A stretch of DNA of 53,888 nucleotides from a virus. This document shows, in pieces, positions 1 to 53,888 of this stretch (position 1 is its first letter; the number at the start of each line of letters is the position of its first letter). Both the position numbers and the translations under genes were made by a program. Location: positions 1 through 53,888 of the IMG/VR virus record IMGVR_UViG_3300030108_000869. One strand, 5' to 3'. The notes beneath the pieces are model-generated. The model searched no databases, had not been told where the DNA came from, and was given only the letters and a program-made list of their open reading frames with translations.

Positions 1-129
1 ATCTATCAATATACCATATGAGTATACAGTTATACATATAACACACAGATAATATAACGTGACCTAAGCATGTCGTCGAATAATAAAACTGCTTTTAATT
101 TTAACCTCTAGCATAGAAAGGTACTATTC
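1..129. other. Left-edge non-coding leader region
   Basis: No gene is seen here. It is very AT-rich and lies upstream of the first + gene. It holds a small hairpin (GTATA-CAGT-TATAC, 22-35, with weaker flanking pairing) and a promoter-like stretch at 93-107 (TTTTAATTTTAACCT) that matches 13 of 15 bases upstream of the gene at 939. If the molecule is circular, this would also be the region upstream of the large terminase, whose reading frame runs off the other edge. None of the - strand 16-bp motifs found elsewhere is seen here. Confidence 0.4.
93..107 (+). promoter_or_regulatory. Putative early + strand promoter-like motif
   Basis: TTTTAATTTTAACCT lies 22 bases upstream of the start at 130. 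The same block with two differences (TTTTAAAGTTAACCT) lies at 906-920, 18 bases before the start at 939. The recurrence upstream of two early genes is seen in the sequence. The promoter role is inference, and two AT-rich copies are weak support. Confidence 0.25.
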
Positions 130-618
130 ATGCAGATTATTTCAGAAGCACGTAATTATCGTATTGATAATGTCGAAATCAATTGGGCTAAATTAGCAAA
201 GCCTGTAAATCCATTTGGCACAGAGCAGTGGGAGCTACAAATAGCTACTACAGATAAAGCTGTTGCAGACGAGTGGTCTAATAATTATCTTAATGTCAAG
301 CAAGACAAATCAGATTCTTCTAAGTTCACAGTCTCGCTTAAGCGTAAAGCTCTTAAAGCTGATGGCACATCTAACGGTCCAGTAAGAGTAGTTGATAAAG
401 CTGCACAACCTTTTGCTGATGTATCAACAATCGGAAACGGTTCTGTTGGCAATGTTATTGTATATCAATATCCGTATGAAACAGCTGGTCGTAAAGGCAC
501 TGCTACATCTCTAACAGCAGTTCAAGTAACTGATCTCAAAGAGTATACAGCTCAAGCAGACTTCACGCCTATTGAAACACCTGCTGAATCTACAGAACAA
601 AATCAAATGCCGTTCTAG
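130..618 (+). CDS. Probable single-stranded DNA-binding protein
   Basis: 162 residues, ATG preceded by AGAAAGG at good spacing. The protein is beta-rich and soluble. Its C-terminal tail, after about residue 145, is unstructured and Glu-rich and ends in QNQMPF. A final Phe after an acidic tail is typical of SSB proteins, both T7 gp2.5 and bacterial SSB ending in PF, where it docks replication partners. It would coat unwound strands and serve the polymerase and helicase encoded at 5.6-10.6 kb. The N-terminal WAKLAKPVNPFGTEQWELQI region resembles marine podovirus SSBs as I remember them. The assignment rests on tail, size and position as first early gene; no OB-fold motif can be proven by eye. 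Confidence 0.55.
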   Translation: MQIISEARNYRIDNVEINWAKLAKPVNPFGTEQWELQIATTDKAVADEWSNNYLNVKQDKSDSSKFTVSLKRKALKADGTSNGPVRVVDKAAQPFADVSTIGNGSVGNVIVYQYPYETAGRKGTATSLTAVQVTDLKEYTAQADFTPIETPAESTEQNQMPF

Positions 619-628
619 GAGACTTGCT

Positions 629-769
629 ATGATACTAACAGGTTTATTTCAAGGAATCGTTACTTTAATGCTGATTGCCGGTACTATTACAAGTGTAGAA
701 TCAACTACATCTCTGGATATTACTGGTCTCAAAGCAAAGAAAGAAGCTATATTCCAAACTAAAGATTAA
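629..769 (+). CDS. Small single-span membrane protein
   Basis: 46 residues. The frame is open further upstream, but the ATG at 629 follows AGGAG (617-621) at ideal spacing and avoids overlapping the SSB-like gene, so I start here. The N-terminal half (residues 2-20, FQGIVTLMLIAGTITSVES) is a membrane span or signal-like segment, followed by a short Lys-rich tail. The stop codon abuts a GC-rich hairpin. The function is unknown; small early membrane proteins of lytic phages often alter host envelope functions, but nothing here shows which. Confidence 0.55.
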   Translation: MILTGLFQGIVTLMLIAGTITSVESTTSLDITGLKAKKEAIFQTKD

Positions 770-789
770 GAGGCTCGCGCCTCTTTTTC
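768..789 (+). terminator. Hairpin with T-tract; terminator or hairpin promoter
   Basis: AAGAGGC (768-774), loop TCGC, GCCTCTT (779-785), then T residues. It overlaps the stop codon of the small membrane gene. It has the shape of an intrinsic terminator. A second copy at 3136-3157 keeps the GGC/GCC top and the TCRC loop and swaps one A-T pair for T-A. That conservation of loop and structure is more than a terminator needs. If a virion RNA polymerase reads hairpin promoters, start sites would fall near 788-790. Confidence 0.55.
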
Positions 790-902
790 AAAGATATAAT
801 AAAACCAGAATGACGCTTAGTCGTAAGGTCGCAAAGCCTTTTATATCTTTTAGTCGTCTAGCACTGCTAATGCTTGAGTGTTCACAGCAGTGCTAGCCGG
901 CT
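790..902 (+). ncRNA. Structured intergenic RNA with two stems
   Basis: No gene fits 770-938. Two long stems are visible. The first is a perfect 10-bp closing stem, AAAGATATAA (790-799) with TTATATCTTT (841-850), enclosing small hairpins such as AAGG/CCTT. The second is an 11-bp perfect stem, CTAGCACTGCT (858-868) with AGCAGTGCTAG (886-896), extended beyond one mismatch by AGTCG/CGGCT. There is no T-run after it, so it is not a terminator. It could be an RNase III processing site as in T7 early mRNA, a 5' leader structure, or an independent small RNA. Confidence 0.5.
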
Positions 903-905
903 TCA

Positions 906-927
906 TTTTAAAGTTAACCTTCATCCG
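906..927 (+). promoter_or_regulatory. Early leader motif before the gene at 939
   Basis: TTTTAAAGTTAACCT (906-920) runs into AACCTTCATCCG (916-927), which ends exactly 11 bases before the ATG at 939. A close relative, AACCCACATCCG, ends exactly 11 bases before the ATG at 3015. Shared sequence and spacing suggest a transcription or translation start element. Its function is inference. Confidence 0.35.
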
Positions 928-938
928 AAAGATTCATT

Positions 939-1433
939 ATGATTTATAGACAACCTCGTAACGGTAAAAACTTTTGGCGTTCTAAGTCATATAAATTTAC
1001 CGTAGCATCTAAAGACGATGAGAGTCTCATCGCACTTAAAAATACTATCGCTAAACAAAATGCTAACGTAAGAAAACATGCTAGAACATATAATATGGTT
1101 ACAGAATACGATATGCTCTACACAGTGCGCCTTATGGCGCGTGGCCCACGCAGATGGCATACCAAATTCAAAGCTCCTCTAGTTCGATACTTCAAAGGTG
1201 CTTACGGTATTCCTCAAACTCAAAAGCTATTACATGGCAATGCTGATTCTAATCTAAACCACAAGTTCGCCGAAGAGTTCGATGTATATGTACATCACGA
1301 TAGGCAAGGTATCGATAAACTAAAACATGAAATCGAAACCGGTCAAACTCCTAGCGTACAGCGTAAAATCGAAAAGCTTAAAAATAAAATATGGCGTTTA
1401 GAGTACGAAGCAAAGCAGGCTAAATATGCATGA
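939..1433 (+). CDS. Hypothetical basic early protein
   Basis: 164 residues, very basic, with no membrane span. It begins MIYRQPRNGKNFWRSKSYKF and has a cluster MARGPRRWHTKFK near the middle. The C-terminal third (about residues 125-164) is Lys/Glu-rich and likely helical, possibly a coiled coil. I do not recognise a family. The basic character would suit nucleic-acid binding, which is inference. Its last codons overlap the start of the next small gene by eight bases, so the two are probably translated together. Confidence 0.6.
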   Translation: MIYRQPRNGKNFWRSKSYKFTVASKDDESLIALKNTIAKQNANVRKHARTYNMVTEYDMLYTVRLMARGPRRWHTKFKAPLVRYFKGAYGIPQTQKLLHGNADSNLNHKFAEEFDVYVHHDRQGIDKLKHEIETGQTPSVQRKIEKLKNKIWRLEYEAKQAKYA

Positions 1434-1521
1434 AGAAAAAACTATATTCGAAATAATCGGCATAACTGTCGGTTTACTATTAGCTCTTCGTGCAGCTCTC
1501 TACTTCTTTTACTATAAATAA
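1426..1521 (+). CDS. 31-residue single-span membrane peptide
   Basis: ATG at 1426 inside the end of the previous gene, stop at 1519-1521. The peptide has a short acidic N-terminus (MHEEKTIFE), one hydrophobic span (IIGITVGLLLALRAALYFF) and a YYK end. Translation is probably coupled to the upstream gene. Its small size makes it uncertain, but the clean amphipathic-then-hydrophobic layout is unlikely in random AT-rich DNA. Function unknown. Confidence 0.45.
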   Translation: MHEEKTIFEIIGITVGLLLALRAALYFFYYK

Positions 1522-1535
1522 CTAAAAGGTTTATT

Positions 1536-1817
1536 ATGCCACTATTTCAAGTATATAAAGATATTATCAATACTTCTCAATCAGTTCTACAAGCTAGATC
1601 TGATGAACTTGAATCTATCGTAAATGATTTTATTGAAGAAACTGTTTTAGAGTTTCGTGAAAATATAACTCAACTAGCAGCTACTAATAATTTTACCGAT
1701 GAAGATATTAATATTATTATTACAGGCTGTCGCACTTCCGATGAATATAAAGATCTCGAAGACATCGAAAACTGCGAAATACGAAATGTTATGACTTCAA
1801 CATTCTGTAATTTCTAA
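1536..1817 (+). CDS. Hypothetical acidic early protein
   Basis: 93 residues, acidic, mostly helical (QSVLQARSDELESIVNDFIEE), with three Cys in the last third. AAAGG precedes the ATG. There is no recognised domain. Its position in the tight early block between a membrane peptide and another tiny acidic gene suggests a host-takeover accessory protein, which is inference from location only. Confidence 0.6.
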   Translation: MPLFQVYKDIINTSQSVLQARSDELESIVNDFIEETVLEFRENITQLAATNNFTDEDINIIITGCRTSDEYKDLEDIENCEIRNVMTSTFCNF

Positions 1818-1819
1818 TT

Positions 1820-1984
1820 ATGGTAGTCGAATATAAAATAATACTCGATGAGAAAGAACGCGATTTGCTTCTTGATCTTATCGAACATCGTATATTCTTA
1901 CTTAAATTTGATACTGAACGCGAACCTAGCGAAGTCAAAGAAGAAATGACTAGGCTAGTACAACTAGGAGGTAGATTAACATGA
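1820..1984 (+). CDS. 54-residue acidic helical protein
   Basis: ATG at 1820, two bases after the previous stop; its TGA overlaps the next ATG as ATGA (1981-1984). It starts MVVEYKIILDEKERDLLLDL and is charged and helical throughout. No good ribosome site of its own is seen, so it may depend on coupling. The end of the gene carries AGGAGG, which serves the next gene. Function unknown. Confidence 0.5.
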   Translation: MVVEYKIILDEKERDLLLDLIEHRIFLLKFDTEREPSEVKEEMTRLVQLGGRLT

Positions 1985-2082
1985 ACCCTTTCAGAAAATA
2001 TTCTTTCTTCGAATGGATTATTATAATCGGTCTTACCGCTTTTATGATTACCATTATTGAAATGCATTTCCCATCGCTATGA
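1981..2082 (+). CDS. 33-residue single-span membrane peptide
   Basis: ATG at 1981 overlaps the previous stop (ATGA), and its own TGA overlaps the ATG at 2079. AGGAGG sits about seven bases upstream of the start, a strong site that supports translation. The span is IIIIGLTAFMITIIEM, after a short basic N-terminus (MNPFRKYSFFEW). It is the third predicted small membrane protein of the early region. Confidence 0.5.
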   Translation: MNPFRKYSFFEWIIIIGLTAFMITIIEMHFPSL

Positions 2083-2294
2083 AACTATTTCATTTCGATG
2101 TCTCTGAGCGATCACCAGTCGATAATAAAGTAAGGTTGTTTGCCAAAGCAACTGCACTTGATTTAGGCTTCGTCACTCATGAAGAACTTAAAAATAAACA
2201 AAAGATTAATGGCACTCATTGGGTTCCATTAGGCTCATTTAAAAATAAAAAAGATGCTTATGATTATATAGGCGTTATTAAATCTTCACGGTAA
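2079..2294 (+). CDS. Hypothetical small protein overlapping tRNA-His
   Basis: 71 residues, starting by ATGA coupling. It contains KINGTHWVPLGSFKNKKDAYDYI, which looks like a small folded alpha/beta domain. I do not recognise the family. Its stop codon (2292-2294) lies inside the acceptor stem of the tRNA that begins at 2290, so reading through the gene's end and maturing the tRNA use the same bases. Confidence 0.55.
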   Translation: MKLFHFDVSERSPVDNKVRLFAKATALDLGFVTHEELKNKQKINGTHWVPLGSFKNKKDAYDYIGVIKSSR

Positions 2295-2364
2295 CTATAG
2301 TGTAAAGGTTGCACGACAGTTTGTGATTCTGTTAGTTTGAGTTCAAGTCTCAATAGTTACCCCA
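2290..2364 (+). tRNA. tRNA-His (GTG anticodon), CCA encoded
   Basis: Full cloverleaf by hand: acceptor GTAACTA/TAGTTAC, T8-A9, D stem GTGT/GCAC with GG in the loop, anticodon stem ACAGT/TCTGT with one T-T mismatch at 31-39, anticodon loop TTGTGAT, four-base variable loop, T stem TTGAG/CTCAA with loop TTCAAGT, then C73 and encoded CCA. G at 2290 supplies the extra G-1 that pairs with C73, the histidine-specific identity pair. This makes the His call very firm. It shares its first bases with the stop codon of the preceding gene and lies upstream of a structured RNA and terminator. Confidence 0.93.
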
Positions 2365-2367
2365 AAG

Positions 2368-2476
2368 TTTTGCAATAAGAGTTAAGGCCTCCTAGTCGGT
2401 AGCGACGACATTAAATAACCACGCAACTTCTCTTGACAGGTTCCTTGAGCTCACTCGGCCTGGTGAGATTGCAAAA
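2368..2476 (+). ncRNA. Structured RNA between tRNA-His and terminator
   Basis: A compact folded region with no gene. A perfect 9-bp closing stem TTTTGCAAT (2368-2376) / ATTGCAAAA (2468-2476) holds AAGAG/CTCTT (2377-2381/2430-2434), GTCG-GTAG-CGAC (2395-2406) and CTCAC/GTGAG (2450-2454/2463-2467), the last stacked directly on the closing stem. The loop of that hairpin (GGCCT, 2457-2461) is complementary to AGGCC at 2385-2389, so a pseudoknot is possible. GGCC is self-complementary, so that pairing needs proof. I do not match it to a known RNA family. It would be co-transcribed with the tRNA and released by the terminator. Confidence 0.55.
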
Positions 2477-2528
2477 ATAAGCCTAGAGCGGCTACAATGA
2501 AGTAGTACCTCTAGGCTTATTGTTTTTT
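2476..2528. terminator. Strong bidirectional terminator
   Basis: A 13-bp perfect stem AATAAGCCTAGAG (2476-2488) / CTCTAGGCTTATT (2509-2521), with further pairing GCTAC/GTAG inside, followed by TTTTTT on the + strand. Read on the - strand the stem is followed by TTATTTTT. It lies between the + transcript carrying tRNA-His and the structured RNA, and the convergent small terminase gene, so it can end both. Confidence 0.85.
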
Positions 2529-2531
2529 CGA

Positions 2532-2543
2532 AACCCACATCCG
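2532..2543 (+). repeat. 12-bp direct repeat, copy 1
   Basis: AACCCACATCCG, repeated exactly at 2992-3003. The two copies bracket the - strand small terminase gene. A related form (AACCTTCATCCG) is at 916-927. Copy 1 has no start codon at the 11-base spacing seen for the other two, so it may be a relic of an insertion or rearrangement, or a promoter reading across the terminase gene. Confidence 0.5.
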
Positions 2544-2547
2544 ACGA

Positions 2548-2952
2548 CTAGTCACTTTCGGCTGAAAGTTCTGCAATTTTCTTTTGCAATTCTTCTTCAG
2601 ATAACTCTGAAGCATCTAACGATAAATTAGTCTGATCGATTCTTTGCAACTTAGGTTGCTCAAACTCTGCTAATGCTAACGCTAGTCTTTCAATAGTTTC
2701 ATGATCTTCTAGCTGTATAGCTTTAGCTAACTGTACTTTTAATATATCTACAGCTGAAGGCATATCACTAACAACTTCATCACGAATCTTTTTAAACTCA
2801 GAAGCTGATAATCTCATAGCTTCTCTTAACAATTTATTTTGACGTTTAGTCTCAGCACCTTTAGCTTGCATTTCTCGAGCTCTATTAGAATCCATAACTG
2901 GTCTTAGCTGTGCAAGTGAATTAGGATGCTTTCCATTATTTTCATAACCCAT
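2548..2952 (-). CDS. Probable terminase small subunit
   Basis: 134 residues. The frame extends four codons upstream to a TTG, but the ATG at 2952 follows GGAGAAA at good spacing, so I start there. The N-terminus (GYENNGKHPNSLAQLRPVMDSNRAREMQAKGAETKRQNK) has the basic N-SLA-L-P pattern of small terminase/DUF5681-type proteins that recognise phage DNA. The middle is helical and the C-terminus is acidic (DASELSEEELQKKIAEL), suited to binding the large subunit. It would hand DNA to the large terminase at 52227-53888. It stands alone on the - strand inside the + early region with its own late-type motif at 2969-2984. Confidence 0.55.
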   Translation of the reverse strand: MGYENNGKHPNSLAQLRPVMDSNRAREMQAKGAETKRQNKLLREAMRLSASEFKKIRDEVVSDMPSAVDILKVQLAKAIQLEDHETIERLALALAEFEQPKLQRIDQTNLSLDASELSEEELQKKIAELSAESD

Positions 2953-2968
2953 AATTTTCTCCAATATC

Positions 2969-2984
2969 TTTTAGGAGACATTTA
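2969..2984 (-). promoter_or_regulatory. Putative late promoter, copy 1 (small terminase)
   Basis: On the - strand this reads TAAATGTCTCCTAAAA, one of three copies of TAAATGTCYCCTWWAA in the window. It ends 16 bases before the ATG at 2952. All three copies lie on the - strand a short way upstream of a gene, which fits a promoter for the phage RNA polymerase at 11015. The role is inference from position and conservation. Confidence 0.55.
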
Positions 2985-2991
2985 TTTTAAC

Positions 2992-3003
2992 AACCCACAT
3001 CCG
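2992..3003 (+). repeat. 12-bp direct repeat, copy 2, in leader of 3015 gene
   Basis: AACCCACATCCG, identical to 2532-2543. It ends 11 bases before the ATG at 3015, the same spacing as the related AACCTTCATCCG before the gene at 939. This makes it a candidate + strand start element as well as a repeat. Confidence 0.45.
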
Positions 3004-3014
3004 GAGTATTCGCA

Positions 3015-3185
3015 ATGAAAACACATATCAGAATAATAAATCCAATGGCTAGAGCTATGAATGAAGGTAGAAGGCGTCAATATGCGCATAAAATTATTCC
3101 GGATAAAACTAAATATAATCGTAAGAAATCTAAACAAGTGGCTCACGCCACTTTTTCTAATAATATAAATAAAGAAAGGAACTAG
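3015..3185 (+). CDS. Small basic conserved-type phage protein
   Basis: 56 residues, ATG at 3015 with GGAG upstream. The sequence INPMARAMNEGRRRQ, then IIPDKTKYNRKKSK, looks like the small Arg/Lys-rich proteins with a VIPDKKKYNRK end that recur in marine phages; this is recognition from memory. A terminator-like hairpin lies inside its last 17 codons, so either the hairpin is not an efficient terminator or the true function of the region is dual. It likely binds nucleic acid, given its charge. Confidence 0.55.
   Translation: MKTHIRIINPMARAMNEGRRRQYAHKIIPDKTKYNRKKSKQVAHATFSNNINKERN
3136..3157 (+). promoter_or_regulatory. Second copy of covarying hairpin element
   Basis: AAGTGGC (3136-3142), loop TCAC, GCCACTT (3147-3153), TTTC. 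Compared with 768-789 the stem differs by A-T to T-A, which keeps pairing, and the loop by G to A. It is inside the 3015 gene and 30 bases upstream of the nucleotide/replication module. A terminator there would cut a gene, so a hairpin promoter or attenuator is a real alternative. Confidence 0.5.
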
Positions 3186-3186
3186 T

Positions 3187-3528
3187 ATGGCTAAAGTAAC
3201 CGCATCAACTGTACTAAAAGAAGCCGCTGAACTTAAAGAAAAGAAGCAGGTAGACTATCAAGGTGATAGATATACTGAAGAAGATTATTTCCCATTCGGC
3301 AATATATCTTACTTACACATGATTCATACTAAGTACTTAAGAATTATGAACTTAGCACAATCAGATGGAACAACTAACTTTGAATCTCTCGAAGATTCAC
3401 TCACAGATATGTCAGTATACTGTGCAATGTTTTCTGCATACTTACAGAATAAAAAGATGGAAGAAAACGATTATGATATAAAAGAAGCAAGCATTATAGA
3501 CAAAATTAATTTTGAGAAAGGCTTATAA
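3187..3528 (+). CDS. DUF1599-like (Nmad1) nucleotide-metabolism protein
   Basis: 113 residues, with AAAGGA before the ATG. The motif DYQGDRYTEEDYFPFG, then HMIHTKYLRIMNL and FESLEDSLTDMSVYCAMF, matches the layout of DUF1599 proteins, also called nucleotide modification associated domain 1: a DYGG-like segment, a helix with K-R, then an ED-L-D-Y helix. Such proteins sit with phage nucleotide-modification genes, and their exact reaction is not established. It heads the module containing a ThyA-family enzyme and MazG, which fits a role in nucleotide pools or modified bases. Confidence 0.5.
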   Translation: MAKVTASTVLKEAAELKEKKQVDYQGDRYTEEDYFPFGNISYLHMIHTKYLRIMNLAQSDGTTNFESLEDSLTDMSVYCAMFSAYLQNKKMEENDYDIKEASIIDKINFEKGL

Positions 3529-3529
3529 A

Positions 3530-3760
3530 GTGCAACATAAAAATCTATTTGATCACAATAAATTTGGTGATGCTATTAAATACAATGTATTAGTATGCAA
3601 ACAACAATATTCTGAAAAGAAAATTGCAATCAAAGTAGAAGAAATTGAATCAATTGAAGAATGGAATAATGATTCTTTATGTGTATACATGAGATCAGGT
3701 ACCAGACTTTATGTTGAAGGTAACCTAACAGATATATTCGCAGATAAGAAAGGTATATAA
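3530..3760 (+). CDS. Hypothetical small protein, GTG start
   Basis: 76 residues. The frame opens at a TTG at 3512, but AGAAAGG (3514-3520) fits the GTG at 3530 far better, and this start falls just after the previous stop. The protein is beta-rich (DAIKYNVLVCKQ, KIAIKVEEIESIEEW, SLCVYMRSGTRLYVEG), resembling a small SH3-like or regulatory fold. No family is recognised. Confidence 0.5.
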   Translation: MQHKNLFDHNKFGDAIKYNVLVCKQQYSEKKIAIKVEEIESIEEWNNDSLCVYMRSGTRLYVEGNLTDIFADKKGI

Positions 3761-3762
3761 CT

Positions 3763-4014
3763 ATGAGTATGACTAGACAAAACTTTGAAGCACTCGCAGA
3801 AATGTGTGCAGATGAAACTAACGAAGAATTACTTTGTGAAGCTACTATTGATTTACTTGCAGCTTTTTGCAGATCTCAAAATAGTAGATTTGATTCTACA
3901 AGATTTCATAGTAGAATCGCTAGCCTCAAAGCTAAACGTAAACTACAACAACGTATGGCTATGAAAGGCGTTAACAAAGAATGGTTTGATTCACATGTTG
4001 AGGTGATAATGTAA
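3763..4014 (+). CDS. Hypothetical small helical protein
   Basis: 83 residues, rich in helix, with four Cys in the first half and a basic C-terminal half (SLKAKRKLQQRMAMKG). The stop codon overlaps the ATG of the ThyA-family gene (TAATG at 4012-4016), so it is co-translated with it. No domain is recognised. Confidence 0.55.
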   Translation: MSMTRQNFEALAEMCADETNEELLCEATIDLLAAFCRSQNSRFDSTRFHSRIASLKAKRKLQQRMAMKGVNKEWFDSHVEVIM

Positions 4015-4865
4015 TGCAAGTATATAATCAAAAGTATTTAAATATAGCTGAAGATATACTAAGATACGGTCATCAAAGAGAAGGAAGGAATGGTGTAGTT
4101 CGCTCTATACCATTCCAAGATCTTATGTTTGATATGCGAAATGATTATTTTCCGCTAATAACATCACGTAAAATATACTATGATGGTGTATTTGGTGAAT
4201 ATGCCGCTATGATTAGAGGGCCTAAAAATATTAAAGACTTTCAGAAATGGGGGTGTAATTACTGGAATGAGTTCGGAGATCCTGATACTGGCGAGTTACG
4301 TCTTAGTTATGGTAATAGTTGGCTTGATTTTAATGGTGTTAATCAAATAGAAGAATTATTATATAATCTTAAACACCATAGATATGATAGAAGACATATA
4401 ATTACTGCATGGAATCCCGCAGATAAAGATCTTACACTACCACCATGTCATTTCTTATATCAATTTTATGTAGATCAAACTGTAGCATCATTTGATCATG
4501 CTAGAAACGGACCTAACGATAATGATACTTCAGATACTTTATCTATGATAATGTATTCGAGATCAGGTGATTGGATGGTTGGTGTACCTAGTGACATGGT
4601 ATTTGGTGCAACTATGTTAGCACATATATCTGCATTAGTTAACTTAAAACCTGGAACACTTAAATTATTTGTAGCAGATGCTCATATTTATCTTGAACAT
4701 TTTACAAAAGCCCAGGAGCAAATAGAAAATGGTTATCTATGGGTAGATGCTAAGTATAGCATACAGCCACAAGTAGGTTTAAACTATAATGAGTTTCAAC
4801 CAAAACATATGGACATATATAATTATGAACCTAGAGGAAATATAAAGTATGAACTTAAAACGTAA
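4014..4865 (+). CDS. ThyA-family dUMP/dCMP methylase or hydroxymethylase
   Basis: 283 residues. Thymidylate synthase fold: DRRHIITAWNPAD (phosphate-binding arginines), LPPCH with catalytic Cys145, RSGDW, and HIY near residue 225. The family transfers a one-carbon group from methylene-folate to C5 of a pyrimidine nucleotide. The notable change is VPSDMVFG: Asp194 replaces the Asn (E. coli Asn177) that reads the dUMP base. T4 dCMP hydroxymethylase has Asp at that place. The usual C-terminal PVA(I/V) is also missing; the chain ends NIKYELKT. It may therefore act on dCMP and feed a modified base, or be a divergent thymidylate synthase. Family certain, substrate open. Confidence 0.88.
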   Translation: MQVYNQKYLNIAEDILRYGHQREGRNGVVRSIPFQDLMFDMRNDYFPLITSRKIYYDGVFGEYAAMIRGPKNIKDFQKWGCNYWNEFGDPDTGELRLSYGNSWLDFNGVNQIEELLYNLKHHRYDRRHIITAWNPADKDLTLPPCHFLYQFYVDQTVASFDHARNGPNDNDTSDTLSMIMYSRSGDWMVGVPSDMVFGATMLAHISALVNLKPGTLKLFVADAHIYLEHFTKAQEQIENGYLWVDAKYSIQPQVGLNYNEFQPKHMDIYNYEPRGNIKYELKT

Positions 4866-5382
4866 TGAAAATTATTCAGAATGGTATGATGACATTAGAA
4901 TAATGCATGATAAATTCGGTGCTAAAGAATGGGTTAGACGCCAATTCGAAGCAAGAAATTATAAATTATTAAATGATTTCTTAGCATTTAGATTAGACTT
5001 TTTAGAAGAAGAGTTTGAAGAAACTCAAGCAGCTTTCCTAAATAAAGATCACACAGAAGTAGTTGATGGTTTAATTGATCTTATTGTTATCGCAATAGGT
5101 ACACTAGAATTATTTAACTGTGATGCTGATAAAGTATGGAAAGAAGTACATAAATCTAATATGGCTAAAGAACCTGGAGCAAATAAATCCAGGAAAAATC
5201 CATTTGGTTTACCAGATATGGTTAAACCAGAAGGTTGGAAAGGACCTGAAATAACTAAATATGATTGCGGAATACTATCAGATATATTTGAATCAGAAAA
5301 AGAAAGACTTCAAATGTTAAGAGAAAAACGTGATCTTGAAAATGAATTCAAAGGTCAAGTAGCAAACTCACAATATGAATAA
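4849..5382 (+). CDS. mazG: MazG-like nucleotide pyrophosphohydrolase
   Basis: 177 residues, overlapping the end of the ThyA-family gene, with AGAGGAAA before the ATG. The core helix FRLDFLEEEFEETQAAFLNKDHTEVVDGLIDLIVIAIG has the EExxE and ExxD metal-binding pattern of all-alpha NTP pyrophosphatases, followed by VWKEVHKSNMAKEPG, common in phage members. It hydrolyses (d)NTPs to NMPs and pyrophosphate. In phages this is linked to altered nucleotide pools or ppGpp, and beside a ThyA-family enzyme it could supply a dNMP substrate. The C-terminal third is Glu/Lys-rich and not part of the core. Confidence 0.8.
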   Translation: MNLKRNENYSEWYDDIRIMHDKFGAKEWVRRQFEARNYKLLNDFLAFRLDFLEEEFEETQAAFLNKDHTEVVDGLIDLIVIAIGTLELFNCDADKVWKEVHKSNMAKEPGANKSRKNPFGLPDMVKPEGWKGPEITKYDCGILSDIFESEKERLQMLREKRDLENEFKGQVANSQYE

Positions 5383-5391
5383 GGAGTATAT

Positions 5392-5592
5392 ATGAGTAAA
5401 GACGATTTACAAGAAACTAATGTTTCACCAGAAGCAGAACCAATTACACTTCATCAAATTAGAGCTATGATTGTAGGAGATGAAGATAAAGTAAAACTAT
5501 TAAATATATTTGATAATTTAGTAGCTGACAATAATAAACTTAAAGCTGAGCTTGATGCCGGCAGAAAGGCTAACGATGAGGCTAACGTTTGA
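5392..5592 (+). CDS. Small acidic coiled-coil protein
   Basis: 66 residues, with AAGGAG at good spacing before the ATG. The second half (VKLLNIFDNLVADNNKLKAELDAGRKAND) is a heptad-like helix. Its last 17 bases overlap the start of the DNA polymerase, so expression is tied to it. No family is recognised; a polymerase-associated small subunit is a guess from position only. Confidence 0.5.
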   Translation: MSKDDLQETNVSPEAEPITLHQIRAMIVGDEDKVKLLNIFDNLVADNNKLKAELDAGRKANDEANV

Positions 5593-7411
5593 TATAGAAA
5601 CGGACGGTCTTGATGCGACTAAAATATGGTGTCTAGTGATACAAAACCTGGACACCAATCGTATCATGAAATATACTGACGAATCAGATAAATATGATGG
5701 ACCTATTAAAATGGGTTTATCATTATTAGAAAATGCAAAATTATTAATAGCACATAATGGTATTGGTTTTGATGCATTAGTAATTAAAAGATTATATAAT
5801 ATTGATTTATATAATGGAGATAGGTTCTTCGATACATGGATAGCATCTCAAGTATTAAATTACAGACGACCACATAAACATGGGTTAGCTGGATGGGGTG
5901 AATATCTTAGATACCATAAAGGTAACTATGATGACTGGTCACATTTTTCTGATAGAATGATGGAGTATTGTGTAAGAGATGTTAAATTAAACTCTGTAAT
6001 ATATAGTCATCTTACATCAGAATTAAATAGAATAGCAATGAAGCAACCATTAATACGTAAAGGTTTACGAAATGAAATGGCTGCTGCTAAGTTTGATGCA
6101 TACTGTCAATACTATGGCTGGGCTTTTAATAAAGATAAAGCTAATTTATTATTAGATAATATTGAAAGTAACATGAATGCTATCGAAAAAGTAATTGAAC
6201 CTGAATTACCACCAGTTACTAGACTAATTGATAAGAAACCTAAGACACCTAAGTTTACTAAGAAAGGCGAATATACTGCAGCTACTGCACGTATGCTAAG
6301 TGAATTTCTTAATCAAGAAGTTAAACCTAATCATACATTTAAATGGGCAGCCGGTAGAGAGTTTCAAAGAAAAGAAACTAAGAAAGCTAACATGGGTAAT
6401 CTTGCACAAGTTAAAGAGTATCTATATTCAATTGGATGGGAACCTGATGATTGGAAAATGGAAAGATTAGGTAGAGAGTTCATTAAGAAAACACCTAAAC
6501 TTACATCAACTTCATTAGAAAAGCTTGGTGATAAAGGTAAAATGATTGATGAATGGACTACACTTAGATCACGTAGAGGTGTTGTTGAAGGCTGGCTTAA
6601 TAACTTAAAGAATAATAGATTACATGGTAAACTATGGATAATAGGTACACCTACATTTAGATGTCGCCATGAAGTTATTGCTAATCTTCCAGCAGCTAAT
6701 GCTAAACTTGGTAAATCAATTAGAGAATTACTAACAGCAGAACCTGGAAGAAAAATAGTAGGTGCTGACTCTAGTGGTAATCAATTTAGATCTCTTGCTC
6801 ATTATGTTAAAGATAAAAGTCTTACAAATCAAATACTTAGCGGTGATATTCATCAGTATAACGCAGACATTATTAATACTGATAGACGAACTGCAAAGAC
6901 TTGGATCTATGCATTTCTATTTGGTGCAGGTGCAACTAAACTTGGTAAAGTATTAACTGGTACTGGTAACTTAAGTGCTGGTAAAGATTCTATTGAAAGA
7001 TATGGTGATGCTATACCTGGTTTGAAATCATTAAAAGATAATCTAATATCAATGTGGAATATAGCAGACGGTCATAATAGAAATGTCGAAGGATATATTC
7101 CTGGTCTTGATGGTCGTAAAGTTTATGTACCGCAAGATTATCAAACACTTAACTATTTGTTACAAAGTTGCGAAGCTATAACTACAAAAGCTGCATTGTA
7201 TTATCAAATGAATAAGATTAAATCAGAACATCTTGATGCTGAACCTAGACTTTATTATCACGATGAAGTAGCATGGTCAGTAGCAGAAGAAGATGCTGAT
7301 AGAGTATTAGAAATACTTACAGAATCATTTGCCGAAGGTCCTAAAGAAATGGGCGTAGATATTATGGCAGGTGAAGGTACAATTGGTAATAACTACGCGG
7401 AGGTACACTAA
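5576..7411 (+). CDS. polA: T7-like family A DNA polymerase
   Basis: 611 residues. The frame opens at 5552, but the ATG at 5576 has AGAAAGG upstream and begins directly with the exonuclease domain (MRLTFDIETDGL). Exonuclease motifs: DIET, HNGIGFD, YCVRDVKLN. Polymerase motifs: A at Asp398 (GADSSGNQFR), B RRTAKTWIYAFLFGAG with Tyr445, and C HDE near residue 563. It replicates the phage genome and proofreads. Two points stand out. Gln403 sits where T7 has the steric-gate Glu480. Tyr445 corresponds to E. coli position 762, the Tyr form typical of lytic phages. There is no Cys-rich DnaJ-like insert such as HMO-2011 polymerase is reported to have. Confidence 0.95.
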   Translation: MRLTFDIETDGLDATKIWCLVIQNLDTNRIMKYTDESDKYDGPIKMGLSLLENAKLLIAHNGIGFDALVIKRLYNIDLYNGDRFFDTWIASQVLNYRRPHKHGLAGWGEYLRYHKGNYDDWSHFSDRMMEYCVRDVKLNSVIYSHLTSELNRIAMKQPLIRKGLRNEMAAAKFDAYCQYYGWAFNKDKANLLLDNIESNMNAIEKVIEPELPPVTRLIDKKPKTPKFTKKGEYTAATARMLSEFLNQEVKPNHTFKWAAGREFQRKETKKANMGNLAQVKEYLYSIGWEPDDWKMERLGREFIKKTPKLTSTSLEKLGDKGKMIDEWTTLRSRRGVVEGWLNNLKNNRLHGKLWIIGTPTFRCRHEVIANLPAANAKLGKSIRELLTAEPGRKIVGADSSGNQFRSLAHYVKDKSLTNQILSGDIHQYNADIINTDRRTAKTWIYAFLFGAGATKLGKVLTGTGNLSAGKDSIERYGDAIPGLKSLKDNLISMWNIADGHNRNVEGYIPGLDGRKVYVPQDYQTLNYLLQSCEAITTKAALYYQMNKIKSEHLDAEPRLYYHDEVAWSVAEEDADRVLEILTESFAEGPKEMGVDIMAGEGTIGNNYAEVH

Positions 7412-7887
7412 TGATTGTAGATATCGCAATAACTAAAGATTTTATAAATCAACGTGATGCTCGCGCTGAAATATATAATCCAAGAAACAGATCATTCGAA
7501 CAATTAAAACTTGATATTGAATGTGAAGTATTTGAATGGCATATGATTGACAGAGGTACTTGGCAAGATCATATTGACTGGCAAGTTGATGGTGTTGATC
7601 AATTATATGGTAATGTAGATGTTAAGTTTATTAAAACCTGGTATAATATTCCATGTAATAAAATGATTTATTTATTAAAGCAAAGAGATTTAACAGATAA
7701 CTTTTACTTTTGTGAATGGCATGAAAGACCTCAACGATTATTAGTTGCAGGTGACATGGTTAAAGTTAATACTCTTGGTATACTAGAATACTGGGAACTA
7801 ATGGATATAATTAAACCTTCTAAATATAACGGATTTTATGCAGATATTCGTAAACATTTAGAAAGAAAGGATAAAGATGCAAACTAA
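7411..7887 (+). CDS. Hypothetical protein, possible PD-(D/E)XK nuclease
   Basis: 158 residues, TAATG-coupled to the polymerase. It contains WQVDGVDQLYGNVDVKFIKTWYN, where an Asp followed by a beta strand with D-V-K resembles the PD-(D/E)XK nuclease core, then FYFCEWHERPQRLLVAGDM as later strands. T7-like phages encode an endonuclease I of this fold beside replication genes, so the context agrees. The motif is short and I cannot confirm it by alignment. An unrelated DNA-metabolism protein is equally possible. Confidence 0.4.
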   Translation: MIVDIAITKDFINQRDARAEIYNPRNRSFEQLKLDIECEVFEWHMIDRGTWQDHIDWQVDGVDQLYGNVDVKFIKTWYNIPCNKMIYLLKQRDLTDNFYFCEWHERPQRLLVAGDMVKVNTLGILEYWELMDIIKPSKYNGFYADIRKHLERKDKDAN

Positions 7888-8659
7888 ACATATGTTTGTA
7901 GATACAGATTCTATATTCTTTAAGATTGCATACAAATCTAAGAATCAATCTGAGCTACGTAAAAACTTTAATAGTTTTTGTAACAACATGATAATGGAAG
8001 TTTCTGATAAAATAATTAATCCTTTTACTGAAGAAATAAATGTTTTATACGCAGTTAAAGGTAAAGGAAACTATCGTAAAGATTTAAGTCCTGATTACAA
8101 ATCAAACCGTCCTGATCTTGATAAGAAAGTAAGAGATAAATTAAATTACTTACATAGATATTCAGTATCTAAAGGTGCTATTCAAGCAGATGGTATGGAA
8201 GCAGATGACTTAGTTTCTATATGGGCACACGAAGCTCTCGATAGAAAAGAAGAATATGTAATTTGTGGTATAGATAAAGATTTACTACAGATACCAGGTC
8301 ATCATTACAATTATGGTAAAGATACTTGGCAGCTTATTAATGAAGAAGAAGCATTACATAATCTATATATTCAATGTTTGACTGGTGATAATACAGATAA
8401 TATTCCAGGTCTAAAAGGTATTGGTCCTAAGAAAGCTCAAAAGATATTAGCTGGTGTACCATTATCAAGACAATGGAATAAAGTTAAATCTGCCTGGAAA
8501 GAACACGGAGAAACTGAAAAGCAATTAGAACTTAGTCATAAGTTATTGCGGATGCTAAAATCATGGGAAGAATATGAAGATATTAAAGCATACATTCAAG
8601 ATAAAACCGTTGTCAGCAAATCAAATGACATACAGGAACAAGTCGATAAAGTCAGCTAA
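7877..8659 (+). CDS. 5'-3' flap exonuclease
   Basis: 260 residues of the FEN/T7 gp6 type. FVDTDSIFFK supplies the N-terminal metal Asp. YRKDLSPDYKSNR is the arch-base Arg/Lys region. DGMEADDLVS and GIDKDLLQ supply further acidic metal ligands. TGDNTDNIPGLKGIGPKKA is the helix-three-turn-helix that grips DNA. It removes RNA primers and resects host or phage DNA during replication and recombination. It overlaps genes on both sides, including 86 bases with the RusA-like gene. Confidence 0.9.
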   Translation: MQTKHMFVDTDSIFFKIAYKSKNQSELRKNFNSFCNNMIMEVSDKIINPFTEEINVLYAVKGKGNYRKDLSPDYKSNRPDLDKKVRDKLNYLHRYSVSKGAIQADGMEADDLVSIWAHEALDRKEEYVICGIDKDLLQIPGHHYNYGKDTWQLINEEEALHNLYIQCLTGDNTDNIPGLKGIGPKKAQKILAGVPLSRQWNKVKSAWKEHGETEKQLELSHKLLRMLKSWEEYEDIKAYIQDKTVVSKSNDIQEQVDKVS

Positions 8660-8996
8660 GTATATCGAATATCAAAATGAATTAAGAGATGAACTTCAAG
8701 GGGTCAAATGGCCCTTTGAAAAGTCTGATCAATTAGAATTTGATATTATTGCTGGTGTATCTAATAAGATGGCAGACCTAGATAATGTGGTTAAGCCACT
8801 ATTAGATACATACCAGGGTATATTTGAAGAATTTAATGACAATAAAGTTTATCATATAACATTAGATAAACAAATAGTAACTAAAGGTAATGAATATTTA
8901 TTTGTTAAAGTCGAACGATGGCCTGAACAAATACCTTTAGAAATAGTAAACGACGAAGAGTTGTTAGAAAGGACAGTACTTCATGTCAAGGTATAA
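8574..8996 (+). CDS. RusA-like Holliday junction resolvase
   Basis: 140 residues. The long overlap with the exonuclease is real: residues 1-30 (FKIKPLSANQMTYRNKSIKS) are the expected RusA N-terminus, with P-S-N then basic residues. GGAAG precedes the ATG. The signature ADLDNVVKPLLDTYQG (about residues 66-81) carries the paired Asp and Lys of the RusA active site. It cuts four-way junctions, here to clear branched replication intermediates before packaging. Confidence 0.85.
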   Translation: MKILKHTFKIKPLSANQMTYRNKSIKSAKYIEYQNELRDELQGVKWPFEKSDQLEFDIIAGVSNKMADLDNVVKPLLDTYQGIFEEFNDNKVYHITLDKQIVTKGNEYLFVKVERWPEQIPLEIVNDEELLERTVLHVKV

Positions 8997-10602
8997 ACAA
9001 ACAGCATGTCCCGAATGTAATTCATCAGATGCATTTACAATCTATGAAGATGGTGCATACTGTTTCTCATGTCAATACTCAACTAAGAAAGTAAACATTA
9101 TGAATGACTTAGAAACTGTTGCTGATAATAAAGATCAGCTAACATTAACCGATATATCAGAGCTAAATAGTTTTGCAATTACATCTCGTGGTATATCTAA
9201 ACAAGTTGTAGATCACTTTGGAATTAAGATGGCAGTAAATCCTGATGGTTCCGGTGGTTCACACTTCTATCCTTACACTGCTAATGGTAAGGTAACAGTA
9301 GTTGCATATAAAGAACGTAAGTTACCTAAAAACTTTATAGTACATGGTAACTTTAATAATATAGAATTGTTTGGCCAATCAGTTGCTAGCGGTGGTAAAA
9401 CACTTGTTATAACTGAAGGTGAACTAGATGCTTGTGCTATTGCACAAAGCTTTTTAGATAAATACAATAAAATATTTCCAGTAGTATCTATACCAAGTGC
9501 ATCTGGTTGTAAAGTTATACTTGAACAAAGAGAATGGATTAGACGATTTGAATCCGTAATATTATTCTTTGATAAAGATGATGCTGGGCAAGCTGCTGTA
9601 CAAAAAGTAGCTAAGATAATTGGTGCAGATAAAGTTAAAGTTGCACAGTTAACAGAGAAAGATCCTTGTGAACAATTATTAAAACATGGATCAGCTAGCT
9701 TATTACAAGCTTATTGGAACGCAGAAACCTGGTCTCCAGCTGGTATTGTAATGGGTGAAAAGATTTGGCGTGAATATATCGAAAGAAAGAACACTGAATC
9801 TATTCCATATCCTGAATGCTTAGAAGGATTAAATGAAAAACTTAAAGGAATACGTCATGGCGAAATTACTTTATTTACTTCAGGTACGGGTTCCGGTAAG
9901 AGTACAGTTGTTAAAGAGATTGTGCTTAACTTACTCGCTAAGACTACTGATAAGGTCGGTCTCATATCTCTCGAAGAATCCGTCGGAGATACCGCTGAGA
10001 AATTTATTAGCATGTACTTACAAAATAATAACTTACACGAAGAAGGTGTGTCAGAAGAGCGACAAAGACATGGATTTTCATCTGTATTTGGAACTGAAAA
10101 GCTTGTACTGCTTGACCACCAAGGTTCCGTCGGAGACGACAGTCTCATTGATAAGATTGAATATATGGCTCTTATGGGTTGTAAGTATATGGTTCTTGAC
10201 CACATTACCATCGCAGTTAGTGAGGGTAGTGAAGGGCTAAGTGGTAACGAAGCCATTGATAAAGTTATGAGTGACTTACTTAAGATAGTTAAGAAGCATA
10301 ACATATGGTTATGTTTAATATCTCATCTTAGAAAAGCTCCAGGTGGTGGCATGTCTTTTGAAGAAGGTAAGTTAGCATCCATCGATGATATTAAAGGTAG
10401 TGGTTCTATCAAACAAATATCATTTGACATAGTAGCATTTGCTAGAAACTTAGTAGCTGAAAATAGTATTGAAAGAAACACTATTAAGTTTAGAGTATTG
10501 AAATCTAGATTTACTGGTCTTACTGGTTCAGCTGGTTCTGCTACTTATGATAATAACACAGGTAGGCTTACAGCAGTAAGTCAGGAATTTAGTAGTTTAT
10601 GA
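8983..10602 (+). CDS. T7 gp4-like primase-helicase
   Basis: 539 residues. A zinc ribbon lies at the N-terminus (CPEC at 9-12, CFSC at about 28-31). The TOPRIM primase follows: VITEGELDACA near 145 and FFDKDDAGQAA near 195. A RecA-like helicase is C-terminal: Walker A SGTGSGKST near 306, LISLEES, and VLDHITIAV as the Walker B region. It unwinds DNA and lays RNA primers for the polymerase. Overlaps with RusA and the deaminase gene show tight co-translation. Confidence 0.95.
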   Translation: MSRYKQTACPECNSSDAFTIYEDGAYCFSCQYSTKKVNIMNDLETVADNKDQLTLTDISELNSFAITSRGISKQVVDHFGIKMAVNPDGSGGSHFYPYTANGKVTVVAYKERKLPKNFIVHGNFNNIELFGQSVASGGKTLVITEGELDACAIAQSFLDKYNKIFPVVSIPSASGCKVILEQREWIRRFESVILFFDKDDAGQAAVQKVAKIIGADKVKVAQLTEKDPCEQLLKHGSASLLQAYWNAETWSPAGIVMGEKIWREYIERKNTESIPYPECLEGLNEKLKGIRHGEITLFTSGTGSGKSTVVKEIVLNLLAKTTDKVGLISLEESVGDTAEKFISMYLQNNNLHEEGVSEERQRHGFSSVFGTEKLVLLDHQGSVGDDSLIDKIEYMALMGCKYMVLDHITIAVSEGSEGLSGNEAIDKVMSDLLKIVKKHNIWLCLISHLRKAPGGGMSFEEGKLASIDDIKGSGSIKQISFDIVAFARNLVAENSIERNTIKFRVLKSRFTGLTGSAGSATYDNNTGRLTAVSQEFSSL

Positions 10603-11039
10603 ACGAAGAAAAACAACGTAGATATGATGAATTATATTTAGATATAGCTACGAGGATAAGTTTAATGTCTCACGATACTGATCACAAGGTAGGATCAGTT
10701 ATCGTTAGAGATAATAATATACTTGCGTTTGGATTTAATGGCATGCCTACAGGTATGAATAATAACTGTAAGAATGCTAATGGTTCTACTAAACAAGAAG
10801 TTATACATGCAGAAGCTAATGCTATCTGCAAGTTAGCGAGGAGCACGGGGAGCTCTGAGGGTGCTACATTATATAGCACTCTCTCCCCTTGTGTGGAATG
10901 CGCTAAGCTCATAATGCAAAGTGGTATAACTAGAATTATATTTAGAGAAACATATAAAGATGAAGCAGGTATTTTACTACTATTAAATAATAATAAAGAA
11001 GTGAAGGGCATAAAATGGAAGGACAACTTAAGTATCTAA
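10599..11039 (+). CDS. dCMP deaminase
   Basis: 146 residues, ATGA-coupled to the helicase. The zinc site is clear: HAEANAI near residue 63 and PCVECAKLI near residue 89. The N-terminal MSHDTDHKVGSVIVRDN and FNGMP are standard for the family. It converts dCMP to dUMP, the normal feed for a thymidylate synthase. If the ThyA-family enzyme instead uses dCMP, the two would compete for one pool. Confidence 0.9.
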   Translation: MNEEKQRRYDELYLDIATRISLMSHDTDHKVGSVIVRDNNILAFGFNGMPTGMNNNCKNANGSTKQEVIHAEANAICKLARSTGSSEGATLYSTLSPCVECAKLIMQSGITRIIFRETYKDEAGILLLLNNNKEVKGIKWKDNLSI

Positions 11040-13204
11040 AGCATAAGATAACAAAATCTAAAGCTCATATAGCTTGTAACCTTTTAAAGGAAACTTCTTT
11101 AGAAGACTTAAAAGCATACTTAGTATTTTCAATGGATACTATTCAACAACATTTCACTCGTAATAGTATGAGAGGAAACAAATCATACCAAGGTGAAGCT
11201 AATCTTACTCATTTAAGTGTAGCTATTGGCACACATATATTAACAGAAATTAATTATAATAATGAAAAAGATGCACCTTGGGATTGGTTTAAACTTCGAG
11301 TTATGATGGGTGATTTATTTTTAGAACCATTCTATCAGACACATCAAATTAATATAGGTAAAACTAGAGATAATACATTTATACCTATAGAATCTCTTGA
11401 TAGAAGTCTTAAAAGAAGCCGAGCACATTATATAGTTGTACCTGAGAAATGGGATTTAGCTATACCAGAAGGCAGCGAAAACTTACTTAAAGGTACAGTA
11501 TTTGAAAAGCCTGAGCCTATAAATAATTTAATGCAACCTACAGGAAGACCTGTAATTAAAGGCTGGACTCTTGATAAAAGTAAACTATTTAAACCTTACT
11601 TAGCTAATAGTTTTATTAAGAGTATGAATGTGCTACAACAAACTGAATGGAAAATTAATAATAATGTTAGGGATATTTTAAATCGTAATAGAACTAAAAT
11701 ACTAAATCAATATAAAAGTTTTCCTAAGAAATATAAATCTAAAATTATAGAGTTTGATTTAACAATGGCTAGATCAAAACTTATTGGTGATAACTCATTT
11801 TATCAATATACTGAAGCAGATTATCGTGGTAGAATTTATTATACTACACCCTTCTTAAACTTTCAGGGTAACGATATAGCAAGAGGTCAAATGCTTTTTG
11901 CTAATGGTAAACAAATGAATGACAGTGGTTTAAGAAGACTTAAAATACATATAGCCTGCGCTTATAATCAAACTTATAATAAAAATAATCTTCCAAACTG
12001 GTTAACTACCGATTACATTCCTTATTTAAATGATGAAGGATTAGATGATATATCTGTAGACAAAATGAGTTTAGAAGATCGTGAAGCATGGACTGATAAT
12101 AATGTTGATATGCTATTTAATTTAGCTGACAAAGAAATTATAGATCCCAATGCTGAAAAACCTATTACTTTATTAGCAAGTATCCTAGAAATTAAAGATG
12201 CTTTAAATAAAGATGAATATATTACTTATCTTCCTATACCTATTGATGGTTCTAATAATGGTTGGCAACACTTATGTGCTATGTCAAAAGACCAGAAAGC
12301 TGGGGAGCTTGTAGGTATTGTACCTCAAGAAATTCAAAAAGATTTTTATGTACAATGTGCTAAAGATTTAATTGAAAGAGTACCAGAATGGTTTGAAGAA
12401 AGACAAATGCCAATGAAACATATACGTAAAGGTATAGCTAAACGCGGTTCAATGACTCGAGCATATAGTGCTGGAGCACAAAAGATTGCAGAGAATATGT
12501 ATCTTGACTGTCATGTGGAAGGATATTTAGATAAGTATAATATTACTAAAGAAGATTGTGAGATGCTTGCAAAGCATTTAATTAAAGCAATTGATAAAGT
12601 TTGTGCAGGTCCATTACAAACTATGAAATTTCTACAGAAGATTGCAGAAGCTGAGATAGCCTCTGAATATGCTAAGTTTATTAAACAAAAAGCAATAAAA
12701 TGGACGACACCATCAGGATTTCCTGTTGTATATGAAGCATTTGTTGAGAATGAATTCAAAGAAAAAGCTATTATAAGCTGTAGTGAACGTGCTATTAAGC
12801 CTACAATAACTAAAGAAGATGGTACTAAAGAAGAAACTGATACTATAAGAATACAACATGTAGGTAAAGAGCCTACAGATAAACCTAAGATCAGATCTTT
12901 TATGTCAGGTATCTCACCTAACTTTGTACATTCAATGGATGCAGCTCATATGGCTAAAGTTATTTCTAAATGGGGGGAAGATTTCGGCGCCGTACATGAT
13001 TCGTTTAGTGTACATGCGTGTGATGTTGATGAGTTATTACAACTTATTAAAGATCAGTTTATAGAAATGTATAGTTACCCTAACTTTTTTGAAGTAATTG
13101 AGCGTATGATTATAACAAACCCTGATAATTTTAATTATAACCAACCTAAGTTAGGAAACTTAGATATTAGAGAGGTAAATAAAAGTGAGTACTTCTTCGC
13201 ATAA
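11015..13204 (+). CDS. T7-like single-subunit RNA polymerase
   Basis: 729 residues, shorter than T7 (883). Conserved parts: DYRGRIYY (T7 DxxGR), motif A PIDGSNNGWQH, motif B KRGSMTRAYSAG with Lys476 and Tyr484, and motif C VHDSFSVHA. Two usual residues differ: Ser485 replaces the Gly after the Tyr, and Lys472 replaces T7 Arg627. It transcribes middle and late genes. The three TAAATGTCYCCTWWAA motifs on the - strand are the best promoter candidates. It is the last large + gene, just before the central terminator. Confidence 0.95.
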   Translation: MEGQLKYLKHKITKSKAHIACNLLKETSLEDLKAYLVFSMDTIQQHFTRNSMRGNKSYQGEANLTHLSVAIGTHILTEINYNNEKDAPWDWFKLRVMMGDLFLEPFYQTHQINIGKTRDNTFIPIESLDRSLKRSRAHYIVVPEKWDLAIPEGSENLLKGTVFEKPEPINNLMQPTGRPVIKGWTLDKSKLFKPYLANSFIKSMNVLQQTEWKINNNVRDILNRNRTKILNQYKSFPKKYKSKIIEFDLTMARSKLIGDNSFYQYTEADYRGRIYYTTPFLNFQGNDIARGQMLFANGKQMNDSGLRRLKIHIACAYNQTYNKNNLPNWLTTDYIPYLNDEGLDDISVDKMSLEDREAWTDNNVDMLFNLADKEIIDPNAEKPITLLASILEIKDALNKDEYITYLPIPIDGSNNGWQHLCAMSKDQKAGELVGIVPQEIQKDFYVQCAKDLIERVPEWFEERQMPMKHIRKGIAKRGSMTRAYSAGAQKIAENMYLDCHVEGYLDKYNITKEDCEMLAKHLIKAIDKVCAGPLQTMKFLQKIAEAEIASEYAKFIKQKAIKWTTPSGFPVVYEAFVENEFKEKAIISCSERAIKPTITKEDGTKEETDTIRIQHVGKEPTDKPKIRSFMSGISPNFVHSMDAAHMAKVISKWGEDFGAVHDSFSVHACDVDELLQLIKDQFIEMYSYPNFFEVIERMIITNPDNFNYNQPKLGNLDIREVNKSEYFFA

Positions 13205-13445
13205 GAAAGGAATATTACCAGTAAAATTAGGTTTACAACCTGATAATAAAACAGCATTAAAAGAATTAGGAATGGATCCATCTTTAGCAGATCAGATGAC
13301 TGACGAGCAACTAGATGAACATATAATTCAAGTAGAGCACGATCGAATAATTGAATTCTATAACGGCAAAAATATGGAAGAAGAAGGTTTGAAACGTGCA
13401 AGAGACTATAAGAACCAAGCATTAAATAAAGCTAGGTCTTTTTAA
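13185..13445 (+). CDS. Small acidic/basic helical protein, GTG start
   Basis: 86 residues, starting at GTG 13185 within the RNA polymerase end, with AGAGAGG upstream. It is charged and helical: SLADQMTDEQLDEHIIQVEHDRIIEFYNG, then a basic end RARDYKNQALNKARSF. No family is recognised. As the last + gene next to the RNA polymerase it could modulate host or phage transcription, as T7 gp2 does; that is speculation. Confidence 0.55.
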   Translation: MSTSSHKKGILPVKLGLQPDNKTALKELGMDPSLADQMTDEQLDEHIIQVEHDRIIEFYNGKNMEEEGLKRARDYKNQALNKARSF

Positions 13446-13455
13446 CCAAAAATAT

Positions 13456-13490
13456 CCCCGGGCTTAAAAGCTCGGGGTATTTTTTTTATT
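13456..13490. terminator. Central terminator between convergent operons
   Basis: CCCCGGGCTT (13456-13465), loop AA, AAGCTCGGGG (13468-13477), one G-T wobble, then TATTTTTTTTATTTTT on the + strand. It is the most GC-rich element of the region. On the - strand the stem is followed by ATATTTTT, so it may also stop the converging late transcripts. It lies between the last + gene (stop 13445) and the last - gene (stop 13492). Confidence 0.9.
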
Positions 13491-13491
13491 T

Positions 13492-13575
13492 TTAATATCG
13501 GCTAAACAATTTTGAAAAATCTACATAGTCATAATTAAAATCTAAAAATCTTCTCCTAAAAAATTTACTTATCAT
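13492..13575 (-). CDS. 27-residue basic/aromatic peptide
   Basis: Starts by ATGA overlap with the preceding zinc-ribbon gene and ends at the terminator. The sequence is MISKFFRRRFLDFNYDYVDF and a few more residues, with an Arg cluster and many aromatics. The coupling and position at the end of a transcript support it, but its size leaves doubt. Function unknown. Confidence 0.4.
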   Translation of the reverse strand: MISKFFRRRFLDFNYDYVDFSKLFSRY

Positions 13576-13724
13576 TTTCCATTCTCACATCTACTGCAAT
13601 ATAATATATTTCCACGTTTAGATACACATCCACCACATAAATCATTCACCAAACCTGCGCCAAACATCATAGCTAGCCATAAATATACAGGAATTAAATA
13701 CCAATATGTTTTAAAGTGCCTCAT
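13572..13724 (-). CDS. 50-residue membrane protein with CxxC pairs
   Basis: ATG at 13724 preceded by AGAGGAAAA. One membrane span (YLIPVYLWLAMMFGAGLV) is followed by LCGGC and, 12 residues later, YCSRC. Two CxxC pairs at that spacing suggest a small zinc ribbon or a redox pair on the far side of the membrane. It lies just downstream of the late-type motif at 13737-13752, which implies it is wanted late. Possible roles include lysis or envelope stress; the sequence does not decide. Confidence 0.55.
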   Translation of the reverse strand: MRHFKTYWYLIPVYLWLAMMFGAGLVNDLCGGCVSKRGNILYCSRCENGK

Positions 13725-13736
13725 TTGTTTTTCCTC

Positions 13737-13752
13737 TTAAAGGAGACATTTA
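13737..13752 (-). promoter_or_regulatory. Putative late promoter, copy 2
   Basis: On the - strand this reads TAAATGTCTCCTTTAA and ends 12 bases before the ATG at 13724. Its first three bases are the stop codon of the large gene ending at 13750. It would drive only two tiny genes before the central terminator. Confidence 0.55.
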
Positions 13753-16700
13753 AGTATTATGATCTACATTAACTGTCTTCATATCGCTATCTACAATACT
13801 TCTTACAGCAGATCTTCTATCACCAATTATTTTTTCAGCACCTTTATTTCTAGCAGCTATTTGCAAAGCACTATCTATTTCTTTTATAATAGTTTTTATT
13901 TCTTTACCAGTAAGTTTATCTAAGTTAGTAGATATTTTTTTATTTAACATTTTATCTAGCTTAGCTTCAATTATTTTAGAGTCAATAAAAGATTCTCTTG
14001 ATATTCTATCATTCCATTCTGCTAAAGTTTCTTGTCTATTCCAATTATATTTACCAAAACCTAGCGCTCTAAGCATTTGTGCAATACCTTTTGAAGTTCC
14101 TGTAGCAGATCTATTAGTTTCACTTACTTCAAATAGCTCACTAATAACTTTAAATTTACTAGCCTCTTCTGTAGTATCAAATATTTCATTATCTGGTATT
14201 TTATTTAAGTCACTTTTAAATTTATTATTATAATATCCTGTAACTTTTTCTAAGAAATCTTCTTTAATTAGTGATTCTTTATGATGTTTATTTGCTTCTT
14301 TCCTAACTATATCTATAGTTCCTAAGTCTGTTAAGAAGGCATCAAAGATAGGTAGCACAAAAGTATTTGAAGCTCCATTTGATTTAGCAGCTTGTTGTAT
14401 TGCTGACCATGAATCTGTAAAAGTTCTGGTAATCATATTAGCATCAAAGCCTTGTGTTAATGCAGGTAATAATCTACCTGTAGTAAAGGCACCAGCAATT
14501 TCTGTTTCACCAAATAATCTTCTTGATGCTCCTGGGTTAGTAAGTGTTTTATATTGTTGAACTGTAACAGGCTTACCATCTAGCTCATATTGTGTAGCAG
14601 CATCTTGTAAAGAATCAGTACCAGCAATTGTAGAAAGTATTCCGGTAGGCTGCTTAATTTTCATTAATGATCCTGATATAGCAGACATAAATGCATTAGC
14701 TTTTATAAGTCTAGCTGCTGCTAATGTTTCAGGATCCATAGTTTCAAATATAGAATCAACTAATATTGTATGTAAAAATTCTACAACCTCATTAGTATTT
14801 AAGTTATGATCTCTAATCATATCTTGAATATCAGAACTCATAAATACTGCATTATCTACATGACCAACTAATGATCCAATTTCTTGACCATATCCCATAG
14901 TCATAGGAGACTTCTTTAAAAAGTTTTCTCTATCATTAATAGCAGCATCAAGTATATCTCTGTATACATCTTGATTTTCATGATTAATATAAGTAACACC
15001 TTGAGTTATTACATTAAACTTTTTTCTCATGGTATCAGCCATAGCATCTCTAAGGTCTGCATATTCACCAGACTCTACCATTTTTTCAAAGTTCTGGTCC
15101 ATTATAATACCAGATCTTTTAGCCATATTAGTACTACCTAATAATACAGCCATAGTAGAAGGACCATGAGTTTTACCATCCATTTCTAATGTAATACTTG
15201 ATTTAAAAGTTTGAGGGCTACTTGGATTTTTTAAGTTAGCTTGTTTAACTCTATGATAATCAGCCAATGCCATTAGATAATCAGCTTGTAATACAGCTTC
15301 ATCTTCATACTTTGCCAGATAAGCTTTTAAACCCTGCGTCATAGGATCTCCGCCAAATTGTTGGCCTATAGCTTGCTTAATACCTCTTACTTCACCAGGA
15401 CTTGTAGCATTTTTAAATCTAGTTAATAGTCCTTGTGCATTTTTTGTTTTGTAATTACGAGTAAGTTTAATTAATTCTTCACCCATTCCTACATATTTCA
15501 TATATAAACTATTAGCAGGATTAGTTTCAGCATTTAATTCTTCTTGTTTAAAAACTCTAATTCTTTCTTCAGGTGTTCTAGCAATACCATATTTCTTTTT
15601 AAAGTTTACGTCCATTCCAGATAACTTTGGATTTTCAAATAAGTGTGCAGACATAGCTTCAATAAAAGTTGTATCTAACTTACCTTGACCTGGAATCCAT
15701 TGATATACATTACCACTACCTACAACACTTCGAATTATTTTTTTAGCCTGAGGATTATATACAGTTTGTTGAGCATGCATTCTTCCGGTTAACGCTTGCA
15801 TAGCAAAGTTTAAATAGTTAGCTTTACCAGAGTATCTTAACATACCTTCAACAATACCTATTGCATTTTCTCTTTCAAGATTAAGAATATTAATAGGATC
15901 ATAAGCCTCTGCTTGTGCTCTTAGTGACGCTGCTTTATTAACTTTACCCTGCTGCTCAGCTCTTTCAGCAGCATTAAATAGTTTTGCTTTTTCACTAACT
16001 AAGTTTTGATATTTTTCTTTACCAATCTTAAACATATTAGCGTAGTCATCTGTTGTAGGATTAGATCTATACATAGGTTCTTGATTATCTTGTACCTTTT
16101 CAGGTCTTCCTGCGTTTGCTAATGCTAACATAAATAACATAACACTAGTAGCTTCTCTACGAGGATCATTTACAAAAGCAACTTTATTCATATTAGACAT
16201 TGCTTCAAATACTTTTGTTGTATCACCAAGATCTCCGATTTGTGTAGTAACTTTTCTAGTATAAGTTTGTCCTTCAAAAACCATTTGACCGTCTTCAGAA
16301 GGCGCTACTCCTGGAGGTACCTCTTGTCTACCAAATAAACCTGAATACATATGATATAAGTTTTCAAATATACCAGAACCTTTTGGCGTTAAAGTAAAAG
16401 TAACTTGTCCATTTTCTAATGAACGTGTAAGCATATCTGAATTAGCTTTATAATATGCTTCTTTAGCAAGATCACCTATTTGTACAAAAACATGATTAGG
16501 AATTGATTGCATATTAGCTGCATAAGTATCAGTAGGTAAACCTCTTTTATCTGCTTGCAATCTTTTATATTGTTTAAATACTTCTCTACCTAACTGAGCG
16601 CGTCCTTGAGCTTTACTATATTTAATTTGTTTAGCTACATTACCCTCAGCTAATTCAGTTTCATCCATAGCTTCAGCACTTTTATTATCTGTAGTATACA

Positions 16701-17445
16701 TACCTTGAATATAAAATTGTTCAGTTACTAAACCCATAGTTGTTAATAAATCGTTATCTAGTTGTACTAAACCTTGATCATCAATTAAACCTGCATCTAA
16801 TACTTCAGGATGATATAGTATAGCTTTATTACTCATTTCAATAGTAGAGTTTCTTAATAGCGGAAACTTAGTAGTTAGCTCAACATCCATTGGATCTTTA
16901 CCAGTTTTTTTAGCTTCATTTGCTCTTCTTCTCGCAGTAAAAGTTGCTTCCCAACTATTAGTATCTGTTAAAGTTTCTCTTTCTAATCTACCAAAAGCTG
17001 TTCCACCAACATTAATACCTTGTAAGTTTTTAGCTCTCATCATAGGACCAACCATAGCTGAATCAGTTCCATTAATAACTGCATCTAATCCATCAAATGT
17101 AACTACACCTTGAGTCTCAGGTATAGACTTAACTCTTTCTCGCTCTCTTTGCTGAGCTTCAATAGATATACTTTCTCCAGGAGCAGGCTTAGTTATTTGA
17201 TCTGGTATTTCAATTTGTGCTGATGGTTCTGCACTACCCTGTTCAGGTTGCTCTGTAATACCGGGATCTTGTAAATCCGCACTCATAACTTTAGCAACAT
17301 CTTGCTGTTTTGTAAAAGTATCTTCAGCAATGGTAGGCATAAACCCTGCTAACGGTAAGTTTTTAGATTTTTCTAATATATCCGTAGGTAAATTGCCCTG
17401 AGTTATTGAAGGGGTTTTTCCTGGTACATTAACATTTATTGCCAT
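13750..17445 (-). CDS. Virion RNA polymerase-like internal protein
   Basis: 1231 residues. The frame opens at a TTG at 17463, but the ATG at 17445 follows AAGGAG, so I start there. It carries the landmarks of single-subunit RNA polymerases in order and at plausible spacing: LTGRMHAQQTVYNPQ with Arg555 (T7 Arg425), EMDGKTHGPSTMAVLLG with Asp756 (T7 Asp537), FLKKSPMTMGYG with Lys844 and Tyr852 (T7 Lys631, Tyr639), and IFDAFLTDLG with Asp1035 (T7 Asp812). Length and place, last large gene of the virion operon, fit an N4-type virion RNA polymerase ejected with the DNA to read early genes. The usual T/D of the TxxGR motif is Ala, and the motif B Arg is shifted by one. It is not a copy of the T7-like polymerase at 11015. 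The N-terminal 100 residues are Pro/Gln-rich and disordered. Confidence 0.72.
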   Translation of the reverse strand: MAINVNVPGKTPSITQGNLPTDILEKSKNLPLAGFMPTIAEDTFTKQQDVAKVMSADLQDPGITEQPEQGSAEPSAQIEIPDQITKPAPGESISIEAQQRERERVKSIPETQGVVTFDGLDAVINGTDSAMVGPMMRAKNLQGINVGGTAFGRLERETLTDTNSWEATFTARRRANEAKKTGKDPMDVELTTKFPLLRNSTIEMSNKAILYHPEVLDAGLIDDQGLVQLDNDLLTTMGLVTEQFYIQGMYTTDNKSAEAMDETELAEGNVAKQIKYSKAQGRAQLGREVFKQYKRLQADKRGLPTDTYAANMQSIPNHVFVQIGDLAKEAYYKANSDMLTRSLENGQVTFTLTPKGSGIFENLYHMYSGLFGRQEVPPGVAPSEDGQMVFEGQTYTRKVTTQIGDLGDTTKVFEAMSNMNKVAFVNDPRREATSVMLFMLALANAGRPEKVQDNQEPMYRSNPTTDDYANMFKIGKEKYQNLVSEKAKLFNAAERAEQQGKVNKAASLRAQAEAYDPINILNLERENAIGIVEGMLRYSGKANYLNFAMQALTGRMHAQQTVYNPQAKKIIRSVVGSGNVYQWIPGQGKLDTTFIEAMSAHLFENPKLSGMDVNFKKKYGIARTPEERIRVFKQEELNAETNPANSLYMKYVGMGEELIKLTRNYKTKNAQGLLTRFKNATSPGEVRGIKQAIGQQFGGDPMTQGLKAYLAKYEDEAVLQADYLMALADYHRVKQANLKNPSSPQTFKSSITLEMDGKTHGPSTMAVLLGSTNMAKRSGIIMDQNFEKMVESGEYADLRDAMADTMRKKFNVITQGVTYINHENQDVYRDILDAAINDRENFLKKSPMTMGYGQEIGSLVGHVDNAVFMSSDIQDMIRDHNLNTNEVVEFLHTILVDSIFETMDPETLAAARLIKANAFMSAISGSLMKIKQPTGILSTIAGTDSLQDAATQYELDGKPVTVQQYKTLTNPGASRRLFGETEIAGAFTTGRLLPALTQGFDANMITRTFTDSWSAIQQAAKSNGASNTFVLPIFDAFLTDLGTIDIVRKEANKHHKESLIKEDFLEKVTGYYNNKFKSDLNKIPDNEIFDTTEEASKFKVISELFEVSETNRSATGTSKGIAQMLRALGFGKYNWNRQETLAEWNDRISRESFIDSKIIEAKLDKMLNKKISTNLDKLTGKEIKTIIKEIDSALQIAARNKGAEKIIGDRRSAVRSIVDSDMKTVNVDHNT

Positions 17446-17455
17446 ATAATTCTCC

Positions 17456-20400
17456 TTATGCAAATAGCTCGGCTATATTTCTGTTAAGCTGGTTAACAGG
17501 TCCGATAATAGGCATAGTCTTTAGTATTTTATAAATACCTGTTTCAGTTTTCCCTTCTATAACTTGACCAACACCTGTAGCAGCTCTAGTTATATTTGAT
17601 AACGCAGCTGCTTCTCCTGATACTGTTTGAAATAATTCTTCTACCATATTACTTGATGATGTTTCATATATTGGAAAGAAGAAATTTAAAGGTCTTTCAG
17701 CTACACCAATTAATCCTGATGCACCTATACCTCTTTGAATTACTTCAGCTCTATCTAAATACGGTGTAGCCATACCATATTTTAATAGATCTTTTAAATA
17801 CTGTGATACAAATCCTAGCATAACCATTGTTGTCATAACTGCAAAAGCATTATACTTCATTGCAGGTGTACCACGTTTAACGTAGTCACCCCACATTCTA
17901 GGTATTTGGTTAGCTGTAAATGTAGCTATAAAACCTTGGAACTGTGTAAACAAAGCTATATGTGGATTATTATAAAACAATGGTCTGTTAGCTGTTCCAG
18001 GTAATGCAATTGCTTCATTAACAAAATTATACTGAGCATGCATAAATATTCTATCTAGCTCTGCATCTGTTTGTGATCTTCTTAATCTATAATCTTGTAT
18101 GCTTTCATTTGGCTTTACACCAACTGGTTGATTAGATAATTCTAAAAGTCTACCAACATTAATACCTAAGTTTCTTAATTGTTCTTCTGCTTCTTGTACT
18201 TCATTAGTTTTAGGTTCACCACTTTGCCTAGCAATTTGTATAGTATTTAAGTGATCTAAAATAAAACTGTCTGCAATACTAGCTCTTATATTACGTGTGT
18301 AATCTGTCCATTGCTGCAAACCAATAACTCTAAAGTATTTATCTAATAAATATCTTGAAGCATAAGTATTTTCAGTGGCACCTGTAGTTTGTGATGCACC
18401 AACATCCCAATCAAAGAATCCTAACTTCTGTAAGCGAGCTTGTCTTTTTTCTTTATTAAGTCTTGCTTGTGTAGAGTTAATACCAGGATTTGTTATACCA
18501 CTCCATAGTGCTTGTGCAAATTCTTTAGCAGCTGTAGCTATTACTGTACGTATTTGTTCAGGAGTTAAAGCTCTCATAGTCATCATAAATTCTACAAAAG
18601 ATGATACAGTTGCTAATGGTAATCCTGCAAGTGTAGTCCATACTAATATTTTCTTTTGTATATTTTCTAATGTTTTATTTTCTATTCTTTTATAGTTACC
18701 TGATTCAGCTTGTAAGTAATTTCTTAAGCCTGCTGCTATTCTGTTAGCTCTTTCTTCAGATAAACCCTCAGCTTTAGCTTCTCTTAATAGCTGTGCAAAA
18801 ACTTCATTATTATCACCAAGAAACTTTTCATATGCTATAAATCTTGTAGCTGATTTAGCTGCATTAGATATGTTTACAAAATGATCTTCTTCCATAAATT
18901 GATCAAATCTAGTACGCTCTGATAAACCTAATGATCTTCTTTTAAATTGTGCGGGCACATGCTTACCTTTACCAACTTGAAATATACTTTCTTGATCTAC
19001 CATTTCATTATTATCAAGTATATCATTAGTTAAATCAGTAGCACTATCTAAAGTAAATCCAAATTCATCTTGTAATGCTTTAATAAATTCATTCTTTTTC
19101 TTTTCGATTTTAGATTTATTTAAAGATTTATATTTTAATAAATAGTTTTTAGTAAATCTTTCTTTACCATTATTATCTCTTAGTTTACTCTGTCTACCTG
19201 TACTAGTACCATCACTATATTCTTCTTCAGCTTTAACTTGATCATTAAATAATTTATTACCAAGTTTATTTATTTTTACATAGTATTCTCTAAGAAACTT
19301 TTCATTTGCTTTTAAATCAAACTCACCTTCAAAATCAGTTGGTAAAGTATTCCAATCTATATTCATTATTTTAGTAGGATCACCTTTAGAAACTAACCAT
19401 CTACCAAAAGCATATATTATTTTTGAATCTCTTATAGGATCTCTAGTTGATTTACCTAAAGCCTGAGCAACTTGAGAAGGTGTCATAGCCATGTTTTTAT
19501 ATTCTGCTAATTGAAGATGTTTGTATTCTTCAAATGTTTCACCCGAATGTATTCTATGCAAGTAACCATTTACTATTGAACCTAATTTTCTTATAGCTTT
19601 ACTTTGAAAAGAATCTTTCCAAAATAAATGAGGCATAGCACCTTTCCATAAGAATGGTAATTCTTTAGCAGTTTCTTTTACACTTGACCATATATCTCTA
19701 TCTTTAGCTTGCCTTTCACCAGCATCTGCCATAGTATTAAAATCATCAGACGGTGATAGTGGTCTAGCCCTAGCTTTTTTCTTAGCTTCTTCTGCTATAT
19801 CTTTATTACTTCTTTGTATACCATTATTTAAAGCCATTTCTTCTTCAGCCCATTTACCTTCTTGAGATAAACGTTTATCTTCAGCTGGCGCTTGTCTTAC
19901 AGCTACATCAGCCCATGCTCCCGCATTATAAGCTGTTCCAGGTACAGAAAATCCTGCACCTAAAGTTCCTCCTGCGATATAAGCATTAATTAATCTATTA
20001 GATAATTCAACAGAATCAAAAGGCTTATCACTACCATATACTGCTGCCATATAACCAGTAAGTTCCTGACCTAATTCAGTACTTGATTCTATACCAAATC
20101 CTCTAGCAGCATTCTTTGAAAAATTCTTTAATAAATTACCAAACTTTAATTGATCTTTTGCAACCTTTACTACATCACCTGCTAACTTTGCAGATTCTTT
20201 TCGAGTCATATTACCTATGGCAACTTTAGCCATATCATCAGTTGCTCCTGGGTTAGCTTGCTTGTATGCTTGTATCATATCATCTCTATACTTAGAATCT
20301 AATAAGGTACCCTTAGCACCTCCCATAAGTCCTTTAAGACCTAATCTATCTAAGACAGACATAGTAACACCAGCAGCTACAGCTAGGCTAGCATTCTTAT

Positions 20401-21553
20401 CTTCACCTTCCATTTCATTCCAGTTTTGTCCTGCATATACTGAAACAGGTGCAAGCATACTAACACCAACATTAGATAACGCAGCAACTCCTGTAGCACT
20501 TGCTAAAGATGTACCACCAGTTACTGGGGCTAATGCAGCACCACCTATAGTTACACCCATATAAGGTAAAGCCATAGCTGTCATGTTTCCCATATACTCA
20601 AAGAAACCGCCCACACCATCTATATCCCATTCATTTCCTATAACATTACCATCATTATCTAACTTATATTTTAGTATATTATTTTTTACTTCAGGTTTGT
20701 TAGCAAGATATTTGTGTTGTCTCTTAATACCTTCTTGACCAAGTTCTTCTAACCAATTAATACCAGTTTTTTCGCCAATCATATTAGCCATACCATAGGC
20801 ACCTTCAATAACACCAGTCCATCCTGTGTCAAAACTTTCAGACCAAGGATGAAGTGCTTTGTTTTGAAGTGTTCTATCGCTATGTCTTTTCTGAACTAAA
20901 CTATTACTATAATCTGCTGCTCTTCTTTTTCTTAAAGCATACATAGCATTTGATTCACCAGGTTGTCTTTCAGCATTTAATCTAGCTAATGTTTGTTCAT
21001 CAAGTGCTACTCTTTTAAATTCAGTTTCATAAAACTTTTCACTGTCTGCCATTTGATTAATAGCTATTCTTGCTTTATCAAACTGATCTAAGCTTTCATC
21101 TTGTAAATCAGGTGTACCTTCAGCTCTAAGCATTGCACCTATTTGTGCTGCTTGTATTTCTTCAGGTGAACTAAACCTATTTAGTTTACCTATACCATAT
21201 GAATTTAAAGTTTCTACAAAATCTCTACCATCTGGATCAGTAATTCTAACTAACTGTCTAGTACCAGTGGCATCCATCATAGGTGTACCATCTGGATTTG
21301 TAAGATAATGTACGTTATTAAAATCAAATTGTTCTGCTAGGTTTCTAATTTGTTTAGTAGCTTCCCAACCACCAGCAGTTCCAGGTTTTAAATTACCATC
21401 TATCATACGCATTATTTCGGGTGCACTCAAACCTTGTAGTCTAAGAAGATTACCTTCTTTATTTATAAGAGTATCACCATCAATAAAGCGATGTTCCATA
21501 TTATCTATAGGTGGTGGTTTATCAAAACCTGACACATCTATATTAATAGCCAT
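17456..21553 (-). CDS. Giant internal virion protein with SNase-like N-terminus
   Basis: 1365 residues. Residues 20-135 resemble a thermonuclease (SNase) domain: RFIDGDT (Asp25, Asp27) and LRLQGLSAPE (Arg38, Glu46), with the usual Asp of DxPE replaced by Ser43, so catalysis may be weakened. A hydrophobic Gly/Ala-rich block around 320-400 and another near 1240-1290 suggest membrane insertion. The rest is long and helical. Large ejected proteins of podoviruses build the channel through the host envelope, which suits this layout. It begins MAINIDV, like the polymerase next door (MAINVNV). TAATG overlap with the upstream gene shows co-translation. Confidence 0.6.
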   Translation of the reverse strand: MAINIDVSGFDKPPPIDNMEHRFIDGDTLINKEGNLLRLQGLSAPEIMRMIDGNLKPGTAGGWEATKQIRNLAEQFDFNNVHYLTNPDGTPMMDATGTRQLVRITDPDGRDFVETLNSYGIGKLNRFSSPEEIQAAQIGAMLRAEGTPDLQDESLDQFDKARIAINQMADSEKFYETEFKRVALDEQTLARLNAERQPGESNAMYALRKRRAADYSNSLVQKRHSDRTLQNKALHPWSESFDTGWTGVIEGAYGMANMIGEKTGINWLEELGQEGIKRQHKYLANKPEVKNNILKYKLDNDGNVIGNEWDIDGVGGFFEYMGNMTAMALPYMGVTIGGAALAPVTGGTSLASATGVAALSNVGVSMLAPVSVYAGQNWNEMEGEDKNASLAVAAGVTMSVLDRLGLKGLMGGAKGTLLDSKYRDDMIQAYKQANPGATDDMAKVAIGNMTRKESAKLAGDVVKVAKDQLKFGNLLKNFSKNAARGFGIESSTELGQELTGYMAAVYGSDKPFDSVELSNRLINAYIAGGTLGAGFSVPGTAYNAGAWADVAVRQAPAEDKRLSQEGKWAEEEMALNNGIQRSNKDIAEEAKKKARARPLSPSDDFNTMADAGERQAKDRDIWSSVKETAKELPFLWKGAMPHLFWKDSFQSKAIRKLGSIVNGYLHRIHSGETFEEYKHLQLAEYKNMAMTPSQVAQALGKSTRDPIRDSKIIYAFGRWLVSKGDPTKIMNIDWNTLPTDFEGEFDLKANEKFLREYYVKINKLGNKLFNDQVKAEEEYSDGTSTGRQSKLRDNNGKERFTKNYLLKYKSLNKSKIEKKKNEFIKALQDEFGFTLDSATDLTNDILDNNEMVDQESIFQVGKGKHVPAQFKRRSLGLSERTRFDQFMEEDHFVNISNAAKSATRFIAYEKFLGDNNEVFAQLLREAKAEGLSEERANRIAAGLRNYLQAESGNYKRIENKTLENIQKKILVWTTLAGLPLATVSSFVEFMMTMRALTPEQIRTVIATAAKEFAQALWSGITNPGINSTQARLNKEKRQARLQKLGFFDWDVGASQTTGATENTYASRYLLDKYFRVIGLQQWTDYTRNIRASIADSFILDHLNTIQIARQSGEPKTNEVQEAEEQLRNLGINVGRLLELSNQPVGVKPNESIQDYRLRRSQTDAELDRIFMHAQYNFVNEAIALPGTANRPLFYNNPHIALFTQFQGFIATFTANQIPRMWGDYVKRGTPAMKYNAFAVMTTMVMLGFVSQYLKDLLKYGMATPYLDRAEVIQRGIGASGLIGVAERPLNFFFPIYETSSSNMVEELFQTVSGEAAALSNITRAATGVGQVIEGKTETGIYKILKTMPIIGPVNQLNRNIAELFA

Positions 21554-24500
21554 TAGTTAACTCCACTTAGTTTATTAGTAATATCAATTACAAATAATGC
21601 ATACGGTGTTAGTCCTTCATTTTCAGGTTTCTTTGCAGCTTCTTCATATTCTTTTCGCCATAATTTACCTGTGTCTGGATTAATACCTTTAGGTTTACCA
21701 TCTTTAGTTGTGCCACGGTTATTCCAAATATCGGCTGCTTCATTATAAAATTGATTAATATCCTGAGATACTGATTTAACTCTATCATTAATATTCATTA
21801 GAGTATCTGTATCTACTTGAACAACTTCATCTCCAACTTTAGCTTGAGTTAAACCTGGAACCATTATATCTAATCTTTGTTTTATAGTAGCTTCTTCTAA
21901 GTAAGGTATAAGTGATTCAGCTTTAGAAGGTGGCTTACCATCTGGAGGATTAGTAAAGTTTTCAGCAGCAGCTATAACTGCCATTTTTAAACCAGGACCT
22001 AATCTTTGTAATGATATACCATTTTCTTGTGCCCAAAAAGCAATTTCTTCAGCTGAATTAGCAGGTGTTAAGTTAGTATAGTCCTCATATATTTTAGCTT
22101 TTGTTGTTTTATTAACACCAGTTAGCTTACGTGCATGCTTATTTAAAAGCTCTTCCATTTGATCTTTAATATTAGGAATCTTTTTTCTAGCTGCCTCATT
22201 AAATTGATCACTACCTTTTACTTTACTACCATCTTCACTATAGCCTGCACCTATTCTGCTCTTACCATTTATATCAAATGACCAGTAAGTAAGATCACCT
22301 TCACCTGTTTTAATTTTAAACTGATAAGCCATTCTACCAGAAGGCCCAGTGTCTTTACCAAACCATGGTTTTCTTTCACCAGTACTTCTAACCTTTGCAC
22401 CTTTAGGTATTAATGTGCTATAGTCACCTCGAGAATCTTTAAATGCTTGTAAAGATATAGGCTCAAACTTATCTGCATTATCAGCTATATACTTATCTAT
22501 TTGAGCTGTCTTAGCATCTACTCTTTTAAGATACTGTTTAGCAACATAGTTAATTGAGCTGTTATGGTCATAACCTAATGCTCTTGAACCTAAGTAAACA
22601 GCAGCAGCCCTTCCAATTTCTTTAGCATCTATAAGATCACCAAATAAAAACTTCATAGCATCTTTAGCTTTTTGTACATTAGGATTCTTTGGATCATTAG
22701 CTCCAGATGTATTTATAATACTTGCATTATTAGCTAAGTCGGTAGAAATCTTATTAGCTGTTGCATCATCTATTTTACTAGCAGCATTATTTAAATTAGC
22801 TTCAGATTCATTAGCCTCAGCTTTATTTATTATATTAGTTATTTTAGCTGACTCAGTTTTTTCGTATTCTGCTTTAAGAGCATTTAGTCTTTCTTGAGCT
22901 AAATCTTTTTCAGATTTAGTAGCATCTTTATCTGTTAATATTTTTTCATTTTTTTGTATTGCCATTATAAGATCTGCATCCTTAACCTTTGCTTTAAATA
23001 AAGGTTCCGGACCTTCTCCAGGTGCTACAGCTAATTTAGTAGCTAGCATTGATTCTTCTTCAGATAATTTATTTTCAAAATCTAATATTTCTTTTCTAAG
23101 TCGTGCTACTTTTTCTGCATACTTAGGATCATTAGGATTTAAATTAGTAATTGATTTATCTCTATCTTTTATTCGCGATTTTAATCCTTTAATTGAGCTT
23201 CTTACAGCACCTATCTCACGCTTATCATTTTTTGCAAAAGCATCATCATAAATATTTCTTCTTGGAAGATTTATTATATCACCAGTATCATCATCATACA
23301 TATTTTCATCTACTGCCTCATATGGTGGTGGCATTTCCATACCTAATTCTTCCATACCTAATCCTTGAGGATCATATGAATAATTTCCTACAAATGTTTG
23401 TTGATCTAATGGTAACATATCAGATACATCTTCTTCAAAACCTGTAACTTTAGTATTACTTCTACCAATAGGATCTGGAATATTACTTTCCATAACCATA
23501 TCATCAGCACCAAAAGGTATAGGTTTAATTATTTCCGGTACACTTGGAGAATCTTCAAATGATATAGTTGTTGAATCATCTTCAGGTACTTGAACAGAAC
23601 TTAACGGATTATCATTTAATATTTCATTAGCTTTAGCTACATTTTGTTGTGAATCAAATATAAGCTTCATTATATCATCATCCATTGCAGAAGTAGTTTG
23701 ACCTGTAGTTCCATATATTTTACCACCAGGATCTAAGTGCACTGCACCACCTTCTTTAAAAGGATTTACTTTTTCTGGCTTAGTAAACTTAAAACCAATA
23801 TCATTTGGATCTATAAAATCTTTTACACTTTCAACAATGCTAGTAGCTTTTTCTTTAATACCACTAAAGGGATTAGGAATGTTAAGACTAAATCCATCTG
23901 AACTGGGAGGCACTTGTATTCCTGCCTCTCTATACTTATCATAAACTGAAGGATCACCAAATACTTTATTATCTATTAATTCTTTTATTTCTTCAGCTTT
24001 ATTAGCTCTTCTATCGGCATGAGGAATACCTGGTTTTAAATGTTTATTCATTATATCTAAAGCTATAGCTTTAGCATCTTTATTAGCAAATGACTCTTGT
24101 AAATTTTCAGCATTTGTTTTACCTATCCTAAAACCACTTTCATTTTTAGGATGAGGTACAGCATCTTTATTATATATACTTTGTACAAAATAATCTAACT
24201 GAGAAGCCATAGAATCTTTTTTATTATTTGCTTTTAAATAATTTAAATAAGGTTTCTTTTGTTCATCAAATTGAAATAGTCCCATACCTGGGCCCATTTG
24301 ATCACCAGTATTTTCATTTTGTCTAGTAGTGTACTCATAAGTATAACCAGTTTCTACACCTATATTACCCATAATACCCGCAATAGCATCATCAGTTAAC
24401 TGGGGATAGTTTTCTTTTAAGTAATTATAAATATCAGATTGTCTGCTTCTTTTATTTTTAAATTTCTCTCCAGCTATAACATCTTTACTAGGCTTAGGTA

Positions 24501-24792
24501 CAGGCATGCCAACTTCTGCATACTCAGGTTTCATATTTTGTATTTCTCTACCGTGGTCATTCATCTTTTTAATTATAGGACCGTATATATCTGTAGCTTC
24601 TTTGTTTACTACAAACTCACCAGGAGTAAGCCAAGCTGGTACAGTGTCAGTACCTTTAGGTTCTCCAGGATGATCATACATAGGTATTGAGGAAGTCATA
24701 GGAGGAACTTCCATTTGTCCTTCTGTAATATCAAACTCGAAAGACCTCATATTCCCATAGCGATCTTTTTGTGTAAACTTCTTTAACTTCAT
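21553..24792 (-). CDS. Internal virion protein with phage tail lysozyme domain
   Basis: 1079 residues, with AAAGGAG before the ATG. The N-terminal segment has GTDTVPAWLTPGEFVVNKEA, a motif common in phage structural proteins. Residues about 118-265 match the phage tail lysozyme type: LTDDAIAGIMGNIGVETG with the probable catalytic Glu, GMGLFQFD, LDYFVQSIYN. It would open the murein during DNA entry. A Lys/Glu coiled-coil follows (about 500-700), then alpha-rich regions. No separate endolysin is evident in the window, so this protein, or a gene I cannot recognise, may also serve lysis. Confidence 0.7.
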   Translation of the reverse strand: MKLKKFTQKDRYGNMRSFEFDITEGQMEVPPMTSSIPMYDHPGEPKGTDTVPAWLTPGEFVVNKEATDIYGPIIKKMNDHGREIQNMKPEYAEVGMPVPKPSKDVIAGEKFKNKRSRQSDIYNYLKENYPQLTDDAIAGIMGNIGVETGYTYEYTTRQNENTGDQMGPGMGLFQFDEQKKPYLNYLKANNKKDSMASQLDYFVQSIYNKDAVPHPKNESGFRIGKTNAENLQESFANKDAKAIALDIMNKHLKPGIPHADRRANKAEEIKELIDNKVFGDPSVYDKYREAGIQVPPSSDGFSLNIPNPFSGIKEKATSIVESVKDFIDPNDIGFKFTKPEKVNPFKEGGAVHLDPGGKIYGTTGQTTSAMDDDIMKLIFDSQQNVAKANEILNDNPLSSVQVPEDDSTTISFEDSPSVPEIIKPIPFGADDMVMESNIPDPIGRSNTKVTGFEEDVSDMLPLDQQTFVGNYSYDPQGLGMEELGMEMPPPYEAVDENMYDDDTGDIINLPRRNIYDDAFAKNDKREIGAVRSSIKGLKSRIKDRDKSITNLNPNDPKYAEKVARLRKEILDFENKLSEEESMLATKLAVAPGEGPEPLFKAKVKDADLIMAIQKNEKILTDKDATKSEKDLAQERLNALKAEYEKTESAKITNIINKAEANESEANLNNAASKIDDATANKISTDLANNASIINTSGANDPKNPNVQKAKDAMKFLFGDLIDAKEIGRAAAVYLGSRALGYDHNSSINYVAKQYLKRVDAKTAQIDKYIADNADKFEPISLQAFKDSRGDYSTLIPKGAKVRSTGERKPWFGKDTGPSGRMAYQFKIKTGEGDLTYWSFDINGKSRIGAGYSEDGSKVKGSDQFNEAARKKIPNIKDQMEELLNKHARKLTGVNKTTKAKIYEDYTNLTPANSAEEIAFWAQENGISLQRLGPGLKMAVIAAAENFTNPPDGKPPSKAESLIPYLEEATIKQRLDIMVPGLTQAKVGDEVVQVDTDTLMNINDRVKSVSQDINQFYNEAADIWNNRGTTKDGKPKGINPDTGKLWRKEYEEAAKKPENEGLTPYALFVIDITNKLSGVN

Positions 24793-24793
24793 A

Positions 24794-25228
24794 CTAAGCT
24801 CCTTTAGCTAACGGTCCGTATGTAACTTCTATTTCCTCAGAGACTTCGCCTCCACCTCTTTTATATCTTATCTTTGATAAAGGTCCCATCATCATTTCTG
24901 GTACCATACCACCATGATTAAACAAACCAAATGCTTTACCTGCAAGTAAGCCTAAGCCTACATAAGGTACAGCAGTTCCTAGTGCACCTAATGCACCCAT
25001 ACCACCAGTAGCAGCAGCTCCAGAACCTCCAAACAAACTACTTGACATTAGTTTACCTGCAGCAGCTTCACCTAATTTACCAGCAGCTGCACTACCTGCA
25101 GTTGAAGCAATAGTTTCCATAACACCTGGTTGTTGTGCTTGCATTGGTCCGGGATTTGGTTGAAATCTAGCAGCTTGTAGATTTTTTAATTGTTCCTCGT
25201 CAGATGGTCTTGCTAATTGTACAACCAT
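24794..25228 (-). CDS. Gly/Ala-rich probable virion protein
   Basis: 144 residues, overlapping the preceding gene's stop. The middle (residues 35-100) is Ala/Gly-rich and hydrophobic (AATGGMGALGALGTAVPYVGLGLLAGKAFGLF), which could insert in a membrane. It ends in a GGGEVSEEIEVTYGPLAKGA tail. Its place among ejected proteins suggests a small channel-forming or internal core protein, like T7 gp14. This is inference. Confidence 0.5.
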   Translation of the reverse strand: MVVQLARPSDEEQLKNLQAARFQPNPGPMQAQQPGVMETIASTAGSAAAGKLGEAAAGKLMSSSLFGGSGAAATGGMGALGALGTAVPYVGLGLLAGKAFGLFNHGGMVPEMMMGPLSKIRYKRGGGEVSEEIEVTYGPLAKGA

Positions 25229-25794
25229 TATTTACCTCCTCCACCAGTAGTAGTTTGAGTTTGTTGCTGAGGTGCTGAACCTAAATAGCCAAAGTATCTT
25301 GAAGCTACAGTACCAGGAGCATCTAACTTCTGTTGTTCATATGCTTGTCGTGTACTACCAACTTCACCAAGTCCTTTAGTACCTAATGCCATATCTTTTA
25401 CTCTTTGTTGTTGTATTTGCATTGATCTATCTGCTAATGCACCTGTTAAAGCTGCTTGATTACGAGCAGATCCTAATGATCCACCCATAGCTGCCCGACC
25501 TGCTGCAGTACCTGCAAGATTAGCCATATCTCTTTGAGTTGCACCTGTGTAATCAAATGCTCCTGTTCCTGCTATAGCTTGCTCAGATAATGCTTGCTGT
25601 GCTTTAAGTGCTGACTCTTGAGCAGGATCCAATGCAGCTACAACGCTGCTTGTATCACCTTCTTCAAGTTTACCAATATCACTTTCGTATCTATCAGTTA
25701 CATCACTTAGTACTCTTTCTAAATAAGGCTTGAACTCTGGATCAATACCTGATTGAGTAACTGTTTGTTGGGGTGCGCGTCTTCCTCCGCCCAT
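25228..25794 (-). CDS. Probable internal virion/ejection protein
   Basis: 188 residues, low-complexity Ala/Gln/Gly composition with amphipathic helices (LDPAQESALKAQQALSEQAIAG, AAGRAAMGGSLGSARNQAALTG) and a Gly-rich tail TTTGGGGK. Such Gln/Ala-rich helical proteins with GSLGSAR segments are common next to tail and ejection genes of marine podoviruses. No enzymatic motif is seen. Confidence 0.5.
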   Translation of the reverse strand: MGGGRRAPQQTVTQSGIDPEFKPYLERVLSDVTDRYESDIGKLEEGDTSSVVAALDPAQESALKAQQALSEQAIAGTGAFDYTGATQRDMANLAGTAAGRAAMGGSLGSARNQAALTGALADRSMQIQQQRVKDMALGTKGLGEVGSTRQAYEQQKLDAPGTVASRYFGYLGSAPQQQTQTTTGGGGK

Positions 25795-25797
25795 AAT

Positions 25798-26271
25798 TTA
25801 TTCTCCTATGACACCTCTTATTGAGGTATTTAATTTAGCATTATATCTTTTTGCTAATAGTTTACCATATCTCAATGAATCACTTTCCCCTCTCACTGAG
25901 TCTGCCCTCCAGTGTTTACCACCATGTTTCTTAGTATGCTCTATCATAGCATCAAATAATCTATATACTATAAAAGCATTATTTTTATTTTTTAAATTTA
26001 CAATACAATCTTTAACATCCATTACATAAGTATTATTATAGTAGTTAACATATGCATGCGCTGTTAAAAATCCTTGTATGTTCTGTTCTGTAAAATCACC
26101 TATAGCTAAATAGTGTGGATTTGTTTTTTGTTTTTCAACTATATCTAAAAAGTATCTCATCCATACTGCTTCGTTATAATTAAAACCATAAAACTCACCG
26201 TTAATTGTAACATATTCTTTCATTAAACGTATTGCGTCTAATGTATCATTGTCCTCTATTAATCTTATCAT
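25798..26271 (-). CDS. Possible GNAT-type acetyltransferase
   Basis: 157 residues. It starts MIRLIEDNDTLDAIRLMKEY, has IQGFLTAHAYVNYYNNTYVMDVKDCIVN in the middle and a helix YRLFDAMIEHTKKHGGK, an order like GNAT folds, but the usual acetyl-CoA loop (Q/RxxGxG/A) is not clear. Small GNAT-like proteins are frequent beside internal virion genes of T7-like and marine phages. The substrate is unknown. Confidence 0.4.
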   Translation of the reverse strand: MIRLIEDNDTLDAIRLMKEYVTINGEFYGFNYNEAVWMRYFLDIVEKQKTNPHYLAIGDFTEQNIQGFLTAHAYVNYYNNTYVMDVKDCIVNLKNKNNAFIVYRLFDAMIEHTKKHGGKHWRADSVRGESDSLRYGKLLAKRYNAKLNTSIRGVIGE

Positions 26272-27804
26272 TTATAGTTTTACCTCGAGCATTAAAACAT
26301 TTCCACTACCACCAAAATTATAACTACCACTAACACTACCAGTTGCAGTATAAGTTGCACCTTTTGTTAATGTTTCTGATTTTTTTGTAGCAGAATTTTG
26401 TTTATTTCTATTACTATTTGCCAAAGAAACTCCAACATTTAAAGTTGTAATACCAGATCCACTTACTGTTAAACTATTAGAAACAGTAGAATTATTACTA
26501 CTACCATCATCTTGCTCATCAGAACTACCTGTAGTAGCACTAACATTAGCAATAATAACTAAAAATGTACTAAAGTTATCATTATTAGTAGCTGTAAGAG
26601 TAGCAAATGCAGTTGAATTACCACTATAAGCACCTTGAACAACCTGCATTATAACACCAAAGTTAACGTTAGTAGCTGTAAGGTTTCCTGTAGTTATCTT
26701 ATCCGCATTAATGTTTGCGGCAGAAATACTTGTTGAATCAATTCTATCTGATGAAATAGTTCCTGAACTTATTTTATCAGCAGCTATAGTTGCTGAAGTT
26801 AAGTCACCTGCTACAAGGCTTCCAGCTACAGTTGAATTACCTCTAATATTAACATTATTAAAGTCAGCATTACCAGATCTATCTATTTGCCAACCTGCTA
26901 AACTACCTGCTTGATCACTATAGTTATCTGATTGCAATACAGAACCTATAGGTATAAATCCTTCTACAGTTCCAAATGTTATTATTTGTCCTGGAGCATT
27001 ACCTGTTTCATTAGTAACTTCTAAAGTTTCTACATGAAAACTTACTTGCCAATGCTTTTTATTAATACTATTTGCACCGCTCATAGCAACAGTAATAGGA
27101 ACATACTGCCAACCTAAAGTTGATAAAGCCGCACTATTTCCTAAAGTAAAGGTACCTGAATCATAATCATATCCGACTATTACAGCACTTGTTGCAGTAC
27201 CAGATGTATCTACCGATGGTGCTGAAGGTTTATCAGCATCTGTAGCTGCTACATTATAATATAATATACCAGTAGCTACTGCACCACCATATAATAATTT
27301 AGGATCACTCCATTTAGCAGTAACTTGTTCACCAGTTGTTCCTATTATTCTAGCCTCGCAAAACCATATATTAGTACCAGATCTATTTAATTTAGTTTTA
27401 TCCCAAAATTGGGATGCAGTCCAACTTCCATCACTTACAGTATATTGCACTGAACCCGGATTATCCGGTCTATTTTGAGTTTCTCTATATTGTTTTATTA
27501 CAAAATTTACTGGCTTATTTGAATATTCTGCAAAAGTAACTCCAACTAAAGGTAATGTAGGATACGCATCTGTATATGGAACATAGGCTACATAACCATT
27601 AGCTTCTTCAAATGGTGTAAACTGTTGACCTTTACCCTCTAGTGTTCTAGCGTATACAGCAACTAAAGATGGAGAAGTATTTACAGATTCATTTATATTA
27701 TCTATTTGATGTTGCATTCTATTAGTAGCTTCAGTAACTGATTTTTCCCAAGCTAATGTAGCAGTATCTTTATTAGGATCTAATGAAGGTTCATTAATTG
27801 TCAT
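26272..27804 (-). CDS. Tail protein (fibre/spike-like)
   Basis: 510 residues. The frame opens at 27852, but the ATG at 27804 has GGAGGAACAAG upstream and overlaps the previous stop. The N-terminus is helical (ATLAWEKSVTEATNRMQHQIDNI) and the middle is beta-rich. Residues about 340-385 are a repeat (ITADKISSGTISSDRIDSTS-like) of the type seen in central tail-fibre proteins such as lambda J and DUF1983. The C-terminus is Ser/Asn/Thr-rich beta structure. It probably sits at the tail tip and helps host recognition. Confidence 0.55.
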   Translation of the reverse strand: MTINEPSLDPNKDTATLAWEKSVTEATNRMQHQIDNINESVNTSPSLVAVYARTLEGKGQQFTPFEEANGYVAYVPYTDAYPTLPLVGVTFAEYSNKPVNFVIKQYRETQNRPDNPGSVQYTVSDGSWTASQFWDKTKLNRSGTNIWFCEARIIGTTGEQVTAKWSDPKLLYGGAVATGILYYNVAATDADKPSAPSVDTSGTATSAVIVGYDYDSGTFTLGNSAALSTLGWQYVPITVAMSGANSINKKHWQVSFHVETLEVTNETGNAPGQIITFGTVEGFIPIGSVLQSDNYSDQAGSLAGWQIDRSGNADFNNVNIRGNSTVAGSLVAGDLTSATIAADKISSGTISSDRIDSTSISAANINADKITTGNLTATNVNFGVIMQVVQGAYSGNSTAFATLTATNNDNFSTFLVIIANVSATTGSSDEQDDGSSNNSTVSNSLTVSGSGITTLNVGVSLANSNRNKQNSATKKSETLTKGATYTATGSVSGSYNFGGSGNVLMLEVKL

Positions 27805-29987
27805 CTTGTTCCTCCGTCTTGAACTTCTATTTGAATACCTGATAAATTCCATGATGTTGATGTAGTTGTACCGTCATCTATTTTATAACTTATAAATCTA
27901 CCATTTAATCTAGCATCAGATTTATATGAAGTAGCTACATTAAATGTATTTGTGTTAGTAGAAGAACTTGTAAAATCTATTGTAGCTCCTGGGCTATTAC
28001 TTGAAATTGTTTTAACATTTAATGTACCAGTACCTTGAGTTAATAAAGCTATTGAGCTAAATGCTTCTGTATAAAACTCAGGTGTTATTGATAAGTTTTT
28101 ACGTTCTAAGAAAGAAGTATAAGGATCATCAGTATTATCTAATACTCTATGTGTATAACCTATATCCGCTGCTAAGATAGAAGAACCAGAGTTACTTGTT
28201 CCTGATGTACATACTTGTGCAAACACTGGAAATAATTTATCAAAGCTAACTGTAGTGTCACTCCAAGGTCTTTCAGCATTTACCGCTCCTTTAACGGGTG
28301 CTATAACACCAGATACAATTCCATTTAAATCTCTCACTGTCCAATTATTTAATCTATAATTATATATTAATGCTTCATTACAAACTGTGCTACTATTATT
28401 AATAGTGCCATTATCATTGTATGTAATTTTAGGATAGTTAATCCATATTTCATCTTCTTTTTGATTACGTAATATAAATAATTTATTAGCTTTAGCATTG
28501 TTTAAATGTTTATAAAAATAATCTCTAACTTTTGTATCAGCTATAGAAGTTATATTACCAGGATTTCCTGAAAATAAATATATATCATTACTACCTACAA
28601 CTAAATGTTTACCATTAAACTCTACAACACCAGCAGTTGTTTGTGCACCATACTGTGAAGTAACTGGTGAAAATGCAACAGGCGTTACAATACTATTAGT
28701 TAATCTTAAATTATGAATAGATGTATTTGTATAGATATACATATTACCTTGAAGCTGTACTAAGTCTTGTACAGTTGCAGTATCTGATAATGTAAATTCA
28801 TCTGCAGTATTTGTTCCTGCTGCAAATGGATTCCAGTTTTGTGGTACTGAACCTGGTACCGCTACATCTGAAGTTCTTACAACTCCTGGTAAGCTACGTA
28901 CAACTCCAGCAGTTGTAGTTTCTTTTAAATTACCTGCAACTAAAAAGTTACCAAAAGATCTTATAACACCACAGCTAGTAGCTATAGGATTTCTTGATAT
29001 AACAAAACATCTTACAATATCATCTTGTAGTATATTAACATTAAAAATAATATTAGTAGTATTAGTTTCAGGGTTATGATATATACCGTATTGAAAATTA
29101 TTATTATCAGCGCCAGTAGGATTAGTTGCAGGACTTGCTGGTACATCTCCTGGTACAAAGTTAGCTGCATTAGGTGTATTACTTCCCGCATTAGTTGCCG
29201 CAGATATTGGAGCACACTCAGTTGTACTTTGATTTGGACTTTGTTTAGTTACAAATAAAGTGTTCTTAGTAAAATCTATTTTTTGTCCTAAATCAAATAG
29301 TAAAGGATTTTCTGGTGTAACTCCCGTATCACCAAATGCTAATTGAACAGTAGCTTCTAACACTTTAGGTGCTGAGTTATATGATTCCCATCCTGGTAAT
29401 TTAGCAAAGTTAGGTACACTACCAATAGCAGTATTATCGGTAGTATCCATTATATAATGTGGTGCTTGTATACCATTGTTTACTATTAAACAAAAGCCTC
29501 CGGCAAATTCAGTTGCTTGCCAATTACCTTTATCTTCACCTGAAGTAGTATACCCAGCATCAAATCCTGCATCAGTATAAGATGTACTATTAACAGTTCT
29601 ACTAAATGAAGGTGTTACATCGTTTATAGTACCATCAGTTCTATAAAGAAATGTACGATGACCTACTACTACACTTCCATGTTTTTGCTCAATAACAAAT
29701 ACATAATAAGTAGTATTGGATGGCACTAAATTAGGATTATTCCACCATGTTATAAATACTATTTGACCAGCAGTATATGTATGAGAAGCACCACCACCAG
29801 TAGTTGGCATACTAGGATTTAAATCAGGTGTTAATGCTACATCACCTTTCATTTTATGTGCAGCCATATCTCTGAATCTTATATTTCTGGCATCAGTAAA
29901 TACATTAGGCGCTAACCCAACTGTTGGTGTATCTTTAACTACACCAAATTGTGGTAAGTTATTAATAGGTACAACTTTATTTGCCAT
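27801..29987 (-). CDS. Tail tubular protein B-like (tail nozzle)
   Basis: 728 residues. The N-terminus (PINNLPQFGVVKDTPTVGLAPNVFTDARNIRFRDMAAHKMKGD) is typical of phage proteins that form the lower tail tube: a run defining N-x-R-FRD just after the start. The rest is beta-rich with repeated loops. SQYGAQTTAGVVEFNGKHLVVGSNDIYLFSGN is a propeller-like stretch also seen in such proteins. Position between nrdJ and fibre genes fits tail assembly. The assignment is by pattern, not alignment. Confidence 0.6.
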   Translation of the reverse strand: MANKVVPINNLPQFGVVKDTPTVGLAPNVFTDARNIRFRDMAAHKMKGDVALTPDLNPSMPTTGGGASHTYTAGQIVFITWWNNPNLVPSNTTYYVFVIEQKHGSVVVGHRTFLYRTDGTINDVTPSFSRTVNSTSYTDAGFDAGYTTSGEDKGNWQATEFAGGFCLIVNNGIQAPHYIMDTTDNTAIGSVPNFAKLPGWESYNSAPKVLEATVQLAFGDTGVTPENPLLFDLGQKIDFTKNTLFVTKQSPNQSTTECAPISAATNAGSNTPNAANFVPGDVPASPATNPTGADNNNFQYGIYHNPETNTTNIIFNVNILQDDIVRCFVISRNPIATSCGVIRSFGNFLVAGNLKETTTAGVVRSLPGVVRTSDVAVPGSVPQNWNPFAAGTNTADEFTLSDTATVQDLVQLQGNMYIYTNTSIHNLRLTNSIVTPVAFSPVTSQYGAQTTAGVVEFNGKHLVVGSNDIYLFSGNPGNITSIADTKVRDYFYKHLNNAKANKLFILRNQKEDEIWINYPKITYNDNGTINNSSTVCNEALIYNYRLNNWTVRDLNGIVSGVIAPVKGAVNAERPWSDTTVSFDKLFPVFAQVCTSGTSNSGSSILAADIGYTHRVLDNTDDPYTSFLERKNLSITPEFYTEAFSSIALLTQGTGTLNVKTISSNSPGATIDFTSSSTNTNTFNVATSYKSDARLNGRFISYKIDDGTTTSTSWNLSGIQIEVQDGGTR

Positions 29988-29997
29988 TTAATTCTCC

Positions 29998-31767
29998 TTA
30001 AGCACATTCCTTTTGACCAGTCTGCGGATCTATAAAACAAGCCTCAACTTGCTCCTCTTCTTTAACTGTCTCAAGCGCATTTGCGTTCTTCTCTTTTTCT
30101 TCCACGGTTTGAAGGACTCCGAATCGTTTACCACTAAGTCTAAACGTGGTACATCCTTTCGCCCCGCCTTTCCAGGCATCAACATAAACTTGTTTGAAAT
30201 CTTCATATGTAACTTCATCACCTACATTACAGGTTTTTGAACACGCACTATCTATATAGTTTTGTGCCAATAATAGTACAGCCAAATGCTCATTAACATT
30301 TATATCATTGGCTCCACGTCCTTCGATTCCTTTATTGTAAGCATAATCTTTTACTCTCTCTGTCTTAGGCCCTTCAAAAGTTTGTATAGTTCTATCATAG
30401 TAATGACTAAATACAGGTTCAATACCTCCACTAACATTATCAGCAACTAAACTAATAGTACCTGTTGGTGCTATTGAAGTTAAGTGACTATTACGAATTC
30501 CATATTCTCTAATTAATTTTTTAACTGAAGCTGGTAATCCTCGAACAAAGTTTGATTTTAAATAATCTTCTCTATATAATGGGAAGGCACCCTTTTCTTT
30601 TGCTAATAATGCGGATGCTTTATATGTAGTATCACGTAAACATGCAAATACTTTTTCAGCCCATATCATAAAATCTTCAGAAGCATATGGCTTACCAAGT
30701 AATTCACCAGCATTTGCTAAGCCAGTAACACCTAAGCCCATTCTTCTTTTATCTTTAGCTTCGTCAGCTTGTTTCTTTAATGGATAAATTGTTCTATCAA
30801 TAACATTATCCATAGCTCTTACTACTTCGTATATATCTGATTTAAATCTTTTGAAATCAAATTCAAAATGTGATTCAGCTACTTCACCACCTGCAATTTG
30901 TTCTTCATCTAAGTACTTTGTTAAATTAAATGAACCTAGTAAGCACGCGCCATATGGTGGTAGCGGTTGCTCACCACACGGATTTGTAGCAAATATATCT
31001 TCACAGTAATAAAGGTTATTCATTTCACCTATACGATCAATAAATAAAACACCAGGCTCAGCCCAGTCCCAAGTGCTATCCATGATTTTATCCCAAAGGT
31101 CTCTTGCGCATATCGTTCTGTATGGCTTTCCCTGGAATTCCAACGTAAAGCTGCTATCCAAATCATTAGTCAATGCCTCCATAAATTTATCAGTTATACC
31201 AACACTAATATTAAAACCAGTAAGCTTATCAGAATTACGTTTAGCCATAATGAATTCTTCAATATCCGGATGGTCGACTCTGAGGACACCCATCTGCGCC
31301 CCACGTCTGTGTCCTGAGCTAGCGATGGTTTGACACACAGCATCAAAGATACCCATGAAGGAAACAGGGCCGCTAGCCTGGCTATCGAGCGATTTAATTT
31401 TGTCACCTCTTGGTCGGATGCGACTAAAATCATAACCAATCCCACCCCCTCTACGCATTGTTTCAGCAGCTTCACTGGCCTTCTCCATTATACTGTTCAT
31501 GTTATCCTCGATTACTCCTGACACGAAACAGTTATATGCAGTTGTAATTCTATTAGATCCTATAGCAGCTTGTACTCTACCTGCTGGTAAGAATCTCATA
31601 TTGCCTAATATATCTTCTAGCTTATACCGATGTTCATCATCATCTGATAAAGTTCTTGATATTCTTTTAATTTTTTCATCAAAGCTTTCGTCTTTTTGTC
31701 TATATTTCATTTCATCTATTTCTTTTGATATAGATGATTCTGGTCCTAAATATTCTGTATTATGCAT
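29998..31767 (-). CDS. nrdJ: Class II (B12-dependent) ribonucleotide reductase
   Basis: 589 residues, with AGGGGG before the ATG. FLPAGRVQAAIG, YNCFVSGV, RRGGGIGYDFSRIRPRGD, NPCGEQPLPPYGACLLG with the NxCxE active-site pattern, and APTGTISLVADNVSGGIEPVF are reductase signatures. The single-gene form without an R2 partner points to class II NrdJ, which uses adenosylcobalamin. The C-terminus ends with a Cys pair (ACFIDPQTGQKECA) for reduction by thioredoxin. It makes dNTPs from ribonucleotides. Oddly it is in the structural half, behind its own late-type motif, not with the nucleotide genes at 3-5 kb. Confidence 0.93.
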   Translation of the reverse strand: MHNTEYLGPESSISKEIDEMKYRQKDESFDEKIKRISRTLSDDDEHRYKLEDILGNMRFLPAGRVQAAIGSNRITTAYNCFVSGVIEDNMNSIMEKASEAAETMRRGGGIGYDFSRIRPRGDKIKSLDSQASGPVSFMGIFDAVCQTIASSGHRRGAQMGVLRVDHPDIEEFIMAKRNSDKLTGFNISVGITDKFMEALTNDLDSSFTLEFQGKPYRTICARDLWDKIMDSTWDWAEPGVLFIDRIGEMNNLYYCEDIFATNPCGEQPLPPYGACLLGSFNLTKYLDEEQIAGGEVAESHFEFDFKRFKSDIYEVVRAMDNVIDRTIYPLKKQADEAKDKRRMGLGVTGLANAGELLGKPYASEDFMIWAEKVFACLRDTTYKASALLAKEKGAFPLYREDYLKSNFVRGLPASVKKLIREYGIRNSHLTSIAPTGTISLVADNVSGGIEPVFSHYYDRTIQTFEGPKTERVKDYAYNKGIEGRGANDINVNEHLAVLLLAQNYIDSACSKTCNVGDEVTYEDFKQVYVDAWKGGAKGCTTFRLSGKRFGVLQTVEEKEKNANALETVKEEEQVEACFIDPQTGQKECA

Positions 31768-31792
31768 TATTGCACCCCCTAAAATTACGATG

Positions 31793-31808
31793 TTATAGGG
31801 GACATTTA
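31793..31808 (-). promoter_or_regulatory. Putative late promoter, copy 3 (nrdJ)
   Basis: On the - strand this reads TAAATGTCCCCTATAA and ends 25 bases before the nrdJ ATG. Its first three bases are the stop codon of the gene at 31806. It would start the transcript of nrdJ, tail and ejection genes down to 13750. Confidence 0.55.
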
Positions 31809-32228
31809 ATTATCTTTCATTTTACCGATTTTATCAACTAATACATTAATTTGAGCTTCTAATGCACGCTCTTCTGGACGCTTCTTTCTAGCACCTAAGT
31901 AACCAGCTAATATCCATAGTACTCCAATAACTACAGCTATACCAATCATATACTGCATGAAGTTTGCAATAGCGAAAGACATTAGTTCGTAAAACGAATT
32001 TATCTGTCCATCTTCACCACCGTAATCGGCAGCACTTAAAGGCGCATCATCCACTGCTATGCTTCCAGCCAGGGCACCACCCGCAGTCACACCTGCAACT
32101 ATCGCAGGACTTGACGTCATCAGACTTGCAACAGCCGCAGCGCCAGAAGCGCCAGCACCCGTAACAATATCTGAAAAATCTGTTCGGCAACCCGCTAATA
32201 ATAATATAGGCAGTATTAAATACCTCAT
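31806..32228 (-). CDS. Lipoprotein-like membrane protein
   Basis: 140 residues. The N-terminus MRYLILPILLLAGC ends in a lipobox-like LLAGC, suggesting a lipoprotein signal. An Ala/Gly-rich region follows, then one membrane span (YMIGIAVVIGVLWILAGYLG, about 92-111) and a charged helix to the end. Lipoprotein plus inner-membrane span could link the two membranes like a unimolecular spanin, though the long second span is unusual. Lysis or virion-envelope roles are possible. It sits with several other small membrane genes. Confidence 0.5.
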   Translation of the reverse strand: MRYLILPILLLAGCRTDFSDIVTGAGASGAAAVASLMTSSPAIVAGVTAGGALAGSIAVDDAPLSAADYGGEDGQINSFYELMSFAIANFMQYMIGIAVVIGVLWILAGYLGARKKRPEERALEAQINVLVDKIGKMKDN

Positions 32229-32479
32229 AAAGTTTTCTCCTTATCATCTTTCCTCCTCTCTTTAAATTTACATTGTTCTCTCATAGTTAACTGTGGTTGA
32301 AACTTTTCTTTTACGTTAGTACTATTACAATTATCTATAAACATCATCAATGCTTTAAATGCAAATCCTTGAAATATTAATTTATTATTGTTATAAAATT
32401 TTCCTCGATCTCTATTTATTTCTAGTTTATATTGTTTATGTGCATATTTCAAAGTATTCCTCGTTGTACAAACATCCAT
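32225..32479 (-). CDS. Hypothetical small protein
   Basis: 84 residues, ATG inside the end of the previous membrane gene. It contains YKLEINRDRGKFYNNNKLIFQGFAFKALMMFIDNC, a small beta-hairpin-like and helix unit, and a basic tail FKERRKDDKEKTL. No family is recognised. The start is uncertain because the upstream overlap is 31 bases. ATGA-type overlap with the next gene supports it being read. Confidence 0.5.
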   Translation of the reverse strand: MDVCTTRNTLKYAHKQYKLEINRDRGKFYNNNKLIFQGFAFKALMMFIDNCNSTNVKEKFQPQLTMREQCKFKERRKDDKEKTL

Positions 32480-32925
32480 AAAGTCCCTACGATGGACCCT
32501 ACAAATACGATTCCTAATAATATGATTCCTACTACTTGAATCATATTTCTACGTAGCTCAGCTTGTTTATATAAGGTTTCTTGTCGTTCTTTACGAATTT
32601 TAGCTTGCATTTTTAAAAGATCACTCCATGCATTTGGACCATGTACCATATTAATCCATGTACGTAATTCTTCTTCCATAGCTTCTGCTTTCTTTTTAGC
32701 TGCAAACGCATCCATAGCTTCTTGTTCTACACTACTCCCTGCAAATAATTTTTTAAATAAAGGTGGATTTTTAGACATCTTAGCTGCATGATTTACATCA
32801 GAGACTGCTCCCATCCATCTTCCTATATCGCCGTACATTGACTCGACATCTTTTCCCATTTGGAAGCCCTTCTTAATTAACGTGAAGGCGGTTGAGGCCG
32901 TCGCGAGAGCTGTTACAGGATCCAT
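32449..32925 (-). CDS. C-terminally anchored membrane protein
   Basis: 158 residues, with AGAGAGG before the ATG. It starts MDPVTALATASTAFTLIKKGFQMGKDVE, has a charged helical middle rich in Lys/Glu (about 75-125), and ends in one membrane span (IIQVVGIILLGIVFVGSIVGTLWMFV region, about 130-152). The same MDPVTALA start occurs in marine phage proteins of unknown role that I remember beside holin-like genes. Its placement suggests lysis or tail-membrane work. Confidence 0.55.
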   Translation of the reverse strand: MDPVTALATASTAFTLIKKGFQMGKDVESMYGDIGRWMGAVSDVNHAAKMSKNPPLFKKLFAGSSVEQEAMDAFAAKKKAEAMEEELRTWINMVHGPNAWSDLLKMQAKIRKERQETLYKQAELRRNMIQVVGIILLGIVFVGSIVGTLWMFVQRGIL

Positions 32926-32938
32926 ATATTATACCTCT

Positions 32939-33115
32939 CTATTCTTTTTTCCTCGGTATACAATATGCTTTCACATATATTTTGTCCCCTGCTATTCTTT
33001 GATTGTGATTTTGTTGTGCAACTTTTCGAGAATATTCTAAACAAGTGTCTAAGTTATTAAAATATACGGGCTCTTGTTCTTTACTCGCTAAGAATACAAT
33101 CAGCACCCATAACAT
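32939..33115 (-). CDS. 58-residue signal-peptide-like protein with Cys pair
   Basis: ATG overlaps the previous stop (TAATG at 33117-33113). The hydrophobic N-terminus MLWVLIVFLASKEQE resembles a signal or anchor. The remainder has NNLDTCLEYSRKVAQ and AYCIPRKKE, with one Cys near residue 25 and another near 52 that could form a disulphide outside the membrane. It resembles in plan the 84-residue protein at 50657. Function unknown. Confidence 0.5.
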   Translation of the reverse strand: MLWVLIVFLASKEQEPVYFNNLDTCLEYSRKVAQQNHNQRIAGDKIYVKAYCIPRKKE

Positions 33116-33321
33116 TACTTCATCCAGCCTGAAGCTAAATTACTTAGTACTCCTATTGAACCTGCTAATCCCATCATTAACCAGAAGGCGCCTCTCCAAC
33201 GGTTAGCGGTAGCTTTTAAATCTTTAACGCTGTCTCGCATTTCTTTCATGTCTTCTTGCATAGCTTCAACTCTTTCTTCTAGCCTAGCTAAAGCAATCTC
33301 TAATTTTTGTTCTTGTGACAT
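33115..33321 (-). CDS. Coiled-coil plus membrane span, holin/XhlA-like
   Basis: 68 residues. An ATG at 33345 would couple to the previous stop, but the ATG at 33321 has GGAG at seven bases, so I prefer it. A charged coiled coil (EQKLEIALARLEERVEAMQEDMKEMRDSVKDLK) leads to NRWRGAFWLMMGLAGSIGVLSNLA, one span. This coiled-coil-then-span plan matches XhlA/holin accessory proteins. A lysis role is likely but not proved. Confidence 0.55.
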   Translation of the reverse strand: MSQEQKLEIALARLEERVEAMQEDMKEMRDSVKDLKATANRWRGAFWLMMGLAGSIGVLSNLASGWMK

Positions 33322-33341
33322 TTTAGTCTCCGTTGAAAGTT

Positions 33342-33599
33342 TCATTTCGTTTTGTCATTTAATTTATTGTATAAAGTAAATAATGACTCTACTTTCTTTT
33401 CAGCTTCTTTTACAGAACTTTCAGTTCTAACTGAACTAACAAAATTATCTTGTATTTTTTTATTAGCTGCTTCACAATCATCATTTAATTTATCAACATC
33501 TTTTCTTAATGAAGTAACTTCTGTTTGTAATCTTACCGCTACAACTAAAGCACCTAAAAAGAAAATTAATTGTTCCCAGTATTGTAACAAACCATCCAT
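33342..33599 (-). CDS. Small holin-like membrane protein
   Basis: 85 residues from the ATG at 33599, which has GGAG nine bases upstream; an earlier ATG at 33614 is less well placed. One span (YWEQLIFFLGALVVAVRL) near the N-terminus is followed by a long coiled coil (TSLRKDVDKLNDDCEAANKKIQ). It sits beside another coiled-coil membrane protein in mirror order. The pair may form the lysis pore and regulator. Confidence 0.5.
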   Translation of the reverse strand: MDGLLQYWEQLIFFLGALVVAVRLQTEVTSLRKDVDKLNDDCEAANKKIQDNFVSSVRTESSVKEAEKKVESLFTLYNKLNDKTK

Positions 33600-33604
33600 A
33601 TTAT

Positions 33605-33886
33605 TTAACTCCATTCAGAAGTAGCTAATATATTAGTCATCTCATCAGAAGTATATGGTCCTTCCGAATTTTCAATATTAGAAATAAAAGATGGATCTGA
33701 ATCACTTTCCCACTTTATAAATGTTTTAGTATTATCATTATTATATTGTAAAGAATTTAAAAAAGAATTCCATATACTAGTATTATCACTCATAGTACCA
33801 TATTCAAAAAAAGAAAGTTCATTTAAGTTTAATATATGATTTTCTTTATCAATTTCTGATTTAGGTATAATTAAATATTTAGCCAT
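33605..33886 (-). CDS. Hypothetical acidic protein
   Basis: 93 residues, acidic, Asn/Ser-rich (SLQYNNDNTKTFIKWESDSDPSFISNIENSE), with no span. It directly follows a tail appendage gene whose stop overlaps this start. It may be a tail-fibre chaperone or accessory, as small genes after fibre genes often are. No motif supports more. Confidence 0.5.
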   Translation of the reverse strand: MAKYLIIPKSEIDKENHILNLNELSFFEYGTMSDNTSIWNSFLNSLQYNNDNTKTFIKWESDSDPSFISNIENSEGPYTSDEMTNILATSEWS

Positions 33887-34821
33887 TATTTAAACCCCCT
33901 AGTAAAGCCAATAGCTACAGCACCATTACTTGCAGTATTGCCACTAAAATAACCGTATATATTTTGTGACATAGTTCCTGAAGCAAAACGATAATAACTA
34001 GCATTTCTTTCATTAGTTCCATGATCTCCTGCACCCATAAGAGTATATGCTCCTTCCATAGATCCTTTATACCAAGTCCAGTTATTAGTTGAGTTACTTG
34101 TATTATTTAATGCTAATTTAAGAAAATGCGTATATCCTGTAGGAAAATTAGTTGTTCCTACTTGATTGCTAGTGTTAGCCAGAGTTCTAGAGCTAGTACT
34201 ATAAGTAGTACCAACACCCTTAAAAGTACCACCTACATCATTAACGTCATCAAATATTAAAATTGAATAAGATCCATCTCCTCCATAAGTATTAACAGGA
34301 AAACTAACGCTAATAGTTTTACTTCCAGTACCAACATCCATGGTTTTTTCAAAAACACCTGTTACATTATAAGCAGAATAGCCTGCATTATTAGTAACAT
34401 AATCCATAGTAGTTCCATCAAATGAAAGAGTACAAGCATTTAACCAAGTGGCAGGATTATAACTTGAACCAAGACTTAAGGGTCTATAAGAAAAAGCAAT
34501 AATAACATGTCTTTTACCGCTTGTTACAGTAGCATTTTGAACAGTATAATTTAAACTATAACTAGTTCGATATACATTACTACTCCAAGTATCATTAAGA
34601 TAACCTGTTTCTGTTAATGCAACAGAAGCCGATCCTCCGCCTCCTCCTCCTCCAGAACCGCTTGCTCCATACCATTCATTAAAAGACATTTGTGTTCCAG
34701 CACTTTTACTAATAAGCGCTCTAACATCTGCATCATTTATTCCTACAGTAGTCCCTGAAGAACCCCCAGCTTCAATATGAATTTGATTTAAAGATAAAGC
34801 TCCTGATGATGGAAGTGTCAT
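33886..34821 (-). CDS. Tail appendage protein with Gly-rich linker
   Basis: 311 residues. It starts MTLPSSGALSLNQIHIEAGG and has FNEWYGASGSGGGGGGGS: an N-terminal module found on phage tail appendages, ending in a Gly-run hinge. The rest is beta-rich with Ser/Thr/Asn/Tyr, as in receptor-binding tips. It follows the long fibre and is probably a second receptor-binding or capping protein. Confidence 0.6.
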   Translation of the reverse strand: MTLPSSGALSLNQIHIEAGGSSGTTVGINDADVRALISKSAGTQMSFNEWYGASGSGGGGGGGSASVALTETGYLNDTWSSNVYRTSYSLNYTVQNATVTSGKRHVIIAFSYRPLSLGSSYNPATWLNACTLSFDGTTMDYVTNNAGYSAYNVTGVFEKTMDVGTGSKTISVSFPVNTYGGDGSYSILIFDDVNDVGGTFKGVGTTYSTSSRTLANTSNQVGTTNFPTGYTHFLKLALNNTSNSTNNWTWYKGSMEGAYTLMGAGDHGTNERNASYYRFASGTMSQNIYGYFSGNTASNGAVAIGFTRGFK

Positions 34822-34825
34822 TGTT

Positions 34826-37800
34826 TTACTCCACTAATTTTTTAAGTTCGTCTATTTGTTTCTGTTGCTCTTTAATAGCTTCAATAAGAACACCAACCAT
34901 ATTTCCGTAAGCTACAGATTTATATTCACCATCTGTTACAACCTCTGGTAAAACTTTTTCTATCTCTTGAGCAATTACACCAATGCTTTTTTCTTCTTCT
35001 TTAGTATAAGAAACACCTCGCATATTCATTACTTTGTCTAAAGCATTATCTATAGTTTTAATATCAGACTTTAATCTTTCATCTGAGTAAGCTGTTATAT
35101 TATCAGAAGCAGTTAAAGTACCAGTAACTTCTACTCCACCAGATTTAGTAGTTAGCTTAATATCAGAATAATGGGCTAACCTTACTTCTCCTGTACTACC
35201 ACTTACCACTATATAGTTTGAAACACTTCCATTACCTATACCACTATCATTTCTAATTAGTATATCTTGATCTACATCATAATTGCTTATATTAAACTCA
35301 CCAGTTGAACTTGAAATATAAGATCTATCGGTACTAGTATTATGAAATATAGACATATTAGATGAAGATGATGAAGAGCTATCAAGAAATTGAAGTTGAC
35401 CAAGACCAAATATTTTTAAATCACTGGTTGACTTATCCCACATCATATCATAATTATCACCAGTGAAAGTCACATCTCCTGTGAAAGTTCCGCCACTAGT
35501 TGGCATACCAGAACCACTACCTCCACCAGGAATATTAATTGTTTTTGTAGCACCGGTTCCACTTGCAGTAACACCATCACCAGTAAAGTTTAAAGTAGTA
35601 GCTGTTGTAGATAATGCACTTCCTGCATTCTGTACTGTTACTCCACCACCACTACCACTACTCTCATCAGCAAATTCTAATTGACCTATAGCAGTTGCAC
35701 CAGAACCACTAATACTTTTTACTTTTAATATTTTATCAGCTGCTATTTGATTATCAGGAAGTATTAAAGTATATTCTTGTGCTGCACTATGAGCAGGAGA
35801 TTGAATCTTTACTCCATGACTATTTTCTGGGCAGTTAAGTGTTATTGTTCCAGCAGTACCACCACTAACACCTTGAATTTCTATACCAGTAGATTTAGTC
35901 GCAAGTTTTACAGCGGATGCACCAGCGGCTGCATGGTATAATCTTGCTTCACCTGAAAAGCCTTCTGCTGCAATATAAGTAACTGGATTCCCTCCAACAT
36001 TTTGATCATCAGCTTGAATATATACTCTTTTGTTCTCTGCCTTATTTTGTATATATAAATCGCCTGTAGTACCATTATGCTTTATTATACTATTGGATGA
36101 ATTATTGTGTTCAATTTCAAGATTTGTTCCTGATGTGCTACCAAATAAAGTTTTAGCATAATTATCAAATACAAAAGCACTTTCTGATTTATCCCATACG
36201 ACATTATAGTCATCACCAGTAAACGTAACGTCACCTTCGTGAGTAGCACCATCAGTAGTAATAATACCAGTAATATCTACTCCCGTAGATTTAGTCGCAA
36301 GTTTTACACTACTTGAGCCTGAAGCCGCATGGTATAACTGAACTTCACCTAAACTGCCATCTGCTCTAAAATAAACAGCAGTACCGCCAGTCCCGTTATC
36401 AGTATAAATATCAACATCTTTATCATCTGCATAATTTAAAATTGCTAAATTATTTGTATAGTTTTTAAGAGTTGTATTAAATGATCCACCAGAATGTGTT
36501 ATTGCAAAATCATTCTGGGAACCAAACATTGCTTCAGCACCGTCAGCAAATTTTATAGAATTAGTTGACTTATTCCATGCAACATCATAGTTAGTACCTT
36601 CAAAAAGTACGTTACCATTTACAGTTAATCCAGTAAGCTCTCCAACTGAAGTTAAACTTGAAGCAGTAACCCCTGAAGCAAGTGTAGTACCTGTTAAGCT
36701 GTCTGCAGCTACACTACCACCACTGGCTGCAGCTTCTAAACTAATTTTTCCTGTAGAATTGTCATAGGTTAATACATAATTATCTTGACCAGAACCAACT
36801 GTTTGATCACTGTCAAACTTAAAATTACCTAATAGTATGTCACCAGTTGCATTAGGTCCATTATTATTAAGAGTCATATCACCTATAGCACCAGTAAGTG
36901 TAACATTTCCACCAGTAGCATTAATATCTACATTACCAGCACTTGAATTAATATCTACTATTGCACCATTTAGTTCAAGTTCAACATCTGCAACTAAATC
37001 AAGAACACCATCTGCTGATTGATGAATGTATGTTCCACTATCACCAAACTGTAATTGATTATCATTACTTAATCTTAAACCATCATTGTGAACATGAGTT
37101 AAAACAACTTCAAGGTCAGCACCAAAAAATATACGACCTGCATCAGAATTAAGAACAAGATCATCTCCAACTTTCAGATCAACACCAATTATAGCATTTT
37201 TAGCTACAGATAATCCACCATCAGTTTGTAGCGAACCATCTGTTGTGCTTGTAGCATCTGTTGTATCATCTACTATTATTCTACCAGTTGCAGTAATAGC
37301 ACCAGTAACGTCAACTCCAGTAGATTTAGTTGTAAGTTTAGTCATGTTATAGTGATTTAATTTAACTTCACCTACAGATCCATCTAATGTAATATAAGCT
37401 GTTGTATTACCATCATTAGAATCATTCATTAAATACAGATTTTTATCATCAGCATTCTGTGTTATATATAAATGACCAGTAGCATTATTTATATTACCGC
37501 TGCCACCACCACTCGCATCATGATATATCTGTAAGTCATTTCCAGCACCAAGTTTTAGAATACTATCAGTACCACCAGTACCAGCATCACCGAGTAACAC
37601 ATCACCACTTACCTCTAATTCAGTAAGAGTAAGTTTACCAGTAGAATTTAATCTCATTCTTTCAGTAGCTGCTTCATCACTAGCTACTTTAAAAACTAAA
37701 TCTGTTTCATTGTTATTAGTAAGAAAATTACCAGAAGCTTCCGCTTGAATAACAGCAGAGATTACAGTAGCATCTCCACCCCCAGATTCATCTGGAGCTT

Positions 37801-40800
37801 GGAAATGTATTGCTCCAAGTACCTCTCCGGTAGTTACTTCAGTGTCAGAAGTTTGTAAATTTAATATTGCACCATCAGAAGTTTTAGCTGTAATATCACC
37901 TATTACATCAAGTTTGGTACTAGGAGATGTAGTCCCTATACCTACATTACCAGTACTACTAATTCTTAATCTTTCAATTAATGTATTACCATGAGGTCTT
38001 GTTAAAAATCGTAATGTACCAGCATAATTACCACCTGTAGTATTTTCTTTTGTTCCTTGTATAGTTGCAAGACTAACAGTACCCGTACTATTAGGCTGAT
38101 AAAGTGACCTAAAAACAATACCACCACCAGGATTTGTACCATTATAAGCAGTGTTAGTATCATAAAGTCCTAACATGGCTAATCCATCTGCAGAGCTTGT
38201 ATTAGCTCCTGATATATTTAAAAGATAATCTGGTGATGCAGTTCCTATACCTACTCTATCATTAGTACTATCTACTTTTAACACAGAAGTATCTATAGTT
38301 AAATCGCCACTAGCCTGTAAACTTGTTGCAGCTACTTTACCTGTAACATCTATTCCATCATCCATTGTTACTAGTTTTTGAATACCATCGTGGTAAAGTT
38401 CTACTGAACCGTTTTCATTACCTTTAAGCATATTTTCATTGTTAGAAGAATTTCTTAGCTGTATTACGTTTCCAGCAAGTTGTAAATTACCACTTCCAAC
38501 ATCTTTTATAACACCATTACTACCATTGGAAAATATTTCTAAATCACTACCAAATTTAGCTTTGGCATTGGCAGGAAACTCTAAAGCATCATCCGATTTA
38601 TCCCATACTACATTGTAGTTAGCGCCAGTGAATGTAACATCCCCATCATGTGTAGCGCCATCATCAATAACAGTTCCAGTTACTTCTATTCCAGTAGATT
38701 TGGTTGCAAGTTTTAGACTTGATGAACCAGAAGCTGCGTGATATAATTTAACTTCACCGTCACTTCCATCAGCTTGAAAGTACTTAGTAAAACTCCCGGT
38801 ACCATCATCATTATATATATATACTTGGCCATCATCAACAGTTTGGAATATATTAAAAGATCCAGTGTGATTTATAATAGAAGAACTACCAGAGACATGA
38901 GATAGTTTCAAACCAGCACCACCAGAACTATTCATTAAATCTATACCAACACCACTAGAAAATCTTAAATCATCAAGAGACTCATCCCAAAGCATATAAT
39001 GACCTGATGTTGCTCCAAAAAACTTAACATCATGCCCTGTATCGTCAACTCCTACAGTTAAACCACCAGTAAAAGTGGTATCACCATTAAAAGAAGAATT
39101 TCCAGTAACATCAAGACTACCTGTAACGTCTAACTGATCAGCACTTTCATCCCATTCCATATACTTTCCAGAAGTAGTACCAAAGAATTTTACGTCATGT
39201 CCTGTACCATCAGCACCAACTGTTAATTGACTTCTTTGAAATACACCATCTGCTGATGCATCCCACATCCAATACTTACCAGCAGTATCTCCATAAAATA
39301 CAACATCGTGACCTGTATCGTTTACCCCTACTGTAAGAGAAGAATATAAATTTATATTATTATTAGAAGCTGAACTAAATTCTGCTACTGTAGTAGCAGA
39401 ACCATCAACACCTCTTACTATTCGTAAATTTCCACCATCACTTCCAGAAGATCCATATCCATTTTCAATTTTCCAATCAGTTAAGCCATCAGCACCCCAA
39501 GTATCATTTGCTCCTCGCATAAGTTGAATTTCAGATTCTGGATTAGTTCCAGTATCAGCATGAACAACTAACTTTATATCACCAGCTTTTTTAAAAGTTA
39601 CATCACCAGTTGCTGATAAAGTCGTAAAAGCACCAGTGCTAGGAGTTGTTGCACCTATTGATGAGTTGTTTATTGTTCCACCACTTACATTACCTTCTAA
39701 GTTTGCAACTAGCGTACCAGTAGCATAACTTCCTGCAGTAGTATCAACTATTGTAGTAGGTTCTACTTGTAAATCTTTAAATAATTTAAACTTGCCACTG
39801 TCATTAGCATCTCTAAATAAACCAGCATATAAATCTTGTGAACCTGAAGTATCATACAGTCCATAAAATCCTATATCTAAACTATCGTCTGTATTATTAT
39901 TTTTAGCTAATTTTATTAAAGGATCTTCTACAGATAAATTTTCTGTATTTATAGTTGTAGTTGTACCATTGACTGTAAGATTTCCTGCTATAGTAACATT
40001 GTTAGGTAGTCCTACTGTTACTGTGCCTCCACTTTGACCAACTTCAACTTCGTTAGTTGTTCCATTAAATGTTATAGTTTCACCTAAAGCTCTAGCTGTA
40101 GCAGTAGTACCATCTGTAATTGTTATAGATGAGTTAGCTAAGTTACTATTAGCAATAGCTGTACCATTCCAAGTACCAGTTGTAATAGTTCCAAGAGTAG
40201 TAATAGAATCTTGGCCAACATAGTTTGAGTCAATATCAATTGCATCATCGCTTACTGAAATACGATTTGTAGTTCCACCTACAGCAAGAGTAAGAGCTCC
40301 ACTGTTTCCACCACCAGTTAAACCATTACCTGCAGTAACTCCTGTAATATCTCCAGGATGAGCATCTACATAAGCTTTGATAGCTTTAGCTGAAGCAAGA
40401 GTATCATCATTTGAAGAGACATCACCAAGATCGGTATCTAACACACCTGATTTTAAATTGTCTACTTCTAGATTTGATATTGTATTATTGTCAGCATCAA
40501 TATTTTTATCAGTGAAAGTTTGGTTACCTGTCAATACAGCTACTGTATTATCAATAGCAAAAGTCATTGTATTGTTAGAACCTGTAGTTGTTATACCTGT
40601 TCCACCAGCTAGTGTGAGTGTTTCAGTATTTAAATCTATAGATAATGCTCCACCAGCATCACCTTGAAAATCTAAATCCTGAGCATCAACTTGTGAATCT
40701 ACGTATGCTTTAATACTTTGTTGTGATGCAACTTTAACTGCAGAGTTACTACTCATGTCGTCTTCATCTAAGAAAGCATTACCACTAATAGTACCAGTAA

Positions 40801-41209
40801 TAACTGGATTTGCTGAAGTAACAATATTAGCCTCAGCTGCTGTTTGATTAATCCATTTAGAAGATGTAGTATCATAAGCTAATACTTCATTATCTGCAGG
40901 TGTACCAGTTATATTAACATTAGCTAGTGCATCTAATCCTGTAAGCTCTATAACTTTAGCGTAGTGTAAAGCTGAATATCCTGTAGTTCCATCTGATAAA
41001 GTAAATTGATTATTATAAGGTTCAAAAGCTATTTTTTTATTATCTGAAAGTATATTAGTAATAACCGCATCTAAAGTTTGTAAACCTGAAGAAGTAGCTG
41101 AAAATAAACTTCCTTGTGAGTTGCTAGAGGTAGCTCCAGTTAAATCTGTAGTATCAGGACTTGCTGGTGTACTATAACTAAAACCTGTTGTATCACTTGT
41201 AGCTGGCAT
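34826..41209 (-). CDS. Giant tail fibre with S74 self-cleaving chaperone
   Basis: 2127 residues, the longest gene here. The shaft is built of short beta repeats: KLATKSTG(V/I) (E/D)(V/I)TG units and GDVTFTG-NY-V-WDKS units recur many times. Ser2042 in YSDERLKSDI begins a C-terminal peptidase S74 intramolecular chaperone; Lys2047 is at the +5 place of the Ser/Lys pair known from endosialidase tailspikes. The chaperone trims itself off after the trimer folds, freeing about 86 residues that end in a coiled coil (KEQQKQIDELKKLVE). The fibre binds the host. The N-terminus (GFSYSTPASPDTTDLTG) has no known anchor motif. Confidence 0.9.
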   Translation of the reverse strand: MPATSDTTGFSYSTPASPDTTDLTGATSSNSQGSLFSATSSGLQTLDAVITNILSDNKKIAFEPYNNQFTLSDGTTGYSALHYAKVIELTGLDALANVNITGTPADNEVLAYDTTSSKWINQTAAEANIVTSANPVITGTISGNAFLDEDDMSSNSAVKVASQQSIKAYVDSQVDAQDLDFQGDAGGALSIDLNTETLTLAGGTGITTTGSNNTMTFAIDNTVAVLTGNQTFTDKNIDADNNTISNLEVDNLKSGVLDTDLGDVSSNDDTLASAKAIKAYVDAHPGDITGVTAGNGLTGGGNSGALTLAVGGTTNRISVSDDAIDIDSNYVGQDSITTLGTITTGTWNGTAIANSNLANSSITITDGTTATARALGETITFNGTTNEVEVGQSGGTVTVGLPNNVTIAGNLTVNGTTTTINTENLSVEDPLIKLAKNNNTDDSLDIGFYGLYDTSGSQDLYAGLFRDANDSGKFKLFKDLQVEPTTIVDTTAGSYATGTLVANLEGNVSGGTINNSSIGATTPSTGAFTTLSATGDVTFKKAGDIKLVVHADTGTNPESEIQLMRGANDTWGADGLTDWKIENGYGSSGSDGGNLRIVRGVDGSATTVAEFSSASNNNINLYSSLTVGVNDTGHDVVFYGDTAGKYWMWDASADGVFQRSQLTVGADGTGHDVKFFGTTSGKYMEWDESADQLDVTGSLDVTGNSSFNGDTTFTGGLTVGVDDTGHDVKFFGATSGHYMLWDESLDDLRFSSGVGIDLMNSSGGAGLKLSHVSGSSSIINHTGSFNIFQTVDDGQVYIYNDDGTGSFTKYFQADGSDGEVKLYHAASGSSSLKLATKSTGIEVTGTVIDDGATHDGDVTFTGANYNVVWDKSDDALEFPANAKAKFGSDLEIFSNGSNGVIKDVGSGNLQLAGNVIQLRNSSNNENMLKGNENGSVELYHDGIQKLVTMDDGIDVTGKVAATSLQASGDLTIDTSVLKVDSTNDRVGIGTASPDYLLNISGANTSSADGLAMLGLYDTNTAYNGTNPGGGIVFRSLYQPNSTGTVSLATIQGTKENTTGGNYAGTLRFLTRPHGNTLIERLRISSTGNVGIGTTSPSTKLDVIGDITAKTSDGAILNLQTSDTEVTTGEVLGAIHFQAPDESGGGDATVISAVIQAEASGNFLTNNNETDLVFKVASDEAATERMRLNSTGKLTLTELEVSGDVLLGDAGTGGTDSILKLGAGNDLQIYHDASGGGSGNINNATGHLYITQNADDKNLYLMNDSNDGNTTAYITLDGSVGEVKLNHYNMTKLTTKSTGVDVTGAITATGRIIVDDTTDATSTTDGSLQTDGGLSVAKNAIIGVDLKVGDDLVLNSDAGRIFFGADLEVVLTHVHNDGLRLSNDNQLQFGDSGTYIHQSADGVLDLVADVELELNGAIVDINSSAGNVDINATGGNVTLTGAIGDMTLNNNGPNATGDILLGNFKFDSDQTVGSGQDNYVLTYDNSTGKISLEAAASGGSVAADSLTGTTLASGVTASSLTSVGELTGLTVNGNVLFEGTNYDVAWNKSTNSIKFADGAEAMFGSQNDFAITHSGGSFNTTLKNYTNNLAILNYADDKDVDIYTDNGTGGTAVYFRADGSLGEVQLYHAASGSSSVKLATKSTGVDITGIITTDGATHEGDVTFTGDDYNVVWDKSESAFVFDNYAKTLFGSTSGTNLEIEHNNSSNSIIKHNGTTGDLYIQNKAENKRVYIQADDQNVGGNPVTYIAAEGFSGEARLYHAAAGASAVKLATKSTGIEIQGVSGGTAGTITLNCPENSHGVKIQSPAHSAAQEYTLILPDNQIAADKILKVKSISGSGATAIGQLEFADESSGSGGGVTVQNAGSALSTTATTLNFTGDGVTASGTGATKTINIPGGGSGSGMPTSGGTFTGDVTFTGDNYDMMWDKSTSDLKIFGLGQLQFLDSSSSSSSNMSIFHNTSTDRSYISSSTGEFNISNYDVDQDILIRNDSGIGNGSVSNYIVVSGSTGEVRLAHYSDIKLTTKSGGVEVTGTLTASDNITAYSDERLKSDIKTIDNALDKVMNMRGVSYTKEEEKSIGVIAQEIEKVLPEVVTDGEYKSVAYGNMVGVLIEAIKEQQKQIDELKKLVE
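38975..39345 (-). repeat. Tandem fibre repeats coding G-H-D-V-x-F units
   Basis: Within the fibre gene, three copies of a roughly 35-codon unit follow each other: VG-D-TGHDVVFYGDTAGKYW, then TGHDVKFFGTTSGKYMEWDE, then TGHDVKFFGATSGHYMLWDE. They start with LTVG and share W-D-S/A. These repeats are a likely site of recombination and length change in the fibre shaft. Confidence 0.7.
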
Positions 41210-42318
41210 TATATTAACCCTCTCCCGTTAAAATTTATTTGAACGTTTCCTCCTGATGCTCCTCTTTTATTATCTTCGTCATTTAATTGTGCTAACTCTT
41301 CTATAAATAACTGTTTATATTTTTTAGCTTGGTCTTCATCTTGTAAATAATAGAAAGATTCTGCAAGTGATCCATATAATAAAAGCTTTTCATTTTCATC
41401 TCTTAGCCAATGGGCTACTTCAGTACCTATATATTTTGTGCTAGTTGTACTTGAAAATGTAACTGTTTGTCCTGTAAGATTTTGCGTATCATTTGCAACT
41501 AAAGTTATATTAGCTGTAGTAGGACTTGTATAATTTATAGTATCTACTTTAGGGGGAGCACTTGTACTACTATTAAGAGCTATTCCTGTTCCTGATAGTT
41601 CATCACCAGCTACTATATGTCCGCTCCCACCTGTTAAATTAGTAAATGCAAAAGGACCTACTCCATTAGCAGTAGGAGCAGTTCCTGTTGCTTTAGTAGT
41701 ATCCGCTGTAACTGCTTCTGCATGCGTAGCATATTTAACAGAAGGTGAACTTGTTACATTGTATAAATAAGTTGTACCATTAGCAGTAGCTAAATATCCT
41801 GCAGTAAAGTTTGCAGGTGTAACATCATATAAAGCATTTAATGCTGGTAATCTTTTATAATAATGTAGTTCAGCTTTAGTTGGTGTAAAAGCTGTAAACC
41901 CTGCACCAAATCCTGGAGAATAAATAAGAATGTTACCTACTCTTGACCAATAAGATGCTTGTGTTTTTTCTGCATAAATATCATTAAAAGTTCTAAGATC
42001 CGTCTTTTCATTAAACACACGGCAAGTTCTTCCATCATCATCTATTTCTCTTAGCTGAATAAACTCAGTAAGATCTGCAGGAATAGTTAATTCAGTTTTA
42101 CTTGTAGCTCTATTATTAGCTGAAGTAGTAGCTGCATCTAATTGTGTCTTAGAATAAGTAACAGTTTGTTCTAATGCTGTAACTCTAAGTTTTCTATAAA
42201 CGTTATCAGCTGCAAACTTCATACAATCTTGAACAACATTATCCTCTAAAACTGTATTATCTTTATTAGCCCAGTCTTGTATCTTATCTATGAAAGCATC
42301 GTATTTAGGCGTACTCAT
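41209..42318 (-). CDS. Head-tail adaptor / tail tubular protein A-like
   Basis: 369 residues. N-terminal helices (YDAFIDKIQDWANKDNTVLEDNVVQDCMKFAADNVYRKLR) and a C-terminal helical pair (VAHWLRDENEKLLLYGSLAESFYYLQDEDQAKKYKQLFIEEL) flank a beta-rich middle. The end, GGNVQINFNGRGLI, looks conserved in marine phages, from memory. The same helical plan is used by tail adaptor proteins such as T7 gp11. It shares a stop/start base with the fibre gene. Confidence 0.6.
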   Translation of the reverse strand: MSTPKYDAFIDKIQDWANKDNTVLEDNVVQDCMKFAADNVYRKLRVTALEQTVTYSKTQLDAATTSANNRATSKTELTIPADLTEFIQLREIDDDGRTCRVFNEKTDLRTFNDIYAEKTQASYWSRVGNILIYSPGFGAGFTAFTPTKAELHYYKRLPALNALYDVTPANFTAGYLATANGTTYLYNVTSSPSVKYATHAEAVTADTTKATGTAPTANGVGPFAFTNLTGGSGHIVAGDELSGTGIALNSSTSAPPKVDTINYTSPTTANITLVANDTQNLTGQTVTFSSTTSTKYIGTEVAHWLRDENEKLLLYGSLAESFYYLQDEDQAKKYKQLFIEELAQLNDEDNKRGASGGNVQINFNGRGLI

Positions 42319-42328
42319 ATTGCTCTCC

Positions 42329-42673
42329 CTAAGTATTTACAAGTAAATGTTTATATTCTGTTTGTAATATATACTTTAACTTTTTCATTTTATCTCTATC
42401 ACGCATAAACGTACCATCGTGTAAATTTATTCCATGATCTTCATTAATTTTAATAGCTACAATATCTGGTATAGTGGCCATCTTTCTAAAACCACTTTTA
42501 TTTTGTTTTCCGAAATAAGCTTCTCGATCTCTATCTAGCCTAGCATTATTTAAGTATTGAGTGACATCTTGCTTAGCTTCCCAATCTCCAGAAGATAAAT
42601 CAAAGCCTGCTCTAATACCTTGCTTTGGATTTATTGTAGCACTACCAAATGTGAATTCGTTTTCTTTTGCCAT
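42329..42673 (-). CDS. Hypothetical protein of the neck region
   Basis: 114 residues, with GGAGAAGAGG before the start. It contains FTFGSATINPKQGIRAGFDLSSGDWEAKQDVTQYLNNARLDRDREAY, then a basic Lys-rich C-terminal helix. It sits between capsid-side small genes and the tail adaptor, suggesting a neck or assembly role. No known fold is recognised. Confidence 0.5.
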   Translation of the reverse strand: MAKENEFTFGSATINPKQGIRAGFDLSSGDWEAKQDVTQYLNNARLDRDREAYFGKQNKSGFRKMATIPDIVAIKINEDHGINLHDGTFMRDRDKMKKLKYILQTEYKHLLVNT

Positions 42674-42685
42674 CCTCTTCTCCTA

Positions 42686-42928
42686 TTAAGTAGCCGGTTC
42701 TGTAATAGCTATAAACCTACCTGACTTACCAATGTAACCTAATAAATCTCCAGCTGTTGCTGTGCTAGGATCATCTGCTAATCCAGGATTTGGTTCTGCA
42801 TCACCTGTATTAACTCTAATAAGTTGTAAGTGAGTTAATTTATAACCACCGCCTGTTGCTGCACCTATTCTGTATACACACTTTTCTACTGGATATATAT
42901 TTCCGTTTGCTGTTTTTATAACGTACAT
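42686..42928 (-). CDS. Hypothetical small beta-rich protein
   Basis: 80 residues. It starts MYVIKTANGNIYPVEKCVYRIGAATGGG and has a short beta fold with a Pro/Asp/Ala-rich loop (NTGDAEPNPGLADDPSTATAGD). GGAGGGAAC precedes the ATG. A small structural or decoration protein is plausible from position. Confidence 0.5.
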   Translation of the reverse strand: MYVIKTANGNIYPVEKCVYRIGAATGGGYKLTHLQLIRVNTGDAEPNPGLADDPSTATAGDLLGYIGKSGRFIAITEPAT

Positions 42929-42939
42929 TGTTCCCTCCG

Positions 42940-43218
42940 TTATTTTTTATGTTGTTTACGTATGGCTTCTTTACCTTTTTTAAATATACTAGCCACTTGA
43001 TTTTTCTTCATTACTTTAGCTCGCTGTTCTCCAACGGTAAGGATTTGAATTTTTCTTGCATACGGTTTATTGATCCTTTTAACCTTAGCAACCGTTGCTC
43101 TGGCGTCAGATGGAGTTGCGAATTTGATTCCAACCGTGTCCTTAGGATTTTCATCTGTATAAAGACGCCTCCCAGAACCTTTAGGTTTTTTTCCGGTTCC
43201 TTTTTTTGGATCTGCCAT
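42940..43218 (-). CDS. Small Lys-rich basic protein
   Basis: 92 residues from the ATG at 43218; an earlier TTG at 43233 in the same frame is less likely. It starts MADPKKGTGKKPKGSGRRLYTDENPKDTVGIKFATPSDARATV and ends KKGKEAIRKQHKK. It is very basic, with a folded middle. It resembles DNA-binding or head-filling proteins of marine phages. It overlaps the preceding small gene by 38 bases. Confidence 0.5.
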   Translation of the reverse strand: MADPKKGTGKKPKGSGRRLYTDENPKDTVGIKFATPSDARATVAKVKRINKPYARKIQILTVGEQRAKVMKKNQVASIFKKGKEAIRKQHKK

Positions 43219-43324
43219 TTTTATTTCTCTCAAGTTTATTTATATCAGCTGCAGTTATTTTCTTGCGAGGTGGCGCTACTGCGGCTAATCTTTTTTGTTT
43301 AGCCGAATACTTACTATAAGGCAT
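43181..43324 (-). CDS. 47-residue Lys-rich peptide
   Basis: Starts at an ATG that shares the stop of the previous gene (TAATG). It begins MPYSKYSAKQKRLAAVAPPR and ends KKRNRKKT, with a small helix ITAADINKLERN in between. Stop-start coupling and the KQKRLAAVAPP-KKITAADI pattern, common in phage basic proteins as I recall, support it. Likely nucleic-acid binding. Confidence 0.5.
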   Translation of the reverse strand: MPYSKYSAKQKRLAAVAPPRKKITAADINKLERNKNGRSKKRNRKKT

Positions 43325-43668
43325 TACTTCATATTCTTTTTCTTAGATTCAATTATTTTCTTTTTTAAATGATCTGGTAAATTATGCTGGCGTCCTATTA
43401 ATACTGCTCCACCTTCTTCATAATACTTAGCTACACCGCCCATTGCTTTATAAGCAACTTTACCACCATCTTCATAATTGTAAGCTTTTCCTCTACCAAA
43501 TGCATTTGAACTACCAAACATTGTTTTGGTTATATCTCTTGCAAATTGATCTTTTTCCATAGCTTTTTGTGAGCTTCTTGGACTATAAGATCTTGAGCTT
43601 TTACCAGATCCTGATACTTTACCCATTACAATAACAGGTTTATTTTTTCTTGGTGGTTTAGGTCCCAT
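43324..43668 (-). CDS. Basic protein with KYYxxGG C-terminal motif
   Basis: 114 residues. The N-terminal half is Lys/Ser/Pro-rich (PPRKNKPVIVMGKVSGSGKSSRSYS). The C-terminal half has YNYEDGGKVAYKAMGG and KYYEEGGAVLIGR. The last motif is shared with the neighbour at 43668 (KYYADGGIVITGR), so the two may be distant paralogs or bind the same partner. Position next to the capsid gene suggests a virion role. Confidence 0.5.
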   Translation of the reverse strand: MGPKPPRKNKPVIVMGKVSGSGKSSRSYSPRSSQKAMEKDQFARDITKTMFGSSNAFGRGKAYNYEDGGKVAYKAMGGVAKYYEEGGAVLIGRQHNLPDHLKKKIIESKKKNMK

Positions 43669-44006
43669 TAATCTCTCCCTGTAATAACTATACCGCCATC
43701 AGCATAATACTTTGACATTTTACCGCCGGCTTTTTTATACATTTTATTTCCAAACTTCATTTGCATCTTTTTTATTTTTTCAACAGAACCAGGATAAGCC
43801 TTATTCATTAGCTCAGGGTTCTTTTTAGCTTTTTCTTTTGCAGCAAGAAAGGTTGCAAAATTACCAGCTTTATATGAATGCATTGTAGGATTTTTAGAAC
43901 TTTTAGTTTTATTAAGTAATTTCTTTTTTATTTCTGTTGCTCTTTTAGCAGCATCTATATTAAGTGCACTTTTAAGAGACATTGGCGGTTGAACACTTTT
44001 TGCCAT
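43668..44006 (-). CDS. Basic protein with KYYxxGG C-terminal motif
   Basis: 112 residues, with TTGGAGA before the start. It is Lys/Ala/Met-rich and helical, and ends KMSKYYADGGIVITGRD, the same closing motif as the next gene. It is the first gene after the capsid terminator and could be a minor capsid or DNA-condensing protein. No known domain is recognised. Confidence 0.5.
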   Translation of the reverse strand: MAKSVQPPMSLKSALNIDAAKRATEIKKKLLNKTKSSKNPTMHSYKAGNFATFLAAKEKAKKNPELMNKAYPGSVEKIKKMQMKFGNKMYKKAGGKMSKYYADGGIVITGRD

Positions 44007-44020
44007 ATTTATTCTCCAAT

Positions 44021-44049
44021 AAAAAGGAGAGACTAATTAAAGCCTCTCC
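44021..44049 (-). terminator. Terminator after the capsid gene
   Basis: On the - strand the stem GGAGAG / CTCTCC (44049-44044 and 44031-44026), with a 12-base loop, is followed by TTTTT. It lies just past the capsid stop and upstream of the small basic genes. Partial termination here would raise capsid over tail expression, as in T7. Confidence 0.7.
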
Positions 44050-44057
44050 TAAAAGTT

Positions 44058-45230
44058 TTAGTTAAGTCCGTAGATTGCTCCACAACCTAATGGATTACGT
44101 ACTTCAAGAGTACATTCTTCAACCATCATACCTTTAGTTGAATCACCTTGCTGACCTACATCAACCTCTTGTAGGTTTCTTAGGTAAGCTGTAGCAAACC
44201 ACATTGGATCATAAATCAATGCTGAGAAGTTAGCCATGTCTGGTTTACCGTCTGAAGTAAACTTAGTACTACCACTTCCGTCTCCTAACATATTATCAAA
44301 TACATTAGATAGACCCATAATATAGTTAGGCATAACCATAATTTCACCAAAGTCTGACATATAAACATCAACAGATTGTCTTAATTGACCACCTGCATCA
44401 ATGTTTCTAACTACGCCTGTATCACTAATCATAAGATCAGAGAAGTCTCTTCTTACTTTTGGTGATACCATAATCTTTGTAGCTTTACCACCTTGCTCAT
44501 AAATCTTCTGCATAACAGAATCAATATCAGTAAGTGCTAAACTTCCTCTTGTTGGAGCAGTAGAATCTGAAGCGTTTACGCTAGCTCTTGGAACAGCAGT
44601 ACCTTGATTATCATTACCTGCACCTGTTGTAGCAGCTGAAGGAGCTTCAAACTGTCCTACATAAACACATGTGCTTGCACTATTAATAAATGATTGATAA
44701 CCGCCTGCAGATCTTGCATTACCGTCTTGTGCAGCAATAGCAGCAGATACGTTATAGCTGTGAACCATATCAAATTCAACATCTCTTCGTAGTTCTGTAC
44801 CACGCTTCTTAAGCTGATATGCATATTCGTCTGCAACACCTGCTTGGTCAACGGCACGTCTTGTTCCTGACACAGCAATAGTTTTACCATTGATCTGTGT
44901 GTAGTTACCTAGTCTGGTTCTTTGAGGACCTGACTCTGCAAACTTATTTCCTACAGCAGGAGTTGCAGTACCACCACCAGAAGCTGGGGCTAAGAAGTCT
45001 TGACCTTCAGGGATTCTTGAATCACCTGGAGCTTCAAGTGTGTCTGTTTGCCATTCATGATAAATAGCAGTTGCGGATGATTTACCAATGTCTGATGTGA
45101 ACGGAGTCTCATCTCTAGTAATCATTGTTATAAAGTTCGCTAGGTCTTCTCTTTGCGAGACATTAGCACCTGGGCCACGTGTTGGACCTCCTGGGCCTCC
45201 GGTAGCGCGAACAGCTAATAAGTTAGTCAT
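44058..45230 (-). CDS. Major capsid protein (DUF5309/SU10-like)
   Basis: 390 residues, with TTAGGAGAA before the ATG. NVSQREDLANFITMITRDETPFTSDIGKSSATAIYHEWQTDTL is the hallmark start of DUF5309/SU10-type capsids of the HK97 fold. The C-terminal part has MVMPNYIMG and VFDNMLGDGS. It forms the head shell. The preceding gene encodes the likely scaffold, and a terminator follows. Confidence 0.85.
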   Translation of the reverse strand: MTNLLAVRATGGPGGPTRGPGANVSQREDLANFITMITRDETPFTSDIGKSSATAIYHEWQTDTLEAPGDSRIPEGQDFLAPASGGGTATPAVGNKFAESGPQRTRLGNYTQINGKTIAVSGTRRAVDQAGVADEYAYQLKKRGTELRRDVEFDMVHSYNVSAAIAAQDGNARSAGGYQSFINSASTCVYVGQFEAPSAATTGAGNDNQGTAVPRASVNASDSTAPTRGSLALTDIDSVMQKIYEQGGKATKIMVSPKVRRDFSDLMISDTGVVRNIDAGGQLRQSVDVYMSDFGEIMVMPNYIMGLSNVFDNMLGDGSGSTKFTSDGKPDMANFSALIYDPMWFATAYLRNLQEVDVGQQGDSTKGMMVEECTLEVRNPLGCGAIYGLN

Positions 45231-45248
45231 ATCTTAATTCTCCTAAGA

Positions 45249-46373
45249 TTAAATATTAGATAGTGACCGCTCAGCTAGACTTCTTAAAAATGCATCTTGA
45301 TCTTCTTTACTTGAATTCTTACTTAAAGCCCTTTTACGTAATGCTGCAGCAGCATCAAGTTTTTTAGTTTTTTCAGGCTTAGCTTTTCTAACAGGAACTT
45401 TTTTAGAAGGCACAGCTTTTCTTTTTGCTTCACCTTTTTTAATTCCCTGTTTAAGAATTCTATAATCATTAACAAACTTAACTATATTAGGATCAACAAT
45501 AGTATCTAATACTTCTTGTTTAATACCTTCATTAAGTGCAAACTCACGAATATCTTTAGCAACAGTCTCATTAAATCCAGGAATTAAAGTTGGAATAGTT
45601 TCATCAAATATTTTTATTTGTTCATTCCAGGCTTTTTGTACCTGCTCTTGAGATTTTTCAGCAATAGTTTTTTGTAAACTTTCTCGCTCTTTTCTTGCTG
45701 TCCAATATTTTTTTTGAATTTGTTCTCGTTTATCTTTAAGTTCACTAAGAGTATATGTATCATTTTCATCACGAGCTTTTTCAATTTGTTCTTCAACACT
45801 GTGAAAATCTTTTGCATGACTTTGCTCTGATTTATATAATACTGCAATTGAAGTATCCGACATTTCTTTTACTTCTTTAAGTTTATCTTGATACTCTTTT
45901 TCTAAGTCTTTCCTTGCGTCACCAAGTTCACGACCCTTTTTAGATAGAGATTGTTCAGTAGAATAACCTTTAATAAGATCATTAAAAGAAACTTCAGTAT
46001 CTTGCCCATCGATCTTAATAGATACTTTTGCTTCTAAGTCTAATTCTTCAGGAGTAAATAATGTAGTGTCTTGGGTAGCGGATTCTTCATCGGCATCCTC
46101 AACCACTTCTTCAACTTCTTCAGTTTCAGCTTCTTCTTCAACTTCTTCTTTTACAGGTTCATCAGTTTCTTTTGGGTCTTCTATTTCTTCTGATTCGCCT
46201 GGGTCTACTTCAGGTACTTGCTCTTCGGGTAGAGATTTTTCTTCTTTCGGTACGAAGTCCGAATTAGAAATAATGTCAGCCAGCAATTGTTCTTGTGTTC
46301 GACCATCCTTTGCAATAGCGTCATCCGCAGGTGGGGTAGAGGCTACTTCTGCTTCGGTTATTTGTTCACTCAT
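45249..46373 (-). CDS. Probable capsid scaffold protein
   Basis: 374 residues, just upstream of the capsid gene. Residues about 40-100 are a Glu/Asp/Val tract (EEEAETEEVEEVVEDADEE); the middle (about 150-250) is a long coiled coil (KDLEKEYQDKLKEVKEM); the C-terminus is basic and helical. An acidic disordered front, coiled coil and basic end next to the capsid gene is the classic scaffold layout. It should guide head assembly and leave before packaging. Confidence 0.75.
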   Translation of the reverse strand: MSEQITEAEVASTPPADDAIAKDGRTQEQLLADIISNSDFVPKEEKSLPEEQVPEVDPGESEEIEDPKETDEPVKEEVEEEAETEEVEEVVEDADEESATQDTTLFTPEELDLEAKVSIKIDGQDTEVSFNDLIKGYSTEQSLSKKGRELGDARKDLEKEYQDKLKEVKEMSDTSIAVLYKSEQSHAKDFHSVEEQIEKARDENDTYTLSELKDKREQIQKKYWTARKERESLQKTIAEKSQEQVQKAWNEQIKIFDETIPTLIPGFNETVAKDIREFALNEGIKQEVLDTIVDPNIVKFVNDYRILKQGIKKGEAKRKAVPSKKVPVRKAKPEKTKKLDAAAALRKRALSKNSSKEDQDAFLRSLAERSLSNI

Positions 46374-46564
46374 TTCTTAACTACCTCTTTTTTAGGTTTT
46401 AATAGTGAATGGTATCTCTGTTGTAATTGATACAAATAATATAATTTATCACAGTTAAGTTTAGCTTTACCACCACTTCTGCTTGAATCATATTCTAATG
46501 TATTAATCATTTCTTCAATATTCTGTAATAATCTATCATAATCAATTTCTCTGATTATCATCAT
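46370..46564 (-). CDS. Hypothetical small protein
   Basis: 64 residues, overlapping the upstream gene by 23 bases and the scaffold start by four. Helical with a basic end (LQQRYHSLLKPKKEVVKK). It starts MMIIREIDYDRLLQNIEEMI. No family is recognised. Coupled expression with head genes suggests an assembly accessory. Confidence 0.5.
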   Translation of the reverse strand: MMIIREIDYDRLLQNIEEMINTLEYDSSRSGGKAKLNCDKLYYLYQLQQRYHSLLKPKKEVVKK

Positions 46565-46883
46565 TGCCCTCCTTTAGGTATGGAATATTTTTTCCATATG
46601 TCTCGAAGTTTATCATTCTTTCTTTAACACTACCAAGTGCCATAGCTGAAGAGTAGAGGAACTCTCGAGATTTTGTTTCATGTGGTTCGGTCTTTAACCA
46701 CTCAACAAATAAGTCAATTAAGACTTCGCCATATACTTCATCAAAAAATTCATCTCGTTCTTTAGATGCGAAGTGCCCTTTAACATGGGCACGCCGCGCT
46801 AATTCTTCAGGATGTATTTTATGTTTACCGTATGACTTTTCATTACCCAGCCTCTTCTCAGCTGTCTCACGGTACTTATCCAT
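46542..46883 (-). CDS. Hypothetical charged head-region protein
   Basis: 113 residues from the ATG at 46883; the frame also opens at a TTG at 46895. It is charged (MDKYRETAEKRLGNEKSYGKHKIHPEELARRAHVKGHFASKERDEFFDEVYGEVLIDLFVEWLKTEP) and helical. No motif is recognised. Located between the Hsp20 side and scaffold; may be a head assembly factor. Confidence 0.5.
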   Translation of the reverse strand: MDKYRETAEKRLGNEKSYGKHKIHPEELARRAHVKGHFASKERDEFFDEVYGEVLIDLFVEWLKTEPHETKSREFLYSSAMALGSVKERMINFETYGKNIPYLKEGNDDNQRN

Positions 46884-46884
46884 A

Positions 46885-46998
46885 CTAGCCGCCAAATATC
46901 ATGACTAGTGTTGGTGTAATTACTTCCTTTGCTAAACCAATAGCTAGTACAGCTTTGATGCCAAAACTAACTACGCCTGAAAATGTAATTGGATCCAT
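46885..46998 (-). CDS. 37-residue membrane-like peptide
   Basis: ATG at 46998 with AGGAGGAC upstream, an excellent site, and TAG at 46887-46885. The peptide MDPITFSGVVSFGIKAVLAI continues GLAKEVITPTLVMIFGG: hydrophobic throughout with only two Lys. It starts MDP, like the membrane protein at 32925. It could be a tiny membrane or virion protein. Confidence 0.5.
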   Translation of the reverse strand: MDPITFSGVVSFGIKAVLAIGLAKEVITPTLVMIFGG

Positions 46999-47007
46999 AA
47001 TGTCCTC

Positions 47008-47430
47008 CTATTTAATTTTAATTAATTTGGGTTTCTTTTCTTCTGGAATAATTCTTTCCAGTAATATAGTTAAAAGACCATCTTCTAACTTTGCGTCTTT
47101 AACTTCAATGTCATCTGCAATTGTAAACTCACGGGTAAACTTTCTATATGATATACCTTTGTAAACGTTTTTTGTATCATGTTCGTTTTCTTTTACAGAT
47201 TTTATTTTTAATACATTATCTGCAACTTCAATTTCAATATCTTTTTTACTGAAACCTGCAAGTGCCATTTCAATTCTAAAATTATATTCATCGTCCTTCA
47301 TAATATCATATGGAGGATATGTTTTAGTTACTCTTGAACTATGCGCAAGCTGATCGAATAAACGATCAAAGCCAACAGCATAAGGTGTTAATGTATTAAA
47401 GTGATCAAATAAAGTTAATGTTTGATTCAT
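47008..47430 (-). CDS. Hsp20 small heat shock protein
   Basis: 140 residues of the IbpA type. The alpha-crystallin core runs about 35-128: PPYDIMKDDEYNFRIEMALAGFSKKDIEIEVADNVLKI, then RKFTREFTIADDIEVKDAKLEDGLLTILLERIIPEE, with the C-terminal I-x-I tail in KLIKIK. It holds unfolding proteins, here probably head proteins, since it lies between portal and scaffold genes. AAGGAG precedes the ATG. Hsp20 is known from marine T4-like phages; the place inside a podovirus head operon is less usual. Confidence 0.92.
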   Translation of the reverse strand: MNQTLTLFDHFNTLTPYAVGFDRLFDQLAHSSRVTKTYPPYDIMKDDEYNFRIEMALAGFSKKDIEIEVADNVLKIKSVKENEHDTKNVYKGISYRKFTREFTIADDIEVKDAKLEDGLLTILLERIIPEEKKPKLIKIK

Positions 47431-47478
47431 AAGTTTTCTCCTTTGTAAGCAAGATTGTTAGTAACCCATTAGGCGTTA

Positions 47479-47538
47479 CTATTTATTAATTATTTTACGT
47501 AACCATTCAATATATTTTTGAAGTAGTTCTTTATTCAT
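47479..47538 (-). CDS. Possible 19-residue peptide
   Basis: ATG at 47538, stop 47481-47479, coding MNKELLQKYIEWLRKIINK, an amphipathic basic helix. It starts one base after the previous stop region, but no ribosome site is clear. It is listed because the spacing between the two flanking genes is otherwise unused. It may be chance. Confidence 0.25.
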   Translation of the reverse strand: MNKELLQKYIEWLRKIINK

Positions 47539-47539
47539 A

Positions 47540-47848
47540 TTAAGCACTAGCTTGAAGTACGTAAACTTTTTCGTTAACTTGTGCAGCAGTTCCATGTGCG
47601 GTTTTAACATTATGTAATGTTTGATTTCCATTACCAAGTCCTGTTACTCTTGAAAATGATTTTGCAGCTATATATTGATTGCTCAATACTGTAGTTGCTC
47701 CTGTCTTTACATCAAAAGTAAGTGGCGAATCAGTATCATTACAAACCATTATAACACCGGCTGTTCCACCTGCGTTAGTTGCGATATTTCCTGATTGAGC
47801 TGCACCTATACCAGATGCGTTTATTGTTACTGTTTCTACAGTTGCCAT
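47540..47848 (-). CDS. Small beta-rich probable virion protein
   Basis: 102 residues, with AGGGAGAAT before the start. It is all beta-like, Ala/Thr/Gly/Val-rich (VTINASGIGAAQSGNIATNAGGTAGVIMVCNDTDSPLTFDVKTG). It lies directly after the portal gene and two bases from its stop. The composition fits a capsid decoration or head-fibre protein. No known family is recognised by motif. Confidence 0.55.
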   Translation of the reverse strand: MATVETVTINASGIGAAQSGNIATNAGGTAGVIMVCNDTDSPLTFDVKTGATTVLSNQYIAAKSFSRVTGLGNGNQTLHNVKTAHGTAAQVNEKVYVLQASA

Positions 47849-47850
47849 AA

Positions 47851-49989
47851 TTATTCTCCCTTTAAAATTTGTTTGGCCATCATTATAATTTGAGCATAGT
47901 TAGGATGCTCAGCTATTGGGGCACCTTCCTTAGTTGCTTTAATATTAAGGTCAGCCCATTCTTGATAATGTTTATCTATAGCTACAGCTAATTGTTTTGC
48001 ATTATCATCTTCAGTATTTTTAGTTTGAGCTTGTGTAAAACTTACATTTGCCTCCGCTAAAGCGGAATCTGCTGCAGCTTTTCTCTGAGCTAATCCCATA
48101 TCTACTTCAGCTTTTTGCGATTGCATTTGCATAGCTTTTACAGCTCTTTGTTTAAATTCGTCAGTAGTATAATCTTCTAAGAAATCATTACTATCTATAT
48201 TCATAGCTTCTATTAATTTAGTTGCTAATACTGCAGGTGCTTCAGGTTTAATGATTATACCCGCACCTTGCGTATTAAGTGCTGGTAATATGTCTGAGCC
48301 TATCTTAGATAACTTTTGAATCATATTAGCATTTGAGTTTTCACCAATATCTAAAGCTATTTCAACATCCATATTTTTTGGAAGGTCATCCATATTAACA
48401 GTACCATAGATACCATCCATATTATATGAAATCATACCCTTCATATTCTTTGACATAGTATGATATAAACCAGATATTAATTTTTTAAATCCTGTTTCAG
48501 CAAATCTACGTGCAATATGTTGTATTCTTTTTTGTGCTGCAGACTGCACAGCAGCTAGTTTCTGCTCTGAGTTACCTGATATATATAAAGTATCATTAAG
48601 GCCTTGTGCGGCCTTCGACATGCCCGTTGCTTGCTCCTTTATTACTTGTAAGTATTCTAATAATGGTACTGTACCTGAAGATATTGTTTCAGGTGCCATC
48701 TGTTGTACTGCGCCTACAGGATTACCATTAGTTGGTATAATCTGTTTAGGCTTCATATTCTGTAATGCACTAAAATCAACTACATTAGGATCTGCTAACT
48801 TAGGACTATAGTTAGTTAAATAAGTATTTTCTACAAAACCTCTTAATACTGCTGTATTTGCTAACGTAGATGATCTAGCAAAGTCTGCCATTGATAAACC
48901 ATAGAACTCAAATGGTATATCAATAGGTACAATAGAAGCTAATGGTATGTGATCAACGTCTTCTTCATGTAATATATGCGTACCTACAGAAATAATATAC
49001 TTTAATTCTGCAATACCGTCACCATCTCTGTCTACATGTACCCAAGATTCTGTAACTGCAAGGTTTTTATTAGCTTCTAATGGCTCAGTATCGTACATAT
49101 TACTACCTTGCCAGTATTCTTGGCCAGTAACTTCTTTTCTTGCAGCTATATCTTCTGAATATTTTGAAGATCCTACCCAATTATCACCATATAACTCATC
49201 CCAGTCTGTAATTTCTGCGCTAGCTTCAGGATAATACTTTCTTATTTCTGATCTTGTCATCTCTGTTTGTATACCAACAAAAGATGCGTCTTCAATTGTA
49301 GTAGCTTCTCTAGAAATTCTAAAATTTTCTGGTGGTATTAAGTCTATTTTTACACGAGATTTGTTTATTGTTCTTTTTATACGTACATTTATATAAGTTA
49401 GTTCTGCTTTTATCTCTTCTCCTTCTAAAGGATTAATTTCTTGAAAAGTATTTTCAAACTGTAACTCACCAACTACTTCAATACTGTCATCTGCAAGTAG
49501 CTCATCTAATTTTGATTGTGATATTTTATCAAATTCTTCAAACATATGGTCAAATTCTTCTACATATGTCCAACGACATACAGAATTTTTCCATAATAAA
49601 GAGGCTTTAATCCATTGCTGCATCAATTCCCAGCCATTATTCTTTTTAAACAAACAATAATTAACTAAATTAGATGCATCTTTGGCCGCAGCAAAGCTGC
49701 CCGGAGTTTCATCGTACGGTACAAAGCGTGCTAGTTTATTATTATTTAAAAATAAATCAGATATAATAGCAGTATATGCTTCAATTATTTCAGTTGTAGA
49801 TGTATCAACTATTGTTGAAACACCTTGCGGCATTAAATGATACTCAGGTACTCCTGCATATTCATAAGTAGCTTTTAATCTTTCACGAGTTAAATCTGAA
49901 GAGTTTAAAAAATCACCCGTTGAATTCATTACACCTTCATCAATTAGATTAATAAGCTGCTCATCAGTTACTTTTTCATAGGAAGTCAT
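47851..49989 (-). CDS. Portal protein
   Basis: 712 residues. Features typical of large podovirus portals: helical N-terminus (EQLINLIDEGVMNSTGDFLNSSDLTRERLKATYEYAGVPE), STTEIIEAYTAIISDLFL, a wing with beta structure, VHVDRDGDGIAELKYII, then VLRGFVENTYLTNYSPK and a helical Ala/Gln crown (about 640-680). It forms the dodecamer through which DNA enters and leaves the head. Size and place, between terminase-side genes and head genes, agree. Confidence 0.8.
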   Translation of the reverse strand: MTSYEKVTDEQLINLIDEGVMNSTGDFLNSSDLTRERLKATYEYAGVPEYHLMPQGVSTIVDTSTTEIIEAYTAIISDLFLNNNKLARFVPYDETPGSFAAAKDASNLVNYCLFKKNNGWELMQQWIKASLLWKNSVCRWTYVEEFDHMFEEFDKISQSKLDELLADDSIEVVGELQFENTFQEINPLEGEEIKAELTYINVRIKRTINKSRVKIDLIPPENFRISREATTIEDASFVGIQTEMTRSEIRKYYPEASAEITDWDELYGDNWVGSSKYSEDIAARKEVTGQEYWQGSNMYDTEPLEANKNLAVTESWVHVDRDGDGIAELKYIISVGTHILHEEDVDHIPLASIVPIDIPFEFYGLSMADFARSSTLANTAVLRGFVENTYLTNYSPKLADPNVVDFSALQNMKPKQIIPTNGNPVGAVQQMAPETISSGTVPLLEYLQVIKEQATGMSKAAQGLNDTLYISGNSEQKLAAVQSAAQKRIQHIARRFAETGFKKLISGLYHTMSKNMKGMISYNMDGIYGTVNMDDLPKNMDVEIALDIGENSNANMIQKLSKIGSDILPALNTQGAGIIIKPEAPAVLATKLIEAMNIDSNDFLEDYTTDEFKQRAVKAMQMQSQKAEVDMGLAQRKAAADSALAEANVSFTQAQTKNTEDDNAKQLAVAIDKHYQEWADLNIKATKEGAPIAEHPNYAQIIMMAKQILKGE

Positions 49990-50150
49990 TTACTACCTCC
50001 CTGATGCATAAGCACTTTCTTTTTTAACTCCTGTAAATCTGAAACTGCGTATGAACCAGGTTTAGGAAGAGTCCTAGGTTTTTTATCTTTCTTTCCTTTA
50101 CCTGATAAATATTTAGGCTCATTACCATTTTGTATATATCTTTCAAACAT
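49986..50150 (-). CDS. 54-residue basic protein coupled to portal
   Basis: ATG at 50150 after AGGAGCGG; stop overlaps the portal ATG as ATGA. It starts MFERYIQNGNEPKYLSGKGKK, has KDKKPRTLPKPGSYA and ends in a helix ELKKKVLMHQGGSK. It is strongly basic. Coupling to the portal suggests a head role, which is inference. Confidence 0.55.
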   Translation of the reverse strand: MFERYIQNGNEPKYLSGKGKKDKKPRTLPKPGSYAVSDLQELKKKVLMHQGGSK

Positions 50151-50168
50151 ATTCCGCTCCTGGGATTT

Positions 50169-50369
50169 TTAACATGTGCATTCTTTTTTGTTTGCTAGCT
50201 CTGCTAGTAACTCTTTATTTCTTTGTAGTAATTTATAATGTGCTTTTTGTAATTCTTTTAAATCCATTTTAACTAACCACAAAGCTTGTCTTGCAGATAA
50301 CATTTCTCTTCTTAATGTTTCTTCAAAACTTTCTTCATGGTTTTTCCATCCTTGTCCATTGATAACCAT
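50169..50369 (-). CDS. Coiled-coil protein with CTC tail
   Basis: 66 residues, with AGAGG before the start. Nearly all helix (SFEETLRREMLSARQALWLVKMDLKELQKAHYKLLQRNKELLAEL), ending NKKECTC. The terminal CxC could hold metal or form disulphide links. No family is recognised; it adjoins an EF-hand membrane protein. Confidence 0.5.
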   Translation of the reverse strand: MVINGQGWKNHEESFEETLRREMLSARQALWLVKMDLKELQKAHYKLLQRNKELLAELANKKECTC

Positions 50370-50370
50370 A

Positions 50371-50706
50371 TCATCCTCTTTTACTCATCCATGCTGAAGT
50401 ACCCATGTATGCACCTACTATACCAGCACCTGATATATAAAATAGATTACTTACATCTGATAGGGCTTCTACTCTTTCTAATGGTACCCACGGTAAAAAC
50501 ATTGCTACTGTAAACACACCCATACCTATTAAAGTATATCTAGCCATTCTAAGTTGGCCCAACTGCTTACGCAGTGCAGCTTCTGTTTCTTTTATTTCTT
50601 TTAAATGCAATAGTTCTTCATCAGAAACTACACCGTCACCGTCTTCATCATACTCATTAAATCTTGAGTTTTTCTCTAAGTTTTTCTGTATTGCTTTCAT
50701 TACCAT
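50371..50706 (-). CDS. EF-hand membrane protein
   Basis: 111 residues. The loop DEDGDGVVSDEE (about residues 20-31) is a full canonical calcium-binding EF-hand loop, with acidic residues at 1, 3, 5 and 12. A helix (LHLKEIKETEAALRKQLGQLRMA) leads into two membrane spans (YTLIGMGVFTVAMFLPWV and LFYISGAGIVGAYMGTS). A single calcium-binding loop facing the cytoplasm or periplasm of a membrane protein is unusual in a phage. In seawater, calcium sensing for lysis or adsorption can be imagined, but no evidence decides. Confidence 0.65.
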   Translation of the reverse strand: MVMKAIQKNLEKNSRFNEYDEDGDGVVSDEELLHLKEIKETEAALRKQLGQLRMARYTLIGMGVFTVAMFLPWVPLERVEALSDVSNLFYISGAGIVGAYMGTSAWMSKRG

Positions 50707-50911
50707 TGTACTTTTCCGGGTTTGTAAATTGATCCGTACATTTTTGTTTAATAACTACAAATGGTAATTTATTATTTATTATATCAAATTTCATTTCTTC
50801 TATTCTTACTTCGCATTTTTCCATTTCTACGTATGGACCATTTAGATCTTTAAATGTACGGCAATCCATAAAATTATAAACTGAGCATACCATTATGAAT
50901 GCTTCAAACAT
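50657..50911 (-). CDS. Small secreted-type protein with Cys
   Basis: 84 residues, with AAGGAG before ATG. The N-terminal segment FEAFIMVCSVYNFMDC is weakly hydrophobic; the rest has KCEVRIEEMKFDIINNKLPFVVIKQKCTD with Cys that may pair. The layout is like the 58-residue protein at 32939. It overlaps the EF-hand gene by 50 bases. Confidence 0.5.
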   Translation of the reverse strand: MFEAFIMVCSVYNFMDCRTFKDLNGPYVEMEKCEVRIEEMKFDIINNKLPFVVIKQKCTDQFTNPEKYNGNESNTEKLREKLKI

Positions 50912-50926
50912 GTCCTCATCTCCTTA

Positions 50927-51052
50927 TTATTTACATAGATCATCAAACTTTGTTGAATGTATCCTATGTCTGCTTTTATCAAGTAACTTATCTAATAATA
51001 TTTTATTTCTGTTTCCTATTAACCATAGCATTTGTTGAAATAAAAATATCAT
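50927..51052 (-). CDS. 41-residue peptide
   Basis: ATG overlaps the stop of the previous basic protein (ATGA at 51052-51049). It starts MIFLFQQMLWLIGNRNKILL and ends STKFDDLCK, with a hydrophobic front and charged rear. Coupling supports reality. No known relatives are recognised. Confidence 0.4.
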   Translation of the reverse strand: MIFLFQQMLWLIGNRNKILLDKLLDKSRHRIHSTKFDDLCK

Positions 51053-51300
51053 CTGTGCCTCGCTACTTTCTTTGCAATTCGTTTTGGTTGTTTAGAGTGC
51101 TGCTTACCAGCTTTAGTATCTTTTCTTTTCTTCCTAGTTGTTGCAGCATACTCAGCGGCAGTTAAAGATTTTATAGCTGACGATGGCATATATCTTTCAC
51201 CTGTAGCTTTTGGACCTACAGTAGAATTCTTACCACTCTTAGTTCGCCACTTTTCTTTACCCCACTTCTTTAGACTTTTTTGACCTTTAGTTAAAGCCAT
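51049..51300 (-). CDS. DUF5872-like small basic protein
   Basis: 83 residues. KSLKKWGKEKWRTKSGK, then GERYMPSSAIKSLTAAEYAATTRKKRKDTKAGKQHSKQPKRIAKK is the pattern I remember for DUF5872, found in marine phages and other viruses. It is very basic and likely DNA-binding. It forms a tight cluster with two other small basic genes (51300 and 51475). Confidence 0.65.
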   Translation of the reverse strand: MALTKGQKSLKKWGKEKWRTKSGKNSTVGPKATGERYMPSSAIKSLTAAEYAATTRKKRKDTKAGKQHSKQPKRIAKKVARHR

Positions 51301-51473
51301 TATCTATAGCCCCCACCTTTAGCTTTATATTGTTTAGCTAACATTTGAGCTTTACGTGCAGACCATTGTCCCGGTCTACCACCTTTACCACCTGCTTTTA
51401 TTCTCTGAAAGAGTTGCTTACGCATAGTTGGTTTAGTATAATTACCTGCTTTATTTACTGTACTTTTAGCCAT
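51300..51473 (-). CDS. Small Gly/Lys-rich protein (GGKGGRPGQWSARKAQ)
   Basis: 57 residues, ATG at 51473, stop overlapping the next ATG (TAATG). The stretch KPTMRKQLFQRIKAGGKGGR, then PGQWSARKAQMLAKQYKAKGGGY, recurs in marine viral proteins of unknown role, as I recall. It is basic and glycine-rich, so nucleic-acid condensation or protection is plausible. Confidence 0.6.
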   Translation of the reverse strand: MAKSTVNKAGNYTKPTMRKQLFQRIKAGGKGGRPGQWSARKAQMLAKQYKAKGGGYR

Positions 51474-51474
51474 A

Positions 51475-51759
51475 TTACCATTTAACCTTATGTGACCAGT
51501 ATCTGGCGCTTAACTTGCTTGGGTTTGCATCTTGCGCATTATGTCTAGCATAATATGATTTCTTACGCGCTTTATCTTTTTTACTTGTAGGATTTTTACC
51601 AGCACCACGTACGCCTTGCTGTCCAAATCTAATTGTTTTAATTTTATCACCCTGTTTAGCTACCACTACATGTGATTTAGTAGGATGCCCTGGAGTTCTT
51701 TTAGGTTTATTATAACCCGATACTCCGGCTCTTTTTAATCGCGGATCCCTTTCAGCCAT
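51475..51759 (-). CDS. Small basic conserved viral protein
   Basis: 94 residues. GYNKPKRTPGHPTKSHVVVAKQGDKIKTIRFGQQGVRG and a C-terminal SARYWSHKVKW are familiar from many marine viruses (a DUF6321-like layout). It has a small beta core and Lys-rich flanks. It shares a base with the next gene. Likely packaged or DNA-bound, but untested. Confidence 0.65.
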   Translation of the reverse strand: MAERDPRLKRAGVSGYNKPKRTPGHPTKSHVVVAKQGDKIKTIRFGQQGVRGAGKNPTSKKDKARKKSYYARHNAQDANPSKLSARYWSHKVKW

Positions 51760-52046
51760 TAGCTTTCTCCTATAAAATCTATTATTTGAGCTGAATTATT
51801 ATCTTCAACTACTTCCCATTCTATAACTTCTTTCATTGCGCCTATATATTCTGATAGCCCCATCTCAGATAATAACTGTAATGGTGCGGCTAGCGTATCA
51901 CATTTAAATATTAATATCTTACATGATTTAGTTATTGTAAGTTTAATACCTAATGCTTCAGCTAATGCAATCATAGCTATAGATTCTTCAGGTGATATTT
52001 CGTCAACTAAAGTTATAATTTTTGTGTTTACACACTTAGCTTTCAT
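51759..52046 (-). CDS. Hypothetical alpha/beta protein
   Basis: 95 residues. KIITLVDEISPEESIAMIALAEALGIKLTITKSCKILIFKCDTLAAPLQLLSEMGLSEYIGAM alternates strand and helix. No motif identifies it. ATGA coupling with the small membrane gene upstream places it in the terminase-proximal operon. Confidence 0.5.
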   Translation of the reverse strand: MKAKCVNTKIITLVDEISPEESIAMIALAEALGIKLTITKSCKILIFKCDTLAAPLQLLSEMGLSEYIGAMKEVIEWEVVEDNNSAQIIDFIGES

Positions 52047-52159
52047 TGTATAAAGATATGATAAACTAACAAACCAATTATTAATAGCTTACCGTAATCT
52101 AAATCCCAGGCTGTGCCTTCACCAAAGTTTTTACTAAAATTCTTAAATTTTTCTTTCAT
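52043..52159 (-). CDS. 38-residue single-span peptide
   Basis: ATG at 52159 after GGAGGTATAT, a strong site; stop overlaps the next ATG (ATGA). It starts MKEKFKNFSKNFGEGTAWDL and ends with a span LLIIGLLVYHIFIQ. A small membrane protein directly after the terminase. Function unknown. Confidence 0.55.
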   Translation of the reverse strand: MKEKFKNFSKNFGEGTAWDLDYGKLLIIGLLVYHIFIQ

Positions 52160-52176
52160 ATATACCTCCATAGGGT

Positions 52177-52208
52177 GGCGGATTTATCCCCTGCTTCCGC
52201 CGGAGCAG
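52177..52208 (-). promoter_or_regulatory. Two overlapping alternative hairpins
   Basis: GGCGG (52177-52181) can pair with CCGCC (52197-52201), while CTGCT (52191-52195) can pair with AGCAG (52204-52208); the two cannot form together. They lie in the short gap after the terminase stop and before a strong ribosome site. An attenuator or processing site between terminase and the following genes is possible; no T-run follows. Confidence 0.35.
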
Positions 52209-52226
52209 CGAGGACAATGGGAACTC

Positions 52227-53888
52227 TTAAAGCCATTGTGTCTCATCATCGTCAACATAATCAGATCGTTGAGACCATGGTACTTTATCTTTTGTTAATC
52301 TGTCGTAGTGAGTTCTTAAAACTTCTAAGGCAATAGCTGTAGCCATAATAGTATCATCATGACACCCAGGAGCAGCCTCAGTTCTTCCGGAGTCGGTACT
52401 AACATAATCTTTTAATTCCTGTATAATAGTTTTAGATGCTATCCATATATCATCACTTTCTACAGCATTTTTTAAATTACCTATAATATGTGGTTTTGTT
52501 ACTTGTGTTGTTCTGAATCCCGGAGTAGCCCCTTCCTCTTTTGACAAAGAAGATATTTTAGTCTGCTTATATAAATTAATATAATTCATTTGCATTAATC
52601 TAGATAAGGTTGCAACACCCATAGAATTACTTTCAACAGCTAATAAAGCATTATTATAATATCTTCCTAAATAAAATAACAAATCACCAAACTTACTAGG
52701 GTCAATATGATTATCTCTATACAAACCAATTATTTTCCTATCAGTATTTAAAACAACTGCACAAGAATAATCTTGACCTACACCTAATGAAACATCAGCT
52801 GCTATTATATAGTTATCATCCCAAGATGGAAATTCCCATAATTCTATATTACCATCTAATGTATTTTCAAATGTGAATGAATTAAAGTCAAATGACAATT
52901 TCTTTTTAGGTGATTTAGGTAAAAGGTTTTGCACTTTTTCTAATGCAAATACAGATGAACCTGCAGTAATAAATGCTTCATCGGGAGTTGCCGGGTATTC
53001 CTGGCGGAACTTTAGTTCCCCACCTTCAGCAATCTTCAACCGACGCCAGTAGAGTTGTCCGTTGTTTAAGTTGTGTTGCTCTACCAGTAGCTCCTCTTCT
53101 GAGGAACGTTCGAAGTCTTCCGGTGGTTCACGATAGTATTCGGATGTCGTAAACCACGGAAGGAATATCGGTGTGTATTCATTTTCACCTTCTAATGCAC
53201 CACGCCATAATCTATAGAACTCTCCAGATGCACCATTAGCAGTTGATTCAAGTATGACCTCAGTACCTGGAGCTTCAGATATACCCTGGAACAAACCAGC
53301 TAATATCTTTTCATCATGCTGCCAAAATGCAATCTCTGATAGATGCGCTATAGTTGGTGTAGTACCTCTACCCGCTTCAGGTGATCCTGCAGTATATAAT
53401 CTATATGACGATACCGGTTTTTCACCAGAGCGATCTTTTTTAAAATGAGGTGATGAAATAACAATCTCTTTTGCGTTTGATCGTAATTCAGTCGGTTTAT
53501 ACAAAGAATCCATATTACGAATAATATTTCTACTCATTGTAAATAATGCATCAGATGTTGCACTGTCGTGAGCCATAACAACTGAACGAGCATGTGGTGT
53601 AAAATATGTTTTCCAAAACACTCTACCAGCACAGTAAGTTGATATTCCTTGCTGTCTGGCTTTCAATATAATAGCTCTAACTTTTCCGTTCGTTGTTAAC
53701 TGTTCATCTAAAATTTTTGTAATTTTTTTCTGACAGTCGTTGAACGTAAAATTTACAAAGCCCCTCCTTGCATCTTTAGTAATAATCTTAATATTATCTT
53801 TTGCAAAGTCAGTAAAGTTATTTTTATATTTATTTAGTTTACTTCTTTTATGTTTTTCTTCGAGAAGTTTTACTAACTCTTTTTTATT
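52227..53888 (-). CDS. Terminase large subunit (5' end beyond window)
   Basis: 553 residues visible. The frame stays open to the window edge, about 74 codons above the TTG at 53666, starting KKELVKLLEEKHKRSKLNKY, so only a few N-terminal residues are missing. ATPase: KARQQGIST near visible residue 76 as Walker A and IAHLSEIAFW as Walker B. Nuclease: AADVSLG, AVESNSMG and CHDDTIMA supply acidic metal ligands of the RNase H-like fold. It cuts concatemers and pumps DNA into the head. It leads the late - operon. Confidence 0.93.
   Translation of the reverse strand, partial: NKKELVKLLEEKHKRSKLNKYKNNFTDFAKDNIKIITKDARRGFVNFTFNDCQKKITKILDEQLTTNGKVRAIILKARQQGISTYCAGRVFWKTYFTPHARSVVMAHDSATSDALFTMSRNIIRNMDSLYKPTELRSNAKEIVISSPHFKKDRSGEKPVSSYRLYTAGSPEAGRGTTPTIAHLSEIAFWQHDEKILAGLFQGISEAPGTEVILESTANGASGEFYRLWRGALEGENEYTPIFLPWFTTSEYYREPPEDFERSSEEELLVEQHNLNNGQLYWRRLKIAEGGELKFRQEYPATPDEAFITAGSSVFALEKVQNLLPKSPKKKLSFDFNSFTFENTLDGNIELWEFPSWDDNYIIAADVSLGVGQDYSCAVVLNTDRKIIGLYRDNHIDPSKFGDLLFYLGRYYNNALLAVESNSMGVATLSRLMQMNYINLYKQTKISSLSKEEGATPGFRTTQVTKPHIIGNLKNAVESDDIWIASKTIIQELKDYVSTDSGRTEAAPGCHDDTIMATAIALEVLRTHYDRLTKDKVPWSQRSDYVDDDETQWL

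What the first reader, a model, noticed from the sequence alone, without database searches (positions are those of the whole stretch)
13750..17445. A second, virion-type RNA polymerase hidden among the internal virion proteins
The last large gene of the structural operon contains GR (Arg555), a motif A Asp (756), Lys844/Tyr852 in K-x-S-x-M-T-x-x-Y-G, and a motif C Asp (1035), in the order and rough spacing of single-subunit RNA polymerases. With 1231 residues and a place beside two giant ejection proteins, it fits an N4-type virion polymerase injected to start early transcription. The genome also has a T7-like enzyme at 11015. A podovirus with both types and a 50-60 kb genome would be a distinct transcription strategy.
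Basis: partly seen in the sequence, partly recalled or inferred. Interest (0 to 1): 0.9.

Follow-up and report, generated by a model that had tools for sequence, protein, structure and literature searches.

The report
Compact injected-type phage RNA polymerase
An uncultured ocean phage, like at least 39 related records, carries a small relative of the RNA polymerase that phage N4 packs in its particle, next to a second T7-like polymerase; length filters probably hid this family, and it points to a phage lineage that may bring its own transcription machine into the cell.

Summary
The 1231-aa ORF at 13750-17445 (-) has no single-sequence database match. It belongs to a marine-phage family (61 non-redundant members here) in which Arg555, Asp756, Tyr852 and Asp1035 are invariant and Lys844 is K in 59, R in 2. 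Profile-profile comparison with N4-type virion RNA polymerases gives 99.95% probability over 900 columns and pairs the five residues with N4 R424, D559, K670, Y678 and D951; eleven control comparisons give 0.1-1.3%. An AlphaFold2 model (pLDDT 90) has only single-subunit RNA polymerases (T7, mitochondrial, N4) among its 50 best PDB hits. All 40 records tested also encode a T7-like RNAP. The protein is one third of N4 vRNAP's length, lacks its C-terminal domain, yet carries the N4-vRNAP signature ExDGxxxG; a published survey discarded hits under 2,500 aa. One giant neighbour has a staphylococcal-nuclease-like N-terminus, the next a lysozyme domain, so the cassette looks like an ejected wall-opener, nuclease and polymerase. 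Packaging in the virion is inferred, and no promoters were found. N4 already pairs a vRNAP with a T7-like enzyme, so this is a new variant, not a new kind.

The parts
13750..17445 (-). Compact N4-type (virion-type) single-subunit RNA polymerase, 1231 aa
   Evidence: Family of 61 with invariant catalytic residues; hhalign to N4 mini-vRNAP family prob 99.95; AF2 pLDDT 90 and Foldseek hits to T7, mitochondrial and N4 RNAPs only
15781..15783 (-). Arg555 codon (DxxGR / TGR motif), equivalent to N4 R424
   Evidence: hhalign map; 61/61 Arg
15178..15180 (-). Asp756 codon, motif A (EMDGKTHGP), equivalent to N4 D559
   Evidence: hhalign map; 61/61 Asp; at the end of a strand in the model
14914..14916 (-). 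Lys844 codon, motif B (KKSPMTMGYG), equivalent to N4 K670
   Evidence: hhalign map; K 59, R 2 of 61
14890..14892 (-). Tyr852 codon, motif B, equivalent to N4 Y678
   Evidence: hhalign map; 61/61 Tyr
14341..14343 (-). Asp1035 codon, motif C (IFDAF), equivalent to N4 D951
   Evidence: hhalign map; 61/61 Asp; in the turn of a beta hairpin in the model
17456..21553 (-). Giant ejection-type protein, 1365 aa; C-terminal third related to a protein annotated as a particle protein in phage tf (LUZ24 group)
   Evidence: phrog_6958 virion structural protein, E 1e-19; tblastn to tf 'phage particle protein'; adjacent to the polymerase on the same strand in 107 of 107 loci
21014..21553 (-). Staphylococcal-nuclease-like N-terminal domain of the 1365-aa protein
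   Evidence: hmmsearch vs PDB: staphylococcal nuclease E 1.6e-5, R38/E46/R99 opposite R35/E43/R87; AF2 pLDDT 90 and Foldseek top hits SNase
21553..24792 (-). Giant ejection-type protein, 1079 aa, with a tail-lysozyme domain at residues 118-271
   Evidence: PF18013 Phage_lysozyme2 E 1.3e-15
11015..13204 (+). Single-chain T7-like RNA polymerase, 729 aa, last large gene of the replication operon
   Evidence: PF00940 E 2e-59; phrog_414 E 1e-98
13456..13477 (+). Terminator-like hairpin with T run between the two convergent polymerase genes
   Evidence: Consensus scan only

Best explanation
The ORF encodes an active DNA-dependent RNA polymerase of the single-subunit family, homologous over its whole catalytic domain to the virion RNA polymerase (vRNAP) of phage N4 but stripped to about that domain. 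It is made late with the structural proteins, packed in the capsid, and ejected into the host with two giant partner proteins, one with a wall-cutting lysozyme domain and one with a staphylococcal-nuclease-like domain. There it transcribes the first phage genes, including the replication operon that ends in the T7-like RNAP, which then transcribes middle and probably late genes. Shown computationally: homology, fold, conserved catalytic residues, gene order, co-occurrence of both polymerases. Inferred: packaging, ejection, early-gene role, order of the cascade.
For: Catalytic residues invariant in 61 divergent members. Profile-profile probability 99.95% to N4 vRNAPs, with R555/D756/K844/Y852/D1035 paired to N4 R424/D559/K670/Y678/D951; unrelated profiles give 0.1-1.3%. 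The T7-like RNAPs of the same genomes score lower (92.2%), so N4 vRNAP is the nearer relative. AF2 model pLDDT 90.1, pTM 0.89; the 50 best PDB hits are T7, mitochondrial or N4 RNAPs, E 4.5e-13 to 2.6e-10. Eight of 21 members hit the T7-RNAP PHROG directly, best E 1e-7. Genes and neighbours: convergent with the T7-like RNAP in 131 of 131 loci and next to the 1365-aa protein in 107 of 107 (overlapping contigs counted more than once). N4 vRNAP also ends the late operon, beside gp51 and gp52. PF00940 present in 40 of 40 records.
Against: No proteomic or biochemical data. No N4-like promoter hairpins stand out: 2 GC-containing hairpins with a 3-nt loop in the window against 2.3 expected. N4's promoter-contact residues are not conserved: W129 aligns with Leu, and D901, R904, K114 and R119 are unaligned. 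The C-terminal domain of N4 vRNAP is absent. The active-site geometry was not measured in the model; it follows from the fold match and residue mapping.
Confidence: 0.85

Rival explanations
1. A real RNA polymerase of this family, but not carried in the virion: made inside the cell as a late or middle enzyme, with host RNAP starting transcription.
For: Virion location rests on gene order and analogy only; no N4-like promoter hairpins found.
Against: It sits at the end of the structural operon, on the opposite strand from the replication genes that carry the T7-like RNAP, always next to a giant virion-type protein; N4 vRNAP has the same place and is its nearest characterised relative.
Confidence: 0.11
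2. An ejection or structural protein that has kept the RNAP fold but lost catalysis, acting in DNA transport or scaffolding.
For: Ejection proteins are often large and helical; activity was not assayed.
Against: Catalytic Arg, two Asp, Lys (or Arg) and Tyr are kept in 61 of 61 members at 16% mean column identity, which loss of catalysis would not preserve.
Confidence: 0.03
3. Chance motif matches in an unrelated internal virion protein.
For: Single-sequence searches of Pfam, PHROGs, PDB and phage genomes find nothing.
Against: Fold, profile and conservation evidence all agree.
Confidence: 0.01

Closest known systems
Virion RNA polymerase gp50 of Escherichia phage N4 and other Schitoviridae (catalytic domain: mini-vRNAP, PDB 2po4)
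   Same: Catalytic domain homologous throughout, same catalytic residues, same motif A signature ExDGxxxG, gene at the end of the late operon next to ejection proteins, second T7-like RNAP in the genome
   Different: 1231 aa against about 3,500; no C-terminal domain; promoter-contact residues not conserved; second RNAP is one chain, not the gp15/gp16 heterodimer; rest of the genome not recognisably N4-like apart from the portal PHROG
T7-like RNA polymerases (phrog_414, PF00940), including the one at 11015 in this genome
   Same: Same fold and catalytic motifs; weak sequence similarity detectable
   Different: More distant than N4 vRNAP (hhalign 92.2 against 99.95); motif A is DGSNNG without the Glu; not next to structural genes
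Roseobacter phage CRP-7 gp33 (annotated hypothetical protein)
   Same: Same length and slot; distant homolog (hhalign 96.8%) with motif A Asp, motif B Arg/Tyr and motif C Asp
   Different: No pairwise similarity; the GR motif could not be placed; Lys replaced by Arg
Virion RNAPs of other origin (crAss-like phages, phiKZ-type jumbo phages, Thermus phage P23-45)
   Same: Same strategy of injecting a polymerase
   Different: Multi-barrel or cellular-type RNAPs, unrelated to the single-subunit fold (P23-45: PMC10770324; the others from general knowledge)

Membership tests
Single-subunit (T7-like) RNA polymerase superfamily | Catalytic motifs DxxGR, A (Asp), B (Lys/Tyr) and C (Asp) in order | tested here: met
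   61/61 members (K844: 59 K, 2 R)
Single-subunit (T7-like) RNA polymerase superfamily | Palm-fingers-thumb RNAP fold | tested here: met
   AF2 pLDDT 90; the 50 best PDB hits are all single-subunit RNAPs
Single-subunit (T7-like) RNA polymerase superfamily | DNA-dependent RNA synthesis | not testable with these tools
   Needs biochemistry
N4-type virion RNA polymerase (Schitoviridae gp50) | Catalytic domain homologous to mini-vRNAP | tested here: met
   hhalign prob 99.95, 900 columns, five catalytic residues paired
N4-type virion RNA polymerase (Schitoviridae gp50) | Motif ExDGxxxG (PMC10654107) | tested here: met
   E754-M-D-G-K-T-H-G761; also in 35 of 61 family members; absent from the T7-like RNAP of the same genome
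N4-type virion RNA polymerase (Schitoviridae gp50) | Length 2,842-3,820 aa with C-terminal domain | tested here: not met
   1231 aa, ends shortly after the catalytic domain (PMC10654107, PMC12633501)
N4-type virion RNA polymerase (Schitoviridae gp50) | Packed in the virion and ejected | not testable with these tools
   Only gene position and neighbours speak for it
N4-type virion RNA polymerase (Schitoviridae gp50) | Hairpin promoters recognised by the -11 element and specificity loop | tested here: inconclusive
   No excess of 3-nt-loop hairpins; contact residues not aligned or not conserved
Schitoviridae (N4-like phages) | Heterodimeric RNAPII (gp15/gp16) | tested here: not met
   One 729-aa chain with the T7-like motifs
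Schitoviridae (N4-like phages) | Hallmark MCP, portal, DNAP and other shared genes | tested here: not met
   No phmmer match of 17 N4 proteins to window ORFs at E 1; MCP in a different PHROG; only the portal PHROG (1216) and the broad DNAP PHROG (17) are shared
Staphylococcal nuclease (SNase) domain, in the neighbouring 1365-aa protein | Fold and catalytic residues R35, E43, R87, D21 | tested here: met
   R38, E46, R99, D27 invariant in A3 and aligned; Foldseek top hits SNase, prob 1.00

The most novel reading that the evidence does not exclude
A whole lineage of widespread marine podoviruses ejects a three-part kit (lysozyme-bearing protein, nuclease-bearing protein and a compact vRNAP) and runs its transcription with its own two single-chain polymerases, possibly without needing host RNAP at any stage; the compact enzyme would be a minimal virion RNAP that recognises promoters in a way different from N4.
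Probability: 0.35. Interest if true: 0.82.

Novelty: new variant of a known kind. Interest (0 to 1): 0.66.

Why it matters
Virion RNA polymerases of the single-subunit type have been treated as a giant, about 3,500-residue Schitoviridae speciality. Here is a widespread family one third that size, in phages that are not recognisably N4-like, probably missed because searches filtered by length. It offers a naturally minimal vRNAP for biochemistry, bears on how virion and T7-like polymerases diverged (the family is linked by profile to both), and makes the question of host-RNAP-independent infection in uncultured ocean phages testable, with CRP-7 as a cultured relative.

Tried and rejected
Single-sequence searches (Pfam, PHROGs, PDB, 50,697 phage records) found nothing for the protein, and hmmsearch of the family profiles against PDB sequences also found nothing relevant; only profile-profile and fold comparison work at this distance. 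N4-like hairpin promoters: no excess. The two strong hairpins at 768-785 and 3136-3153 looked like promoters with a compensating stem change, but both are followed by T runs and follow stop codons, so they read as terminators. A T7-like promoter motif in the intergenic gaps: Gibbs sampling found nothing above shuffles, and a suspected TATAAATAA element is at chance level. A shared N-terminal packaging signal (MAINVNV in the polymerase, MAINIDV in its neighbour) is not kept in relatives. Host from bacterial genome bins: only three contigs, not reliable evidence.

Full report
Observation. The ORF runs from ATG at 17445 to the stop at 13750 on the minus strand and encodes 1231 aa. The T7-like RNAP at 11015-13204 is confirmed by PF00940 (E 2e-59).

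What the single sequence shows. Alone, the protein matches nothing useful in Pfam, PHROGs or PDB, and nothing in 50,697 phage records. Relatives were therefore gathered by synteny and by profile. Using the T7-like RNAP, the neighbouring 1365-aa protein and then the family alignment itself as queries, I obtained 61 non-redundant proteins including the window's own. They share 16% mean column identity.

Catalytic residues. In those 61 proteins Arg555, Asp756, Tyr852 and Asp1035 are invariant, and position 844 is Lys in 59 and Arg in 2. Motif A is mostly DGKTHGP or DGKTNG, motif B K..xMTxGYG, motif C FDAF or YDAF.

Homology to N4 vRNAP. I built a profile of the N4 mini-vRNAP region from N4 and 11 other Schitoviridae. 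hhalign of the two families gives 99.95% probability, E 6.7e-37, over 900 columns, and without any motif hint pairs R555, D756, K844, Y852 and D1035 with N4 R424, D559, K670, Y678 and D951. A second run with default options gives 99.5% over 707 columns. Controls: the neighbouring giant proteins, DNA polymerase, primase, portal and capsid give 0.1-1.3% against this family or N4 (the portal and capsid profiles hold one or two sequences only). Against the T7-like RNAPs of the same genomes the score is 92.2%, and N4 against those T7-like RNAPs is 26.1%. So the family is nearest to N4 vRNAP and also linked to T7-like enzymes. Independently, 8 of 21 members hit the T7-RNAP PHROG, best E 1e-7. hhalign E-values here are for single comparisons and are best read through the controls.

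Fold. AlphaFold2 on residues 90-1231 with 61 sequences gives mean pLDDT 90.1 and pTM 0.89. The 50 best PDB matches are T7, mitochondrial and N4 RNAPs (E 4.5e-13 to 2.6e-10); in the viral library the best matches are phage RNAPs or unnamed or uncharacterised entries, with a DNA polymerase first appearing at rank 50. TM-scores are modest (about 0.4), as expected for remote homologs with several moving domains. In the model Asp756 ends a strand followed by a helix, Lys844 and Tyr852 lie on or just after a helix, and Asp1035 is in the turn of a beta hairpin, which is the palm topology. Distances were not measured.

Context. The gene is the last of the late operon and converges on the T7-like RNAP gene, with a terminator-like hairpin at 13456-13477 between them. 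Convergence holds in 131 of 131 loci, and the 1365-aa gene is next to it on the same strand in 107 of 107 (these counts include overlapping contigs). N4 vRNAP also ends the late operon, beside gp51 and gp52. The 1365-aa neighbour matches a virion structural PHROG and the 'phage particle protein' of phage tf, which lies at the end of tf's late operon with no large gene after it; tf virion proteins were assigned by homology to LUZ24 proteins found by mass spectrometry (PMC3517423).

Two polymerases throughout. All 40 records examined carry a PF00940 RNAP besides this protein. About half of these records were found through the RNAP itself, the other half through the vRNAP profile. In N4 the second enzyme is the gp15/gp16 heterodimer, and a 2015 survey reported that all species with a vRNAP homolog, except two with a differently split gp16, have a heterodimeric RNAP (PMC4496689). 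Here it is a single 729-aa chain.

Why it was missed. A 2023 survey of IMG/VR with an N4-vRNAP HMM removed hits under 2,500 aa, describing them as nearly all distant T7-like RNAPs, and then required ExDGxxxG (PMC10654107). The present protein has exactly E754-M-D-G-K-T-H-G761 and is 1231 aa. Whether it was among the hits they dropped is my inference. No cultured phage in the collection carries a close relative; four family members searched as protein queries gave no match. The literature library holds open-licence papers only, so an earlier description elsewhere cannot be excluded.

A cultured relative. Roseobacter phage CRP-7 has the same gene order: gp30 RNAP, then gp33, gp34 and gp35. gp33 has no pairwise similarity, but its family matches this one by profile at 96.8%, against 0.4-0.5% for controls, with motif A Asp678, motif B Arg766/Tyr774 and motif C Asp979. 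The GR motif could not be placed. The CRP-7 paper reports only the T7-like RNAP (PMC6918029). Its profile rests on few, similar sequences, so this is likely rather than certain.

The ejected kit. The 1365-aa neighbour begins with a staphylococcal-nuclease-like domain: the profile matches SNase (E 1.6e-5), and R38, E46 and R99, opposite SNase R35, E43 and R87, are invariant. An AF2 model (pLDDT 90.4) finds SNases first. The 1079-aa protein has a tail-lysozyme domain. I propose that the three are ejected together to open the wall, cut nucleic acid and start transcription. The target of the nuclease is unknown.

Limits. No promoter was found for either polymerase: 3-nt-loop hairpins are not enriched and intergenic motif sampling is at shuffle level. 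N4's promoter-contact residues are not conserved. Promoter recognition is therefore unknown and may differ from N4.

Verdict. A real, catalytically intact-looking RNA polymerase of the N4 vRNAP lineage in compact form, most likely virion-borne, in a widespread group of marine phages with a second, T7-like enzyme. It probably works like an N4 vRNAP; it is not a member of the Schitoviridae gp50 family as defined by length and C-terminal domain.

Noticed in passing
window 21014-21553 (-): The N-terminus of the 1365-aa ejection-type protein is a staphylococcal-nuclease-like domain with the catalytic residues kept in all 45 aligned sequences; Pfam does not detect it.
   Followed up: yes
L006:17859-21566 (-): gp33 of the cultured Roseobacter phage CRP-7, annotated hypothetical, is probably a very divergent member of the same polymerase family.
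   Followed up: yes
window 768-785 and 3136-3153: Two 7-bp hairpins AAG(A/T)GGC-TC(G/A)C-GCC(T/A)CTT with a compensating stem change, each after a stop codon and followed by T runs; read as terminators.
   Followed up: partly
window 2473-2543 and 2985-3003: A 23-nt inverted repeat after the tRNA-His gene (2291-2364), and a repeated AACCCACATCCG that brackets a minus-strand ORF (2548-2964) inside a plus-strand region; looks like an inserted unit.
   Followed up: no
window 52227-53888 (-): The terminase gene runs off the right end at 553 aa (555 aa in a 58,008-bp relative, L191:17418-19085), so the window is close to a complete, probably circularly permuted genome.
   Followed up: partly
window 47851-49989 (-) and 44058-45230 (-): The portal falls in the same PHROG as N4's portal (phrog_1216), while the major capsid protein does not (phrog_1328 against phrog_1357).
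   Followed up: partly
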